Shown here piece by piece: positions 1-64,000 of a stretch of 64,000 nucleotides of DNA (the stretch's first letter is position 1; the number at the start of each line of letters is the position of its first letter). The notes beneath the pieces were generated by a model. That model was not told where the DNA came from. It made no database searches and worked only from the letters and a program-made list of their open reading frames with translations. The translations under genes were made by a program, and so were the position numbers. The stretch comes from Isoetes taiwanensis. Lineage: Eukaryota; Streptophyta; Lycopodiopsida; Isoetales; Isoetaceae. The stretch is from NCBI GenBank assembly GCA_021234155.1, contig JAJEKV010000058.1:3730600-3794599 (forward strand), in the 5' to 3' direction.

Positions 1-1139
1 TCTTTTGTTGGGTCATTTATTTTAGATTCCAGATATTTCAGATATTTCGTTCATTTTTGAACCCCAACTTCCATTCCGAATTAGAAAGATTGCCACATGG
101 CATCACCAAATTAAACTTCAAACAAAAATGGAGACCCAACTTCCATTTTGTGCATGGTCACAATTCTCAAATTAAGAGTAACGGTGATAAAAGACGGGAG
201 ACCTTGTGCACGGATTTCCAAACTTTTCAGCATTGCATACTAAGTGTAGGTGCTTGTCGAGCTAGTTTCATATGTTTGCATGCATGTTTTCTAATCATTT
301 TATGTGTACGAGCTACTTGCCATAGTTGTCAGGATGTTTTGATGCATGCAAGACAAACTTTTATCCTCTGTTATCTCGCAGTAAGAGCTATCGTAATAGT
401 CAGCTCTACAAGCAAATTAGTTTTTTTTTTTTTTTTTAGCGGGGCTTGTCTAACCCCCACCCCCTACTACAACATTTTCACGGCTTCTTAGACTATTCAC
501 GTGCTATGCCATATCGCACCATTCATTTTGCCTATTCGATTATCTAATATTAAATCATACGGCTATGAAAATAAAAAAATCTAGAAAATTGCGTGAGTGA
601 GTACGCCGGAGTTCGACTCGAGCTTCCTTTGGGTAAGGTTGCTTACGAAAACAGTATTTGTGGTTGGCCTTCATTTACTCCATTCTGAGGTTAATAATAG
701 TAGTTTTTCAGTTGCAAGTCCTCATTTGTGTCTACATAAGCCATTGAGTATTCCATTGCAATCTGGTCGTTTCAAATCCGAACCCCTGCTGAGTGCACAA
801 GCTACATGCAACATGACGTTTCTGAAGATATCCTTTTGGTCTGTCTTATTCAGCTAAAATATGATCTGCATTTCTTTTGAGTTCTCCTTCGAATTTTTTC
901 TTCTGCCATCTACTTTCCCTTCTTTCGTTCCTTCCTGTTTCTAGCAGTTGGATTAAAGGGCACCCTGCACCGTTTCTTCATTTAGGTGGAACGTTTGATG
1001 TTGGGAGAACGAGAGTAGCTACTTATGGGTTGTGAACACACTCTGCAATATGTTCCATAGGTGTGTTTATGCTCAATTGTTTGGATCTACAGTATAAGAA
1101 GATAGGCATGTCGCTTCTCAATAACACTATCATGTTGCA
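1..1139. other. Non-coding stretch with an 18-base poly-T tract
   Basis: No credible gene is visible. A run of about 18 T lies at 420-437. Read on the minus strand this is a poly-A tail, which could be the 3' end of the minus-strand LINE that follows or of another retroposon, but the 700 bases between the tract and the first recognisable LINE coding sequence show nothing I can identify and I found no matching target duplication. The longest open frames here (57-491 and 597-857, plus strand) have low-complexity, cysteine-rich translations without domains. Confidence 0.5.
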
Positions 1140-1536
1140 ATTTGCTAAACTTATCAAAGGAGGATGTAATGCCAGCTTTATACCTTAGCACAAATCATCT
1201 AGCTCTAGAATACGAGAATGTAGTAAGAATATTAATAACATGTGGTCTTTGTAGTAAGATTTGGAATCTAGGCTCGAAACATACTCAAGGTTCTTTCCTT
1301 ACTTGTATTGTTGAAAGTTGTTTAGCTCCAAAAATGGTTTCTACTGTATCAACACGCCTCACTCCATGCTCCACAACGTTGGCAGCTCCAAAAAGTTTTG
1401 TCCAATCGCTGTTAGTACTGAGATTGATTCTCCTCCATTTGAGCTTCCTCATCAGCATAAACAAAGTATCTGAAATTGTAACCAAATCAACTGTTAATCT
1501 TATGAATCCAATTTGTATCATATCAAACCTGTTTAA

Positions 1537-4515
1537 TTATTCCTTCAGGGGGGATGATTTCGCAATTAAAAATGAAGGCATTCCTTCCTTTCCAAATTCT
1601 CCAGAGGAGGATATAAATCCTCCAATCACCGGGATTTGAGGGCATAAAGAAGCCAGTTTCATCAAAGCTACCAAATCTGAACAAAAAATGTTAGTGGTTA
1701 GCCCCAAAATCCATTCCGACCACAAGCATTGCCTGAATAGATGATTCTCATCCTCCTTAGCATTCAGACACCTATCACAAACATCAAAGTTAGCCATAGA
1801 TAATTTGTATCTCTTACAGTTGGCTGTCAGGCCTTTATGCCAAAGCTGCCACATGAAATCTTTAATTTTCGGATTAACCGAGCTGCTCCACATATATTTC
1901 AGGTTTCTTCTGGCTGTGTCAGGGGAAACTCCCCATTTTAGATGGATGGTGATCTCTTGATTGCACATCAGAAATCTGTAAGCCAGTCTCACTGAGTAAC
2001 CTCATTTCCCGTTATGTTGCCAAGAGTCCACAGAATTAGACTAGCTGCCATGAGAAATGGTATTAGTAATAGCCTCACCGAGCATTTTTATGTGGTTGTC
2101 TTCCTCTGCAAGAACAGAGTTTTGGAAAGTAATAATCCCATCATTGTCAAAAAGGTCGTTAATAAGAATTACCCCCTTTACTTTCCAAAGCTTAGCTTGC
2201 TCAGGGAAATGGCAGGGTAGGCACATATTAGGATTGTCAAGGATTAGAGCCGAGTTCCAAAAAATTGACTGCTCCATAGAAAGCCCGTTCTTCCATGTAT
2301 ACATATTTCTAATTTCCAGCCAAGCCTTTATCCACTTCTTGATAATTCCAGGGGTATTAGCTGGGACAGAGAATGGAAAATATATTGAATGTGGAAGCTC
2401 CATCTTAAGGGATCTCCAACCATAAGGATGACATCTGTTGATGTAATGTCTGATCAAAATAGAGATCGGGTGCCTGATTTTATCATAGCAGGCTTTGTAA
2501 AAATATTTGGCAGCTAGGGCCAATTCCTGTTTTCCAATATTAATGGTGCCAAGACCACCCTCTTTTTAGCCTTACAGCATTCTCTCATTGACACAGGGCG
2601 CCAGCATCTTCTATTCTGACCCACAAGCTATGAATCTACCAATAATACTCTGAAGTTTGTTAGAGACCTTTTTAGGAGCTAAAATAACCGAGGATTGGTA
2701 GACCTGTGACGACGAGATCACAATATTGGCAATAATAGCCCTGCCATTTTTGGATAGATATTTGGAGTTCAAATAGTCAACCTTTTTATAGAACTTGTCA
2801 ATAATATCACTCCATAAGTCAAAAGCATTGCATCTAATAGCAAAGGGAATAGGAGGTGTTATACTTACAGCCTAAAAGGCTAGCCACCTGTACACCTTTA
2901 TCTTCATCTCTCGCTTGAATTGCCGATTTGAGAGGGTTGATCTTGCAGCCTGAGGCATTCCCAAAATCATAGAGGATCTGCTGAGTGTTAATGATAGAGT
3001 TATGATCCATGGATATCAGAATGAAGGTATCATCTGCAAAATGCCCATTAAGGATTTGGTCTGCTTGAGAGTTCTGAGGGAGGTCTAGACCCTTAATTGA
3101 GTTAGAAAGTTTAGCATCTTCTAGTTTGTTGTGAAGAGCCTCCATAACAATCAAGAAGAGAAAGGGTGCAAGAGGACAACCTTGTTTTACACCTCTTTGA
3201 ATAGAGAAAAAAGGGCTGCATTCTCCATTTATTAGAACAACAAATCTCGAATTCTTGAGAATAGCTCTAAAGATACCAATACTTTCTTCATTAAATCCCA
3301 AGGCTTTGTAACTTTTGAAGAGAAAATTCCAGCTCACTGTATCAAAAGCCTTGGTAATGTCCAGTTTGAGAAGAGCCACCTCCTGTCTGGAATCTTTAGC
3401 CCATTGCAGACCTAAAATAGCAGTGACAACAGTATCATGAGTATATCTATCTTTAAGGTAAGCTGATTGAGAGTTGCTAATTATAGAATCCAAAATCTTC
3501 TTAAGTCTAGCAGCAATAGCACCTGCAATAATCTTGTAGATAACATTAGTCAAAGAAATAGTTCTATAGTCAGAAAAGAAGATAGGAGAGTCAATTTTCG
3601 GGATAAGAGCAATTAGGATGGTGTTGATCCTAGCATCCAGACATTTACCAATTCTGAACCCGTTGGCTAACTTGATGATACAATCCCCTAAAATGGGCCA
3701 GGATTTCTTGAAGAATTCAGCTGGCAGACCATCTGGCCCAGGGGTTTTTCCATTATTCATACCTTTGACCACTTCCCTGAGCTCTTCATTTACAAAGGGA
3801 TTGGTTATCATATCATTCTGAGTGTCATTAACCCTTTTCCTCATATTGATGAAGTTGTCCATCATCCTCAGAACAATCTATATTAGTTCCCATGATGTTA
3901 GTAAAGTGATCAACTGCCGCCTTTTTGAGATTATAACCCCTTGAAATGAAATTATCTCCAATCTTGACTTCATAGATTTGATTCCTTTTGATCCTTGTCT
4001 TGGTCTTAATAAAGAAGTATTTGGAGTTGCACCTCTCATCTTCCTTGAGCTCCTTGATCTTGGCTTTCATCCTCCATCCTTTGGCTATATGAATTTCCTC
4101 TTTTTCAATCTGAATTCTAATATTTTCCTACTGTTCTATGGGTGCAAGATCCAATCTTCTTCTCAGGTCTTGTAAATGAGCTTGATTCTGAAGAAAAATG
4201 CTTCTTCCCCATTCTTTGAGCCAATTCTTAATGTGCTTTGCCAGATTAATCCACCACCACATCCAACCAGTTTCACCACAAGGTTTAGGGTGACAATTAA
4301 TAATCTCTTGCAGTCTGGTCATGAAATCCTCCTGATCCAAAAGGCTAACATTCATCTTAAAATAGGCCTTCTTTTTATCTCTGTTATCCTTTCCTATAAT
4401 AGTGATCATCTGAGGGAAGTGATCCGAGAGTGTGTAACCCTTCATATTCGCAATATGGTGTGTAAAACCTGTCATGAAGGCAGCAGATACCCTACAGATT
4501 CCAGATAATTATCTT
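1537..4515 (-). pseudogene. LINE-1 ORF2 (endonuclease remnant, reverse transcriptase, zf-RVT)
   Basis: ORF2 of L1-type LINEs nicks target DNA and reverse-transcribes the element RNA in place. The frame starts with PVKIIIWNL, the usual first strand of the endonuclease. The catalytic core is then missing and the sequence resumes at about 4475 with the terminal SDH motif (LSDHFPQMITI). The reverse transcriptase (2834-3865) is well preserved: GKTPGPDGLPAEFF, the RGVKQGCPLAPFLF block and the catalytic FADD. After a broken stretch, 2041-2523 holds the thumb/connection region. 1537-1992 holds the zf-RVT domain (CDRC, then HLFRQC). Stops or frameshifts near 4128, 4070, 2834 and 2041 inactivate it. 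Confidence 0.85.
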
Positions 4516-5643
4516 AACAGGATTAATCATCAACATTTGTACAAACCTTTGGCCATCCTTGATTGAATGGCCGAGTTTCTCGGGCTCAGTCTGACAGGTC
4601 CAATGTAGGATTTTTTCTGACCTCTTCCTCTTCTTTTTGAGGTGATCTATTTCCAACCCCATCTCATCACAGGAATGAATGAAGTCACTCTCTGAACTAT
4701 GTTCCTTTGTTTCTTCCTCTTCATAGGTCCCTCCCTTGATTGGGAAGGACAAAGTCACCATACCTGTGTTAATCTTAACAGCAAGATTGACATTTTTTAA
4801 TATGTGATTCCAATTATTGTCTAAAAACAAAGAATTGGGATCGGGGGCCAAGAGATACTCCCTGTTATCCATACTCTTTATATTGTTACAATCATCAACC
4901 GTAGCAATTTGAATTTCCCTATCATCTTTACCAGATCCATTGCTTTCCTCTTCTTTTATAGTATACGTTTTTGGACGCCCTTCCTGTCGTAACAGGGTAG
5001 GATGTTTGTTGTAGAGATTGTTCCCATAATCTCCCGACCCTTTCTTTAGATTCTGGTGAATCAGATGCTTGGAATAGACAATTTTGAGGTTAATGATTTT
5101 ATCCTCGGACAATTTGATCTTTACTGCATCCAACCACTTAGAATTGATTTCTTTTGAAATGCAGATCGATGGAAAATTTGTTTGAGGGATATTTATGCAT
5201 ATAATTTTCCCAAGATTGCCAGAGATGGCCTTAAGATGTGATATGGTCCACAAGGCTGGAGGCAGATTAGGGAAGGTAACCCAAGTAGAAGTCGAGATAT
5301 GATTAGAGTTACCGGGGGTAAACAAAGGGCTTCATCTCATGATGTAAAAATTGCCATTGCTAATTTTACCCGACTTCCTTTTTAGAATGTAATTTACACT
5401 ATAATTATCCCTGCACAAAATTTGAAAGGTTTTATCATCAATTTTAAGCAGGGATTGAATGGGAATTCTTTGCATTTTGGCAATCCAGAATTTAACCGCA
5501 CCAATTGATGGGCATTTGATGGGGAAATGGATAAGAAGCCCTTTCTTAGAATAAAGGTTAGCAGCAATGGGTTCCCTAATGCTTGAGAGATCAATGAAAT
5601 CCAAGCTATCAGAGGCCTGGTTAGAACAGGAATCCGGTTGCAT
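4492..5643 (-). pseudogene. LINE-1 ORF1 (DUF4283-like gag), nonsense mutation
   Basis: ORF1 of plant LINEs encodes an RNA-binding, gag-like protein that packages the retrotransposon RNA. The upstream part (5332-5643) carries a DUF4283-like stretch around LLIHFPIKCPSIGAVKFW. It ends at a TGA (5332-5334) directly after IMR, and the same frame continues with SPLFTPGN and then STWVTFPNLPPALW, the typical C-terminal half of that domain. A tryptophan usually follows here, so a TGG to TGA change is the simplest explanation. The tail is acidic and lysine-rich. The frame runs into the first residues of the endonuclease (PVKIIIWNL), so ORF1 and ORF2 overlap or are fused here. Confidence 0.7.
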
Positions 5644-6839
5644 ATACGATACTTCTTTTGTTCAGCCCCAAACCATTGATCTCTTTGCAATTCTTGCAAT
5701 AGCACTGCTCTGTTTCTAACGGATTGAAATAACCGTTGGCATCCCTGATTTTGCATGCACAAGTGTCTTTTTTGAGCTTCGTCTGAAAGGTTTCATACTT
5801 CTGAGAAACTACCCCAAGAAACTAGTCTGCTTCCGATGGCAACCTACTTAGAACTTGTTTCCGATGCCTTTCAATGACATGATCTTCAGCTTCCTCCCAT
5901 CTTTTTATCAGTTTGATTGAGGCTTTCGAGTTCCATTGAAGACTCTCCAGATCAACCAGAGACATCTTGGCAAGATTAAGCAACGCATTCATAGATTTCT
6001 GGAAAATGTTGTTTTTTAGGCTATAACAGTCCTTTCTGTATGACCTTGTTTGGCCAAGATTTCTGTCCATATCTTGAAGCAGTTCCAAGGTAATCCAGAC
6101 CCAATCCCTGTCATTCGCCCTTTCGGAGTTGTAATCTTTTTCTAAAATTTTCAGTTTTTCCAGAGTATCACATATAATATCGCCGCCCTCTGTTGATTTT
6201 TTATAAGCTCAAAGGTGATATACAAAGATTTCATCTTGTCCCATACTTGATCTTTCCTGTCCTCCATCCAGAAGATGTTTGTCCACTCTTCGTCCTCGAT
6301 GTTTTTAAGTTCTTTCTCCATAACTTGCTAGTTCTGTGTGAGAACCGATCTTCCTTTTCCTTCCTTGGTCATTTTTAGTTTTCACTCGCGAATCTCCACA
6401 CCAGGATTTGAAGGTCAGTGAAGAACCAAGCCGGGCGAAGATCAAAGAAATCCATCCAATGTAAAATCGGTTCAATCCCAAATCTTTCAAGCACCGAAAT
6501 TTGAAAGAGGTTGCGTGAAAATCTTCCTAAGGCAAGATATCGCGAATTATGAGTCGAAACTCTTAAAGATCTGGCTCTGTCAAAACACAGAATACTGAGA
6601 AAATGACTGTTCAAAGCTGATCTACTAAATCCTATTCTAGTTCTAGAATTGTACGTTTGGATGATTAGACTATCTAAAGCTGATATTGTCACATCAAATT
6701 CTGAAGGGATAACGGGGAAACCCAGTCCCTGGAGAACAGCCTCCAACAAGCCCTCATCCACCGGGGCTGGGTTTCGCACGGAACCCAAGGCACGTCGCGA
6801 AGCGCCTAACGTTCATCTCCCTCCCCTCGGAGTTGTTCT
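5643..6839 (-). pseudogene. LINE-1 5' region, unrecognised open-frame pieces
   Basis: This is the 5' part of LINE-1, upstream of its DUF4283-like ORF1. Open pieces occur at 6375-6788, 6305-6490 and 5822-6088. The last is charged and helical (sequence around LESLQWNSKASIKLIKRW), compatible with a coiled-coil segment of an ORF1 protein. The pieces lie in different frames and I recognise no catalytic domain. They may be the N-terminal half of ORF1 broken by frameshifts, or 5' untranslated leader. Confidence 0.35.
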
Positions 6840-6924
6840 CAACATAGACATTGACACCCAATTGATTCTAAATTGATGGACATAGAAGTCATTCACAAGC
6901 ATTTCATCAAACAAACAAAAGGAC

Positions 6925-8511
6925 TAACCCTTCGAGAGCTTTTCAAAAAATCCAGTTAGATTGCGTGACAGTCCCTTCAGCATGGTGATTTTCTCCTCCT
7001 CGTAGCTGCATTTCTTCTTCTCCAATTCTAAGCTCTCTTTATGAGCCTTTTTATTGAATTCTGTCGTAGCAGTAATGGCCTTCACAACCTCTGCTGCAGC
7101 ATTCTAAATTGTCTTGGGTTTTGTTAGTCCTGTGCCTCCTGGTTCAGGACTATTCATGCATACGACGGACCAGGTCAAGCTCAAGGATCCACAGACAGGC
7201 ATGGGTCAGCCATCAAAGGCTCAGCAGAAGACCAAGCAGCAGACCACGCAGTCAAAGCCTGCGTCCGTCAACAAGAGGCGCCGCTCAGACAAGTGATGAC
7301 CCGTCACCGCCCGTGTCAGCGTCAGCGTGATTCTAGGCATTTCAAGAGGCACCGCCAACATTCCTGCAAATCAGGCCTCCTTCCAGGAGTCGGCACCGAG
7401 ATCAGTCCGAGTGTCTATATTGGGCCAGAGGCCATTGTACTATATATATGAGTAGAGCTAGCATATGATGGCTAGATGAGTTTTGAGTCTTGTCTCTTTT
7501 CAGTCTTCTCTCAATTGCGAGAGCTCATGTATGTTCATCATTGATATCAAGGAAGCATATCATTTTCCTCTCATTGTTCTTTTCTGTTCCGTTTTCTTCT
7601 TCTTGTTCTTTTCTTGCAAATCCCGCGTGACATAGTCCCCAGGATTCTCCTGTTAGATCCAAGGGTCCTCACAGAGGGCTGTCTTGCAGGAGTTCCCGAA
7701 AGGTTTCTGGGCCATGCAAGTGGGTTTCTCTTCAGATTCCTTTGGTCTATCTTTCGATGCTTTTCTTTTTTCCATACTAGGCATATCAATTTCTTCAACC
7801 TCATCTAGATCGTTTTCCATCGGAGTGTTAGCATCACTTGCACTTTCGTGAGCATAACACATAATATATGCTCGTTGGTTCATGCATTGATCTATAAGAT
7901 CATCCACCTACATGTCTCACTCCTTTCCGCACTAGACATATTATTTTGATTTTTATCGGCCCTTGTACTCCTTATACATGGCTTGCCACTTTTGTCTAGG
8001 TCCGGACACTTCAACACCAATTGCACGTAAAGTTTGTGTGAAATATCAACATCTTGTCTACCTGCTTTAGTGAGAAATTTTTCGTGCATCGTTCTACGAA
8101 GATGAAACAACATAACAACCCAGTGATCCTTCCAGTTAATGCCCTTGTCCTTCACAATATCTCTTGCTGACATTTTAGTAATCTTGGGTTACGGCCTCGC
8201 CTTTTTTTTTTCAGATAGCTCATTAGAAACATCTTGGGAGCCAAGTGTGTCAGACTGAAATACAGGTGGACAAGTGAAGATGTTAGCAGGAGGAGCAAAC
8301 ATCTCAGACATTTCTGAAAAGGCTGAAAGTGCATCATAAGGATAACGTGGACGGCTAATTGGACGATAGGGATAGTGAACAACAGGAGGTGTGTTGGTTG
8401 GATGTTTGGCATGTCTTCTAGAGGGGAATTCTCATCAATGCTTTGAGAAAGAAGAACGAATGAGGAATAACTTGATTGGAACATTTGGCTATAAGGCTCA
8501 AATTCGGCCAT
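6925..8511 (-). pseudogene. Trihelix-like (Myb/SANT) gene copy T1, interrupted
   Basis: This is the first of several copies of a family repeated at 30-40 kb. Reading on the minus strand from an ATG at 8511: a serine/proline-rich N-terminus (SQSIDENSPLEDMPNIQPT), a Myb/SANT-like DNA-binding region (INWKDHWVVMLFHLRR, then KAGRQDVDISHKLYVQLV), an acidic spacer (DLDEVEEIDMPSMEKRK), and a charged helical C-terminus ending near 6925. Such proteins bind DNA through a trihelix fold and occur both as transcription factors and as accessory proteins of Harbinger-type transposons. I see no partner transposase. A 580 bp insertion (7122-7701) splits the C-terminal half and frameshifts lie near 8390 and 7900, so it is dead. 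The repeat-family sequence resumes at once on both sides of the insertion. Confidence 0.65.
7122..7701 (+). mobile_element. 580 bp insertion in trihelix copy T1, probably an LTR-retrotransposon end
   Basis: Comparison with the other trihelix copies shows a clean insertion. The conserved sequence breaks after CTTGGGTTT and resumes with GGTTTCTGGGCC, so GGTTT (7117-7121 and 7702-7706) could be a 5 bp target duplication. The insert begins TGTTAG. It contains a short open segment rich in glutamine, lysine and arginine (up to a stop at 7294), a TATA-like run at 7440-7450 and a pyrimidine-rich end. This would fit the 3' end of an LTR retrotransposon, but the insert does not end in CA, so the class is uncertain. 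Confidence 0.45.
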
Positions 8512-9650
8512 ATCTGGAAAAAAAGAGCAAAGCAAGAAGGAAGATTAAAAATAAATTCATGAGGAAAAATCTACATCATTCTTAGACTACTTGCAAAGAA
8601 AGCATTCTATCTGTTAATTTGATTATCATTCAACTTACATGCATAAATTAAGCATGGATAATCCAAACAAAATGTCCTTTGAAAGTATAGATCGGAATTC
8701 GAATAAAATGTTCTCTATGTGGAAGCCTACAATTATGAATAACAAAATACTGACCTATTTCAAAGATTCTTGTAGAAGGGCAATGGTGCTAGCAAAATGG
8801 ATTTCTGCAGAGGAGAATCAACTTCTTTAAGCCTTGGAGAATGAACAGGAAAAAGGTCAATCATTTCTGGTTCAGCTTTTTGATGATGAAGGAAGGAAGG
8901 AAGGAAGTATATTTTAACGTCCGCGGAGGCCAAACTTGACCTATGAGACGGTACATGCAGTACACAAAGCAGATAAAACCACACCAAAAAGACAAAATGC
9001 TACTATACAATGTGTCCCTACCAGGGTTGCCCTTAAGGCAAAATCTGTCTAAGCATAATTTAGAAGGTCGGGCGAATAATAGAGTTGCAAGGTTAGCTAT
9101 GCTGGCGAATGTTTTCTAGACATGAATGCTTTTTATAGAAATCTAGGCGAATCATGGCCAATATTATTTTGCTAAGATTTAAGTGTCTTTATTTTTCAAG
9201 TGCAATTTCTGTGGTGAGATTTTATTCATCGGCATCTATATTTAATCAAGAACACAAACACATTATAACTATAGTTGCATGATGCAATACGACAACTTAA
9301 CCTTTGCAAATGAGAACGCGGCTTATCCTTGTACATAAAACAAATCTATTAAAAGGGAGGTCTGTAAAAAATGCTCTCCAGTGCATCCTTAGAAGTATTT
9401 GAAACACAATAGCTACAAAAACAACTCTTAAAATTATCATATGTATCTGGATGGATATAGAGAATAGATTAGGTTATGAAGAAAGCCTGGAATACTAGGC
9501 GATTCTTTAAGAAATCTTCGAGAAGGAGGGTAGAGGATAAGGCGAATCCATAGTTATGACGCTTAGTGGATGTGACGAATTTTCAAGTGGAGTGAGATTT
9601 GTTTGTAGAAAAGTTGGCTAATTTTATTTTTTTCATCTATACGGGCCCTA
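8512..9650. repeat. Flank of trihelix copy T1, then non-coding sequence
   Basis: From 8512 to about 8900 the sequence matches the conserved flank found upstream of the other trihelix copies (for example 31500-31900, 36300-36660 and 39860-40190). It includes a minus-strand segment read as HHQKAEPEMIDLFPVHSP that recurs at each copy and may be an upstream exon or leader. A GGAA microsatellite (about four units) lies at 8890-8907. From 9000 to 9650 I see nothing but AT-rich sequence without a gene. Confidence 0.5.
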
Positions 9651-9984
9651 CTAAACCATAGCATCAAAATTTCTCGATACCCTTAAAAAATAGCCTTTTG
9701 GCGAACTTTCGTCCTTAAGGGCTACCCTGGTCCCTACTACTGGGATGAAAAAACCCCCACATGGGAGGAAAAACCCTGGTAGTAGGCTCTCAGATCCCTT
9801 GTCCTGTAAGGGATTCTCTGATTGTAGAGACTTGCAAAATGTAGGATGCGAGACACGCAACCATTGGCGATGCCAGCAATTGATGCAGCGGTGCCGTAGA
9901 GCATCTAAGATCAGCATGTGTTGCTCGGATATGCGTATATGCCGGACACTCTTGCAGAGCATGGTGCTCATCCTCTACTAACAA
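9651..9984 (-). pseudogene. Fragment of a LINE reverse transcriptase C-terminus
   Basis: The minus-strand frame 9790-9984 contains EDEHHALQECPAYTHIR, which matches the C-terminal zinc-knuckle region of non-LTR reverse transcriptases. It is closest to the LINE at the right edge of this window (DEAHVFLYCSAYEEIR at about 63.05 kb). Only the last part of the protein is present, in two frames, so this is a dead 5'-truncated or internally deleted copy. The flanking hairpin at 9733-9786 lies inside the fragment on the 3' side. Confidence 0.5.
9733..9786. repeat. Imperfect inverted repeat (hairpin) with AAAAACCC core
   Basis: CCTACTACTGGG (9733-9744) pairs with CCCTGGTAGTAGG (9774-9786). The loop side holds GATGAAAAAACCCCC and GAGGAAAAACCCTGG. 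The inner part closely resembles a second hairpin at 45331-45411, although the outer arms differ. Confidence 0.6.
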
Positions 9985-10360
9985 GATTGCGTATTAAACG
10001 GGAGCAAATCATCGAAACGAGAGCAAAAGGAATATTCCTAAAAGATTCCCTTTTTTACAAAAAAAGGGGGGTAAAATGAGGTTAAAAAAAAAAGTTGCAT
10101 GAAATTCAATTTTGATCCCCCCCTCCCCCCCAAATGACTAGATTTTTTGTGGAACGAAAGAATTGACTTTTTCAAAGTGACACTTTTCAGAGCAAGTAGA
10201 ATGTTCTTGAGTATGTTTTTATAGAGAAACTCTAATTTCAAAGGATAAAATATTTAACAAGAAATTGAAGTAAAGTCTGTAACTGATACTGTAGTATTCT
10301 CAAAATTTGAAGATAAAATCTTCATATTCACATGCAAAATTTACAGTCTTTTTCTAAGAC
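9985..10360. other. Non-coding gap
   Basis: No gene is visible. It includes homopolymer-rich sequence (a run of A at 10084-10093 and C-runs at 10117-10131). This may hold the downstream end of the DDE-like element, but I found no terminal repeat. Confidence 0.4.
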
Positions 10361-13300
10361 TCAATTATGTGCAAAAGTGTGAGGAGTGATGAAGGAGGGA
10401 TCCAGAACGTCATCATGTTCATTTATGCCATCCTCATCTCCTTCACTTCTTTCGCTATCACTAAAGGAAGTGCTTGAGTTGTCTTCCTCATCACTATCAA
10501 CAGATGGTGAAGCATTGCCACCACCACTCCCTTCTTCATCCTCTTCCTCGTAATTACAAGCCTTTTTAAGCAAATTGATAGTTCTCTGGCGCAGACGATT
10601 GTCAGATTTCAATTTGAAATCGTAGCATAATATAGTCACATCACTTAAGTTCAGCTCGTCCCTACAACCCACTTTCTTAGACTTCCTCCCCTTTCCTTGA
10701 GTTCTCATTTCTAACTCATACCTACCTTCAAAAGCATTTTCTGAACGTGTGGCCAGCCAATGAATCTTGAGTTTAGTTACTAAGCCTTCCGCCTTTGATC
10801 GTATCAAGAACTTTTGCTATCCAAAAGGCCGACCTTTGTCATCTTTCTCGGTTGGAAGAGCAATCAAAGATACCTTTAGCTATTTACGTGATACTCATTT
10901 TAAGCGTCTTGGTCCGAGGTACATGACTGGGTCCTCTTCTTCCTCTCTGCCGGGTGCTATTGCAAAGATGACTTAGACCTGCCACGGTTTCGGGATTGAT
11001 GGAAGGTATCGGGCCATTGAAATGGTTCTTGCAACTGTCTTAGAGCTAGATGTTCCAAGACATCCTTCTGGTCAAGAAAAAAATTTCTCCACCACATCTG
11101 ATCTTCTTCTGAGAAGTACTTGAAGCCAGAGTAAATGTCATTTTCAATGGCTTTTAAGGATGTCAATGGGGTACTTTTCTTCTGTTTGGACTCCTTAGGA
11201 TTTTTGAGAGGTAGTTGCTCAGCACGCTCTATGAAGCAATGGTCTGGAACAAATTTAAGGAAGTGCAATCCCTCTGGTGGACTCCAATCCTTAGTTGTGG
11301 TGTACTTCTTCCCCTGTAAGAAGCTTTGTCCATCCTTCAAGTAGAACTTAATGTGATATTGAAAGGTAAGATCATTCAACTTGTTCCAGCTAGTTCTCTA
11401 TCTGAACGTTGAGGAAAAACAAACTCTCTAAAGTCAGCAGTCTCTTTAAGAAGCTCGACCACTGGAACAGGAGTGTAAGAATCTTCAATGATTCGAACTA
11501 AAGTAGGAAGACAAAAAGCTTTCTTCCTTCTAAGGCGCACAGAAAATCTGCTGAACATCTGGTCAATCTGATCATGGGTGTGCCCCACAAGTAAAAATCC
11601 GAGCCTTACTTTTCTGAAGATCCTTAGCTCCACTAGCATAGCACAATAAGCAAAGAGTGTTTGATTCTTGTTCTCTCTTGTAGTGTTGTCAAGTTGCAGG
11701 TAGAGCACTGGTGGTAGTTGCTCTTGCTCGCAGAGGACCTTGTTAAGAATTGTAATTGTCAGGTTTGGGTCACCATGCAAGTTTGGATACGTCAAAAATA
11801 CTTTGCACTTTAGACTTCCTTTGAATCCTACAAGGTGGACTTTAACAAAATATTCCTCTGGCACATCTTTTGGAATATTTAGGAAATGGGGTAGAGTTGT
11901 CTTTTTTTGATCCATTCCATCAATTACAATCGACATATATTGCAATGGACGTTCGAGAGCTTTTTTCTGTGCTTGGCCAGCTTTCTTCTCTCTGCTGCTT
12001 GTTGTTCACGATGTCTGGCAAGATTCTGTTGCACAATATCTGTAAAAGAAATTAGGTTAAAATATTCTTTTTATAACAAGTAAGAGGCTGGAGAGCTTGA
12101 GCTTACTTCTTTCGACCTCTGTCTTTGCAGTTTCTCGTTGACTTTTTAACTCTGCACATCTTGAGCAAACAGACGTTCTATGTCTTCTTGGAATTTTTAC
12201 CAGGCCAAATTCACTCTTCCACAATCTAGTGAAGTGTGAGTAAGAGATGTGCTGAAACTGAATGCAAGTCTCTTTGTATTCTTTGAAGACATCCTTTTTT
12301 GTAATATTGTCTGTCAGATGATACATGTTGCTATTAGGCAACTTCTCACATGTCTCTCTAAAATATTTCTCCATCCATGTCACAGCAGCCAGGGCATGCA
12401 TGGTCACAACTCTTCTTGGACCACAATGATCATCAATTGCTGGATTTTTGTCCAGTCTTTTGTGTATTCGAGACATTCTTGTGGACCCTAAACGGTGGAC
12501 AACCATGAATCATTTTTGGCAGACTTGTTCACGGTTAACGTAGTGCAAGAATGTGTTGCAGTCTGGTGTTACATGAGTAGGCATTCTGGTCAGCCAATGT
12601 CATTGAACTGTAGTTGTCTCTAACTGCTCGTAATTTAGCCATGTTAAATCTGTTTGATGCAACCCAATGAGCAGCATTTAGTTCTCAAGAGTCTCCTCAT
12701 TTTGTGTACATCCATAAGGTTTCTTCTTCTTACAGAGGAGCATGCTCTCAAACTCTTTGAAGATTGGCCGGAGAACATGTAATCTCGTTGTTCCTCGTTG
12801 GTGTCTTCATCGTCTGATGAAACTTCTACTCTAGGGGTGACTTCCTCAGTCCTGAGTGGTGTGTTTGTAGAGGAAAACAGGCCACGTGAAGTTGTTCCCG
12901 GAAAAGGCGGTAGCATAGTGTTAAAGGATGGTGATGGCCCATAAGAGGTTGTGGCTGCAGCAGTTCTTGTACCCTCCTAAGAAGGAGTTCTTGCAAACAT
13001 ATCCTTTAGAGCGGACTGGAATTCTGCAAATCCATGTGTCACAACCATTGTATTACAAGGAGTACATGCTGCAGCATCGTCTTCATTTGTAGTGAAGTCC
13101 CGGGGACGTAAATTGTAGTGAATCTCACGCCTTCTTACGGTTCCTTGTGTACTTGCACGAAGGGGGGTGAAACTACAAACGGTGGGGGTAGCTTGTTCTT
13201 GAGCACTCGTTGTGGTGGAGCCTCTGTAGGTCCGGGGGATGGAACAAAGGGTGGTGGCAGCATGCTCCGAACTGGAGGTGATGCTTTGGAAGGAGATGCG

Positions 13301-13488
13301 AGTGCACTGTTTATTGGACTTGGTGACGGTTGGAAGGGTGGTGGTAGTCCGTTACGTCTTTGGACTAGGAGTGTCTTGAAAAGCAACAACGATGTTGTAG
13401 AGGTAGGCGCGTCGGAGAATGCGGGTCTTTCAAGAAAATGCGTTGCTCCCAGCCGTTTCTTCAAACTAGACGAAGCTTGAGACAACAA
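10361..13488 (-). pseudogene. DDE-transposase-like multi-exon gene (possibly DUF7869 family), decayed
   Basis: Order from the 5' end: a proline-rich N-terminus with LPPPFxPSP repeats (13488-13135), HYNLRPR near 13100, a cysteine-containing segment (TKCCSLGC, about 12650), a central domain (12506-12107) ending in a CSRCAELK zinc-binding motif, then after a 67 bp intron the core (12039-11376). The core has three conserved acidic blocks: VIDGMDQKKTTLPHF, LQLDNTTRENKN and GHTHDQIDQMFSRFS. These resemble the D-D-D/E positions of an RNase H-fold transposase and, from memory, an uncharacterised family found in algae, invertebrates and plants. C-terminally come WSPPEGLHFLKF, a segment that reads SAFWIAKVL in another frame, KIHWLATRSENAFEGRYE, and an acidic tail. 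Defects include a stop near 13000, a stop near 12525, and frameshifts near 11390 and 10800. It is divergent from the ParB-methyltransferase gene. Confidence 0.65.
12040..12106 (-). other. Intron in the DDE-like gene
   Basis: On the minus strand the donor GTAAGC follows the exon ending in the TEVER segment, and the acceptor TTCTTTTACAG precedes ATATTGTGCAAC. The 67 bp intron interrupts the frame between the zinc-motif domain and the catalytic-like core. Its presence shows the element is eukaryote-adapted and not bacterial contamination. Confidence 0.7.
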
Positions 13489-13759
13489 AAGGTGCCGGAA
13501 GTTTGTTCACGGGCGGTTCGGTCATCTTGACAACCCCTGAAAATAGTGTAGAGATTTGAGAAACTTTCTAGATTGCAGACCTTTTCTTATTCCCGAATAC
13601 AAGTTCACGTAGTACAAGTGGACGTTGCTGTAACAAATAAGTAAAAGGCAAACTAAAAGCTATTCCGGAATACACTGGACTAGAACAGTAAAGCTAAACG
13701 ATTCCACTTCACATAGAATACTGGAAGCAAGACTAAAGGGATACGCTTAAAAGGAAATA
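13489..13759. promoter_or_regulatory. Shared intergenic region between two divergent element genes
   Basis: These 271 bases separate the presumed start of the minus-strand DDE-like gene (13488) from the presumed start of the plus-strand ParB-methyltransferase gene (ATG at 13760). They hold two copies of the element-specific palindrome: TTATTCCCGAATAC at 13587-13600 and CTATTCCGGAATAC at 13660-13673. A bidirectional promoter with a palindromic protein-binding site is a natural reading but is inference. Confidence 0.45.
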
Positions 13760-14115
13760 ATGGCACCCTCGGCCATGATTCCGGTTTCGAGCTCAAGTCA
13801 AGCGGCGCCAAATACTCGAATATTATATTCAGAGACTGTATTCCGATTCGCATAGAGAAGACATGGACAGGTGAGTAAAAAGTACAACGTACAATCATTT
13901 CTTAGTGTGTTTCTTATTCCGGAATAGGTTTTGGTTTTCTTCTGGAGGCCAAAGTGTATTCCGGAATACAATTTAGGTGGTTTTTTTGTAAAAATATTGC
14001 AAATTTAAGAAAAAGTAGCTTGCTTTTAACACTTCCTAGACGATAAAAAAACCTTTAGAGGGGCTTAAATTTGTGTTGTTTTAGTAAAAAAAGTCCAATT
14101 GTTATTCCAGAATAT
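13587..14115. repeat. Cluster of GTATTCCGGAATAC-type palindromes (group 1)
   Basis: Five good copies lie at 13587-13600, 13660-13673, 13914-13927, 13956-13969 (the perfect form GTATTCCGGAATAC) and 14102-14115. A degenerate one lies inside exon 1 (13838-13850). Two are in the divergent intergenic region and three in the first intron of the plus-strand gene. Confidence 0.75.
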
Positions 14116-15140
14116 GTTTTTGTGTTGTTTTCATCCTCTAAATTTGGGTTTTGTCTTAAATATATTACAGACACGACGGTAGCAAGAAAGCTTCTCGTAA
14201 GCCAATAAAGTTAAAGACAAAGTCACACCCACAGGCAAGTGTACCACCCACAGAAGAACCCATCGTGGTAACTAAAATTTTCGCATTAATGCTGGTTTAT
14301 CACAAGGGGAACGGAGGAAAGTACAAAGACACTTACTTTCCTCCACGCTCAGAACCGCCCTCGAGGAAAGCTCTATACCGACCGACTTTTATTTGCATGG
14401 GATTAATAAGAGCAAGTCGAAGTGGTGGGCGGCCGTGACAACAGGGAAGGCTCTCGTTCAAGACATCCCAAGAATATATTGTTGTGGACCAGGGCTATTT
14501 TAGGCTTGGTAGAGTGACACCTTCAGCTTTGTACAAGTACGTGACGCATTACATAAACAAGCTGAGGTTGTGGGAAATCATAAACAGAGTGCAATCCACA
14601 CAAAGCGAGGATTTTGCACACAGCGCCTCCGAAGATGAGAGAGTGGTGGAGGACAATGCCGGTGATGGCTCCAGTCAGGAAGAAGAGGACGGAAGTCCCA
14701 GTACATCAGAGGAGCATCAAAGATTGAGCGGCTTAAGAGGCAATCAAGGCGGCAAAAGAGCCGAAGAAACGCAAAGTGCAGGAGATTGTAGTACAGGAAA
14801 TTCCTGAGGAGCAGCCAAAGAAGAAGAAGGGAAAGGGCAAGGCACCCGGGGTTGCCATTAAGGAAAAGAAGGTGGACAAGACATCGGAGAGGATGGAAGA
14901 AATAAACCAAAAGAAATATGTGCAAGGTGTGATTTACTTGCCAAGAATCCCATGAGGTTGCCACCAAAAAATGAAGATGGTGAACGCCCTTCGTGTTCTG
15001 AAAATATATGTCAATTCAATTTAAGGAACCCAAGGATAGAATAAGGAGCAATCCCAATGCCCACGTTGCTCCAATTGTCGTTCTTGTTGACAGAACCCAA
15101 TGCATGGACCCCAAGGACTACGACAGGGAAAATGCAGACA
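13760..15140 (+). pseudogene. ParB-like/DNA methyltransferase gene, 5' part (exons 1-2)
   Basis: Exon 1 runs from ATG 13760 (MAPSAMIPVSSSSQAAP) to 13870, followed by donor GTGAGT. The intron 13871-14170 ends TATTACAG, and exon 2 opens with the frame MDRHDGSKKASRKPIK. Further on are WWAAVTTGKALVQDIPRIYC (14430-14490), an acidic serine-rich linker (14600-14800), a lysine-rich stretch KKKKGKGKAPG, and the beginning of the ParB/sulfiredoxin-like domain at 15008-15140: PIVVLVDRTQCMDPKDYD. The frame is then cut by LINE-2 at 15140/15141 and resumes at 21701. Stops near 13850, 14440 and 14960 and several frameshifts show it is dead. Identification rests on the ParB-like half beyond the LINE. Confidence 0.6.
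13871..14170 (+). other. Intron 1 of the ParB-methyltransferase gene
   Basis: Donor CAG/GTGAGT at 13871 and acceptor TATTACAG at 14163-14170 bound a 300 bp AT-rich intron. It carries three copies of the palindrome. The best placed exon frame before and after is not continuous without a shift, consistent with decay of the gene. Confidence 0.55.
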
Positions 15141-15170
15141 GGGACCATAACATCATCTTCAGACAAGCAA

Positions 15171-16706
15171 ATGAAAATCAAGGTTCTAAACAAAGGGGTC
15201 TTCATCAAGGAAGATCGACCTTTAGTTTGCCAGGATAAACCAATTCTGGAAACAAAACAGACTACTGAGATGGCAAAAATAAATAAAGCAAACATTGAGC
15301 ACAACAGGTATATGCTAAAAGGGAAAGGTAAATCCTCAGTTTTGCCCCCAAAAGTTGACTTGCATAAGACTCTTTCAAACATTATGAAGGATTCCAGGCA
15401 ATCTATCAGTCAACAACCATTATCAATCAAAGGATTTGCTGTTACTGAGAGAATCAAAACTACCTCACATGGTTTGAATGGGGTTTCATTACTTAATGAA
15501 AAAGGTACACATCTCAAAGAAAAGGACAAAGAAAAGGGCAAGCAGGTTACAACATCATCAACTGAGATTTCAACTGAGATTTCTCCAGCTCCAGTCAAGG
15601 TTCCACAGCACCAACATACCTTGGTCCACCAAGAAATCGAACTTGCTGAACCTGCTGAAGAGTATGAGGAGCTACTTGATACACTAAAAGTATCAAATTC
15701 ATTTGCCATTCTTGCAGATATGCCAGAAGATCCTGATGCTAATAAAACTGCAGATGAAAATTGTATTGGTCCCACTGAGCTAACCATTGAGCCAACCTCT
15801 CTTCTCTCTCATCCTGAAAACACACCTACAAATACATCCATCACATCCATCACACATCCCATCCAAAACATTACATTACCATTTGAAACTGCACTTGATC
15901 CCCCCCTCTTACATGTTGACCTCTCTGAAACTACTGAATTATCCTTGCCCCCTAGTAAGAATGCAGCCATTTCCCCAATGATAACTCAACAATTGCAGGA
16001 ATTGATGACAGCCATTGAGGTATTGCCAGATCCTTCTAAACAGATGTCAGTGGCCACAAATGATAGGGATGAACAGATCAGAAATATCTCAGACAGTTGG
16101 GAACACAATTTGCTGCATACAGAACATGAGCACACAATAGCAACAGCAGAAGCATGTGATCAGCACCAATCAGAGGAAAAAACAGGAAACAATGCAAACT
16201 CCACCCTACATCATATGAGATCCTCAGAGTCACCATGCTTGGAACAAGCTACTACCAGGCAAGATCTTTCCATTCTAAAAGTTGCAGATAATTTGTTACT
16301 TAACTGCTCTAATGTGGATAATAATATGGATAATGTTGATAATAATGTAATTACCCCCACAAACTTCACTGATTCTTCCTTATCTGAGAATGTAGTCCAT
16401 GAATGTTGCAAATCCAAATTCTGGCAGTGCTCTCACTCTGACATAATAGCTAAAGAAAACAACTTTGCAGAACCTCACTCTGACAAGGAAAATGCCCCTG
16501 ATCTTCATATTCCAAACATTGATAACTTATGGGATGGAGATTTTTATTTGCTTGCTCATCAAAACAGTCCTACTGTTGACCACCCAAAAAATCAATCCTC
16601 CAAAAGAAATAGGAAGAAAAAGGGGAAAAGCATTCTTGGCCAAATCCAAAACACACCTGCAGCCAATACTCGACAAAAAACCAAAAGGGCTAGCAGATTC
16701 CACTAG
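15171..16706 (+). CDS. LINE-2 ORF1, low-complexity gag-like protein
   Basis: An open frame of 511 codons. It begins at the first in-frame methionine after the LINE junction (MKIKVLNKGVFIKEDRP) and stops 34 bases before ORF2. The first residues of the longer open frame (from 15057) belong to the host sequence, not the LINE. Its position says ORF1, that is, an RNA-binding structural protein of the retrotransposon particle. However, the DUF4283 domain and CCHC knuckles typical of plant LINE ORF1 are not visible. The protein is acidic and rich in Thr, Ser and Asn, with a basic C-terminus (KRNRKKKGKSILGQ). The element may therefore be 5'-truncated, leaving only the C-terminal half of ORF1. Confidence 0.55.
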   Translation: MKIKVLNKGVFIKEDRPLVCQDKPILETKQTTEMAKINKANIEHNRYMLKGKGKSSVLPPKVDLHKTLSNIMKDSRQSISQQPLSIKGFAVTERIKTTSHGLNGVSLLNEKGTHLKEKDKEKGKQVTTSSTEISTEISPAPVKVPQHQHTLVHQEIELAEPAEEYEELLDTLKVSNSFAILADMPEDPDANKTADENCIGPTELTIEPTSLLSHPENTPTNTSITSITHPIQNITLPFETALDPPLLHVDLSETTELSLPPSKNAAISPMITQQLQELMTAIEVLPDPSKQMSVATNDRDEQIRNISDSWEHNLLHTEHEHTIATAEACDQHQSEEKTGNNANSTLHHMRSSESPCLEQATTRQDLSILKVADNLLLNCSNVDNNMDNVDNNVITPTNFTDSSLSENVVHECCKSKFWQCSHSDIIAKENNFAEPHSDKENAPDLHIPNIDNLWDGDFYLLAHQNSPTVDHPKNQSSKRNRKKKGKSILGQIQNTPAANTRQKTKRASRFH

Positions 16707-16740
16707 CTATCTCTAATATTGCCTTATCCTTTCTTTCTCC

Positions 16741-19700
16741 ATGAAGATTCTCAGTTGGAATCTCAGGGGTATCAAAGGCCCTTTAAAAAGAAGAAGGGCT
16801 ATCTCCCAGATCAGAAGTTATGATGCAGATATCATTCTTCTTCAGGAGCTTAGACTTCCTAGCTTTGAATGCTCAAATTTAGCAGATTGGATTGGCCCTG
16901 GCTTTTCTTCTACTTGGATTGAGGCCAATGGTACCTCTGGTGGCCTTTGCATTATTTGGAGACATCTTACACATAGCTATGTTCACACTAGCCCTTGCAG
17001 GTCCTGGCAATCTGTCATCTACAAACACAATGATTTTAGCTTTGGAATTATAAACATTTATGCTTCCACTGATTCAAGAATTAGAGCTAACACTTGGCCC
17101 ATGGTTAGCAATTTTATTACATCTCAGGACTGTGACACTTGGATCATGGCAGGGGACTTTAATAACACACCTACTTGGGATATGAAGATGGGTAAAAGCA
17201 TGTTAGGGTGTGCCTTAAAAAGTATCATTTAGGGACTAAAAAGGTACCCAAAAAGGTAGCTAGCTCTGGGTACTGGGTACTTTTGTAATATCTCAATAAA
17301 AGCTACGTTTTAGAATTGTTGTATTTATTTTGGCTTCCAATAACATTACTTTTATCTTAACGTTGAATATTAACATGACAATGACTTTTATTTTGGATTT
17401 TTGAGTTAGTTTTAATGAAAAGAAAATTAAAAAGTACCCAATTCTAAAGTACCTAGTGTATGTACTTTTGCAGGTTCCAAAAGTGGTACACCCTAACATG
17501 CTTTCACCCAGATAGGAAAAAATCTTAACATGTCATCTGAAGAGATTTTACAGTGGGATCAAATGCTTGATATGCATTTCTTTCAGCATATCCCCTCCTC
17601 TACCTCTGCCTACACTTGGTCCAATAAGCAAGATGGAAACAGCAGGGTATATTGTGCTCTGGACAGGTTCTACATAAACAACACTCATAATGATATTTGG
17701 AATAACTGTTTGGTTAGCAGTGATGAGTGCACATCTATATCTGACCACCAGCCTCAATTCTTTACTATCAACTACACTTTATCTGTTAAGAGGAATGGCA
17801 ATACCCCTTTTAAGCTCAATTGCTCCCTTCTTGACTCTGATACTTTCTGCAAAGATTTCATTGCCTTCTATGGAACTCTCCCCCAAGTTAGATCCACAAA
17901 TTCCATGAAATCCTTTTATACCAACATAAAAGACTCCAAGAACTGGATCAAACAGTGGTCGAAGAATTTACATGAAAGCAAGCAAGCAGAGAAAAGTGCC
18001 TATCTTAAAGAAATGAAAGAGGTAAGAATGAAGTTGCAAGAGGACCCCCTTAATGTTGAGCTTCATTGGCAAGAAGGTAATCTAGAAAGGGTTATCAAAA
18101 CAATTGAAGAGATGGAAGCAAAAGGTGCATCCATCAGATGCAAAATCAAGTATCTTTCCAACATGGATCATGGAAATTCCAAGTTCTTCTACAGAGTTGC
18201 CAAATCCAGACTTTTAAAGAGTCAACTAACCACTGTCAAAGATGAAAATGGTACTATCTACTCAGATCAAAAAGAAATTTCCAATTTCTTTTGCTCCAAT
18301 TATGAGAAATTTTTCTCCCAACCAGTAGACAGCTCTGTGCAAATTGTTGAAGCCAAATCTTTTACTGATCTCATTGAAAATAATGGTCTCCATAGTGATC
18401 TGATCATGACCCCCTCTACAGATGCTATCCCTACTGCTGAAGAGATTTTCTCAACCCTCAAGAGTCTTGCCAAAGGCAAAAGCCCTGGCCCTGATGGTCT
18501 TCCACCCGAATTCTACATTAGATTCTGGGATACTATTAAAAATGATTTTATGCACATGATTAAGGGTTTTTGGAATTCCAACCATCTGCATCCTGCTCTT
18601 TCTTCTGGCCTTATCACTTTAATACCTAAAGTTGACAATCCCCAGTCCTTTTCAGACTGGAGACCTATCTCTTTAACAAACTCCACTTATAAGGTTTGTG
18701 CTAAGATTATAGCTAACAGGGTAAAAGCTCATCTTCAAGAGATCATCAGTCAGAATCAATCTGCTTTCCTCCCAAACAGATACATCCTAGATAATTACAT
18801 TGCAGCCATGGAAGGAATGCACTGGAACAATCTAACTAAACAAAATTGTATTTTATTGAAGTTAGATTTTTCAAAAGCCTTCGACACTGTTAGGTGGAAC
18901 TTCTTAGAATTCTCCCTGCAAAAATTGGGCTTTAGTGAAAAAATTATCAAGCTTATTTTGGGATTAAATTCTAGATCCCAATCAACTGTTCTTGTGAATG
19001 GCTCCCCTGGATATTTCTTCCCTCTGGCCCGAGGTGTCAGACAAGGTTGCCCCCTAGCCCCTTATCTCTTTCTCGGGTCAGAATAGATGCTCACTAGAGT
19101 GATTATACATCAACAATCTGTGGGGAGCATAGTTGGTCTGAATCTTCCTGATAATACTTCCAACCTTTCCATTCTGCAATATGCAGATGATTCCTTCAGC
19201 TTTCTCAAGAATGAGTCAGGCATCATTGCCAACTTCTTGAACACAATTCACATCTTTGGAGCACCCGATTCATCTCAACAGAACAAATGCACTATCATTG
19301 AGATTTAGATGTTGATAGTATTGCTGGCATCAAGTGCATCAAATCAACTGAGACAACCAACCTTTTGGGTATGCCATTGTCCCTCAATCCCAGTCTCAAA
19401 GGATTATGGACACCTATTGTCTCCAGAATCAGAAAAAAGCTAGGCAATTATGGCAATTGTCTTTTTCTTTGTGCGTAATCATAATTGCTAATTTCGTTTC
19501 TTGTTTGCCTCTCACATTCACTACTCTTACGCGCCCTTTTAGCTCCAAAATGTATCTATCAACAAATTGAGAGAATTGTTAGAAACTTCATCTGGAAGAA
19601 ACACCATATGGTTAACTGGAATACTATTACCAGAAACAAGAAGCAGGGTGGCATAGGATGCAAAAACTTGGCTCTGCAGGGATATGCTTTGGCTGGAAAA

Positions 19701-20832
19701 TATATTTGGAAATCCCTGTTTTTGCATAATAATCCAGCCACAATTTTTATCAATTACTGGCTTTCATGCAGTCATCCTAAAGGACATCCTTCTATCAGTC
19801 ATGATTTGCCTTCTTCAGCTTTCACAACTCTGAAACCTGCACCAAACATATCTCCTCTTATGAAAGGCATCATCCTGGCCTGGAACAAAGTTCACATCAA
19901 CTTTGAACATTCAAGCACTCAAAATAGCCACTCGAGCACAAGCATTTTTTGGAATCCTAATCTTTCCAGAGATAATAGTACTCCTTTGGCTATTAAGCAT
20001 CCTAAGTTATACAAAAAGTGGACAGACTATGGTATTTCTAAGCTAGGTGATTTATGGGTTCAAACAAGATGAATGTCCTGGACAAATCTGAAAAATAAGA
20101 TTAGAGGCAGCTCATCTGATAAGCTATTGTTTAGATTTATCAGGCAAAAACTTAGCAACATCAATCTCTTTGACAGTCCTGTCACTAATGACTGGTTAAT
20201 TATGGGTAAGCCTCAATATAGTGTTTCCAAAGTCTACACCTGTTTAAATACGCCACACCAGACCTCCAAATCTAAACTTTATTGGGGTCTCACAGATGAT
20301 TATGAAAAAAGGCTTTTTAGAAATATTTGGAACTCATACTTGCCACCAAAGATTTCCTATTTCATTTGGTTAATTGCCAACAAGAGCTTGCCAAACATGG
20401 AATTTATCAAATCCTGTGCATCCCAGCTGCCCTCTTGGTTGCAATAATGTTGAAACTCTAGAACATATCTTTGGCTGTGCTATTCTAAATTCTTTCTGGA
20501 GGTGGTTTGAATTTACTTTCAATATCACTTGTCCTGCTACTTTGCTTGAGTTCCTGATGAATGATGATGCATTTAAGAATTCCTTGTGTTACATTGCTTT
20601 GTGGAATGTATGGAAACATAGAAATAGATGTCAGTATGGTGGAAAGACAATTTCTATATTCTGGATTAAATCTCAAGTTATCTATGACATAGAATTGGTT
20701 GCAACAAGTCAGATACACCAACATAAAGATTTCTTAGATTCTTTGGACAATAAATGGTTAAGCATTGGCAATTTCTTTGGTGCATATAAAATATTTAAGC
20801 TACATTGTCATGAATCTCTTACTGACACTTAA
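16741..20832 (+). pseudogene. LINE-2 ORF2 (endonuclease, reverse transcriptase, zf-RVT), decayed
   Basis: It starts MKILSWNLRGIKGP, the canonical start of plant L1 endonucleases, followed by LLQELRLP, GDFN and, after the MITE, SISDHQPQF; so endonuclease motifs are retained. The reverse transcriptase has GKSPGPDGLPPEFY, RGVRQGCPLAPYLF and the catalytic YADD (QYADDSF, about 19180). Thumb and zinc-finger parts follow at 19485-20072 and 20374-20832 (NVETLEHIFGCAI). Defects are the MITE at 17190-17509, an in-frame TAG at 19084-19086 immediately before MLTRV, and frameshifts near 19308, 19480, 20070 and 20440. A TAG and a few indels suggest a fairly young insertion compared with LINE-1. Confidence 0.9.
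17190..17509. mobile_element. 320 bp MITE with 22 bp terminal inverted repeats
   Basis: The left end GGGTAAAAGCATGTTAGGGT (17190-17209, extending to 17211) matches the reverse complement of the right end (17488-17509) with one mismatch in 22. Direct repeats of AGAT flank it (17186-17189 and 17510-17513). Removing it with one AGAT copy restores the LINE-2 endonuclease frame (WDMK joined to IGKNLNMSSEE), proving the insertion boundaries. The interior is AT-rich without coding capacity. A 4 bp duplication is unusual for common plant DNA transposon superfamilies, so I leave the superfamily open. Confidence 0.9.
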
Positions 20833-21309
20833 TTTGTTACTGGTAGATTACATGAGGAGCCTAAGTAGGGACATTGGCACTTCTGTTGAGCCTGCAGAGT
20901 ACAGAATGTTCCTAGGACAGAGGCTAGTTCATGACATACAGTATACATATGACATGTGGGACGTGTCCTGGGTCGGGGCATCACTGACATTGACATACCA
21001 AATATCCCGGATGATGAACTTGATTGGGCTATGGAATTTTGCAGAAGCACATACCTCATGGTGCAACTATGGTGGTTTATGGAATGTAATAGCAGAAGAA
21101 TGACTGATCAACAGTTTGAGAATTACAGAGAATGCTATTACCACTACAGGGGTTTGGCAGATGCATATGGAACACTAATCATTCTAATGTCCACCACAAA
21201 TGCAGATAGGCTGATTATTGAGTTGAATTGGGGAAATGGCCGCACTCTTATCCTCCAACCTCAGTTCCAAGCTCACTTTGATTATCTCAGCTCTTACCAC
21301 TTCCATTGA
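20833..21309 (+). pseudogene. Extra ORF in the 3' region of LINE-2, unrecognised
   Basis: Downstream of the zinc-finger end of ORF2, two overlapping frames (to about 20960 and then 20956-21309) read like one protein broken by a frameshift: YMRSLSRDIGTSVEPAEYRM, then DDELDWAMEFCRSTYLMVQL, then WGNGRTLILQPQF. It has normal amino-acid composition with Trp, Tyr and Cys, unlike a random frame, and ends 390 bases before the poly-A. I do not recognise it. It could be a third LINE ORF, a captured host exon, or a C-terminal extension of ORF2. Confidence 0.4.
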
Positions 21310-21701
21310 CATCCCTATTCTCTTCCTTTCCTTTGATCTGCACCTCACCTTTTGGACCACATACTGATCTTCATATATTTGCAGTATTTCATTAGCATTT
21401 AATCTATTTTGCAGGAATTCATTTTGGACTGGTCTTTGACTGGTTAAGGCTGATGTTGCTGAACTTTTTCAACAATGTTCTTCTCAGTTGCAGTAAAACA
21501 AACTTACCAGCTACTAATAAGGCTGAGTAATATTTTGGATATTACTATGTGCTTCTCACAGCACTTATCTTATTTTTATTTATCTATTTGCTTTTCTATG
21601 AGTGGCCTACTTATAAAGGCTCACTCAGTATGTTGTACCTTTTTCTATAATTAATGAAAAAAACCCCATTCACTAAAAAAAAAAAAAAAAAAAAAAAAAA
21701 A
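21310..21701 (+). other. LINE-2 3' untranslated region and poly-A tail
   Basis: The stretch is T-rich without an open frame. It carries an AATGAAAAAA polyadenylation-like context at 21652-21663 and ends in an uninterrupted run of about 27 A (21675-21701). The pure tail, without point mutations, is consistent with a recent insertion. Confidence 0.8.
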
Positions 21702-22097
21702 TGCAGACACTTATATGCACTATGTCCTTGGGGGTAACCACAGTTTTAAAGCAAGGAGGCAGTTGTACAAGGAGAAAAACAACCCGAGATATCTCTCTGT
21801 GCTCTGCGCTGTTTACTGCGGCCTAACAGATGAAGAAGCGAAGATAGTTGCCAACACGCATAATACTGACAACGAATATAAGCTTACAATGAGCTTCGTG
21901 GACAAAATCAGGTTCATGCATAGGGAATATATTATATTCAAAGAAAAATATGGAGAAGATTTAAAGAAACCAGCATACTCTCTTGAACTAAAGGAAGCGT
22001 GTCGTGGAGTCTTCACCTCAAGTATGACGAGGCTAACAAAAGGCAGTCTCTCATACCACATGACAACGGGTTTCAACTAGCCTTCGAGAACGGCAGA
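21701..22097 (+). pseudogene. ParB-like/DNA methyltransferase gene, exon 2 continued after LINE-2
   Basis: This continues the frame broken at 15140: TYMHYVLGGNHSFKARRQLY, then YLSVLCAVYCGLTDEEAKIV, NTHNTDNEYKLTMSFVDKI. The GGNHS..AR pattern followed by a conserved helical part matches the ParB/sulfiredoxin-like fold, in which the corresponding GxHR motif contacts nucleotide or DNA. In bacteria and phages such domains are partition proteins or nucleases and are often next to DNA methyltransferases. A frameshift near 22050 moves the frame; the continuation DNGFQLAFENGR ends at donor GTAAGT (22098). Confidence 0.65.
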
Positions 22098-22161
22098 GTA
22101 AGTTTCTTTTGTATTCTGGAATAGGCCTGAAACCCTCCCATCGACATCGCCACATCAGCAG
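22098..22161 (+). other. Intron 2 of the ParB-methyltransferase gene, with palindrome
   Basis: Donor GTAAGT at 22098 and acceptor CAG at 22159-22161 define a 64 bp intron. The palindrome copy GTATTCTGGAATAG lies at 22111-22124, just 13 bases from the donor. The acceptor position is less certain than the donor. Confidence 0.5.
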
Positions 22162-22395
22162 ATATAGGACCACGCAAAATGAAATATTTAGCATGTTTGA
22201 ACGTGGAACTCGAAAAGTAAAAGGAAAGACAAATTTGAAAAGAAAAGGGTTTCGGCGTCCCTAAGAAGGAAATGACCATAAGCGTGAAGAGAAATGGGGG
22301 CTTTTTACTGACCTCGACATACCGAAAGGCTACCGCGTAGAAGGTTGTGGACAAAGAATTCACGCTTTGAAGAAATGTCCAAGGAGCCTGCACAA
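22162..22395 (+). pseudogene. ParB-methyltransferase gene, exon 3 (unrecognised segment)
   Basis: It lies between the presumed introns and reads MKYLACLNVELEK and, after a break, KWGLFTDLDIPKGYRVEGCG, then ALKKCPRSLHK before donor GTAAGA at 22396. The latter reads like genuine protein, but I cannot assign a domain. Stops occur at about 22218 and in the following 60 bases. Confidence 0.4.
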
Positions 22396-22704
22396 GTAAG
22401 AACTACGAGAACATTCTTTCCAGTTTTTTCTTAAGTTGGGCGTAGTGTATTCGAATACACTTTGTCTTCTTGTGGAAGCCAATGTGTATTCGGAATACAC
22501 TTTGGGTTTGCACGCCATTAAAGCCAATGTGTATTCGGAATACACTTTGGCTTGCACGCCATTACAACCAATGTGTATTAGGAATACACTTTGTGTAGAA
22601 ACTTTGAGAAGCGTGTTCCAGAATACCTTACCTCCTGTCGAGATGTTTCTTCTTTATGTTTTCCTTCTTAGTTAACTTTCTTCTAATGTGGTTTTGTTTT
22701 ACAG
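22396..22704 (+). repeat. Intron 3 with a tandem array of five palindromes (group 2)
   Basis: This 309 bp intron (donor GTAAGA, acceptor TTTTACAG) contains the perfect 16-base palindrome GTGTATTCGAATACAC at 22445-22460. GTGTATTCGGAATACAC follows at 22484-22500 and 22529-22545, GTGTATTAGGAATACAC at 22573-22589, and GTGTTCCAGAATAC at 22613-22626. The spacing is 39, 45, 44 and about 40 bases. The middle units also share flanks (GCCAAT before, ACTTTGG and GCACGCCATTA after), so they arose by tandem duplication. Confidence 0.8.
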
Positions 22705-23350
22705 CCAGAAAAATGTCATCACATGTCAAACATGTTTGATGGAACAACTTAATGTTGACAGTTGGGACAGATGTAAAGAACTTTACCCCATCGCAACCCC
22801 GGATTTAAAGGATAGTTCAATATGCTCCCAATTTTGAAGAATTTGGGTATCTTTGAAGAGTTTTTGCCTTTTCGTTTCTCGTGTTACAAAGACGATCTTT
22901 TTTGCAGAGTAAAAAGAAAAATAAGGACCTGCCGGAGGGCTTCATGCATCTTGTCGGGCCGGTAGCGTGAAGAGAGGACGCTATGACAAAAGGTGTTTTG
23001 GACAATGAGCCCTCCGTAATTTAACGTTTTACAATGTTTGATCAAAACAACCTTTACTGTATAGTACATGGTGATTGCACCAAACTGGCCGAAACAATAA
23101 AGCCCCAAGATTTTACCTTGGTAGTAACTGACCTTCCTTATGGATTCAAGCTCAAAGACAGCAGCTACGACGACCAGCCATTTAAAAACTCTGAGTTTAA
23201 TGCTTTCGTCGACGGCATAAAGCAGATTACCACGGCAAAACATTGGAGGTTGGTTGTATTTCACTCAAGCATGCAATCCGGCCTTGTGGAAGCTGGTTTC
23301 AAGAATCATTTTGGTTCCCCTACGCAAGCTGGTTATGAAAACATGGTTTG
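22705..23350 (+). pseudogene. DNA methyltransferase N-terminal part (DPPY region), exons 4-5
   Basis: The segment at 22705-22830 has CQTCLMEQLNVDSWDRCKEL. A further exon-like part after TTTTTTGCAG (about 22908) reads KKKNKDLPEGFMHLVGPVA, a stop, MTKGVLDNEPSVI, a stop, then MFDQNNLYCIVHGDCTKLAE and FTLVVTDLPYGFKLKDSSYD. This is the catalytic half of an amino-methyltransferase (N6-adenine or N4-cytosine): the motif after the TLVVTD strand is normally DPPY and here reads DLPY. The exon ends NMVW at donor GTAAGC (23351), and its frame joins precisely with exon 6 at 25864 (W completed by the first base, then YKININ). Two in-frame stops and the changed catalytic motif indicate a dead enzyme. Confidence 0.75.
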
Positions 23351-23358
23351 GTAAGCAC

Positions 23359-23372
23359 TTATTCTGGAATAC
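23359..23372. repeat. Palindrome copy TTATTCTGGAATAC
   Basis: Element-specific palindrome placed 8 bases downstream of the exon-5 splice donor. Confidence 0.75.
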
Positions 23373-23392
23373 ATATGTCCTTTTATCTTTTT

Positions 23393-23578
23393 GGGAAAAA
23401 CTCCAGATTACCCTTATGTTTTGACTTATTTTCCCACATACCCCTGACTTTTCAAATATTAATTGAATCCCACATATTATACATTGTACATTGACCAGGG
23501 CCATTCCATTAATATTTGAAAAGTTAGGGGTATGTGGGAAAATAAGTCAAAACATAAGGGTAATCTGGAGTTTTTCCC
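23393..23578. mobile_element. 186 bp foldback element, same family as the Mutator-type element at 26.7 kb
   Basis: The left arm (from GGGAAAAACTCCAGATTACC at 23393) and the right arm (reverse complement, ending GGAGTTTTTCCC at 23578) pair over about 80 bases, with a short centre around 23477-23499. The arms are nearly identical to the terminal repeats of the element at 26736-27897. The 9 bases on each side do not match, so no target duplication is visible: either the ends are altered or it is an excision or deletion derivative. Confidence 0.8.
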
Positions 23579-23748
23579 TTTTAAATTAAGGGTGAAATCA
23601 CACTTACGGCCGCCCGTCCGTTTAATTTTTTTTTGCCCAATCACAGGTCTCCATTTTGCGATTCTGGGCACCCCCCCTATCACACTGGGTGCCCTAAACG
23701 TGGGCAGGGTTCAGATTCCTGGTCGGGGGATAGGGTCCGCCCAAGATC

Positions 23749-23900
23749 TTGGGCATCACACAGGTCAGCACCGGAGTCCAGTTTGGCAACAAAATTATCT
23801 TCGACCTCGTGGCGGGATCGGGAACTGGATCAGCGAATAGAAGAAGCGAGCACAGGTGCGTTGCTGCAATTGAGAATGAATTGTTCTTTTTGCATACGAT
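23749..23900 (+). pseudogene. Methyltransferase SAM-motif-like fragment within intron 5
   Basis: The frame at 23749 reads QFGNKIIFDLVAGSGTGSAN and then HRCVAAIENELFF. DLVAGSGTG followed by a strand ending in AIE resembles the SAM-binding motif of amino-methyltransferases (D-x-F-x-G-S-G-T and a following acidic residue). Since the main gene has its own, degenerate, version at about 26.15 kb, this could be a piece of a second methyltransferase copy inserted in the intron. The match is short and may be coincidental. Confidence 0.35.
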
Positions 23901-25801
23901 TTGTTCTTCCGCTTGGCAAATACAAAAGATCTTTGTCCAACTCATGTATAAACCGTTGCAACCTTTTTTATTTTCTTCAAAGCTTTTGCAATTGAGAGCT
24001 CTTGCCATTGTTCTTTTTCTTTTATGAAATTGTTGTTCTTCCAGCCCAATGCACATCATCGGATCATGCATGAAGCCTGCAAACTTTTTGTTTTTCGGTG
24101 CAAGATTTCAGACAGGTGGAATGGCGAGCTTATAGTCAATCTAAGATCTTTTGCTTGGGATTTAGCAAGGCTTGTAAATGAAGGACATAATCCTAGCTCC
24201 AAGAAGCAAAGACGATGGTTAAATGCTTGCTTGTTGCGATGTCACGTGTATGGTTTTAGTAATCGATTAGCAAAACCCATGAATGTGTATCTGCATTCTT
24301 GCGAGTTATTTCAATGCTCATGCTTATTTCTACATGGTGATCATGATGTTTTTCTTATTTCTTTTCCGTTATGTCTTCGTTAAAAGCCGCAGACAATCCG
24401 ATTCTTCAATAGCACTTGCAGTGCAAAGGTAAAAACGTGTCATATGGTTCTTGGACTCACAAGCATAAGATTGTTAAATCATTTAATTGTTCAACCATTT
24501 CATAAGCTATCTATATTGACCAGCTCCCCTAAAAAATGAAAGTGAAATAACAAAAAGAGAACCAAGCACGTCAACCTGAGTGGACACCATCCTAAGCTAG
24601 TTCAACTTTATACCATGTAAAGAGCTCGATGCAAAGATTCGACTGTAGGCGGGAATGAAAGGCAAAGAAGGCAAAGATCAAGAATTAAGGAATGACAAGC
24701 GAAGATAAAGGATTAAGGAATGACTTGCATTAAAGTGCAAAGCAGCATGGATCCAGAATGATTGCTTCAAGAATCTGCCTCAAAAAGGCCTGATGCAACA
24801 TTCGACCAAAGAAGGCAGAGGTTAAGGGATGCACTGGCACTAAAGAGCAAAGTAGAACAGACCAAATGATTGCTTCAAAAATTTTCCTCAAACTTAGAGC
24901 AAAAGAACAGAGAATGCCAAACAATCTGCAATAAAAACTCCATGCACAGGTTCTCCCTCAAACTTAAACCAAAACAACAGAGAAGCCAAACAATTTGCAA
25001 CAAAAACTCCATGCACAGGTGCTCTTCAATTAACATCCAAAGGCCAACAAAGATCAACTACATACAAATGACACCCAATGTACTCCACAACAAGCGGTGA
25101 ATTCAACTTACATAAGAATTGTTCATTTGGCTGCACAAACATAGGCACTAAGAAAACTAGCTCTTTTTTTGGAAAGTACCCGTAAAACCTTCAAATTTGT
25201 ACGCTAATGTCGTGATATATCCTCCAGTAGGCATCGCTATTGTGCAGGGACCATTTTATGTAGCAAGAAGTACCGTGCAACACAAAAGTACTGTGCAGCA
25301 AGAAGTACCGTGCATCAGCCTTTGAGTTAAAGCCATTTTTTCACATTGATGAACAGCTTGTGATCAGCATCAGCCATTCAGCTTTTACAAAATTCTGAAT
25401 GTCCTGCAATGTACAAGAGCTTGCAATCTAAAAAGAGTAACAGAGAAAAACATAACATAACAATACGAAAAGCTTTAATTTGCATGGCTAGTCTGGTCAG
25501 AGCTATCATCACTTTCCTTTCCACTGGGATAGCCAACCTAAAACATGTATCTTGTTTCATCAACATTGGGCCCAGTGTGGTGCATAAATATTCAAATGTA
25601 TCTCTAGAAACACACAACCTCTTCTTAAATTGATTCTTATGGTATGTGTTCTGCAACATTAAGTCTAATCCAGGGCCTCTATTATATGCCCACAACCTTC
25701 TTTTTGTGTTCCTGCAAATAATTTGGGGTATAATTTGGGATCTGTATTCCACAAGAAGTTCTTTTCCTTTTAGTAACACCTGCGAGCATTGTTAGGAGTT
25801 T

Positions 25802-25815
25802 CTATTCTGGAATAC
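25802..25815. repeat. Palindrome copy CTATTCTGGAATAC
   Basis: Element-specific palindrome 48 bases upstream of the acceptor of intron 5. Confidence 0.75.
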
Positions 25816-25863
25816 GTTTCTTTCGGCTGTACTTAAATCCTCTTTTATTTTTTTGTTCTTAAG

Positions 25864-26530
25864 GTACAAAATAAATATAAATTACCATGGCGGAGGGCCT
25901 AGACTGTTGAGTAAAGTCGAATATCTCCACGTCGCTTATTGGAGTTTTGATGGGAAACGTACAATGGAACACTTCAACACAGCAGCATGCCAGAACTTTT
26001 CGAACGTGTTGGAGTTTCCAGCGGTTTTGCAGAAGCTGCAGGACCCTAGTGCACAAGGAAGAATAGTGAATCACTATCGAAGCCACGGTTGATTAACCAT
26101 CTTCCGGACATGTTCTCACGCCCAGAGATTGGATGCTCGACGATTTTCTCGGCTCGTACAACAACTATTGCTTGTGCACTTAAGAAGGGTCGTGAATCGG
26201 TAGCAATTGATATTGATAAGGAGGTCGCCGGGTTTCATTAAAATGAGACTTTCTGCTTTACCAACTCTACCAGACGAGAATCAAGAGTTGGGGGCAAAGT
26301 CTAATTCTGATTTTGCTAAGATGACATCTTCGGAAATACAGCCTCCCTTTACAAGCTCCTTGGATGACGAAGCTACTTTTGCAGAGTTGAAAGAAGTAGC
26401 TCTTTGCCGCCATATCGAATCAACCATCATTAATCGGAAGCCTAAGTCGCCAGAAAACGGTGAGAAGATAGAAACCGACCAAGCAGAGAGCAGTAAGAAA
26501 AATGAAGAAGACTACAATTTAGATCTCTGA
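25864..26530 (+). pseudogene. DNA methyltransferase C-terminal part and tail, exon 6
   Basis: It continues the methyltransferase in phase: YKININYHGGGPRLLSKVEY, HVAYWSFDGKRTMEHFN, SNVLEFPAVLQKLQDPSAQG. After a one-base frameshift near 26088 follow HLPDMFSRPEIGC, FSARTTTIACALKKGRESVA and IDIDKEVAGF. The second group is the SAM-binding region, where DxFxGSGTT is expected; here it is degenerate (STIFSARTTT), while the following helix and the acidic IDID strand are well preserved. A stop (26239-26241) and a shift lead to a charged tail ending in a TGA at 26528-26530. The order catalytic motif before SAM motif is that of beta-class amino-methyltransferases. Signs of decay agree with the 5' exons. 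Confidence 0.7.
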
Positions 26531-26726
26531 CGGACCTTTTGCTGTGGTTACTGACTGATATTTATTATTGATTGCCATTACTGATGTAACACAAAAACAG
26601 TAAAGAAATTATTATTGTTATTTTTACTAAATTTGTGTTTTTTGTACATCCACCTACAAATAATTTTGTACTCATGTCTCAATTGTGCTATTTTCACGTG
26701 CTTCACTCCAAAAAACGAAAGTCGTG
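26531..26726. other. 3' flank of the methyltransferase gene
   Basis: AT-rich, non-coding. It may contain the 3' untranslated region and the right end of the composite element; I could not find an inverted copy of any sequence near 10.0-10.4 kb. Confidence 0.4.
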
Positions 26727-27128
26727 TTTAAAAAAGGGAAAAACTCCAGATTACCCTTATGTTTTGACTTATTTTCCCACATACCCCTAACTTTTCAAAT
26801 ATTAATGGAATGGCCCTGGTCAATGTACAATGTATAATGTAGTTTTGATAATTGTTAACATACCCTTATGTTTTGACATAATTTCTCAAATACCCTTATG
26901 TTTCCTTCGAATTCACAAAATACCCTTGATGCCTCTAACGTGTGTTTTATTTCAAATTTCAAACTTGCAGCTCCATAGAAATACCCTTGCAGCTCCATAG
27001 AAAAGTCTGTGGCAAAAGTCTTTGGCAAAAATCCTCTAGTAAGTCTGAGCTTACTGTGGCTGGAGTGGCTTTAGAGTAGGAATGAATCCGTGGCTGAAAT
27101 CAATTGGCAAAATCCGAGTTGGCTGTGT

Positions 27129-27410
27129 AAAATCCGAGCTTACTGTGGCAAATTCCGAGCTTACTCTTGCTGGAGCGGCTATATAGCAAGAGCAAAATCC
27201 GTCCTTTCGTGCTGGAGCAAAATCCGAGCTGGAGCGGCAAATCTGTGGGAAATAAGAAACAAAATCAGAATCATTGGCAAAATCCGAGCTTACTGTGGAA
27301 AATTCCAAGCTTACTCTTGCTGGAGCGGCTTTATAGCAGGAGCAAAATCCGTCCTTTCGTGCTGGAGCAAAATCCGAGCTGGAGTGGCATGCAATTTCTA
27401 TGAAAAAGGA
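27129..27410. repeat. 150 bp tandem duplication inside the MULE
   Basis: AAATCCGAGCTTACTGTGG starts at 27129-27130 and again 150 bases later; both units contain TTACTCTTGCTGGAGCGGCT and GTCCTTTCGTGCTGGAGC. 150 is a multiple of three and the plus frame at 27090 stays open through both units (peptide core AYSCWSGYIARAKSVLSCWS and a variant). Whether this is coding is unknown. Confidence 0.75.
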
Positions 27411-27605
27411 ATCGGTTTTCGCGGGAGGTAAGAATCAATTCGTTCTTTGTGACAAAAGAAATGGATTTGCGGACAAAGAGATCGGCTTTTGTCTTTGAAG
27501 AGATCGATTCGTTCTTCGCTTTTCTTTGAAGAGATCGCTGTGACAAAAGAAACGGATCGCTGCTGCTCCAATAGAACCCTAACACCAACTCTAATTCCTT
27601 GCTCT

Positions 27606-27704
27606 GTAGCACCAAAAAAAGCAACCACCGAAAATGTTGTAGCACCGAAAAAAGCAACCACCGAAAATGTTGTAGCACCGAAAAAGCCCACGAACATGCT
27701 GTAG
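27606..27704 (+). repeat. 33 bp tandem repeat (11-residue units) inside the MULE
   Basis: Units start with GTAGCACC at 27606, 27639 and 27672, with a partial one at 27701. In the plus frame 27489-27704 they encode APKKATTENVV, APKKATTENVV and APKKPTNML followed by a stop. The repeat preserves frame and could be a short basic protein tail or a non-coding minisatellite. Confidence 0.6.
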
Positions 27705-27906
27705 CATAAGCTTTTTCTAGAATTTGGCGGGAGCGGAAACGAACCGCTTCCCAAAAGGGCATTTGAAGAAATACGAAAAAATGGAGGGCATCTTGTGATA
27801 AACCAAAAACTGACCAGGGGCATTCAATTAATATTTTAAAAGTCAGGGGTATGTGGGAAAATAAGTCAAAACATAAGGGTAATCTGGAGTTTTTCCCTTT
27901 AAAAAA

Positions 27907-28399
27907 TACCCCAAAAATAGGCCCAAAAAAAAGCTGATACTCCTGAAACTTTAAACCTCTCTTAAAAAAGCCCACTTTTTAAAATGACGTGTTTTTTCTA
28001 AAGGAATCTTTAAAACGGCTGCAACACTCCCGTTTAATTTGCAACCTTGTTTATTGTCCGCATGTGGCAACACTGGCATATTCTCTCATGCCGGGGGATT
28101 CTCTGCCCTCCATCTATAGTCCAACGACCTGTTTCAATTCTGAGATGATGGGATCCCGTCCTCACGGAGGCAATAGCTCTCCGTTTCTTCATAGATATAT
28201 GCACTTTCAAGTACTGGTATGGGCCATGTTCCAGTGTTGGATTAATTTCGTGTGGTAGTGCTCTGTTTTAGGCTTTGCACGAGTGGCTGCATCCCACAGA
28301 GTGGTGGCAAAGCGCTCATTCAGGTGTGCAGCCTGTCCCTGGGCATCAGGCATAGCCACAATCTGCTGGTAGTCTATAGACCACGTTGCGAACCACCCC
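27907..28399. other. Non-coding gap between MULE and the trihelix array
   Basis: No domain-bearing frame. The plus frame 27989-28258 is open but its translation is unremarkable. Confidence 0.4.
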
Positions 28400-29900
28400 T
28401 AACAGTGCTCCTGCCATACCCTCTTCAGTCGTTGTGGCTCTTGTGCCAATAACAAAGCCTTCGGGGAAAGACGTTGTGCATCCATGTTGATGACCTTGTG
28501 GAAATATGCAAGATGTCTGCGCATAGCTTTGGAGAAAGAATGAATTGGAAAAAGATCAAGCAGTTCTGGTTCAGCTTTTTGATGCTGAAGTTGATGATGT
28601 AAGAAAGGAATATTCTGAATAACATGGACTGTACATATCATGGTGAGTGTGTCATATACTCATACCATGGTGAGCAAATCATATCATTAAGTTGAGCCCT
28701 GAAATTGGCGCAGGCTTTCCTGATTCTGTGCACAGTTACACAAGGTAACAGACTGTATCAAATGGCTATAAACAACGAAGGCACATATTATGAATTAACA
28801 CTAGACAATGACTCATAATTCCTCGGCCTTTATTAGAGCCATATTTGTAACACTTTCTGATGGTAAGAGTGAGGCAGCTAATGTGTTATCATTGGAGAAT
28901 AAGCAAAACTGCCATTGGACAAATATGATGCAAACACATCTGTTATAAATGGAGGAACCGCAATATCATCCATGTGAAGAAGAGAGAGAATCTCACTTAC
29001 GTCCATTTCTTGAGAATTCTGTTGGACTAATAGATTCCATTTTATAAGGTGCAAGAATAGACACTTAGTTCCAAATGTATGCTTTAGGCTAGTTAAAAAT
29101 TGCCAACTGTATGCAGCATATGCAATGCATCAACTTTCAGGTAATAATGACATTGTTTTTTTACTTGTCTAATCGGCCTATAAATCTAAAGCCTAGGATC
29201 GCTATTTCAGAGACTCAGATGGCAGAAGTGCAGCAGGTGCGGACGATGTTTACGTGATAAAAGCAATCCAACAAAAACTTAGCTATTGACCTGAATTGGG
29301 GCAAAGTCCACCTTCTCGTTGCACAAGCCCTAAGAAAGTTTTTGGCTCGAGGGACTAAACCTTGAGTGTGTAAAAAAACATGATATATAAGTTAGCAAGT
29401 AATAAGGTTATTAACTATCATTTATAATATTCACTGAAATGTCAACAAGAGAAGCAGATATTCTTCAATACAATGCCCATGCAACAATATAGTTTGACAA
29501 AGTATAGAGAAAAGAGAAGAAAGAAAATATACAACAACAATTGCAGATATTAGCAAACTTCTTTTTGCTCAACATTTCATCTATTGAAATGCAAAATAGA
29601 AACAACTACAGCATAAACATTGACATCCAATTGATTCCAAATTGACAAGCATTTCATAAGCATTCACAAACAAACAAATCATTTATAATTTGTAATATTC
29701 GCTGAAATGTCAACAAGAGGAGCAGATATTTTTCAATTCAATATCCATGGAATAGTACAGTTTGAGAAAGTATAGAGAAAAGAGAAGAAAGGAAATATAC
29801 AATAACAATTGCAGATATTAGCAAACTTCTTTTTGCTCAGCATTTCATCTATTGAAATGCAAAATAGAAACAACTACAATATAGAGATTGATACCCAATT
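28400..29900 (-). repeat. Partial array unit: upstream flank and second conserved block
   Basis: 28425-28641 (minus) contains the flank read as HHQLQHQKAEPELLDLFPIH. 28750-29290 contains the second conserved block without an open frame longer than a few dozen codons. 29290-29900 holds the AT-rich downstream block twice (GAGAAAAGAGAAGAAAG near 29508 and 29777, about 270 bases apart). No complete trihelix domain is present in this stretch. Confidence 0.55.
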
Positions 29901-29954
29901 GATTTCAAATTGATGGACATAGAAGTCACTCATAAGAATTTCATGAAATAAACA

Positions 29955-30230
29955 AAAGGACTAATCCTTCGAGAGCTTTTCAAAAAGTCCCTTTAGACTG
30001 CATCATAGTTCCTTCAACATGATGATTTTCTCCTTCTCATAGCTGCATTTCTTCTTCTCCAGTTTTAAGCTCTCTTCATGAGCCTTTTTATTGAATTCCG
30101 TCATAACATTAACGACCTTTACAACTTCTGTTGTAGCATTCTTAATTTTCTTGGGTTTCTGGGCCACGCAAGTGGGTTTCAATTCAGATTATAGTGCTAT
30201 AACATGGACTGTACATATCATGGTGAGTAT
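29955..30230 (-). pseudogene. Partial trihelix copy, C-terminal segment only
   Basis: Minus-strand sequence corresponding to the charged C-terminal helix of the family (equivalent to 34021-34242), followed directly by unrelated array sequence (ACATGGACTGTACATATCATGG). The N-terminal DNA-binding part is missing, apparently by an internal deletion shared with the 34.0 kb copy. Confidence 0.55.
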
Positions 30231-30524
30231 ATCATATACTCATACCATGATGGGCAAGTTATCTCATTAAGTTGAGCCCTAAAATTGGCGCAAGATTTCT
30301 ACTGATTTTATGCACAGTTACATAAGGTAACAGACTGTATTAAATGGCCATAAGCAACATAGGCACATATTATAAATTAACACTAGACAATGACTCATAA
30401 TTCCTTCACCTTTACTAGGGCCACATGTGTAACACTTTCTCATGGTAAGAGTGAAGAGTAACACCAATTGATTCTAAATTGATGGACATAGAAGTCATTC
30501 TCAAGAATTTCATCAAACAAACAA

Positions 30525-31489
30525 AAGGACTAATCCTTCGAGAGCTTTTCAAAAAGTCCTGTTAGACTGCGTGATAGTTCCTTTAACATGGTGATTTTCT
30601 CCTTCTCGTAGCTACATTTCTCATTTTCCAATTTTATGCTCTATTCATGAGCCTTTTTATTGAATTCCATCATAACACTAATGGCCTTCGCAACCTCTGC
30701 CAGCATTGTTAATTTTCTTGGGTTTCTGGGCCACGCAAGTGGGTCTCTTTCAGATTCCTTTGGTCTATCTTCCAGTGCTTTTCTTTTTTCCACACTAGGC
30801 ACATCAATTTCTTCAACCTCATCTAGATTTTTTACCATCAGAGTGTTAGCATTACTTAAATTTCGTGGGTATAGCAAATAACATGTGCTCATTGGTTTAT
30901 TTATTGATCTATAAGATCGTACCACCCACATGTCTCACTCCTTTTGCACCAGACATATTATTTTGATTTCTATCGGTCTTGTACTCCTTATACATGGTTT
31001 GCCACTTCTTTCTGCAAGCCTCGCTGTCCCTGTCCAAGTCTGGATACTTCGACACCAATTGCACGTAAAGTTGTGCGACATATCAACACCTTGTCTACCT
31101 GCTTTAGTGAGAAGCTTCTCGTGCATCTGTCCACAAAGATGAATCAGCGTAACAGTCCAATGATCCTTCCAGTTAGAGCCCCTGCCCTTCACAATATCTC
31201 CTGCTGGTGTTTTAGTAACCTTGGATTTATGACCTCGCTTTCTGTCATTCTGGAACATAGATGGACAAATGAAGATGCTAGCAGGAGGAGCAGACATCTC
31301 AGATATTTCTGGAAAGGCTGAACGTACAACATAAGGATGATGTGGACGGCTAACTGGACGGTAGGGATAATGAACAACAGGAGGTGTTTGTTGAATATTT
31401 GGCATGTTTTCTAGAGAGGAATTCTCATCAATGCTTTGAGAATGAGGAACGAAACAGAAATAGCTTGATTGGGACATTTGGATATCCAT
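30525..31489 (-). pseudogene. Trihelix-like (Myb/SANT) gene copy T2
   Basis: From ATG 31489: MDIQMSQSSYFCFVPHSQS, PPVVHYPYRPVSRPHHPY, EISEMSAPPASIFICP, a basic stretch KRGHKSKVTKTPAGDI, then the DNA-binding region NWKDHWTVTLIHLCGQMHEK and KAGRQGVDMSH. A frameshift just after MSH moves the rest of the domain to another frame. The acidic spacer DEVEEIDVPSVEKRK and the helix follow at 30931-30641 and end at a premature stop after NKKAHE. The family probably binds DNA. The N-terminal 150 codons are open, more than in other copies, but the domain itself is broken. Confidence 0.7.
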
Positions 31490-32800
31490 ATGCCTGGAAA
31501 AAAGAGCAAAGCAAGAAGGAAGATTATAAACTCTACTGATACAAAATTAAATTCATGAGGAAAAATACTACATCATTCTTAGACTTCTTGCAAAGAAAGC
31601 ATTCTATATATTAATTTGATTATCATTCAATTTACATCCAAACAAAATCTCCTTTGAAAGCATAGATCTGAATTCGATTAAAATGTTCTCTAAGCGGAAG
31701 CCTACAATTATGAATAACATAATACTGACCTGTTTCAAAATTTCTTGTAGGACGGCAATGGCGCTAGCGAAATGGAGTTCTGCAGAGGAGAATCAACTTC
31801 TTTAAGCCTTGGAGAATGAATAGGAAAAAGGTCAAGCATTTCTGGTTCGGCTTTTTGATGTTGAAGCTGAGGATGTAAGAAAGAAAAATTCTGAATAACA
31901 TGGACTACTCACATCATGGTGAGTGTGTTATATACTCATACCATGGAGAGCAAGTTATCTCATTAAGTTGAGCCTCAAAATTGGCGCAGGATTTCCACTG
32001 ATTCTATGAAGGTAACAGACTGTATCAAATGGCTATAAGCAATAGAGGCACATATTATGAATTAGCACTAGGCAATGACTCAGAATTCCTCGGCCTTTAT
32101 TAGGGCCACATTTATAATACTTTCTGATGGTAAGAGTGAGGCAGCTAATGTGTTGTCAGTGGGAGAATAAGCGAAACTGCCAATATCATCCATGTCAAGA
32201 AGAGAGGGAATCTCACTTACGACCATTTCTTGAGAATTCTGATGGACTAATAGCAGCATATGCAAGGCATCAACTTTCAAGTAGTGATGACATTGCTTTT
32301 TACTTGTCTAGTTTGCCTATAAATCTAAAGCCCATGATCACTATTTTAGAGACTCACATGGCAGAAGTGTAGCAAGTGCAGACAAAGTTTACGTGATGAA
32401 AGCAATTTAACAAAAGCTACTGACCTAAATTGGGGCAAGTCCACCTTCTCGTTGCACAAGCCTTAAGAAAGTTTCTGGCTCGAGGGACTAAGCCTTGAGT
32501 GCGTAAAAAAACATGATATATGAGTTAGCAAGTAATAAGCTTATTAACTATCATCTTCAATTCAATGCCCATGCAACTGTACATTTTGAGAAAGTATAGA
32601 GAAAAGAGAAGAGGGGAAATATACAATAACAATTGCAGATATTAGCAAACTTCTTTTTGCTCAATATTTTATCTATTGAAATGCAAAGTAGAAATAGCTA
32701 CAACATAGACATTGACATCGAATTGATTCCAAATTGATGGACATAGAAGTCATTCACAAGAAGTTTCATCAAACAAACAAGGACTAATCCTTCGAGAGCT
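31490..32800 (-). repeat. Array unit flank and second conserved block
   Basis: 31500-31900 is the upstream flank of copy T2. 32080-32280 (minus) is an open piece of the second block, VHQNSQEMVVSEIPSLLDMD followed by SPTDNTLAASLLPSESI, which recurs at 36864-37058. 32400-32800 is the AT-rich downstream block. The second block has protein-like composition but I do not recognise it. Confidence 0.55.
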
Positions 32801-33155
32801 TTTCAAAAAGTCCCGTTAGACTGCATGATAGTTCCTTCAACATGGCGATTTTCTCCTTCTCATAGCTTCATTTCTTCTTCTCCAGTTCTAAGCTCTCTTC
32901 ATGAGCCTTTTTATTTAATTTTGTCATCACACTAACGGCCTTCGCAACCTTTGCTGTGGCATTGTATTTCTTGTTTTTCTGGGCCACGCAAGTGGGTTTC
33001 TCTTCAGATTTCTTTGGTCTATCTTCTGATGCTTTTCTTTTTTCCACACTAGGCACATCAATTTCTTCAACCTCATCTAGATCTTTTGCCATTAGAGCAT
33101 TAGCATCACTTGCACTTTCATGAGCATAGCACACAACATGTGCTCGTCGGTTCAT
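32800..33155 (-). pseudogene. Partial trihelix copy, C-terminal half
   Basis: Minus-strand frame from about 33155: NRRAHVVCYAHESASDANAL, DLDEVEEIDVPSVEKRKASE, then the charged helix. The family homology breaks just upstream, at about 33160, after GATCTAGGGT. The same breakpoint occurs in the 37.8-38.03 kb copy, so the deletion preceded the 4.86 kb duplication. Confidence 0.6.
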
Positions 33156-34020
33156 ATATTGATCTAGGGTCTAGATTTGGGAGAGTTTTGGGGACAATCC
33201 TCTATGAGAACCCTTGTGTCATGCAAACTACTCCTCAAGAAAGAACGACTGTCACACGGGTTTTGCAATACAAAGGAAATGAAGGAAATAAGACAACAAG
33301 CAAATCTCACTACCAATCTTTTCTTGAGAATTCTGATGGACTAATAGATTCCATTCTATAAGGTGCACGAATGGATACTTGGTTCCAAATGCATGCTTTA
33401 GGATAGTTTCAAATTGCCAATTGTATGCAGCATATGCAAGGCATCTTTTTTCAGGTAATAATGACATTGCGTTATACTTATCTTGTTTGCCTATAAATCT
33501 AAAGCCTAGGATCACTATTTCAGAGACTTACATACATGACAGAAGTGCAGAAGGTGCAGACAATGTTTACGTGATGAAAGCAATCCAACAAAAACTTAGC
33601 TACTGACCTGAATTGGGGCAAGTCCACCCCTTCTCGTTGCACAAGCCCTGAGAAAGTTTCTGGCTCGAGGGACTAAACCTTGAGTGTGTAAAAAATTATA
33701 ATATATAAGGTAGCAAGTAATAAGCTTATTAACTATCGTTTATAATATTCATTGAAATGTCAACAAGAGGAACATATATTCTTCAATTCAATGCCCATGC
33801 AACAGTACAGTTTGAGAAAGTATAGAATAGAATAGAATAGAAAAGAGAAGAAATAAAATATACAATAACAATTGTAGATATTAGCAAACTTCTTTTTGCT
33901 CAACATTTCATCTATTGAAATGCAAAATAAAAACAACTACAACATAGACATTGACAACCCAATTGATTCCAAATTGATGGACATAGAAGTCACTCATAAG
34001 AATTTCATGAAACAAAAGGA
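33156..34020 (-). repeat. Second conserved block and AT-rich block
   Basis: 33252-33515 (minus) is the longest open version of the second block: AMSLLPEKRCLAYAAYNWQF, HAFGTKYPFVHLIEWNLLVH. The AT-rich block follows, with a short AATAG repeat at 33825-33840. Confidence 0.55.
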
Positions 34021-34242
34021 TTAATCCTTCGAGAGCTTTTCAAAAAGTCCCTTTAGACTGCGTGATAGTTCCTTCAACATGATGATTTTCTCCTTCTCAT
34101 AGCTGCATTTCTTCTTCTCCAGTTTTAAGCTCTCTTCATGAGCCTTTTTATTGAATTCCGTCATAACACTAACGGCCTTTACAACTTCTGTTGTAGCATT
34201 CTTAATTTTCTTGGGTTTCTGGGCCACGCAAGTGGGTTTCAA
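34021..34242 (-). pseudogene. Partial trihelix copy, C-terminal segment only
   Basis: Open for 73 codons, ending with the family C-terminus ELSRSLKGLFEKLSKD. Upstream the homology is lost, at the same position as in the 29.96 kb copy. The segment EFNKKAHEESLKLEKKKCSY is strongly helical and may form a coiled coil. Confidence 0.6.
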
Positions 34243-35320
34243 TTCAGATTATAGTGCTATAACATGGACTGTACATATCATGGTGAGTATGTCATATACT
34301 CATACCATGGTGGGCAAGTCATCTCATTAAGTTGAGCCCTCAAATTGGCGCATGATTTCTACTGATTTTATGCACGATTACATAAGGTAACAGACTGTAT
34401 TAAATGGCCATAAGCAACAGAGGCACATATTATAAATTAACACTAGACAGTGACTGATAATTCCTTCGCCTTTATTAGGGCCACATGTGTAACACTTTCT
34501 CATGGTAAGAGTGAGGCAGCTAATGTGTTGTTAGTGGGAGAATAAGCAAAACTCGCAGTGGACAAATCTCATGCAAATACATCTGTTTTAAATGGAGGAA
34601 CTGCAATATCATCCATGTCAAGAAGAGAGGGAATCTCACTTACGACCATTTCTTGAGAATTCTAATGGACTAATAGATTCCATTCTATAAGGTGCAAGAA
34701 TGGACACTTGGTTCCAAATGCATGCTTTAGGCTAGTTCCAAATTGCCAACTGTATGCAACATATGCAAGGCATCAACTTTCAGGTAATGATGACATTGCT
34801 TTTTACTTGTTTAGTCTGCCTATAAATCTAAAGCCTAGGATCACTATTTCAGAAACCCACACAAAAAAAGTGCAGTAGGTGCAGACAATGTTTACATGAT
34901 GAAAGCAATCCAACAAAAACTTGGCTACTGACCTGAATTGGGGCAAGTCCACCTTCTCATTGCACAAGCCCTATGAGAAAGTTTCTGACTCAAGGGACTA
35001 AACCTTGAGTATGTAAAAAAACATAACATATAAGTTAGCAAGTAATAAGCTTATTAACTATCATCTATAATATTCACTGAAATTTCAACAAGAGGAGCGG
35101 ATATTCTTCAATCCAATGTCCATGCAACAGTACAATTTGAGAAAGTATAGAGAAAAGAGAAGAAAGGAATATACAATAACAATTGCAAATATTAGCAAAC
35201 TTCTTTTTGCTCAACATTTCATCTGAAAAATAGAAATGACTACAACATAGACATTGATACCAATTGATTCTAAATTGATGGACATAGAAGTCATTCTCAA
35301 GAATTTCATCAAACAAACAA
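34243..35320 (-). repeat. Second conserved block and AT-rich block
   Basis: Array sequence equivalent to 28.6-29.9 kb and 36.8-37.6 kb, without open frames of note. Confidence 0.5.
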
Positions 35321-35324
35321 AAGG

Positions 35325-36275
35325 ACTAATCCTTCGAGAACTCCCCATTAGACTGCGTGATAGTTCCTTTAACATGGTGATTTTCTCCTTCTCGTAGCTA
35401 CATTTCTCATTTTCCAATTTTAAGCTCTATTCATGAGCCCTTTTATTGAATTCCGTCATAACACTAATGGCCTTCGCAACCTCTGCCAGCATTGTTAATT
35501 TTCTTGGGTTTTTGGGCCACGCAAGTGGGTTTCTTTCAGATTCCTTTGGTCTATCTTCCAGTGCTTTTCTTTTTTCCACACTAGGCACATCAATTTATTT
35601 AACCTCATCTAGATCTTCTGCCATCAGAGTGTTAGCATTCCTTGTAGTTTCATGGGTATAACACATAACATGTGCTCATTGGTTTATTTATTGATCTATA
35701 AGATCGTACCACCCACATGTCTCACTCCTTTTCGCACCAGACACATTATTTTGATTTCTATCGGTCTTGTATTCCTTATACACGGTTTGCCACTTCTTCC
35801 TGCAAGCCTCGCTATCCTTGTCCAAGTCTGGATACTTCGGCACCAATTGCACGTAAAGTTGTGCGACATATCAACACCTTGTCTACCTACTTTAGTGAGA
35901 AGCTCCTCGTGCATCTGTCCATAAAGATGAATCAGCGTAACAGTCCAGTGATCCTTCCAGTTAGAGCCCCTGCCCTTCACAATATCTCCTGCTGGCGTGT
36001 TAGTAACCTTGGATTTATGACCTCGCTTTCTATCATTCTGGAACATAGATGGACAAATGAAGACTAGCAGGAGGAGCAGACATCTCAGATATTTCTGGAA
36101 AGGCTGAATGTACAACATAAGGATGATGTGGACGGCTAACTGGACGGTAGGGATAATGAACAACAGGAGGTGTTTGTTGGATGTTTGGCATGTTTTCTAG
36201 AGAGGAATTCACATCAATGCTTTGAGAATGAGGAACGAAACAGAAATTGCTTGATTGGGACATTTGGATATCCAT
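35325..36275 (-). pseudogene. Trihelix-like (Myb/SANT) gene copy T3
   Basis: About 4.79 kb from T2 and nearly identical: MDIQMSQSSNFCFVPHSQS at 36275, HYPYRPVSRPHHPYVV, then a frameshift at about 36060 caused by a short deletion relative to T2 (GAAGACTAGCAGG versus GAAGATGCTAGCAGG). The DNA-binding part NWKDHWTVTLIHLYGQMHEE lies in frame 35696-36163. The C-terminus lacks about 20 bases of the usual LFEKL coding segment (35335). Defects are partly shared with T2 (loss of frame after DMSH), so that mutation predates the duplication. Confidence 0.7.
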
Positions 36276-37640
36276 GGCTGGAAAAAATAGCAAAGCAAGA
36301 AGGAAGATTATAAACTCTACTGATAAAAAATTAAATTCCTGAGGAAAAATGCTACATCATTCTTAGACTTCATGCAAAGAAAGCATTCTATCTGTTAATT
36401 TGATTATCATTCAATTTACATCCAAACAAAATGTCCTTTGAAAGCATAGATCTGAATTCGATTAAAATGTTCTCTAAGTGGAAGCCTACAATTATGAATA
36501 ACAGAATACTGACCTGTTTCAAAATTTCTTGTAGGACGGCAATGGCGCTAGCGAAATGGAGTTTTGCAGAGGAGAATCAACTTCTTTAAGCCTTGGAGAA
36601 TGAATAGGAAAAAGCTCATCCATTTCTGGTTCGGCTTTTTGATGTTGAAGCTGAGGATGTAAGAAAGAAAAATTCCGAATAACATGGACTACTCACATCA
36701 TGGTGAGTGTGTTATATACTCATACCATGGAGAGCAAGTTATCTCATTAAGTTGAGCCTCGAAATTGGCGCAGGATTTCCACTGTTTCTATGAAGGTAAC
36801 AGACTGTATCAAATGGCTATAAGCAATAGAGGCACATATTATGAATTAACACTAGGCAACGACTCAGAATTCCTCGGCCTTTATTAGGGCCACATTTATA
36901 ATACTTTCTGATGGTAAGAGTGAGGCAGCTAATGTGTTGTCAGTGGGAGAATAAACGAAACTGCCAATATCATCCATGTCAAGAAGAGAGGGAATCTCAC
37001 TTATGACCATTTCTTGAGAATTCTGATGGACTAATAGATTCCATTCTATAAGGTGCAAGAATGGACACTTGGTTCTAAATGCATGCTTTAGGCTAGTTCC
37101 AAATTGCCAACTGTATGCATCATATGCAAGGCATCAACTTTCAAGTAGTGATGACATTGCTTTTTACTTGTCTAGTTTGCCTATAAATCTAAAGCCCAGG
37201 ATCACTATTTTAGAGACTCACATGGCAGAAGTGTAGCAAGTGCAGACAACGTTTACGTGATGAAAGCAATTTAACAAAAGCTACTGACCTAAATTGGGGC
37301 AAGTCCACCTTCTCGTTGCACAAGCCTTAAGAAAGTTTCTGGCTCGAGGGACTAAGCCTTGAGTGCGTAAAAAAACATGATATATGAGTTAGCAAGTAAT
37401 AAGCTTATTAACTATCATCTTCAATTCAATGCCCATGCAACTGTACAATTTGAGAAAGTATAGAGAAAAGAGAAGAAAGGAATATACAATAACAATTGCA
37501 GATATTAGCAAACTTCTTTTTGCTCAATGTTTTATCTATTGAAATGCAAAGTAGAAATAGCTACAACATAGACATTGACATCGAATTGATTCCAAATTGA
37601 TGGACAAATAAATCATTCACAAGAAGTTTCATCAAACAAA
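36276..37640 (-). repeat. Array unit flank, second conserved block, AT-rich block
   Basis: A 4.79 kb-offset copy of 31.5-32.8 kb, containing the open piece 36864-37058 of the second block (HLIEWNLLVHQNSQEMVISE). Confidence 0.6.
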
Positions 37641-37644
37641 CAAG

Positions 37645-38062
37645 GACTAATCCTTCGAGAGCTTTTCAAAAAGTCCCGTTAGACTACATGATAGTTCCTT
37701 CAACATGGTGATTTTCTCCTTCTCGTAGCTGCATTTCTTCTTCTCCAATTCTAAGCTCTCTTCATGAGCCTTTTTATTGAATTCTGTCGTCACACTAACA
37801 ACCTTCGCAACCTCTGCTGCGTCATTCTAATTTTCTTGCTTTTCTGGGCCATGCAAGTGGGTTTCTCTTTAGATTTCTTTGGTCTATCTTCTGGTGCTTT
37901 TCTTTTTACCACACTAGGCACATCAATTTCTTCAACCTCATCTAGATCTTTTGCCATTGGAGCATTAGCATCACTTGCACTTTCGTGAGCATAGCACACA
38001 ACATGTGCTCGTCGGTTCATATATTGATCTAGGGTCAAGGTTTGTGAGAGTTTTGGGGACAA
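37645..38062 (-). pseudogene. Partial trihelix copy, C-terminal half
   Basis: Frame 37790-38062 reads NRRAHVVCYAHESASDANAP, EEIDVPSVVKRKAPEDRPKK and then breaks near 37830. It is the 4.86 kb-offset counterpart of 32800-33155 with the same upstream breakpoint. Confidence 0.6.
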
Positions 38063-38860
38063 TCCTCTATGAGAACACTTGTGTCATGCAAACTACTCCT
38101 TAAGAAAGAACGACTGTCACACGGGTTTTGCAATGCAAAGGAAATAAAGGAAACAAGACAACAACAAACCTCACTACCGATCTTTTCTTGAAAATTCGGA
38201 TGGACTAATAGATTCCATTCTATAAGGTGCACGAATGGACACTTGGTTCCAAATGCATGGTTTAGGATAGTTTCAAATTGCCAATTGTATGCAGCATACG
38301 CAAGGCATCAACTTTCAGGTAATAATGACATTGCATTATACTAATCTAGTTTGCCTATAAATCTAAAGCCTAGGATCACTATTTCAGAGACTTACATGAC
38401 AGAAGTGCAAAAGGTGCAAACAATGTTTACGTGATGAAAGCAATCCAACAAAAACTTAGCTATTCACCTGAATTGGGGCAAGTCCACCTTCTCATTGCAC
38501 AAGCCCTAAGAAAGTTTCTGGCTCGAGGGACTAAACCTTGAGTGTGTAAAAAAAACATAATATATAAGTTAGCAAGTAATAAGCTTATTAACTATCATTT
38601 ATAATATTCACTGAAATGTCAACAAGAGGAGCAGATATTCTCCAATTCAATGCCCATGCAACAGTACAGTTTGAGAAAGTATAGAAAAAAGAGAAGAAAT
38701 GAAATATACAATAACAATTGTAGATATTAGCAAACTTCTTTTTGCTCAACATTCATCTATTGAAATGCAAAATAGAAACAACTACAACATAGACATTGAC
38801 ACCCAATTGATTCCAAATTGATGGACATAGAAGTCATTCAAAAGAATACCATCAAACAAA
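38063..38860 (-). repeat. Second conserved block and AT-rich block
   Basis: Counterpart of 33160-34000 (offset 4.86 kb). 38035-38232 (minus) retains HLIEWNLLVHPNFQEKIGSE. Confidence 0.55.
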
Positions 38861-38868
38861 CAAAAGGA

Positions 38869-39852
38869 TTAATTCTTTGAGAGCTTTTCAAAAAGTCCTG
38901 TTAGAATGCATGATAGTTCCTTCATAATGGTGATTTTCTCCTTCGCGTAGCTGTATTTCTTCTTCTCCAGTTCTAAGCTCTTTTTATGAGTCTTTTTATT
39001 GAATTCCATCATAACATTAACGGCCTTTGCAACCTCTGCTGGAGCATTCTTAATTTCGTGGGTTTCTGGACCAAGCTCTTCAGATTCTTTTGGTCTATCT
39101 TTTGGTGTTTTTTTTTTTTCCACACTAGGCACATCAATTTCTTCAACTTCATCTAGATCTTCTGCCATCAGAGTGTTAACATCACTTGCACTTTCGTGAG
39201 CATAGCACACAACATGTGCTCGTTGGTTCATGTATTGATCTATAAGATCATACCACCTACATGTCCCACTGCTTTCTGCACCAGACACATTATTTTGATT
39301 TTTATCGGCCTTGTACTCCTTATACATGGCTTGCCACTTCGTCTTGCAAGCCTCGTTGTCCTTGTCCATGTCCGAAGACTTCGACACCAATTGCTCGTAA
39401 AGTTTGTGCGAAATATCAACACCTTATCTACCTACTTTAGTGAGAAACTTCTCTTGCATCTGTCCACGAAGATGAATCAGCGTAACAACCCAGCGATCCT
39501 TCCAGTTAGTGCCCCTGCCCTTCACAATATCTCATGTTGGCGTTTTGGTAACCTTGGGTTTACGACCTCGCTTTTTTTTTTCTCAGATGGTTCATTAGAA
39601 ACACCTTGGGACAGGTGGACAAGTGAAGATGCTAGCAGGAGGAGGAGACATCTTAGACATTTCTGGAAAAGCTGAACGTACAACATAAGGATAATATGGA
39701 TGACTAACTGGACGCTAGGGATAGTGAACAATAGGAGATGTTGGTTGGATGTTTGGCATGTCTTTTGGAAAGGAATTCTCATCAATGCTTTGAGAAAGAG
39801 GAATGAAAGAAGAATAGCTTGATTGGGACATTTGAGGCTCAAATACGACCAT
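38869..39852 (-). pseudogene. Trihelix-like (Myb/SANT) gene copy T4
   Basis: It has the best preserved C-terminal half of the array: 173 open codons (38869-39390), KDNEACKTKWQAMYKEYKAD, TCRWYDLIDQYMNQRAHVVC, the acidic EEVDEID-like spacer and the coiled-coil-like end GLFEKLSKN. KW..MYKEYKAD is the third helix of a trihelix domain. Upstream, MVVFEPQMSQSSYSSF starts at 39852; the middle is disrupted by shifts near 39430 and 39600 and by a stop near 39720. T4 resembles T1 more than T2/T3 in its N-terminus. Confidence 0.7.
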
Positions 39853-40190
39853 GTCTGGAAAAAAAGAGCAAAGCAAGAAGGAAGATTAAAAACTCTACTG
39901 ATACAAAACTAAATTCTTGAGGAAAAAATCTACATCATTCTTAGACTTCTTGCAAAGGAAGCATTCTATTTGTTAATTTAATTATCATTCAATTTACATG
40001 CATAAATTAAACATGGATAATCTAAACAAAATGTCCTTTGAAAGCATAGATCTGAATTCAAATAAAATGTTCTTTAGGTCAAAGCCTACAAGTATGAACA
40101 ATAGAACACTGACCTGTTTCAAAATTTCTTGTAGGACAGCAATGGCTCTAGCAGAATGGAGTTCTGCAGAGGAGAATTTCGATGGAGGGA

Positions 40191-40924
40191 AAACTGCATG
40201 CTCTCCTTTTGGCAACACCGTATCTCGCTTTGCATCTTGCAGATTTCACTGGCACGAAGGCTTCCAATTGACTCTATGTTGCAGTCGTATTTTGTTCGGG
40301 GGGATTTCCCCCGGAAGAAAATGAGACTCCTATTTAGTACGGAATGGAGTTGGGACGTATCTAGTTTATCTTATTCTCTGATGTGGCAGAAGGTTATTGG
40401 GTTAAAAATAAGACATTGTGGTAGTGGAAATTCACCGTTAGCCGGGTAAAACACGACCAGCTCCGGTATTTACGGCGTTGGTAAAATACCAGTCAAATAG
40501 CATCGCAAGAAGATTCTTGAGAAGCATATACTAAAACCCTTTTGGGCAAGGATGGAGTTCCCATCATGTAGGAGAATATCTGAACCCTTGAGGAATTTGA
40601 GCCCTGTTAGGGTAGAGCCGTTTTATCACGCTTAACGGTCGCGATTGCCTACCTACAATAAGCGGATGTCGGGCCCTCATCTGGGCCGTTGGATTCTTAG
40701 GGCGCTGGATAGCATAGAAATGGGACGGCGGCCTCATATATGCTTAAGCTCTGTAGCAGGGCGCCGGATCGATCAGTCGAGGTCCTCATTCTTCATTTGG
40801 CAGCTTGTATCTAGCTGCTTAGCTTGAGCTCGGCTTTTAGATCTGCAAGCTTCGGCGTAGTAGCAGTTTTTTTGTTCTCTTTGGCCCTATCCGTTGCGGC
40901 GGGTTTATCTTCAAGCCAGCGAAA
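40191..40924 (+). promoter_or_regulatory. EEF2 upstream region
   Basis: Array homology ends near 40190. The following 730 bases precede the EEF2 start codon. TGGGCC (40682-40687) is a site II-type element and AAAACCCT (40533-40540) is related to the telo-box; both are common in promoters of plant ribosomal and translation-factor genes. A TCTTCAAGCC leader precedes the ATG. A transcription start cannot be fixed by eye. Confidence 0.45.
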
Positions 40925-43830
40925 ATGGTTCGTCTCTTTCTTTCCCTGCTTCATTTACTCGAGATGGGCTTTGTTTCTTTTCAAGGACCATTTTTTTTTT
41001 TCCCCTTCATGTTTTCTTTACATTGTTTCTGCAATTTCAATTTCTTGCTCTGAGATTTCTTGAAGTTAGAAAAAATTAAACAGATCTGTATTGAATCTGA
41101 TTGCTTCTATAGTCAGTCGACGTTAGAATGGATAGATATCCAATTACCATCGCATAAATTTCTGATGCTTGTTCTATACTCTTTTGTGTGAGGAACAGGT
41201 GAAGTTTACAGCCGATGAGTTGCGACGGATTATGGACAAAAAACACAATATTAGGAATATGTCCGTCATTGCTCACGTCGACCACGGTAAGATCTTTGTT
41301 ACAGTATTGCAAAAGCTGATTTCTTAGTTTTATCTGCTTTGCTTTTATGCCTCTCACAAATCTAATATTGCTTTTGCTTGATTTTACAGGAAAATCTACT
41401 CTAACAGATTCGTTAGTGGCAGCAGCGGGTATTATTGCTCAAGAGGTGGCAGGAGATGTCCGTCTGACTGATACACGAGCAGATGAAGCAGAACGTGGTA
41501 TCACAATCAAGTCTACTGGTATTTCCCTTTACTACGAGATGACTGATGCGTCGTTGAAGGGTTATGCTGGAGAGAGGGATGGAAATGAGTACCTGATTAA
41601 TCTGATTGATTCACCTGGGCACGTTGATTTCTCATCTGAGGTTACTGCCGCGCTTCGTATCACTGATGGTGCCCTGGTTGTGGTAGATTGTGTTGAGGGT
41701 GTTTGTGTCCAGACTGAAACTGTGCTTCGTCAGGCTTTGGGTGAAAGGATTAGGCCAGTTTTGACTGTTAACAAGATGGACAGGTGTTTCTTGGAACTGC
41801 AAGTAGAAGGAGAGGAAGCTTACCAGACCTTCCTTCGTGTCATTGAGAATGCCAACGTTATTATGGCTACCTATGAGGATGCTCTTCTTGGTGATGTTCA
41901 AGTGTATCCTGAAAAAGGTACTGTTGCTTTCTCTGCTGGCCTTCATGGATGGGCATTTACTTTGACCAATTTTGCCAAGATGTATGCCTCAAAATTTAAC
42001 GTGGATGAGAAGAAGATGATGGAAAGGCTTTGGGGTGAAAACTTCTTTGACCCAGCAACGAAGAAATGGACAACCAAGAATACAGGTTCTCCTACCTGTC
42101 AAAGAGGGTTTGTCCAATTCATTTATAATCCAATCAAGCAGATTATCAACATATGCATGAATGACCAGAAAGACAAGCTGTGGCCCATGATGGCCAAGTT
42201 GAATTGTTCTTTGAAAGGAGAAGAGAAGGAGCTGATGGGAAAAGCCTTGATGAAGCGTGTGATGCAGACATGGCTTCCTGCAAGTGATGCACTTCTTGAG
42301 ATGATGGTGTTTCATCTGCCTTCTCCTGCTACGGCTCAAAGATATCGTGTGGAAAATCTCTATGAAGGTCCTTTGGATGATCAATATGCTAATGCTATTA
42401 GAAATTGTGATCCTGAAGGCCCTCTGATGCTTTACGTGTCTAAGATGATTCCTGCATCTGATAAAGGAAGGTTCTTTGCATTTGGTCGTGTCTTCTCAGG
42501 CAAGGTTTGTACTGGTTCAAAGGTACGAATTATGGGGCCTAATTATATTCCAGGGCAGAAGAAGGATCTTTATACGAAGAGCGTTCAGAGAACTGTCATT
42601 TGGATGGGTAGAAGACAAGAGTCTGTGGAAGATGTGCCATGTGGTAACACGGTTGCTATGGTTGGTCTTGATCAGTTTATCACAAAGAATGCCACACTTA
42701 CAAATGAGAAAGAAGTGGATGCACACCCCATTCGTGCAATGAAATTCTCAGTCTCACCTGTGGTGCGTGTTGCTGTGCAATGTAAGGTGGCCTCTGATTT
42801 GCCAAAACTGGTTGAAGGTTTAAAAAGGTTGGCAAAATCAGATCCCATGGTTGTCTGCACGATTGAAGAATCAGGGGAGCATATTATTGCAGGAGCAGGG
42901 GAGCTTCACTTGGAGATCTGTCTGAAGGATTTGCAGGAAGACTTCATGGGTGGAGCTGAGATTGTTGTCTCAGATCCTGTTGTGTCCTTCCGGGAGACAG
43001 TTTTGGAGAAATCCTGTCGGACTGTTATGAGTAAGTCTCCAAACAAGCATAACCGTCTCTACTTTGAGGCCAGACCACTTGAAGAGGGGTTGCCTGAAGC
43101 TATTGATGATGGTAGAATTGGTCCTCGTGATGATCCTAAGGTTCGCAGCAAAATTTTGGCAGAAGAGTTTGGCTGGGACAAGGATTTGGCAAAAAAGATT
43201 TGGTGCTTTGGGCCTGACACAACTGGACCTAACATGGTTGTAGATATGTGTAAGGGAGTTCAGTATCTGAATGAAATCAAGGATTCTGTTGTTGCTGCTT
43301 TCCAGTGGGCTACAAAGGAAGGTGCTCTTGCAGAAGAGAACATGCGTGGTATTGCTTTTGAAGTCTGTGATGTTGTCCTCCATGCCGATGCTATTCATCG
43401 TGGAGGTGGTCAAGTAATACCAACAGCAAGGCGTGTTATGTATGCTTCTCAGTTAACTGCTAAGCCACGATTGATGGAGCCTATTTACCTAGTGGAAATC
43501 CAAGCTCCTGAGAATGCTCTTGGTGGAATTTACGGCGTGCTGAATCAGAAGAGAGGACACGTGTTTGAGGAAATTCAAAGGCCTGGTACACCTTTGTACA
43601 ACATCAAGGCTTATCTTCCCGTTATTGAATCATTTGGATTTTCTGGCACACTTCGTGCAGCTACATCTGGACAGGCTTTCCCTCAGTGTGTCTTTGATCA
43701 TTGGGAATTGATGAACAGTGATCCCACTGATGTCACCACACAGGCTGGTGCTCTTGTCATTGATATTCGTAAGCGCAAGGGGCTCAAGGACCACATCACA
43801 CCTCTGTCTGAATTTGAAGATAAGCTGTAA
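40925..43830 (+). CDS. EEF2: Eukaryotic elongation factor 2 (three exons)
   Basis: Cytosolic GTPase that moves the peptidyl-tRNA and mRNA through the ribosome after each peptide bond. Exons: 40925-40927 (ATG only), 41199-41286 and 41390-43830. The joined frame is 843 codons plus stop, exactly the plant eEF2 length. Visible motifs: [14 protein letters not shown]-loop AHVDHGKST (split by intron 2), [18 protein letters not shown] (with the regulatory threonines), [12 protein letters not shown], and the domain IV tip [13 protein letters not shown]. Its histidine (codon 43396-43398, residue 700) is the diphthamide site. The protein ends LSEFEDKL as in other plants. The first intron follows the start codon directly, with the relatively weak donor ATG/GTTCGT, the least certain splice call. 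No frame damage is present, in contrast to everything around it. Confidence 0.95.
40928..41198 (+). other. EEF2: EEF2 intron 1
   Basis: 271 bases between ATG and GTGAAGTTTACA; the acceptor GGAACAG ends at 41198. From memory, an intron immediately after the EF2 start codon also occurs in other plants. The donor GTTCGT is non-ideal but no better donor gives the conserved MVKFTA start. Confidence 0.7.
41287..41389 (+). other. EEF2: EEF2 intron 2
   Basis: 103 bases with donor GTAAGA and acceptor TGATTTTACAG, splitting the glycine codon of the P-loop AHVDHGKST. Confidence 0.9.
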
Positions 43831-44804
43831 GAGCATCAGTTAAACTTCAAGGTGAGATCTTGTTTTATTTCTTCATAGCTAAGTTGTCATACCGATCCAG
43901 ACTATACAGAAGCCTGGATTGGTTGTACTTTTTTGACAATGGTGCCTATCTTCACTTCATGGCTCCAATGAAATGGAGTAAACAGTAGTGAATTATGGCT
44001 CTACTGAGTTTTGAGTTTTTTTACAGCAGATACTTGACATAATGATAATTTTTTCATTGTTATTTTGTAATACCTTTATTTGTAGGTATATATATAATTT
44101 GGTATATTAAGAAATTATTTTTCCAACTAATTCTTGCTGCAAGCCTCTTCGTTTTGAATCTTCTATCAATATGTTTATGGATTAATCCTACTGCTATTTG
44201 CAGGTTTGTGGCTCTTTTTCTATTTGATCTGGACTCGCTAGAATCAAATTGGAAGAATATATCAAATTGGAAGAATATATTATACGTTTAGAATTGATAC
44301 TAGTGTTAGGGGTGCAGCAATAAAAATTCACTACAAAAAGGCAAGAACCAATAGAGCGTAAGAGCAAATATAAGGGCAAGAATCCAAACAGTATAAATTA
44401 TTGATTTATTTGTCCATGCTTGATTGAACATGGCCAAATATACCAGATCGCTTTCCCGAAGGCTTGACTTGGGAGCCGCATGATTTACAAGGCCTCTAAA
44501 ATAGGAATAGGAGCCTACTAGCTAAAGATCTATCATGCAAAACACTTACTAGAGTATAGAACTGATATAGAGCTAACCCTTGAAATAGTTGAGACATAAG
44601 GTTTTCTATCCTAACAAGGCTGATCCCTCTTTCAAATTTTTATTTTAGGGACATTTCTAAAAATGGCCTTGTATTTTACTGAAATTCTTGTGCACAACAT
44701 GGAAGTGAACAACATGTTCTTGTGCACAACATGGAAGTGAAGCTTGATGAGATTTAAGGAACCCGTTTCACATGAGTTAGTAGATTGCATCGTGGTAGAC
44801 TCTG
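43831..44804. other. EEF2 3' flank, no further gene
   Basis: It begins with the EEF2 3' untranslated region; possible poly-A contexts lie near 43970 and 44040-44100. Small direct repeats: AATTGGAAGAATATATC, 19 bp period, around 44249-44281, and a 32 bp period repeat of TTCTTGTGCACAACATGGAA around 44686-44745. Nothing coding. Confidence 0.5.
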
Positions 44805-45130
44805 GTGGCAAAAGTGCTTGCACGTCGTGTGGTAGAGGAGTTTATTTTATCATGCTTGGCAAATAAGATGTGTGTTTTAGTCCATAGATTTCGTCCTAAG
44901 GTTCCTGCGACATGCCCTTTATGTGCTCAGAGAGATGAGACGATTGAGCATTGTTTCTTCTTGTGTCAACATTCTAGACCGGCTTGGTTGTGGCTTCAGA
45001 GTCTCTTTAATTGCAATTTGAATAATCAACATGTCTTATTGACAATGTACACAAGTTAATCTGGCAAAGAGGGCATTTCATTTAGCTTCAACATAGATCA
45101 TTTAGTCATTTTGGAATAGAAAAAGTTCTT
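44805..45130 (+). pseudogene. LINE fragment: zf-RVT C-terminus
   Basis: The plus frame contains FRPKVPATCPLCAQRDETIE and HCFFLCQHSRPAWLWL, the CxxC...HxxxxC zinc-binding region found at the C-terminus of plant L1-type LINE ORF2. It ends at a stop at 45057-45059, and the following 70 bases carry out-of-frame continuation. Probably part of one dead LINE copy together with the poly-A-tailed piece at 45740-45970. Confidence 0.7.
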
Positions 45131-45330
45131 CATTCTAGAATGGGACTCGCATGAAACCAACAAACCGCCCGACTTAGACTTGCTTCTCATTCATCTCAGC
45201 AGATTTTCTACAATGGTGGATAGTGGATAGCCGCACACATGCGAACTACCCACAAAAAATAAAGGGAAAATCCAATTATATCATTAGGACCCCAAAAATA
45301 CAATGCTAACAGATGTTCGGCTGGTGTACC

Positions 45331-45411
45331 TGCCGAAAGCTTATCACCGGGATTAAAAAACCCCGCCCTTTCGGGTTTTCGAGGAAAAACCCTAGTGATA
45401 AACCTTCGGCA
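45331..45411. repeat. Imperfect hairpin with AAAAACCC core
   Basis: TGCCGAAAGCTTATCACCGG (45331-45350) pairs imperfectly with CCCTAGTGATAAACCTTCGG (45390-45409). Its inner part (GGGATTAAAAAACCCC and GAGGAAAAACCCTAG) is shared with the hairpin at 9733-9786. It may be a minimal foldback transposon. It sits within a LINE remnant, between its zf-RVT part and poly-A tail. Confidence 0.6.
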
Positions 45412-45739
45412 AGGGGCTTAGACAAACGCAAGGCAGAGAAATCGCTCCCAAAAACCCACGAATGGAGAAGTCGAAACAGATGCCGCTCGCCAACCTGTAC
45501 CTGCACAACACCAACACAAAAAAAAAAAACAAAAAAAAACAAACCTCCCAGAGTGGAGGGGCTGATTACGCGCGTGCCACGCGACAAATATAATAAACAA
45601 AGAAGGGGGAGAGGGTGGGTTCAAAGAGAAATAGGTACTGCTGAGAGAATAGAATATGATTTTATCGTCCACGGAGAGAAGAGGAAGCGCCGCCCGCAGA
45701 ACGGGCATGCGCCGCCCGCATGCATGCAAAACATGCATG
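45412..45739. other. Low-complexity stretch, no gene supported
   Basis: Contains A-rich runs (45518-45542) and GC-rich repeats with GCCGCCCGCA twice (45690-45720) and GCATGC clusters. A plus frame is open at 45313-45801 but its translation is lysine/arginine-rich and looks like an artefact of composition. Confidence 0.45.
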
Positions 45740-45980
45740 CTCATCCCATTCTAGAATGGCGATCCGATGTCTCGGATCAATGGGATTTTCAAGGGCAATA
45801 GAACCCATGATGCTCAAGTCCTCATTGAAGCTAAAGCATATATAACTTCATCAGTAAAGGACAAAGTAGTTTTGCTTTGGTGGACAATTTTTCTATTGGA
45901 TTTTCAGTCCTCTATCTATGTTTATAGTTTATTCTGATTAATAAAGTCCCTCATCCTTCAAAAAAAAAAGGGGAAAAAAA
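45740..45980 (+). mobile_element. LINE 3' tail with poly-A
   Basis: Sequence reading HDAQVLIEAKAYITSS and ending with AATAAAG (45940-45946), CATCCTTC and a poly-A run (45960-45969) followed by GGGG and a second A-run. This resembles the 3' end of plant LINEs (final coding residues, short UTR, poly-A). Confidence 0.5.
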
Positions 45981-46640
45981 AGGATGTGTGTTAAGGTGAC
46001 ATTAGTTATTTGCTTGAATTTTATTGCAAGTAAGAAAATAAGATTATGAAGCTGATGATACTGATATATTCAGAGCATACAATGGCGTATATGCCATCAC
46101 GATAGATTATTGTACAACCATGAATGCCGATATAACCCAAGTCATTCAGAGCTTTACATGATGAACATGACTACAATACAACAACCATGTTTAGTTATAA
46201 CATACAAAGAGTACATAGAAATACTAGCATTTCCACCCACAAGGAAAGCTTATTCTAGGATTTACATGGCCAATTTATCTCTTACAATGTCCTTAAAACC
46301 ATTCCCTCCTATAAGGAATGGAACATCTCTTAGCAAGTTAATCAAATCCACTAACTCATCTTCTTTTTTATTTTTAGATAATGTTGGGAATTGTGCAAGG
46401 GAATGCCGCATGTTACGCCGCATGCGGCGCTCCCTCTCCCCCTGCGGGACGCAGATGAACAGGAATTTTGAATTTTGCTCTTAATGCAGGATGCGGATTT
46501 GAATTTCGCTCTTAATGCTAGGTCGGATTTGAAATGCAGATCCCTACATTGTTACGGATGGGTTGAAAATGTAGAGCAAGAAGCGCCTGCAAGGATGTAG
46601 AAGGAGCGACTGCAAGGACCTGCCGGAAGGTAAAAGCTCC
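45981..46640. other. Non-coding, with GC-rich inverted segments
   Basis: No recognisable gene. Contains GCCGCATG/CATGCGGC inverted motifs at 46404-46429 and a short repeated segment (TTTGAATTTYGCTCTTAATGC) at 46467-46519. Confidence 0.4.
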
Positions 46641-47640
46641 ATTTCTAGCAGAAAGCAAATGTTCCTTCTAAATCATGTTATATTTCCCCAGAATCATGGT
46701 TTTGTTTTCCTTTTGTAGTGGCGAAGACCCATTTGATGTATTTGGTGCAGATCAAGAACACGAAGAGAGGCTAAATCTGTTACTCTTTTGCTGTGACAAA
46801 TGGTTTGCTTTTGCAGGCATGGACCCACATTTTCTTTCAAAGAGTTTGGTTTCAATGGGAAGGACTCAGATTTTTTATGCAGACGCCTTTGCAGACAATC
46901 TTTCTACTTCAATTGTGTGGAGCTTGGAGAAACGCCATAGTCGGAATCATTGGAACTGGCTTTTTGCTTAGCACATCTGACAATTTCTTTTAAGGTAGAA
47001 GCAAATTTGAAGACGGCGAGTTCTGCTATGGCATTATCTTATTCATTTTGCAGGTACATCCAAAATTTCTTTCGCTTAGATTAGATAGGTTTTTTATGCT
47101 TAGTGCTTTAGTTTTGTTTCTGCAGATACATTCGAACTAAAGGGGGCATCTTACCAGATGCTCCAAGCTTGGGTTCCTCAGGTTCGTTCTTCTATAGCCT
47201 CTAATTTTGTAGTTGTGAATTAAATTAAACGCAGTGCTTTTGTCTGCATCTCGATTTGCAGCAGGTCAAGAAGAGGGAGCTTTGGTTATATTGATGAGGA
47301 AGAAGAGTCGGCAAAGCACACAATGTTATCTTGATTCCTGAAGTGTTAGATATGTACCATTTTATTCTTTCACTCCACATTAAGAAAGGGTTATCTTGAG
47401 AAATAGTTGCTGCTTCAGATTGATCCTGCACAGTGAACCCAAGATGAAAGAACCGAAGCAAATGCAAGGTGTGATTTCCAGAATTGTTTCATTCATTCAT
47501 TGTTCAAATTTCCGCTTTTGGATATGGCTCTCTGAGCTCTGTTTGTTACTTTGTCTCTTTGCCTTTTCTTTCTTGCGACAGTGTTAAAGTGCAAGGAGCT
47601 TTTAGATACTGCCATGACTAAACAAACAGGGTTTAGTTTG
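46641..47640 (+). pseudogene. Unrecognised multi-exon gene remnant
   Basis: Several exon-like pieces are bounded by splice-like sites: GEDPFDVFGADQEHEERLNL after a TTTTGTAG-type acceptor at about 46720; YIRTKGGILPDAPSLGSSG between TTTCTGCAG (about 47125) and GTTCGT (about 47180); GQEEGALVILMRKKSRQS after TTTGCAG (about 47262); and a short one near 47584. These read like protein, and all lie on the plus strand in order, but other parts contain stops. I do not recognise the gene. It could be a decayed or weakly predicted real gene with long introns. Confidence 0.35.
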
Positions 47641-48521
47641 AGCTTTTGCATTTATCCCAGGTTTGAGGGGAAAGGAAAATGCTTTATTGCTAAAACTAAT
47701 TATAATAGTTAACTTTAATGGTTATTTTCGAAGATTAAGTTGTTCATGGAAGGTAGAAGATGTAGATGCTGTGAAATCTGCAAGTAATTGAGAAATACCA
47801 TTTACAATGCATGTTTGTGAAGTCTGCAGCTCTGTTTTTCTCATTCATTTGTAGGTACAAATTTGAAATTAGGAGAGCAGATTCGTGTGAAGAAAGCAGA
47901 TTCATTTTGGGAATAGACTCATTCCTAAGGTCCACTGCTCACCATTGTTGGTTTTGACAAGAACATTAAGAAATGTTGCAGTTGTATATGTAGATTGAGT
48001 CAGTAGCCTAACCTCTGATGATCAAGTTTAGTCTTCAATTTCAATATATTGGCAATATTCTTCAGCATGTCAGTAAAAGGTCCTATCTTCACTAGGTTTA
48101 TTGCAGAGCTCTTTATACATTGGGGCGAATAATAGATGGTTGCATAAATAATTCAAACTGCAAAAGGGACGTTCTTCATGGTAGATAAGCTCATCCCTTG
48201 CACTTTAGCTGTGTGGCACAGATGATTTGAGGGAAGTAGAGCTTGCTGGCTTCAATAAATATTTGGTCTACATAGAAACCAGAAAACAAACAGTTAGTAC
48301 TAATAAATTCATCACACGTTTTATTTTTATCATGGATTTTAATTTTACAGATACAATGCACAAAACATTTGATGTTTTATGCACAACTTGGACTGAGACA
48401 TCATTTGCAGCTTTGAATTGATTCACAATATTCTGGAGCAAGTTTTTAAACTCTTTAGGGCAAATTTACGAGCTCTCCATATATCTTTAAAAGTTATGTG
48501 CACTGAATTGGAACTTGCTGG

Positions 48522-48659
48522 TATAAACATGTCACTAGAAAGGTTATGCAATCTTAATTATCGCATTTGTTGTTCATTGAAGTAGTGCACTATAAACATG
48601 TCACTAGAAAGGTTATGCAATCTTAATTATCGCATTTGCTGTTCATTGAAGTAGTGCAC
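48522..48659. repeat. 69 bp tandem duplication
   Basis: TATAAACATGTCACTAGAAA starts at 48522 and at 48591; the two 69-base units differ at one position (TTTGTTGTT versus TTTGCTGTT). Near-identity implies recent origin. Confidence 0.9.
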
Positions 48660-49891
48660 TGATATTTGGTCTGTGGAAAGCATGCAGCCTTTGCCTCATG
48701 CTTCTTTACTTGCAAGTACCGCACCATCATCAAATGTTAATGTCGCTTGCATGGTTGTTTTCTTCCCTAATTTGTGGAGTTGGATCCATGTTTAACATCC
48801 ACGTCATTATTGTTCTTAGAAGGGGCTCTTATCAAAATGATAGACTGCACTCTGGTATATGGAAGGACCTGCACGAAACTTCTCTTATTGGCTTAAGCAC
48901 TGAGAAAATATTCTTAAAAAAATATATTCATACCCTTGCATTTACTATCCATTGGAATAGTGTAATGTATATATAATTTGTGTCCTCTAAAAATCATTGA
49001 TCTTTATTGGAGATGACTATGCTGAGTTGCAACATTAAGGATTGAAGAAGGTAGGACTTTAACTATCTAGCACAATTCATTCATTTGTTCAAACATGAAT
49101 TACTTATCTAATGTATTCTCCTTGCAGATGAGCACAGGGTGCCTTGAATCTATGATGAGATAGGATGGATATATCCATTTGAATATGGTCCCTCTTACTG
49201 TGTACTCTTTATCGAGCGGATGCACGTTCTTGCTGGCCTTTTAGAAAACGAAAAACATTGGTCATTGAAGAAGCATTATTCTACCATTTTGTACTATACT
49301 GTTTGCTGCAAGAAAACAAGAAGGCGAAATGTCCTAATACTCCATGAGTAGACCAAAGAGCGACTGTTAACTAGAATTTGCACGGCCATATATTGTAGCA
49401 ACTATATAAGCAAAAAACATTGTATTCTTTAAGCTTTCTCATTTTGGGTGTTTGAAGAAGATTTTCGTCTGCCATTCCTAGCCTAGGTCCAAGTGTATAT
49501 GGTGCTAATATCATACACACTATATAACAAGGGCCATTGATTTTAAATTTATGAATATATCATGTGTCTCTTGCAAGGCATTGCTCCATAGCAATATATG
49601 AATGCTTTAATATTGCATGTGCTGCTGAATGGTTTAATATTGCATTTCTGGTTTTGCTGAGCTAACATTCTCACATGGCTACAAAGTGTACATTCTTCTC
49701 AATGGTTATAAAATCTGCATGAACAAAGCCTCCATACCAATCCATATGTAGGGAATTTAAATTCAGCTATGAAGATCTTCCTATACAGAACAAGTAAAAT
49801 AACACATGTCCATAGATTTGCCTCGACTCCAATGTGACTACGAGTTGTGGGATGGATGGCTAGAAGGTTGAGTCCAAGCACTTGTGCACGC

Positions 49892-50025
49892 AATATTTCA
49901 TTTTACCATGTGACATTCCACTACATCTATCTCATGAATTGAAGCCAAAAGCCTAACAAATATTTCATTTACCCCTGGGACATTCCACTACATCTATCTC
50001 ATGAACAAAGGCCAATAACAGACTG
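49892..50025. repeat. 67 bp tandem duplication, diverged
   Basis: AATATTTCATTT...ACATTCCACTACATCTATCT occurs at 49892 and 67 bases later, with several differences between units. Confidence 0.75.
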
Positions 50026-50897
50026 ATTCTAAGCTAAACTAGAGATTTACATGGGTGCAGATTTTTTTGATAATTGCATTTTTTGAAATTACATTCAAGT
50101 CTAGCATGATCAAGAACAAAGTCAAGACTACACCAAGTCCAGCGTGATCAAGAACACTTTCACCAGCAAGAGGGCACCAACCAGCAAGAACAGGGCCAAA
50201 GCATCACTTTTTAAACAAGTATAACTTGCCAAGCCTGCATTAAACTAGAAGGCAGTGCATTTTTTCTTGTATAATCACATTTTTCTACTTAGATTGTCCT
50301 ATAGATTTATTTATTTATTTCTAAGCACCAATAAAAGTATCTTTGATTGTCTCTAAGGATTTATTTGATCATGTTTTGTTGTCGATGATGTCAAAATTTT
50401 GCTATGATTTCACTATGAATTAGCTTAATGGTTTACATTGACATTTTAAGTTAGCCTCTAGCCTTTGCACTATACCTTAAGCTTTAATTTCAATGTCCAC
50501 AGCTAAAACAGGCATATGGTTGATTAAAACATATGGTCGTTTCAAAGTCCAAAATTAAAATAGGCATATGGAAGGCCAACACGTTATATTGTTTTATTAA
50601 CAGAGTTAACATAACGGATCATGTTGTGAAGGTATATTTAACGGAATCCATTATATTACAAATTTTAATATAACAAATTATTATGGCGTGAACAATATAT
50701 TTTGTAGGATCCGTTGTCTTAAAAATTTTAACATAACGGACTATGGCATGAAGGTATTTTAACGGAACAACATCTACAACTACACTAATTTGAACATGAA
50801 CATCCACATGCTCCCATGCAATTAGCACCTTCATCAAGGAAATAAAATAGAAATAGACGATTCTTATCTAAACCCATTGCATACGTCCACAATTAAT

Positions 50898-50926
50898 GCC
50901 CGGCATCGCCGGGCAAGCGTTTCTAG
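50898..50926 (+). mobile_element. Helitron-type 3' terminus
   Basis: GCCCGGC-ATC-GCCGGGC forms a perfect 7 bp stem (50898-50914). It is followed after 8 bases by CTAG (50923-50926) and a T. A GC-rich hairpin about 10 bases before a CTRR end, inserted 5' of a T, is the hallmark of Helitron 3' ends. I could not place the matching 5' TC end upstream, so the element size is unknown. Confidence 0.6.
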
Positions 50927-51389
50927 TTACTTATTCCTTACTTAAATAACCCATTCTATACCTTATGTTATTAACACTATTTTGTCATAATTCCTACATA
51001 CGTTTGGAGTCTAATTCCTCCACCATTATCTCTTTTATCTCTTCATTCTATTATGTATGCTTTCTAACTATTTGTAGGTTTGGAGTCCAATGAAAAAAAA
51101 ACAATCTTTACTAATGCACCATTGGAACTAGGCTTGAGCCCAAGACCTATTTGGTCTTGAAACTAGTGTGCTACCACTAAACCAAATGTCCAATTTGTTT
51201 TCCCTCCTATATAAAGCAATTTTCTTTTCTGTTCTCATCTATTTTCTTCCTAAAGGCTGCATTTATGGTAGCTTATATAAATCTTTTGGGTTTTCTGTTC
51301 TCAAATTTTTTTCTTCCTTGGTAATCCGTCCATCTTGACATGTGTCTTTGAAATTAAAGGTTGCATTTATGATGCATTTATGGCTCCAT

Positions 51390-51850
51390 ACTAACTAGGC
51401 AAGAGTGACACGAGTTTCAATATTCCAAAATTGTGGAAAACCTAAGTGATGTAGACATTATACAAAACCTAAGCCTTGCGATTGATACGTGGCAGATCCG
51501 GCCTTGGGTATATTGAATTGACACATGGTTTATTTGGAGTAGATTATGATGGATTTGTATTGACATGTGTCTTATTTCATTTATGAGAATGATTTTGAAT
51601 TAGTTACTTTTCTTCTTTACTAATTAGGCGAGAGCGACATGTGTCTTGATTTCAATATTTCAAAATCGTGGAAAACCTAAGTGATATATATACATTAGAC
51701 AAAACCTAAGCCTTGCAATTGACACGTGGCAGATCCACCCTTAGGTATATAAGCACATGGCATATCCACCATTAATTTTGAAATAGATTATGATGGATTT
51801 GTATTGACATGTACCTTATTTTATTTATGGGAATGATTCTAAATGATTAT
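51390..51850. repeat. 229 bp tandem duplication, diverged
   Basis: ACTAACTAGGCAAGAGTGAC at 51390 matches ACTAATTAGGCGAGAGCGAC at 51619; both units contain GGAAAACCTAAGTGAT, AAAACCTAAGCCTTGC, CGTGGCAGATCC and GATTATGATGGATTTGTATT. Differences are scattered, so this is older than the 69 bp duplication. Confidence 0.85.
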
Positions 51851-51877
51851 ACCTATTATATTATACAAGAAATTTAT

Positions 51878-51901
51878 CGCGGCGGCCTTGCGGCCGCCGC
51901 G
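51878..51901. repeat. GC-only hairpin with 10 bp stem
   Basis: CGCGGCGGCC-TTGC-GGCCGCCGCG: a perfect 10 bp stem with a four-base loop in an otherwise AT-rich stretch. It could be a transposon-end hairpin; neither side shows a CTRR terminus at the expected distance. Confidence 0.8.
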
Positions 51902-54437
51902 AACATTTCTCTTCTTCAACCCGCTGCAAACGAAGTTTTGTGCTAAGTTGAATAGATCTCAATTCTGGACATCCTTGAGATGCAAAAGAACATGCAGGAG
52001 TTGAACCTGCACTATTGCCATCTTTTTTGCATCAAGGACGACATGGTGCCCGAAAATATCTTGAACATGGATGGTAATCAAAATTATGTAATTATTCTTG
52101 GCTTAAACTTTTCACATCTTCCCCTTAACACCACCTTGCTGCTAATCAACTCATGTGTGCCAAGCCTTGTGCATATAGACTTTGAATGTTAAAAATATAT
52201 TGCATGGTTGATTTGCAAATTTAGAGGTAAAAAGAAAAGCCCAATATTTTCAAATAGTAGGACTTGTCTTGCAATTAGTATTCAGAACTCGTCTATTAAG
52301 CTCGATAGTGTAGTCTTCTAAAACTATATATACACTTGCTGTCTACTAGGATCTAATCTAGCAACTTGCTTACTCCAAACACTAGCACTCACTAGAGCTT
52401 GAGAAGGTCTGTCCTGGCGTTACCCAGGCCCATCCCACTGATCCTGGTACTATTACAGATATGTCTTGTTCTAGACTATAACACAACACAAAAACATTCA
52501 GGCTACCTAGTAGAGGGCTGATTTCTCAAGCCCCAAAACTAGGCGTTCTTTATATATGAAAAACTGTTGCAATGATTCTTAAACATAACTCAACACTTAA
52601 CATTTAGGGATATTTAGTCGAGGACTGATTTCTCAAGCCCCAAAACCATGTATCCTTAATGAAAAGTAGTTGCAATGAATTTAAAAGCATAAGTACAAAG
52701 TAGAGAGAGTAAATTATAAAGTAGACTATTATTAAAGTGTATAGTTTAAACAACTTGTAAAATGTATAATATACAGTTACATTTTTTTCGTAAATCCATA
52801 ACCTTCCACGTTAACACCAACCCTGGTAGCAAAAACAGAGACAATTGGAGGAGAAAACCCGTACCTGCAGCCAATCATGCAAACATTAGCAGTAATCCCG
52901 GTAACGATGCAAGGGCCAAAAGGTACATTGGGTCTCTCAGTTTATTACTGATCACCAATTGTATCCTTTTGCCCTGAGTTAGCATAAACAAGAAAGAGAA
53001 ATGGAATTATAACTTGAAGTTTTCTCAAATCTAAAACATGAGGTGAGAAACAATGGATTCTAGCATTTAAATCCATTTTACAACTGCCATTCTTGCTATA
53101 ATACTGTATCAAGATATTAAGCAAAAGCCACATGATCTTAGTGAGGTATAGCCATACTTTAGCAGCCCTAAGGAGCTAAAGAGCATCATGTTGCCGAATT
53201 AGCATTATGATGAACATGCTAAAGAACTGGACATAAACAATTTATGGCCAATAAGCAAACAAATGCTATTTAGAATCATAAGCAAATAATTAAAGAATAT
53301 AGAGGCATCTTTCTATTCAAGATTAAATCAGATATGCCATTGTATTTTCCCAATTCGGTATCAAAAGAATAAGAAGAAACCTGGGGACTATAGCATAAGG
53401 GAAGATCATAAACATGGCTATTCCATCAAATATTGAGGAAATATGTCACCTTGTTTGAAATTGACATGGTTAGTTAATAACAAGGACTCCCTCTATCACA
53501 TGTAAAGACGAGCTCACACTCTATAGAGGCCTATTAGCAGCATAAAGTCCCACTAACCTTGATAACTAACACTCCAAAAATATTTGAAGCTCTGTTGTCC
53601 AAGTAAGAAAGCTCAAAGCCTGCTCAATTTTTTGCAAAACCTGATTTTAACATCTTCATACATTAATTTGTTACATGTTCAAAGTGCAAGACTGTTTCAA
53701 AGCACCATGGCTGCATAAAGCATGCAATGAAAGTATGTAACCATAAACATAATGAATGCATAAGCTAGCTTTGTGCATCAATCAAAGCACAACCATTCAT
53801 ATCCAAACAAAATTATGAAATATAAGAGAGCTTTTCCAATTTTGTATGTCATAAAATCTTTCATTTTAATGTGCAATCTTATTTCCCCATCAAAGTATAG
53901 AGCCATATTCAAGGCTAGAAAAATGAAAACACATTGTGTTCAAACCTGGCCTTTTAACAGGCTTAGCAAGAAGTGGCCTTAACTGATAAATCTTCAAGGC
54001 ACAAATCATATATTAACTCTCAAATGTGAAACTGTATAACCATAAGGACTTACACAAGGCCCCCAAAAATTAATAGTTATCAGTTTTTCACAATAGTATT
54101 TACATGAAACCACCTTAATTAAGTAATGATAGTTTGTGGGTTAATAGTTATCTAATGTGGTTTTTATTTATGATTTATTCTTCTAGTTTACTACGGCATT
54201 TCGCTATCATGGCTATTTATGGTGGTTAGATTGTATGGTTTAATACTATGTTTTTACTAGTGTTTTATTGCTATGTTTTGAGTATATGACCTAATTAGTA
54301 ATGTGGCAAAAACTAGTATTGATTCTTTCTCTAAATGCTAATGAAGTTAATTGCATCTCTTTACATGAATCAATATTGTTTCATAAAAAAAAAGCTCAAT
54401 GTTTTATCGAAAAAATCATAGGCTAACTGTTAATGAT
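51902..54437. other. Gene-poor stretch
   Basis: No gene supported. A 107 bp-offset repeat of CTGATTTCTCAAGCCCCAAAAC occurs at 52518 and 52625. The short open frames here (for example 51980-52192 and 52762-52977) lack domains. Confidence 0.45.
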
Positions 54438-54613
54438 ATGCGCAGCAAAAAACTCTGCAAAATAGGAGAACAAAATCTACAGCTTGTTTCAAATTTATTT
54501 AAGGATTTATAAATAGTGGAAGAAATGCGCAGCAAAAAACTCTGCAAAATAGGAGAACAAAATCTACAGCTTGTTTCAAATTTATTTAAGGATTTATAAA
54601 TAGTGGAAGAAAT
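54438..54613. repeat. 87 bp tandem duplication, near-perfect
   Basis: ATGCGCAGCAAAAAACTCTG begins at 54438 and 54525; the two units are essentially identical, including GAACAAAATCTACAGCTTGT and GGATTTATAAATAGTGGAAG. Confidence 0.95.
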
Positions 54614-56193
54614 GGACAATGACATGCCTTCGTGCGGGGATATGCCTGGCTCCATCTGACCCGTGAATAAATCTTCATGTATTATAAAAAATTGTGATTC
54701 CTTATGATGGAATAACTGATAGTGGTGATTCTACTGGGAAGTATTTACATAGTATGATTCCGTCTGGTGATATTAGTTTGTTGTGATTTTGCCGAAAGGG
54801 TTTGCTTTGAACGACCAGGATCCATTGGATGGCTGGGATTTTGGTTTGGGAAAATTTTCAGCCTCAACAGGCACCTTTTTGATTTTTCTAACTTCAACAC
54901 AAGGCCTCAATTCCTCCGAAGATATCAAGAAAATATGTTATTTTCAGCCAAAAATTTTCCTACTGTTTTAAAGCTATACAGCTAAATCTGGATTTTGTCC
55001 AGCAGGTTACAAGGGTTCTAGGAAACTTCCCGAACCAAGGCTGGGATCCAGCAGAAAGTAGCTGCCGTTGTCAAGTACGCAAAACAGAGGCTCCAGAACA
55101 GGACCCCTTTTTTTGGGGGAGGGGGGATGATGTGTGATTTTGTCTGGAGGGTTATCTTGCACCACCACATTGACCATTGACCGCACATAGGCAAATAGGA
55201 TTAGGCCAGATTTCCACTAACGACGATTTTCAAAATGATGTGGTACCATAGTTTTCAGGCAGTAACATCGAATTGCCAGCAATTTCTACTCTAAAGCCTT
55301 CTATTAACGACAACTGAGAAATAATAATCACTATTTTTTAGCTGTTTTTAGATATCCTTCACGGTTCACCCTATTGCAACAACAAAAAATAGTACCAGCT
55401 ATAGAGCTACCACACAAATAATGGAAAGAGGGATGAACAGCATTTGCTATTACTATTGGCTTTTACTTTGAATGAATACTGCCATTGCCGTTGGTGAAAA
55501 TCCGGCCTTAATATATTTTTGGAAATTGAATATTTTTCAAAATTAATATATTTATTACGGTCTAGTGCGGCGGGGGCATTTGAACGTTGAGTACGAAATT
55601 ATGAGACTGATAAGAAGATATTGAGGCTTCAGTATTTGTTCAAGCTCTGCCGGACTGTGATATGTGTTGATAGCCGTTTGAACATAGATCTTGATTGGAG
55701 GTTTGAATCGCTAAAGGTTAATCACAGTCTTTGCTATTTTTTTTTTGGCTAGGCTTGTTGTTTACTTTCTGTATCAACATATCTTGGTGAAACCAAAATT
55801 TTTTATAAGCTTCACTTTTGTATTGTTTCTCTGCTTACAATTCCAGCAATTTTCATTTTTGTGCCATCTTACGCTAGCTAATTTCTGTTTATAAGATTGT
55901 TACTCATATGTAAGGGCATCAACTAGAAGAAGAGTGGAGTTGTGAACAATTTCTTTTCCTGGTAGAGTGGTTTAGGTTCATTTCCATAGTTCCTTGTAGC
56001 CTATTTTTTGTACTGATCTCAGTAGGTGTCTGCATATGCAGTTCGTAATTTTCTTCAAGCCATTATTTGACATCAAGTTGGTTTAATTTTTTGCTTTGCT
56101 AGATATAACAACCAGCAGTTTTGCCTCAGTATGTGAAAGAGGTTGTACAAGAGTTTGATGTGCCTTATTACTGATTCAGTTATCCTTGACGAA
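54614..56193 (+). promoter_or_regulatory. Upstream region of the NPH3-ubiquitin-like gene
   Basis: Non-coding. An exon-like plus-strand piece at about 54783-54860 reads ALNDQDPLDGWDFGLGKFSA, but stops follow and I cannot connect it with the downstream gene. A G-rich run lies at 55117-55129. A 5' untranslated exon and intron may be located at 55.6-56.1 kb, but no convincing boundary was found. Confidence 0.35.
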
Positions 56194-57882
56194 ATGGCTT
56201 CAAATTCAAACCTAGAATGCAAGGATGCAGTGAAGCATGAAATGCCTGATATAAGTATTCCTGGTTGGCGGGATAGATTTAAACATTTATGTGACATGAC
56301 TGTTGTAGTTAGCAAAACAAGGTTCCCTTGTCACAGATTTGTTTTCTTTGTAAGGAGTAAATACTTCGCCGATATTTGTGCACAGAAAAAATCGGCATCC
56401 AACATTCGTGTCAATTTATCGAATCTCCCAGGGGGTGCTGAGACATTTGAGCTAATAGCAAAATTTTGTTATGGTCAAGAGGTAGAGCTCAATACCTCAA
56501 ACATCATGAATCTGGAGATGGCTGCAGTTTTTTTAGGCATGTCTTCGGAGGATGGAGTTGGAACAAATCTAAGGGGCATATGTGATCGATTTTGGACGAA
56601 GGAGGTATTTCCTTTCTGCAATGTGATTATGGATCTTCTTAGATCTGTTAAGCTCGTAACTTTTTCTGGGGAAATTCTTGGTGTTGTCCATGGCTGCATA
56701 TTGGCCCTTACTTTCCATGTCGTTAAAAACGAGACAGATTCATTATACTTGGATATCCCAAGTCTTTTAACAGGGCTAACGAATTTGCAGCCCAATGTAC
56801 TACAACTTGTCATTGACAATTTCAGGGAGCAAGGAGTAACATTTATAAACTCAGCTTCTGCCATATGCTCGTGGTTGCATTCAAATGTGGAAATTTCAAA
56901 CAACCAGAAAAGTATTGAACTCTTGATTGGTTTTTTGATCCGGCAGCTGTACAAAGTTTCTCATGAAAGTATAACCTATCATGCATGTTCAGCTAAAGTG
57001 AAGGCCTCTGTTCAGTACCTTTTCTCATTGTCAAAAGCTTGTTCCATGTTTGGCATAGTGAAAGATGAGGTAACTATGCTAAAGAGTTGGTATTTGTATT
57101 CAATAGATGAGGAACATCTATTGAACCTTCAGATTGTGACATTTTCATTTCTCATTCTTGATTCAAATATAAATCAAACTGAAGAAAGGACGTGTACAAA
57201 GAGGGCTAATGTGGCAGGAAAGTACTTGTTGCGTTTTGGCAAAAATCCTGTATGTTCACTTCAAAAATTTCATGATCTGGTGATGAGTATTGCAGAAATA
57301 TACTTGGTGCATGCCATCAGAAATCCTGGATATTTACCTGAAATTTTCCGCGAAGTAGTGAAGAGCGTTGCAGGCATAATGCCATCACATGATATGTTGT
57401 ATGATGCAGTAAAAGCACATGTGAATTATCATTCAGATCTGGGGCAGCAGGGCAAGATGTTAATCTGTAATCTGGTTGATGGTGAAAGACTTTCTAGTGA
57501 CAAACTAGATGATGCTCTGCTCTCGAATTTTTGTCTTTCAACTGCTTCCCTTATTAATCTTCTAAAGAAGGAGCGGGGAATTGTAGGTACTTCAAAAACA
57601 GAGGAGAAATCAGCAGATCACTGGTATACAGTTTTTGTCAAATTCGATCATGATACAGGTGCTTTCTCTGTAAACAGGTCTTACGATGTTAAGAAGCTGA
57701 AGGAAGATATTAGAGCCAGGAAGGGATCAATGGGCGAATTTAACTTGAAGCTTTGGTATAATTTCAGATATCTGCCAGATGAATTGAAGCTTTGTGATTT
57801 AAATATTGGAAGAAATTCCACACTATATGCTACCTCGATAAAGAACCGCCGGATTGAAACAAAAACAAAACCGCCGGATTGA
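56194..57882 (+). CDS. BTB/NPH3-like protein with C-terminal ubiquitin-like domain
   Basis: BTB/NPH3 proteins are plant CULLIN3 ubiquitin-ligase adaptors and phototropin-signalling scaffolds. The frame is open from 56143, but ATG 56194 (context GAAATGGCT) is the better start and gives 562 residues. BTB domain, about residues 30-125: DMTVVVSKTRFPCHRFVFFV, KYFADICAQ, LPGGAETFELIAKFCYG. The NPH3 part is divergent but recognisable (MPSHDMLYDAVKAHVN, then GKMLICNLVDGERLS where the family has a KL.D..KLS-type motif). The last 80 residues (FVKFDHDTG, DVKKLKEDIRARKG, LKLCDLNIGRNSTLYA) align with ubiquitin almost without gaps (FVK, I...KEG, LADYNIQKESTLHL). There is no terminal Gly-Gly, so it would be a built-in ubiquitin-like fold. 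The gene is intronless, unlike most NPH3 family genes, so a retrocopy origin is possible. The final residues (IETKTKPPD) come from a 25 bp duplication beside a copia LTR. Confidence 0.85.
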   Translation: MASNSNLECKDAVKHEMPDISIPGWRDRFKHLCDMTVVVSKTRFPCHRFVFFVRSKYFADICAQKKSASNIRVNLSNLPGGAETFELIAKFCYGQEVELNTSNIMNLEMAAVFLGMSSEDGVGTNLRGICDRFWTKEVFPFCNVIMDLLRSVKLVTFSGEILGVVHGCILALTFHVVKNETDSLYLDIPSLLTGLTNLQPNVLQLVIDNFREQGVTFINSASAICSWLHSNVEISNNQKSIELLIGFLIRQLYKVSHESITYHACSAKVKASVQYLFSLSKACSMFGIVKDEVTMLKSWYLYSIDEEHLLNLQIVTFSFLILDSNINQTEERTCTKRANVAGKYLLRFGKNPVCSLQKFHDLVMSIAEIYLVHAIRNPGYLPEIFREVVKSVAGIMPSHDMLYDAVKAHVNYHSDLGQQGKMLICNLVDGERLSSDKLDDALLSNFCLSTASLINLLKKERGIVGTSKTEEKSADHWYTVFVKFDHDTGAFSVNRSYDVKKLKEDIRARKGSMGEFNLKLWYNFRYLPDELKLCDLNIGRNSTLYATSIKNRRIETKTKPPD

Positions 57883-57893
57883 AACAAAAACAA
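57844..57893. repeat. 25 bp tandem duplication that sets the stop codon
   Basis: AACCGCCGGATTGAAACAAA occurs at 57844 and 57869. Because 25 is not a multiple of three, the second copy is read in a different frame, and its GGATTGA supplies the stop of the NPH3-ubiquitin-like gene. Confidence 0.9.
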
Positions 57894-58171
57894 AGACACC
57901 AAGAATTGGAAGAATCGGGGTGATCCTCTATATTTATACATCTTCAATATGATTACAACAAAAGTCATTTATCAAAGACACCAAGAATTGGAAGAATCGG
58001 GGTGATCCTCTATATTTATACATCTTCAATATGATTACAAGAAAAGTCATTTATAGCATAACAAAAAAGCAACGTCTCTCTTTTTGTTATTAGATAGATA
58101 GATAGTAGTTTTAACGTCACACCACTAGTTATTATAAACAGAATCTTTTATAGATGACTATTTTTAACACA
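57880..58171 (-). mobile_element. Putative 3' LTR of the copia element
   Basis: On the minus strand, after the end of the copia polyprotein, a purine-rich tract (AGAATAGGGGG) is followed by TGTTAAAAATAG, a plausible LTR start at about 58169. The stretch up to about 57880 contains a TATA-like sequence and ends in GTTTCA-type sequence. The LTR is enlarged by the 82 bp duplication. I found no second copy upstream of the polyprotein, so the LTR assignment rests on position and end sequences only. Confidence 0.5.
57891..58054. repeat. 82 bp tandem duplication
   Basis: Units 57891-57972 and 57973-58054 differ at one base near the end (ACAACAAAAG versus ACAAGAAAAG). Both contain CCTCTATATTTATACATC, which on the minus strand is a TATA-like box (TATAAATATAG) of the adjacent LTR. 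Confidence 0.95.
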
Positions 58172-58184
58172 CCCCCTATTCTGC

Positions 58185-59240
58185 TTATAATGGAGGCGCC
58201 AAACCTAGAGTCTCTCTATGAACTTGAAACCTGTCTACACACAAAGGTTTTGTAAGCAGGTCTGCTGGCATTTCGTCGCTTGGAAGATACTTCATTTTTA
58301 TAGATCCATCCAGAACCTTTTCCCTTGTAAAGTGGTGATGGATAGAAATGTGCTTAAATTTCTTGTGATGTATCAGATTTTCTGTAAGGGCAATACTGCT
58401 CTTGTTATCACTGTATTCAATTGTGGGCCATGCTTGATTATACCCGATTTCTGCTAGGAATTGTCTTACCCAAATTGTCTCTCTTACAACTGCAGATGTG
58501 GCTACATACTCTACTTCATAGGATGATAAAGCCACAGAGGTTTGTTTTGAGCTTGTCCATGTAATTGCTGCCCCATGAAGCATGAGAGAAAAACCTGTGG
58601 TGGATCTCCTTGTGTCCTGATCCCCTGCCCAGTCAGCATCTATGAATGATACCAATTTTACTGTTGGATAATTGGAATCTGGCCCATACTTCAGACCTAA
58701 TATAGCAGTACCTTGCAGATATCTAATAATTCTTTTCACTGCTTTCCAATGATCTGGCCATGGATGTTGCATGAATCTGCTCACAGCACCAACTGCTTGT
58801 GCTATATCAGACCTAGTGCTGACCATGATATGCATCAAGCACCCAACTGCATTCCTATATAGAATTTTTTCCATCTCAAGTTCTTCCTTTCTAGTTCGAG
58901 GTTCCATTTCTTTACTGAGTCTCAAATTAAGAGCTGCTGGAGTTTCCTTTGTCATGCATTCCCTCATCCCAAACCTGCTGCATAACTTCCGAATTGCATG
59001 TTCTTGATGGATGACTAATGTTCTTGCTGCCCTACCTCTGTACACTTGCAGTCCCAAACATGTTTTGATTTCCCCCAAATCTGTCATACGAAACTCAGCC
59101 TTCAAAGCTTTCTTGATAGCATCGATCCCTTCCATGCCCTTGCCGATTATGATGAGATCATCCACATATACTATAACCATGAGAACATTTTGCATGTTCC
59201 ATTTCACATAAACATTCCACTCTGATATGCATCTATGCAT
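58185..59240 (-). pseudogene. Copia reverse transcriptase C-terminus and RNase H
   Basis: An open stretch of 351 codons. The catalytic YVDD of the reverse transcriptase is present (VIVYVDDLIIIGKG). RNase H motifs follow: SFIDADWAGDQDTRRSTTGF, SSYEVEYVATSA (where family members usually have an E-x-E-Y element), and SDNKSSIALTENLIHHKKF with the HHHFTREKV end. The protein ends GLAPPL, 14 bases from the purine tract. This segment is intact; upstream the frame is lost. Confidence 0.9.
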
Positions 59241-59700
59241 CTAGTGAAACCGAGATTTTGAAGGAACTGGTCTATTCGATTGTACCACACCCTTGGACTC
59301 TGTTTAAGACCGTATAAAGCTCTATTCAATCTACATACCTTGCCTTGTGCTTGATCAAAGCTTGCCGGTTGCTCATGTATATTTCTTCCTCTAAAAATCC
59401 GTTCAAAAATGCCGTCTTTACGTCCATCTGATGGATTTCCAGGTTCTCTTGTGCTGCTATTGCCAAGACAGTGCAAATTGAGGTCATTTTTGCTACGGGA
59501 GAAAACGTTTCATCAAAGTCAATTCCATGTTCCTGAGAGAAACCTTGAGCCACCAGCCGGGCTCGATATCTTTCAATGGAGCCATCACTCCCTTGCTTTA
59601 CTTTGAACACCCATTTGCATCCGACTGGTGTCCTATCTTTTGGCAGGTCTACTAGATCCCATGGATGTGTCGCATGCATAACATCTATTTCTTCTTGCAT
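59204..59700 (-). pseudogene. Copia reverse transcriptase N-terminal half
   Basis: GCKWVFKVKQGSDGSIERYR, LVAQGFSQEHGIDFDETFSP, QMDVKTAFLNGFLEEEIYM (the first catalytic aspartate of the RT is in MDVKTAFL), then after a frameshift KVCRLNRALYGLKQSPRVWY. At least two frameshifts (near 59350 and 59230) separate it from the C-terminal half. Confidence 0.9.
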
Positions 59701-60241
59701 TGCCTCTCCATTGCCTCTTGAACAGACAGAGGTTCAAGCAATTCTGCTTTAAAACACTTAGATGCACACTTCTCCTCCATATATTGATGCCACCAAGACC
59801 CATGCATCTGTTCAAACTTATGCTCATATTCCCTGACTTGTGCCAGTGCTGCCGACCCTTTTGATCGTCTCCATTCAAGCCACCTTGCTGTAGGATGATG
59901 TCCTCTATTACTTCTGCGAATCTGCCCTCCAAGTTGCTCTGGGATTTCCATGTCCCTAGTTTGTGTCTCCGTTCGGTCCTGCACAACAGGCTGCCATGAT
60001 CCTGTTGTGCGATCATTCTCACCATCTTCTCTTCCCCGCTATCATTCTCTTTGTGTTGCTGCTCGCCTGGAGTTGTATCATTCTCTCCTTGAATTTCCAG
60101 CCATAGGTCTGTATATTCTTGGAAAAGATCACCTTCCTCCAATTCTTGAGCAAGATTCAGACCATAATCATCAAATACTGCATGACTAGTTCTAATTACT
60201 TTTCTAGTATTGACTATCCAACAATTTATACCCTTTCCCAT
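59633..60241 (-). pseudogene. Copia polyprotein linker between integrase and RT
   Basis: The frame begins MGKGINCWIVNTRKVIRTSH and runs through a hydrophilic, Gln/Glu-rich region typical of the copia integrase-RT spacer. Parts of it read better in the overlapping frame 59685-59984 (EIPEQLGGQIRRSNRGHHPT), so a frameshift lies near 59960. Confidence 0.7.
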
Positions 60242-60343
60242 TCATAGTATAACCCAAAAAAATGCATTTTCGAGCTCGATCATCCAATTTGATTTTCTGA
60301 ATTTCCTTTGGAGTGAATGCATAAGCAATGCATCCAAATACTT

Positions 60344-61057
60344 TCAAGTGAGCAACATCTGGCTTTTGTCCATTCTATGCTTCTTCTGGTGTCTTTGAAC
60401 TGCAATTGTCGGAGCCTTATTTTGAAGATAACAAGCAGTTGAGATAGCCTCTCCCCAAAATTGGTCTGATACTTTTGCCCATTTCATCCACCTTAATGCG
60501 CACTCCTTTAATGTTCTCATTTTTCTCTCTGCCACTCCATTTTGACCATGTTCATATGGATTTGAGAGTTCCCTCCTAATTCCTTCTTGATGAAGATATG
60601 CATCAAACATATGAGATACAAATTCTGTCCCATTGATGCTTCGGATTGCGCATACACAGTATCTTATTTCTTTTTCAACTTGCTTTCTCCAAGATTGGAA
60701 AACAGCCAGCACCTCATTCTTCTTTCTCAGAAAGAATACAAAGGTCTTCCTGGTGTAATAATCTACTATCACCAGGAAGTATTCTGCCTTGCTAAATGTC
60801 TTCACAGACATGCGTCCACTCAAATCGGTGTGGATCAGCTGCAGGGGCCTTGTGGCTCTTGTACCTTTCTTCTTAATTTTCTTGTTATGCAATTTGCCTA
60901 CTATGCACCCTTCAAACAGACCCAAATTGCCTTTAGAAGATACCTCCATGCCTGTCACCATGTGTTCTTGCTGCAGCTGCTGTAATCTTGTTTGGTTGAT
61001 GTGCCCAAACTGCCTGTGCCACAATTGAAGGTCTTTATTTGGGCCTGCTGCGACCAA
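60344..61057 (-). pseudogene. Copia integrase with altered catalytic residue
   Basis: The pre-integrase motif LWHRQFGHINQTRLQQL is followed by LIHTDLSGRMSVKTFSKAEY (first catalytic Asp), then IRSINGTEFVSHMF, where the family has RSDNGGEF: the second catalytic aspartate is replaced by isoleucine. The third (NGVAERKMRTLKE) is present. The HHCC knuckle is partly visible at the N-terminus (LWHRQFGH, then CIVGKLH). The substitution alone should inactivate integration. Confidence 0.85.
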
Positions 61058-61240
61058 CGCTTGAATCTCTTCATGTTCACCTTCAATTAGCTTGTATAGA
61101 TGCCCAGTCCTCCCTGCCTTTGCAATGACTCGATTTCATCTACTATTTGACCTTCCATTGCTCCACTTCCTTTCTGAGGATTGTCATATAAATTCATGGG
61201 TCTTTCTTTCTTAGCTTTGGGCTGCCGTTGCAGCTCCACG

Positions 61241-62836
61241 TCAAATTTATATCAGAGGTTTAGGATCACTCAGAACAATCTTGTCTGCGGGGGCCAGTTT
61301 GTTTCTTTTCATATCACTCTTGGGTGTTGACCAAGCAGTTTGGAACTGTAACATATTTCTAAAATAGCTGAGTTCGGCCCCTAAAAATCCGCCCAACTCC
61401 CTTAAATTCCGGTCATCCCAAAATATTTTCGGCAATTTTCATGCAAGAAAATACAAATTTTTTGGTAAAATACAGTAAAAAAATGCATTAAGTGCACGAT
61501 TTCGTGCAATTCTAGCTCGGCCACGTGTATGCCACGTCTCCTGCCATGTCATACCTTTTTTTCCCTCTTGTTCGATCGTGGCTTCATCTTCCATGAGGTG
61601 GAATCAGCAATCGGCTATGCAACCTAAGACATTGAGAATTTTTGTCAAAGGTACGCTCTTGCTTATCAAGTTCTTTAGGTGGATTAGTCTGACAAGTTAG
61701 TGTGGAAGCTTGGAAGATCTGTTATGGATGTCTTTTAGCTTCCAATTTTTATTGTTAAAGCTAATAGATCTATACGGCAAGGTATATCGCACCAGGAGAA
61801 GGTTTTTTAAAATGATAAGGGAGTCTATTGAGCCAAATTCTCTCCATTTCTATAGCTGGATGATAAACAATATCGGAAGGATGATGCATTATACTTTCAT
61901 GGAAATACTTTAGATAGGTACAGAGTAGAATAAAAAACTTGATAAGTAATCTGCTGAGACTAGGATTAATAAATGATTGTAACTCCCCCTTCTGCAACTA
62001 TATCATTTCCCGTACGTTTGTTAATCTGGTAAATTGTATTGGAATTTGTGAGTTTCATGGTCTGCAAATACTTAGTATCCCGATGTACGATAGTCCTATT
62101 TACAAGATTTCTGAAGTATAAGGCAAAGACAGACCAAAATCTAAAACTAAAACATTTCATATTCTTGTTAAGCAACATATTAGGAGCTCACATCCTGTTC
62201 GATTACATGGGGAATTGTAAAAGCATACACAAATTTGTAAAAACATGTTGAGCAAGTTGGTGTTATGGTTGCAAAAACCATCAGTGACTTTTTTTACGAA
62301 GCTTACAGGTTGCACATTTATTGTGTAGTTTACAAAGTTGAAATGTGTATGTTGGTCTTATAAAGTATGCAGGACAACATAGAACACTTGCATGCCAATT
62401 GAAAAGCTTGGCTTAGTCTATTTGATGGAATTAGATGCACAGCTATGAGAAAAGTATTGGAAAAACCTGTCTGCTAACTTGTAGGCGGTATTGAGGGTAT
62501 GAAGAAGTTGATTTCTATTCCTATTACGTTTCCATTCATTTCTAATATTCTAATATGGAAATACAGCAATAATACAAATGCATTCAATATTCTTGGTGCT
62601 ACTGCTATTTTGTTGTTGCAGTCTTCCAATAGTAGGTCTTCTTGTAAGAAGTCTTGTATTCAATGAGATACTAGGTAGAGCCTTGTATTACTAGCTAGCA
62701 GAAGAACAAAAGGATTCTCAAAAGAAGCCCCTAGTTCTTCGGCTCAATGGAGGTTAGTGCTCTCTCTTTCTTTATAGATTTTACTCTCTCTTGAAATAGC
62801 CACCTAGGCTAGTTATTGAATGCCAAGGTAGTAGAA
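61241..62836. other. Non-coding stretch between copia and LINE-3
   Basis: No gene supported. The minus frame 61247-61435 (GAELSYFRNMLQFQTAWS) has no recognisable domain. Confidence 0.45.
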
Positions 62837-64000
62837 TGTAATTGTAATTGTAATATTATTATCACGCCCACTTTGGACCTTGAAAGGCCATGGAGCGGCA
62901 AATACACAATAATATTCATAGTTTCAGTACTAGTGAACGGTGTGCTTCTACAGCTCTAAAATAGTGACCAAGCAGCATAGGGTCCTTATCAAGTAATGTC
63001 AGAAAATCATTAGCCTGTATACAGAACCTGTTTCTAATCTCTTCATAAGCTGAACAGTATAAAAACACATGGGCTTCATCTTCGATCAACTTCTGTTCAC
63101 ACACCAAGCAGTACCTCTCATCTTTTGGAACATTGTACCATCTGCCCGTTTCCACACGCAGCCTATGGGAGCTTGTCCGGTATTTTGCTATGGACTGCTT
63201 CAAGAATCTCGGAGTTTGTGCTTTCAAGTACGTTTGTTCCGAATAGACCAACAACGGATTTACTTCCGAAATGTATGTGAGCATGCGTGATCCTTTGGTT
63301 GCCCATAATTTTTCCACAACACGTGTCTGTAGTAGATCTCGGGCCCCAAGCTCAGTATCCGGCCAATGTATACTTATTCCCCAACGTTCAGCCCATTTTA
63401 GCAAATTTTGATACCATCCTGAAGAAGTAGATTGCGACATAGCTATCTTGGATAGGCGCCCATCTGGCTGCTGGCGAATCCTGTTGACAAAGTTTATTGC
63501 CTGATAGAGAGCTTCCGCTTCCAAAGGAAGCATGCCTGTCTCTGCTAGTATAATTGCAAATGGAATTTGCTGTTTAACCCCCAATTCCTCATAGAGAAAT
63601 ACTTTCAACACTATTTCAATCTGCAATCAGTGATGTGCAGAGATGCAAGGCCCCCATATACGTGATCCATATAGGATAATGATTTACACTAATGTTTTGA
63701 ATAAGATTTTCTTTAGCCCCCAGTCACTGAGAGAAGCTTTATGACATCTAGTTAACATACCGTATAAAGCTGCTTTGCCACCTGCTATCCGTTTTCTGAC
63801 ACATTCTTTCCAGGTATATTTAGATGAAAACTCTAACCCTAGATATTTGTAACAATCCACTATTTCTAAAATATCACCTTTATACCTGAATACAGGCCTG
63901 TGAGTAGTCCCAAAGATCATCACTTTAGATTTGGCTAAATTGACTTTCATGTGTCTAGCATCACAGAAAGCAGCTAGATTATCAAGGTGAGACTGCAAAC
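62837..64000 (-). mobile_element. LINE-3: non-L1-like LINE, 3' part, runs off the window
   Basis: Minus-strand remnant of a reverse transcriptase of a different clade from LINE-1 and LINE-2. Its 3' end lacks a poly-A; instead a short repeat of TGTAAT-type units (62838-62861, GTAATTGTAATTGTAATA) stands where the tail would be, as in several LINE clades that end in microsatellites. The 5' part lies beyond position 64000. Confidence 0.75.
62916..64000 (-). pseudogene. LINE-3 reverse transcriptase C-terminal part
   Basis: The right-hand frame (63684 onward) reads LAAFCDARHMKVNLAKSKVM, KYLGLEFSSKYTWKECV and KKILFKTLV, the RT thumb region just after the catalytic YADD. A frameshift follows, then IILYGSRIWGP, a TGA stop, and QIEIVLKVFLYEELGVK. 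The C-terminus has a zinc-knuckle-like motif YCLVCEQ and HVFLYCSAYEEI. The TGA stands where related proteins usually have tryptophan (a TGG to TGA change). The fragment at 9.65-9.98 kb belongs to a related family. Confidence 0.8.

Follow-up and report, generated by a model that had tools for sequence, protein, structure and literature searches.

The window, a stretch of 64,000 nucleotides from Isoetes taiwanensis, contains between positions 9980 and 28051 a single dead copy of a cut-and-paste transposon of about 8 kb. An earlier note had placed a decayed unit at 10361–26530; the unit is real, though these limits are wrong as the ends had been missed. The left terminal inverted repeat, AACAAGATTGCGTATTAAACGGGAG (9980–10004, plus strand), is identical at 22 of 25 bases to the right one, AACAAGGTTGCAAATTAAACGGGAG (28027–28051, minus strand), and the two are flanked by the target-site duplications TACT (9976–9979) and TATT (28052–28055), which agree at three of four bases. 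Inverted ends of 25 bp that start with AACAA are also present in another family, L038. Among the six elements with both ends the 4-bp duplication is exact in five (copies A, C, D and E and L038), the window copy being the sixth; copy B is missing its left end. The element is interrupted by a LINE and two other insertions. The LINE (15141–21697, plus strand), which has an RT domain and is flanked by a duplicated stretch of at most 12 bases whose first As merge with the poly-A, was ruled out as part of the element because the other copies are without it. Also missing from other copies, and not part of the element, are an insertion at about 23393–25755, which starts near GGGAAAAACTCC, and one at 26735–27900, whose inverted ends begin GGGAAAAACTCC.

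The transposase gene occupies the minus strand (10361–13525) and is broken in this copy. Its DDE-like domain, in the frame at 11376–12005, matches Pfam DUF7869 (PF25273) with an E-value of 9e-49 (a second Pfam search gave 1.9e-51 for PF25273) and contains the three acidic blocks noticed earlier, which are conserved in the frames of L038, L039 and L041. Both genes had been described as multi-exon. This is correct for the plus-strand gene, which is truly spliced, while on the minus strand the appearance is largely due to decay: in copy A the region is one stop-to-stop frame of 784 residues, preceded by an N-terminal frame. Structure prediction of the window's own 208-residue exon (AlphaFold, no alignment) gave a pLDDT of 36, a search of PDB sequences with the transposase returned none at E up to 10, and no mention of DUF7869 was found in the literature searched. 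A viral origin of the transposase was rejected, as none of seven pattern stretches in viral contigs was related; six stretches with a GHTH-type pattern included no convincing match (best E 0.29), and we read them as chance or phosphoesterase-like.

The plus-strand gene, PMT, probably starts with the short exon ATGGACAG (13863–13870), followed by GTGAGT, a start that we infer from the sequence. The ParB-like exon lies on either side of the LINE (14171–15140 and 21698–22097, with GGNHS at 21730) and is followed by exon 2 (IWDLQN..., 22162–22395), exon 3 (22705–22839), exon 4 with methyltransferase motif IV (22908–23350) and exon 5 (25864–26526), which runs from the motif I region to the end of the protein with IDID at 26206. 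GGNHS, IDID and the DLPYG of motif IV (frame 23025–23354) are all found on the plus strand as first read. Motif I, DAFSGSGT, is broken here, with no intact instance in the window frames; copies A, C and E retain it unbroken. Four introns with GT..AG borders align across the copies (20 rows, from 18 fetched copies together with A–E, with L014, L015 and L028 left out). The whole gene is open in none of the 20 aligned copies; copy C is open over at least its last 769 residues.

PMT matches PF01555 (E 6.3e-19; 69.2 bits for the copy C protein against a cut-off of 26.7), phrog_67 (E 1.2e-27) and CcrM (E 6e-10). Its motif IV (D[LI]PYG) precedes motif I, the permuted order of the beta-class N6/N4 DNA methylases to which CcrM belongs, though Isoetes has DLPY or DIPY where the consensus of these enzymes is DPPY, and the Isoetes enzyme differs from CcrM in following a ParB-like region, in being spliced and in lying within a plant transposon. 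The N-terminal region reaches no cut-off for a ParB N-terminal domain: DUF6551 alone is matched, below its own cut-off at E 0.0015–0.015 (15.2–18.6 bits against 26.8), phrog_1033 is weak at E 0.019 and the other PHROG matches are also weak. We take the region to be ParB-like from its motif. The label also follows the Ectocarpus paper (PMC12477816). The name PMT stands for the predicted make-up of the protein, in which a ParB-like region is fused with an amino DNA methyltransferase of the beta class (N4-cytosine or N6-adenine). Scans for a source of the methyltransferase were weak tests because the two short query peptides lie outside the catalytic motifs; in genome contigs scanned for a prokaryote source none of 64 pattern stretches was related, and in viral contigs three of 85 were weakly related. 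A tblastn search of phages with the methyltransferase found 1,034 records, the 20 listed having 22–26% identity, and with the ParB and methyltransferase query 454 phage records were found, none spanning 80% of the query.

The two genes are arranged back to back, their starts separated by about 340 bp in our model (ATG at 13525 on the minus and 13863 on the plus strand) rather than the 271 bp given before. This layout is far above chance: between the top 150 matches for each gene there are 39 pairs within 20 kb, 36 of them divergent, where 0.54 pairs would be expected. A divergent ParB-methyltransferase match was seen in three of the four loci fetched first (among these, L039 matches the ParB part only) and in nine of 13 further DUF7869 loci, and the divergent pairing recurs in families whose transposases are about half identical. 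The earlier note had proposed one transposon with both genes, to be given up if other copies always carried only one. The genes are found together, and this co-occurrence, the common ends, the target duplications and the pairing in divergent families support the proposal. By rough counts there are thousands of candidate places for such elements in the genome, in at least four families.

Sola transposons make 4-bp target-site duplications and have terminal inverted repeats of variable length (11–1124 bp; PMC10741241), and the duplications and 25-bp ends described above fit both. In the brown alga Ectocarpus, the DNA transposon Sola1-1_Ec32 (21.5 kb) encodes a transposase and, from the other strand, a protein of 1104 residues with ParB-like and N4mC/N6mA-type methyltransferase parts (PMC12477816), a feature of that element and not of all Sola; the paper cites similar proteins in green and red algal transposons (Iyer 2011; Petroll 2025). 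The ends, the duplications and the gene pairing suggest that the window element is a Sola1-like plant transposon, a likeness drawn from these features rather than from a reference Sola1 transposase sequence. It differs from Sola1-1_Ec32 in its host, a plant whose genome has LFY-domain matches, in its size, and in its thousands of candidate places and at least four families. As the Ectocarpus element has the same pairing, the pairing itself is not new; by titles, that paper is the only one to fit a search for ParB and Sola. The new part of the finding is the palindrome arrays, none of which are described for Sola1-1_Ec32 in the portions of the paper drawn on here.

The palindrome of the window's own family is TATTC-N(0–2)-GAATA. 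In the window two sites of this type, TATTCCCGAATA and TATTCCGGAATA, lie in the shared promoter region (13588–13672), three more in the likely first intron (13915–14114; at 13915, 13957 and 14103), one in the intron after the ParB-like exon (22112–22123), an array of three in intron 2 (22448–22542; at 22448, 22487 and 22532) and two in intron 4 (23360–23371 and 25803–25814). Across 20 copies there are 243 sites, 126 in introns and 117 in the promoter or 5' part, with none in 56.5 kb of exons or 10.1 kb of 3' part; none occur in the first 3.5 kb, the transposase half, of copies A–E. These five copies have 10–14 palindromes each against at most 0.06 expected, and 28.2 kb of their flanks have none. 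Three further families bear different palindromes, the types including GTATAA, CTATGC and GTATGA. At 17 loci of other families, hand-picked from the 150 matches listed, none of 146 exact sites falls within 33.0 kb of matched coding parts; one exact site in L041 (1578) is past the last matched PMT position and so outside promoter and introns. Counted over the whole genome irrespective of elements, three of the four types (without GTATGA) have 6,792, 12,556 and 2,003 exact sites, against 24, 17 and 1 for reversed-pattern controls. L045 and L050 have palindromes and no PMT match within the 5 kb examined, L040 has a small number of palindromes and likewise lacks a match to PMT, and L043 and L049 have neither.

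For spacings of 15 to 130 bp (23 copies for the own family) the best-fit period in three families is 10.2, 10.3 and 10.5 bp, approximately a helical turn. The statistic is inflated because tandem duplication repeats spacings: if every spacing enters a single time, the R value for 10.4 bp drops to 0.34 for the own family (from 0.69) and to 0.32 for GTATAA (from 0.58), and stays nearly level for CTATGC (0.83 to 0.82).

We think it rather probable that the window holds a dead Sola1-like transposon whose ParB-like part would bind the element's own palindromes while the methyltransferase marks the element, most likely for counter-silencing. The family-specific palindromes would serve as parS-like candidate sites that confine recognition to members of the element's own family, and methylation would be placed on the element's promoter and intron DNA; the likeliest benefit would be genes that stay on despite host DNA methylation, and the same binding may also autoregulate both genes. 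The ParB-methyltransferase of one family would then be expected to put 6mA or 4mC on or next to GTATTCYRGAATAC while leaving the palindromes of other families unmarked. These family-specific sites lend support to the earlier idea that the enzyme might mark the DNA of its element; the marking itself we infer. More tentatively, as a serious possibility, enzyme and phased palindromes may co-diverge as a transposon-borne, sequence-specific means of self-recognition, in which a bacterial-type, non-CpG 6mA or 4mC self-mark would evade host silencing. Binding and marking by ParB-methyltransferase-type proteins of their own transposon have been suggested by the Ectocarpus authors (PMC12477816).

Many copies are broken, as would be expected if PMT were a useless passenger copied along by chance, yet the gene is under purifying selection, with dN/dS of 0.20 for the ParB exon and 0.05, 0.09 and 0.10 for exons 2, 4 and 5, against 1.18–2.37 for shifted frames in the same test (19 copies, without exon 3 and copy D; copy pairs were dropped if dS was no higher than 0.02 or the codons numbered under 60). 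The pairing is moreover retained across families that are about half identical and is reported in algae (PMC12477816), and a passenger is already disfavoured, to the point of being very improbable. Unlikely, though much less so, is that the palindromes are promoter or enhancer sites bound by the transposase or a host factor, the methyltransferase having another task. Many of them lie in the divergent promoter part, and palindrome type tracks both the transposase and the ParB tree, so the trees are silent on which protein binds; their absence from the transposase half (five copies) and the 3' part in the own family speaks against it. Palindromes also occur beside a family of distant ParB/methyltransferase-like genes, in L055 and L056/L057 with no match to the own-family transposase within 10 and 20 kb, an argument weakened by L040, where a DUF7869 transposase adjoins such a gene. 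As motif I is altered in this distant, palindrome-bearing family, methylation may be dispensable.

Dam methylation acts as a transposition switch in IS10 and Tn5, and PMT, an amino-methyltransferase related to CcrM and linked to a transposase, might likewise mark replicated or new copies and so time excision. The transposase would act at the terminal parts, however, where own-family candidate sites are missing; these positions disfavour a switch based on the inverted repeats, and we regard such a role as improbable.

Under the counter-silencing reading the nearest comparison is with the VANDAL elements of Arabidopsis, whose transposase is a MULE. The VANC proteins that they encode bind arrays of short motifs within the noncoding DNA of the same VANDAL family and strip silencing marks from it (PMC5735166, PMC10398659). 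If our reading is right, the two share family-specific motif arrays, in noncoding parts including introns, spread by tandem repeat and recognised by an element-encoded protein, and such arrays are indeed found here. The VANC21 motif is nine bases long and arrayed in a single orientation, whereas the Isoetes palindromes are of 14 bp. VANDAL elements have another transposase and a VANC protein and are not known to carry a methyltransferase; in the Isoetes element Pfam names DUF7869 and methyltransferase families, and neither a VANC nor a MULE domain. On the best reading it would, by analogy, work like VANC-type anti-silencing without being a member of that group. If true, plants would have seen anti-silencing through sequence-specific self-recognition arise on two occasions, each by its own route. 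The finding also suggests a role for the published algal ParB-methyltransferase genes.

It is still an open question whether 6mA or 4mC serves plants as a genuine mark. The question becomes directly testable, since a predicted writer can now be named together with its predicted targets, natural sites in their thousands and, as matched controls, the palindromes of other families. Other transposable elements also carry DNA methyltransferases: those of dinoflagellate and charophyte retrotransposons differ in being C5 cytosine enzymes on a retrotransposon, and Dam-like N6A enzymes are mentioned for DIRS elements (PMC5890265).

Both genes of the divergent pair are repeated in the 1.66-Gb genome. 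Four LFY-domain matches occur in this genome; as LFY is present in streptophyte algae and land plants, they mark it as that of a plant, and probably of a land plant. In the window, the minus-strand gene matches Pfam DUF7869 (E 9e-49), while the plus-strand gene, read from other copies, carries an N6_N4_Mtase domain (PF01555, 6.3e-19) and a ParB-like region that gave sub-threshold scores only. The motifs that the earlier note had named for both genes are present in the window sequence, and the further divergent copies that it proposed to look for were found. Rough first counts gave 9,723 and 2,319 candidates for the two genes, and 150 of each were scored. Matching the two lists against each other yields 39 pairs no more than 20 kb apart (one transposase place enters twice), of which 36 are divergent, whereas chance would give 0.54 pairs; the remaining places have no partner among the 150 + 150 matches listed. 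In copy A, one of five other copies (A–E) examined, the transposase is a single 784-aa frame with an N-terminal frame ahead of it. The ParB-methyltransferase (ParB-MTase) gene is spliced, with four introns that align between the aligned copies with GT..AG borders, and likely has a short first exon. It is open over at least the last 769 residues across the splice joins in copy C, and the whole gene, as delimited here, is open in none of 20 aligned copies. For exons 1, 2, 4 and 5, the four covered, dN/dS is 0.20, 0.05, 0.09 and 0.10 (153–165 copy pairs; dS of exon 2 is near saturation). Shifted frames gave 1.18–2.37; the protein was maintained during the spread of the family.

Comparison with the five copies gives an element of ~8.05 kb (copy A), running from AACAAGATTGCGTATTAAACGGGAG to its inverted partner, the ends being alike at 22 of 25 bases. 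Exact 4-bp target duplications flank five of the six elements having both ends (CATT, AAAC, ATAT and TAAG, with CTAC in the related L038 family), and the window copy, at 9980–28051, has TACT/TATT. The element is assigned to Sola1 by its ends, its duplications and its partner gene rather than by sequence match. The window copy carries frame breaks, a LINE within the ParB exon (15141–21697; poly-A end, flanking duplication up to 12 bases) and two insertions not in other copies, at 23393–25755 and 26735–27900, which share the left end GGGAAAAACTCCAGATTACCC, the latter also having an inverted right end. Diverged direct repeats form a large array at 28537–40173, and one more copy, a partial one, sits left of the element at 6857–8891.

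Copies A–E each contain 10–14 TATTC-N(0–4)-GAATA palindromes, most of them TATTCYRGAATA, where no more than 0.06 would be expected; none occurs in 28.2 kb of their flanks or in their first 3.5 kb. Within the window, 11 sites belong to the element and one lies outside it (0.3 expected). An alignment of 20 copies holds 243 sites, 126 in introns and 117 in the 5′ part, with none in 56.5 kb of exons or 10.1 kb downstream.

The DUF7869 search also revealed further families in the same genome (at least 150 matches), and 17 of the 150 listed loci were compared. Among the first four (L038–L041), whose transposases are 49–54% identical to ours over their larger halves, a matching ParB-MTase gene is divergent from the transposase in three, L039 having the ParB part only; the ParB part is ~47% identical to ours. 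Nine of the 13 later loci (5 kb each) have ParB-MTase matches, all divergent. Four loci (L038, L046, L047 and L053) retain D[LI]PYG, and L038 retains DAFSGSGTT as well; in the L041 copy the methyltransferase-motif part has decayed. Fifteen of the 17 loci have one palindrome type each, L043 and L049 having none: GTATGAATTCATAC (GTATGA type; five in L038, five of the arm type in L042), GTATAA-NN-TTATAC (3–20 per locus, nine loci) or CTATGC-NN-GCATAG (4–7, four loci). None of their 146 exact sites falls in the 33.0 kb of coding parts, as delimited by sequence matches; the other DNA comes to 72.0 kb. In L041, one site (at 1578) is located beyond the point where the match to the ParB-MTase gene ends. 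Genome-wide, exact sites of three of the four types (all but GTATGA) number 6,792, 12,556 and 2,003, against 24, 17 and 1 for reversed controls. Spacing is best fitted by 10.2, 10.3 and 10.5 bp in three families (130, 82 and 11 intervals), the phasing being weaker in two of the three once each spacing is counted a single time.

Which of the two proteins reads the palindromes? In trees built from 20 ParB fragments and from 21 transposase fragments, loci sharing a palindrome type cluster together. Cross-hits between types amount to a single GTATAA-type site in L038 and another in L042; in both unrooted trees the family of these two loci adjoins the GTATAA family, from which it differs at one base in each arm. 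Such co-divergence does not by itself separate the ParB-MTase from the transposase as reader. The lack of sites near the ends in our family points to the ParB-MTase, as does the palindromic form, similar to that of bacterial parS. A distant, high-copy ParB/MTase-like family (at least 92 matches) with its own palindrome points the same way. This family combines a ParB-like INGNHS motif with a methyltransferase-like domain. Its members at L040:2723–5183 (+), L055:2791–7323 (+) and L056:2013–4497 (−) have 13, 2 and 4 TGGCGC-NNNN-GCGCCA sites, which lie upstream and, in the case of L040, also between the ParB and MTase frames. Our transposase has no match in L055 (10 kb) or in L056 and L057 (20 kb), whereas the gene in L040 has as its neighbour a DUF7869 transposase that carries GTATAA sites. 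Since motif I of the methyltransferase-like domain is altered (VLDFFSGGAFSRA), binding may outweigh methylation in this family. L049, placed in the GTATAA clade by its transposase, has no ParB-MTase match in 5 kb and is a possible control for the palindromes' protein.

In Arabidopsis, the VANC proteins of VANDAL transposons lift silencing and bind motifs that are particular to their family and stand in arrays in introns and noncoding DNA (PMC5735166, PMC10398659). The motif layout here is alike in form, though the protein differs, and from this likeness we propose that the element may recognise and mark itself as a means of counter-silencing. PMC12477816 describes an opposite-strand ParB-MTase gene in an Ectocarpus Sola1 element, cites similar algal proteins and proposes self-binding and self-modification. 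The pairing with a Sola1 transposase is thus already known; neither a land-plant pairing nor the palindrome arrays were found in the open-access literature searched. In ferns, a genome paper notes that Sola elements are commoner in Azolla than in Salvinia (PMC6786969).

L056 also contains, at 8357–9766 (+), a 470-aa frame that combines a start resembling the histone H3 tail (MAQTKQTARKARPG) and a long charged insert with a terminal histone fold (PF00125, 9.2e-27). The frame has 108 matches at 91 scored places, and two pairs with the second ParB family lie within 20 kb (50 × 51 top places); this is perhaps an H3 carried by a mobile element.
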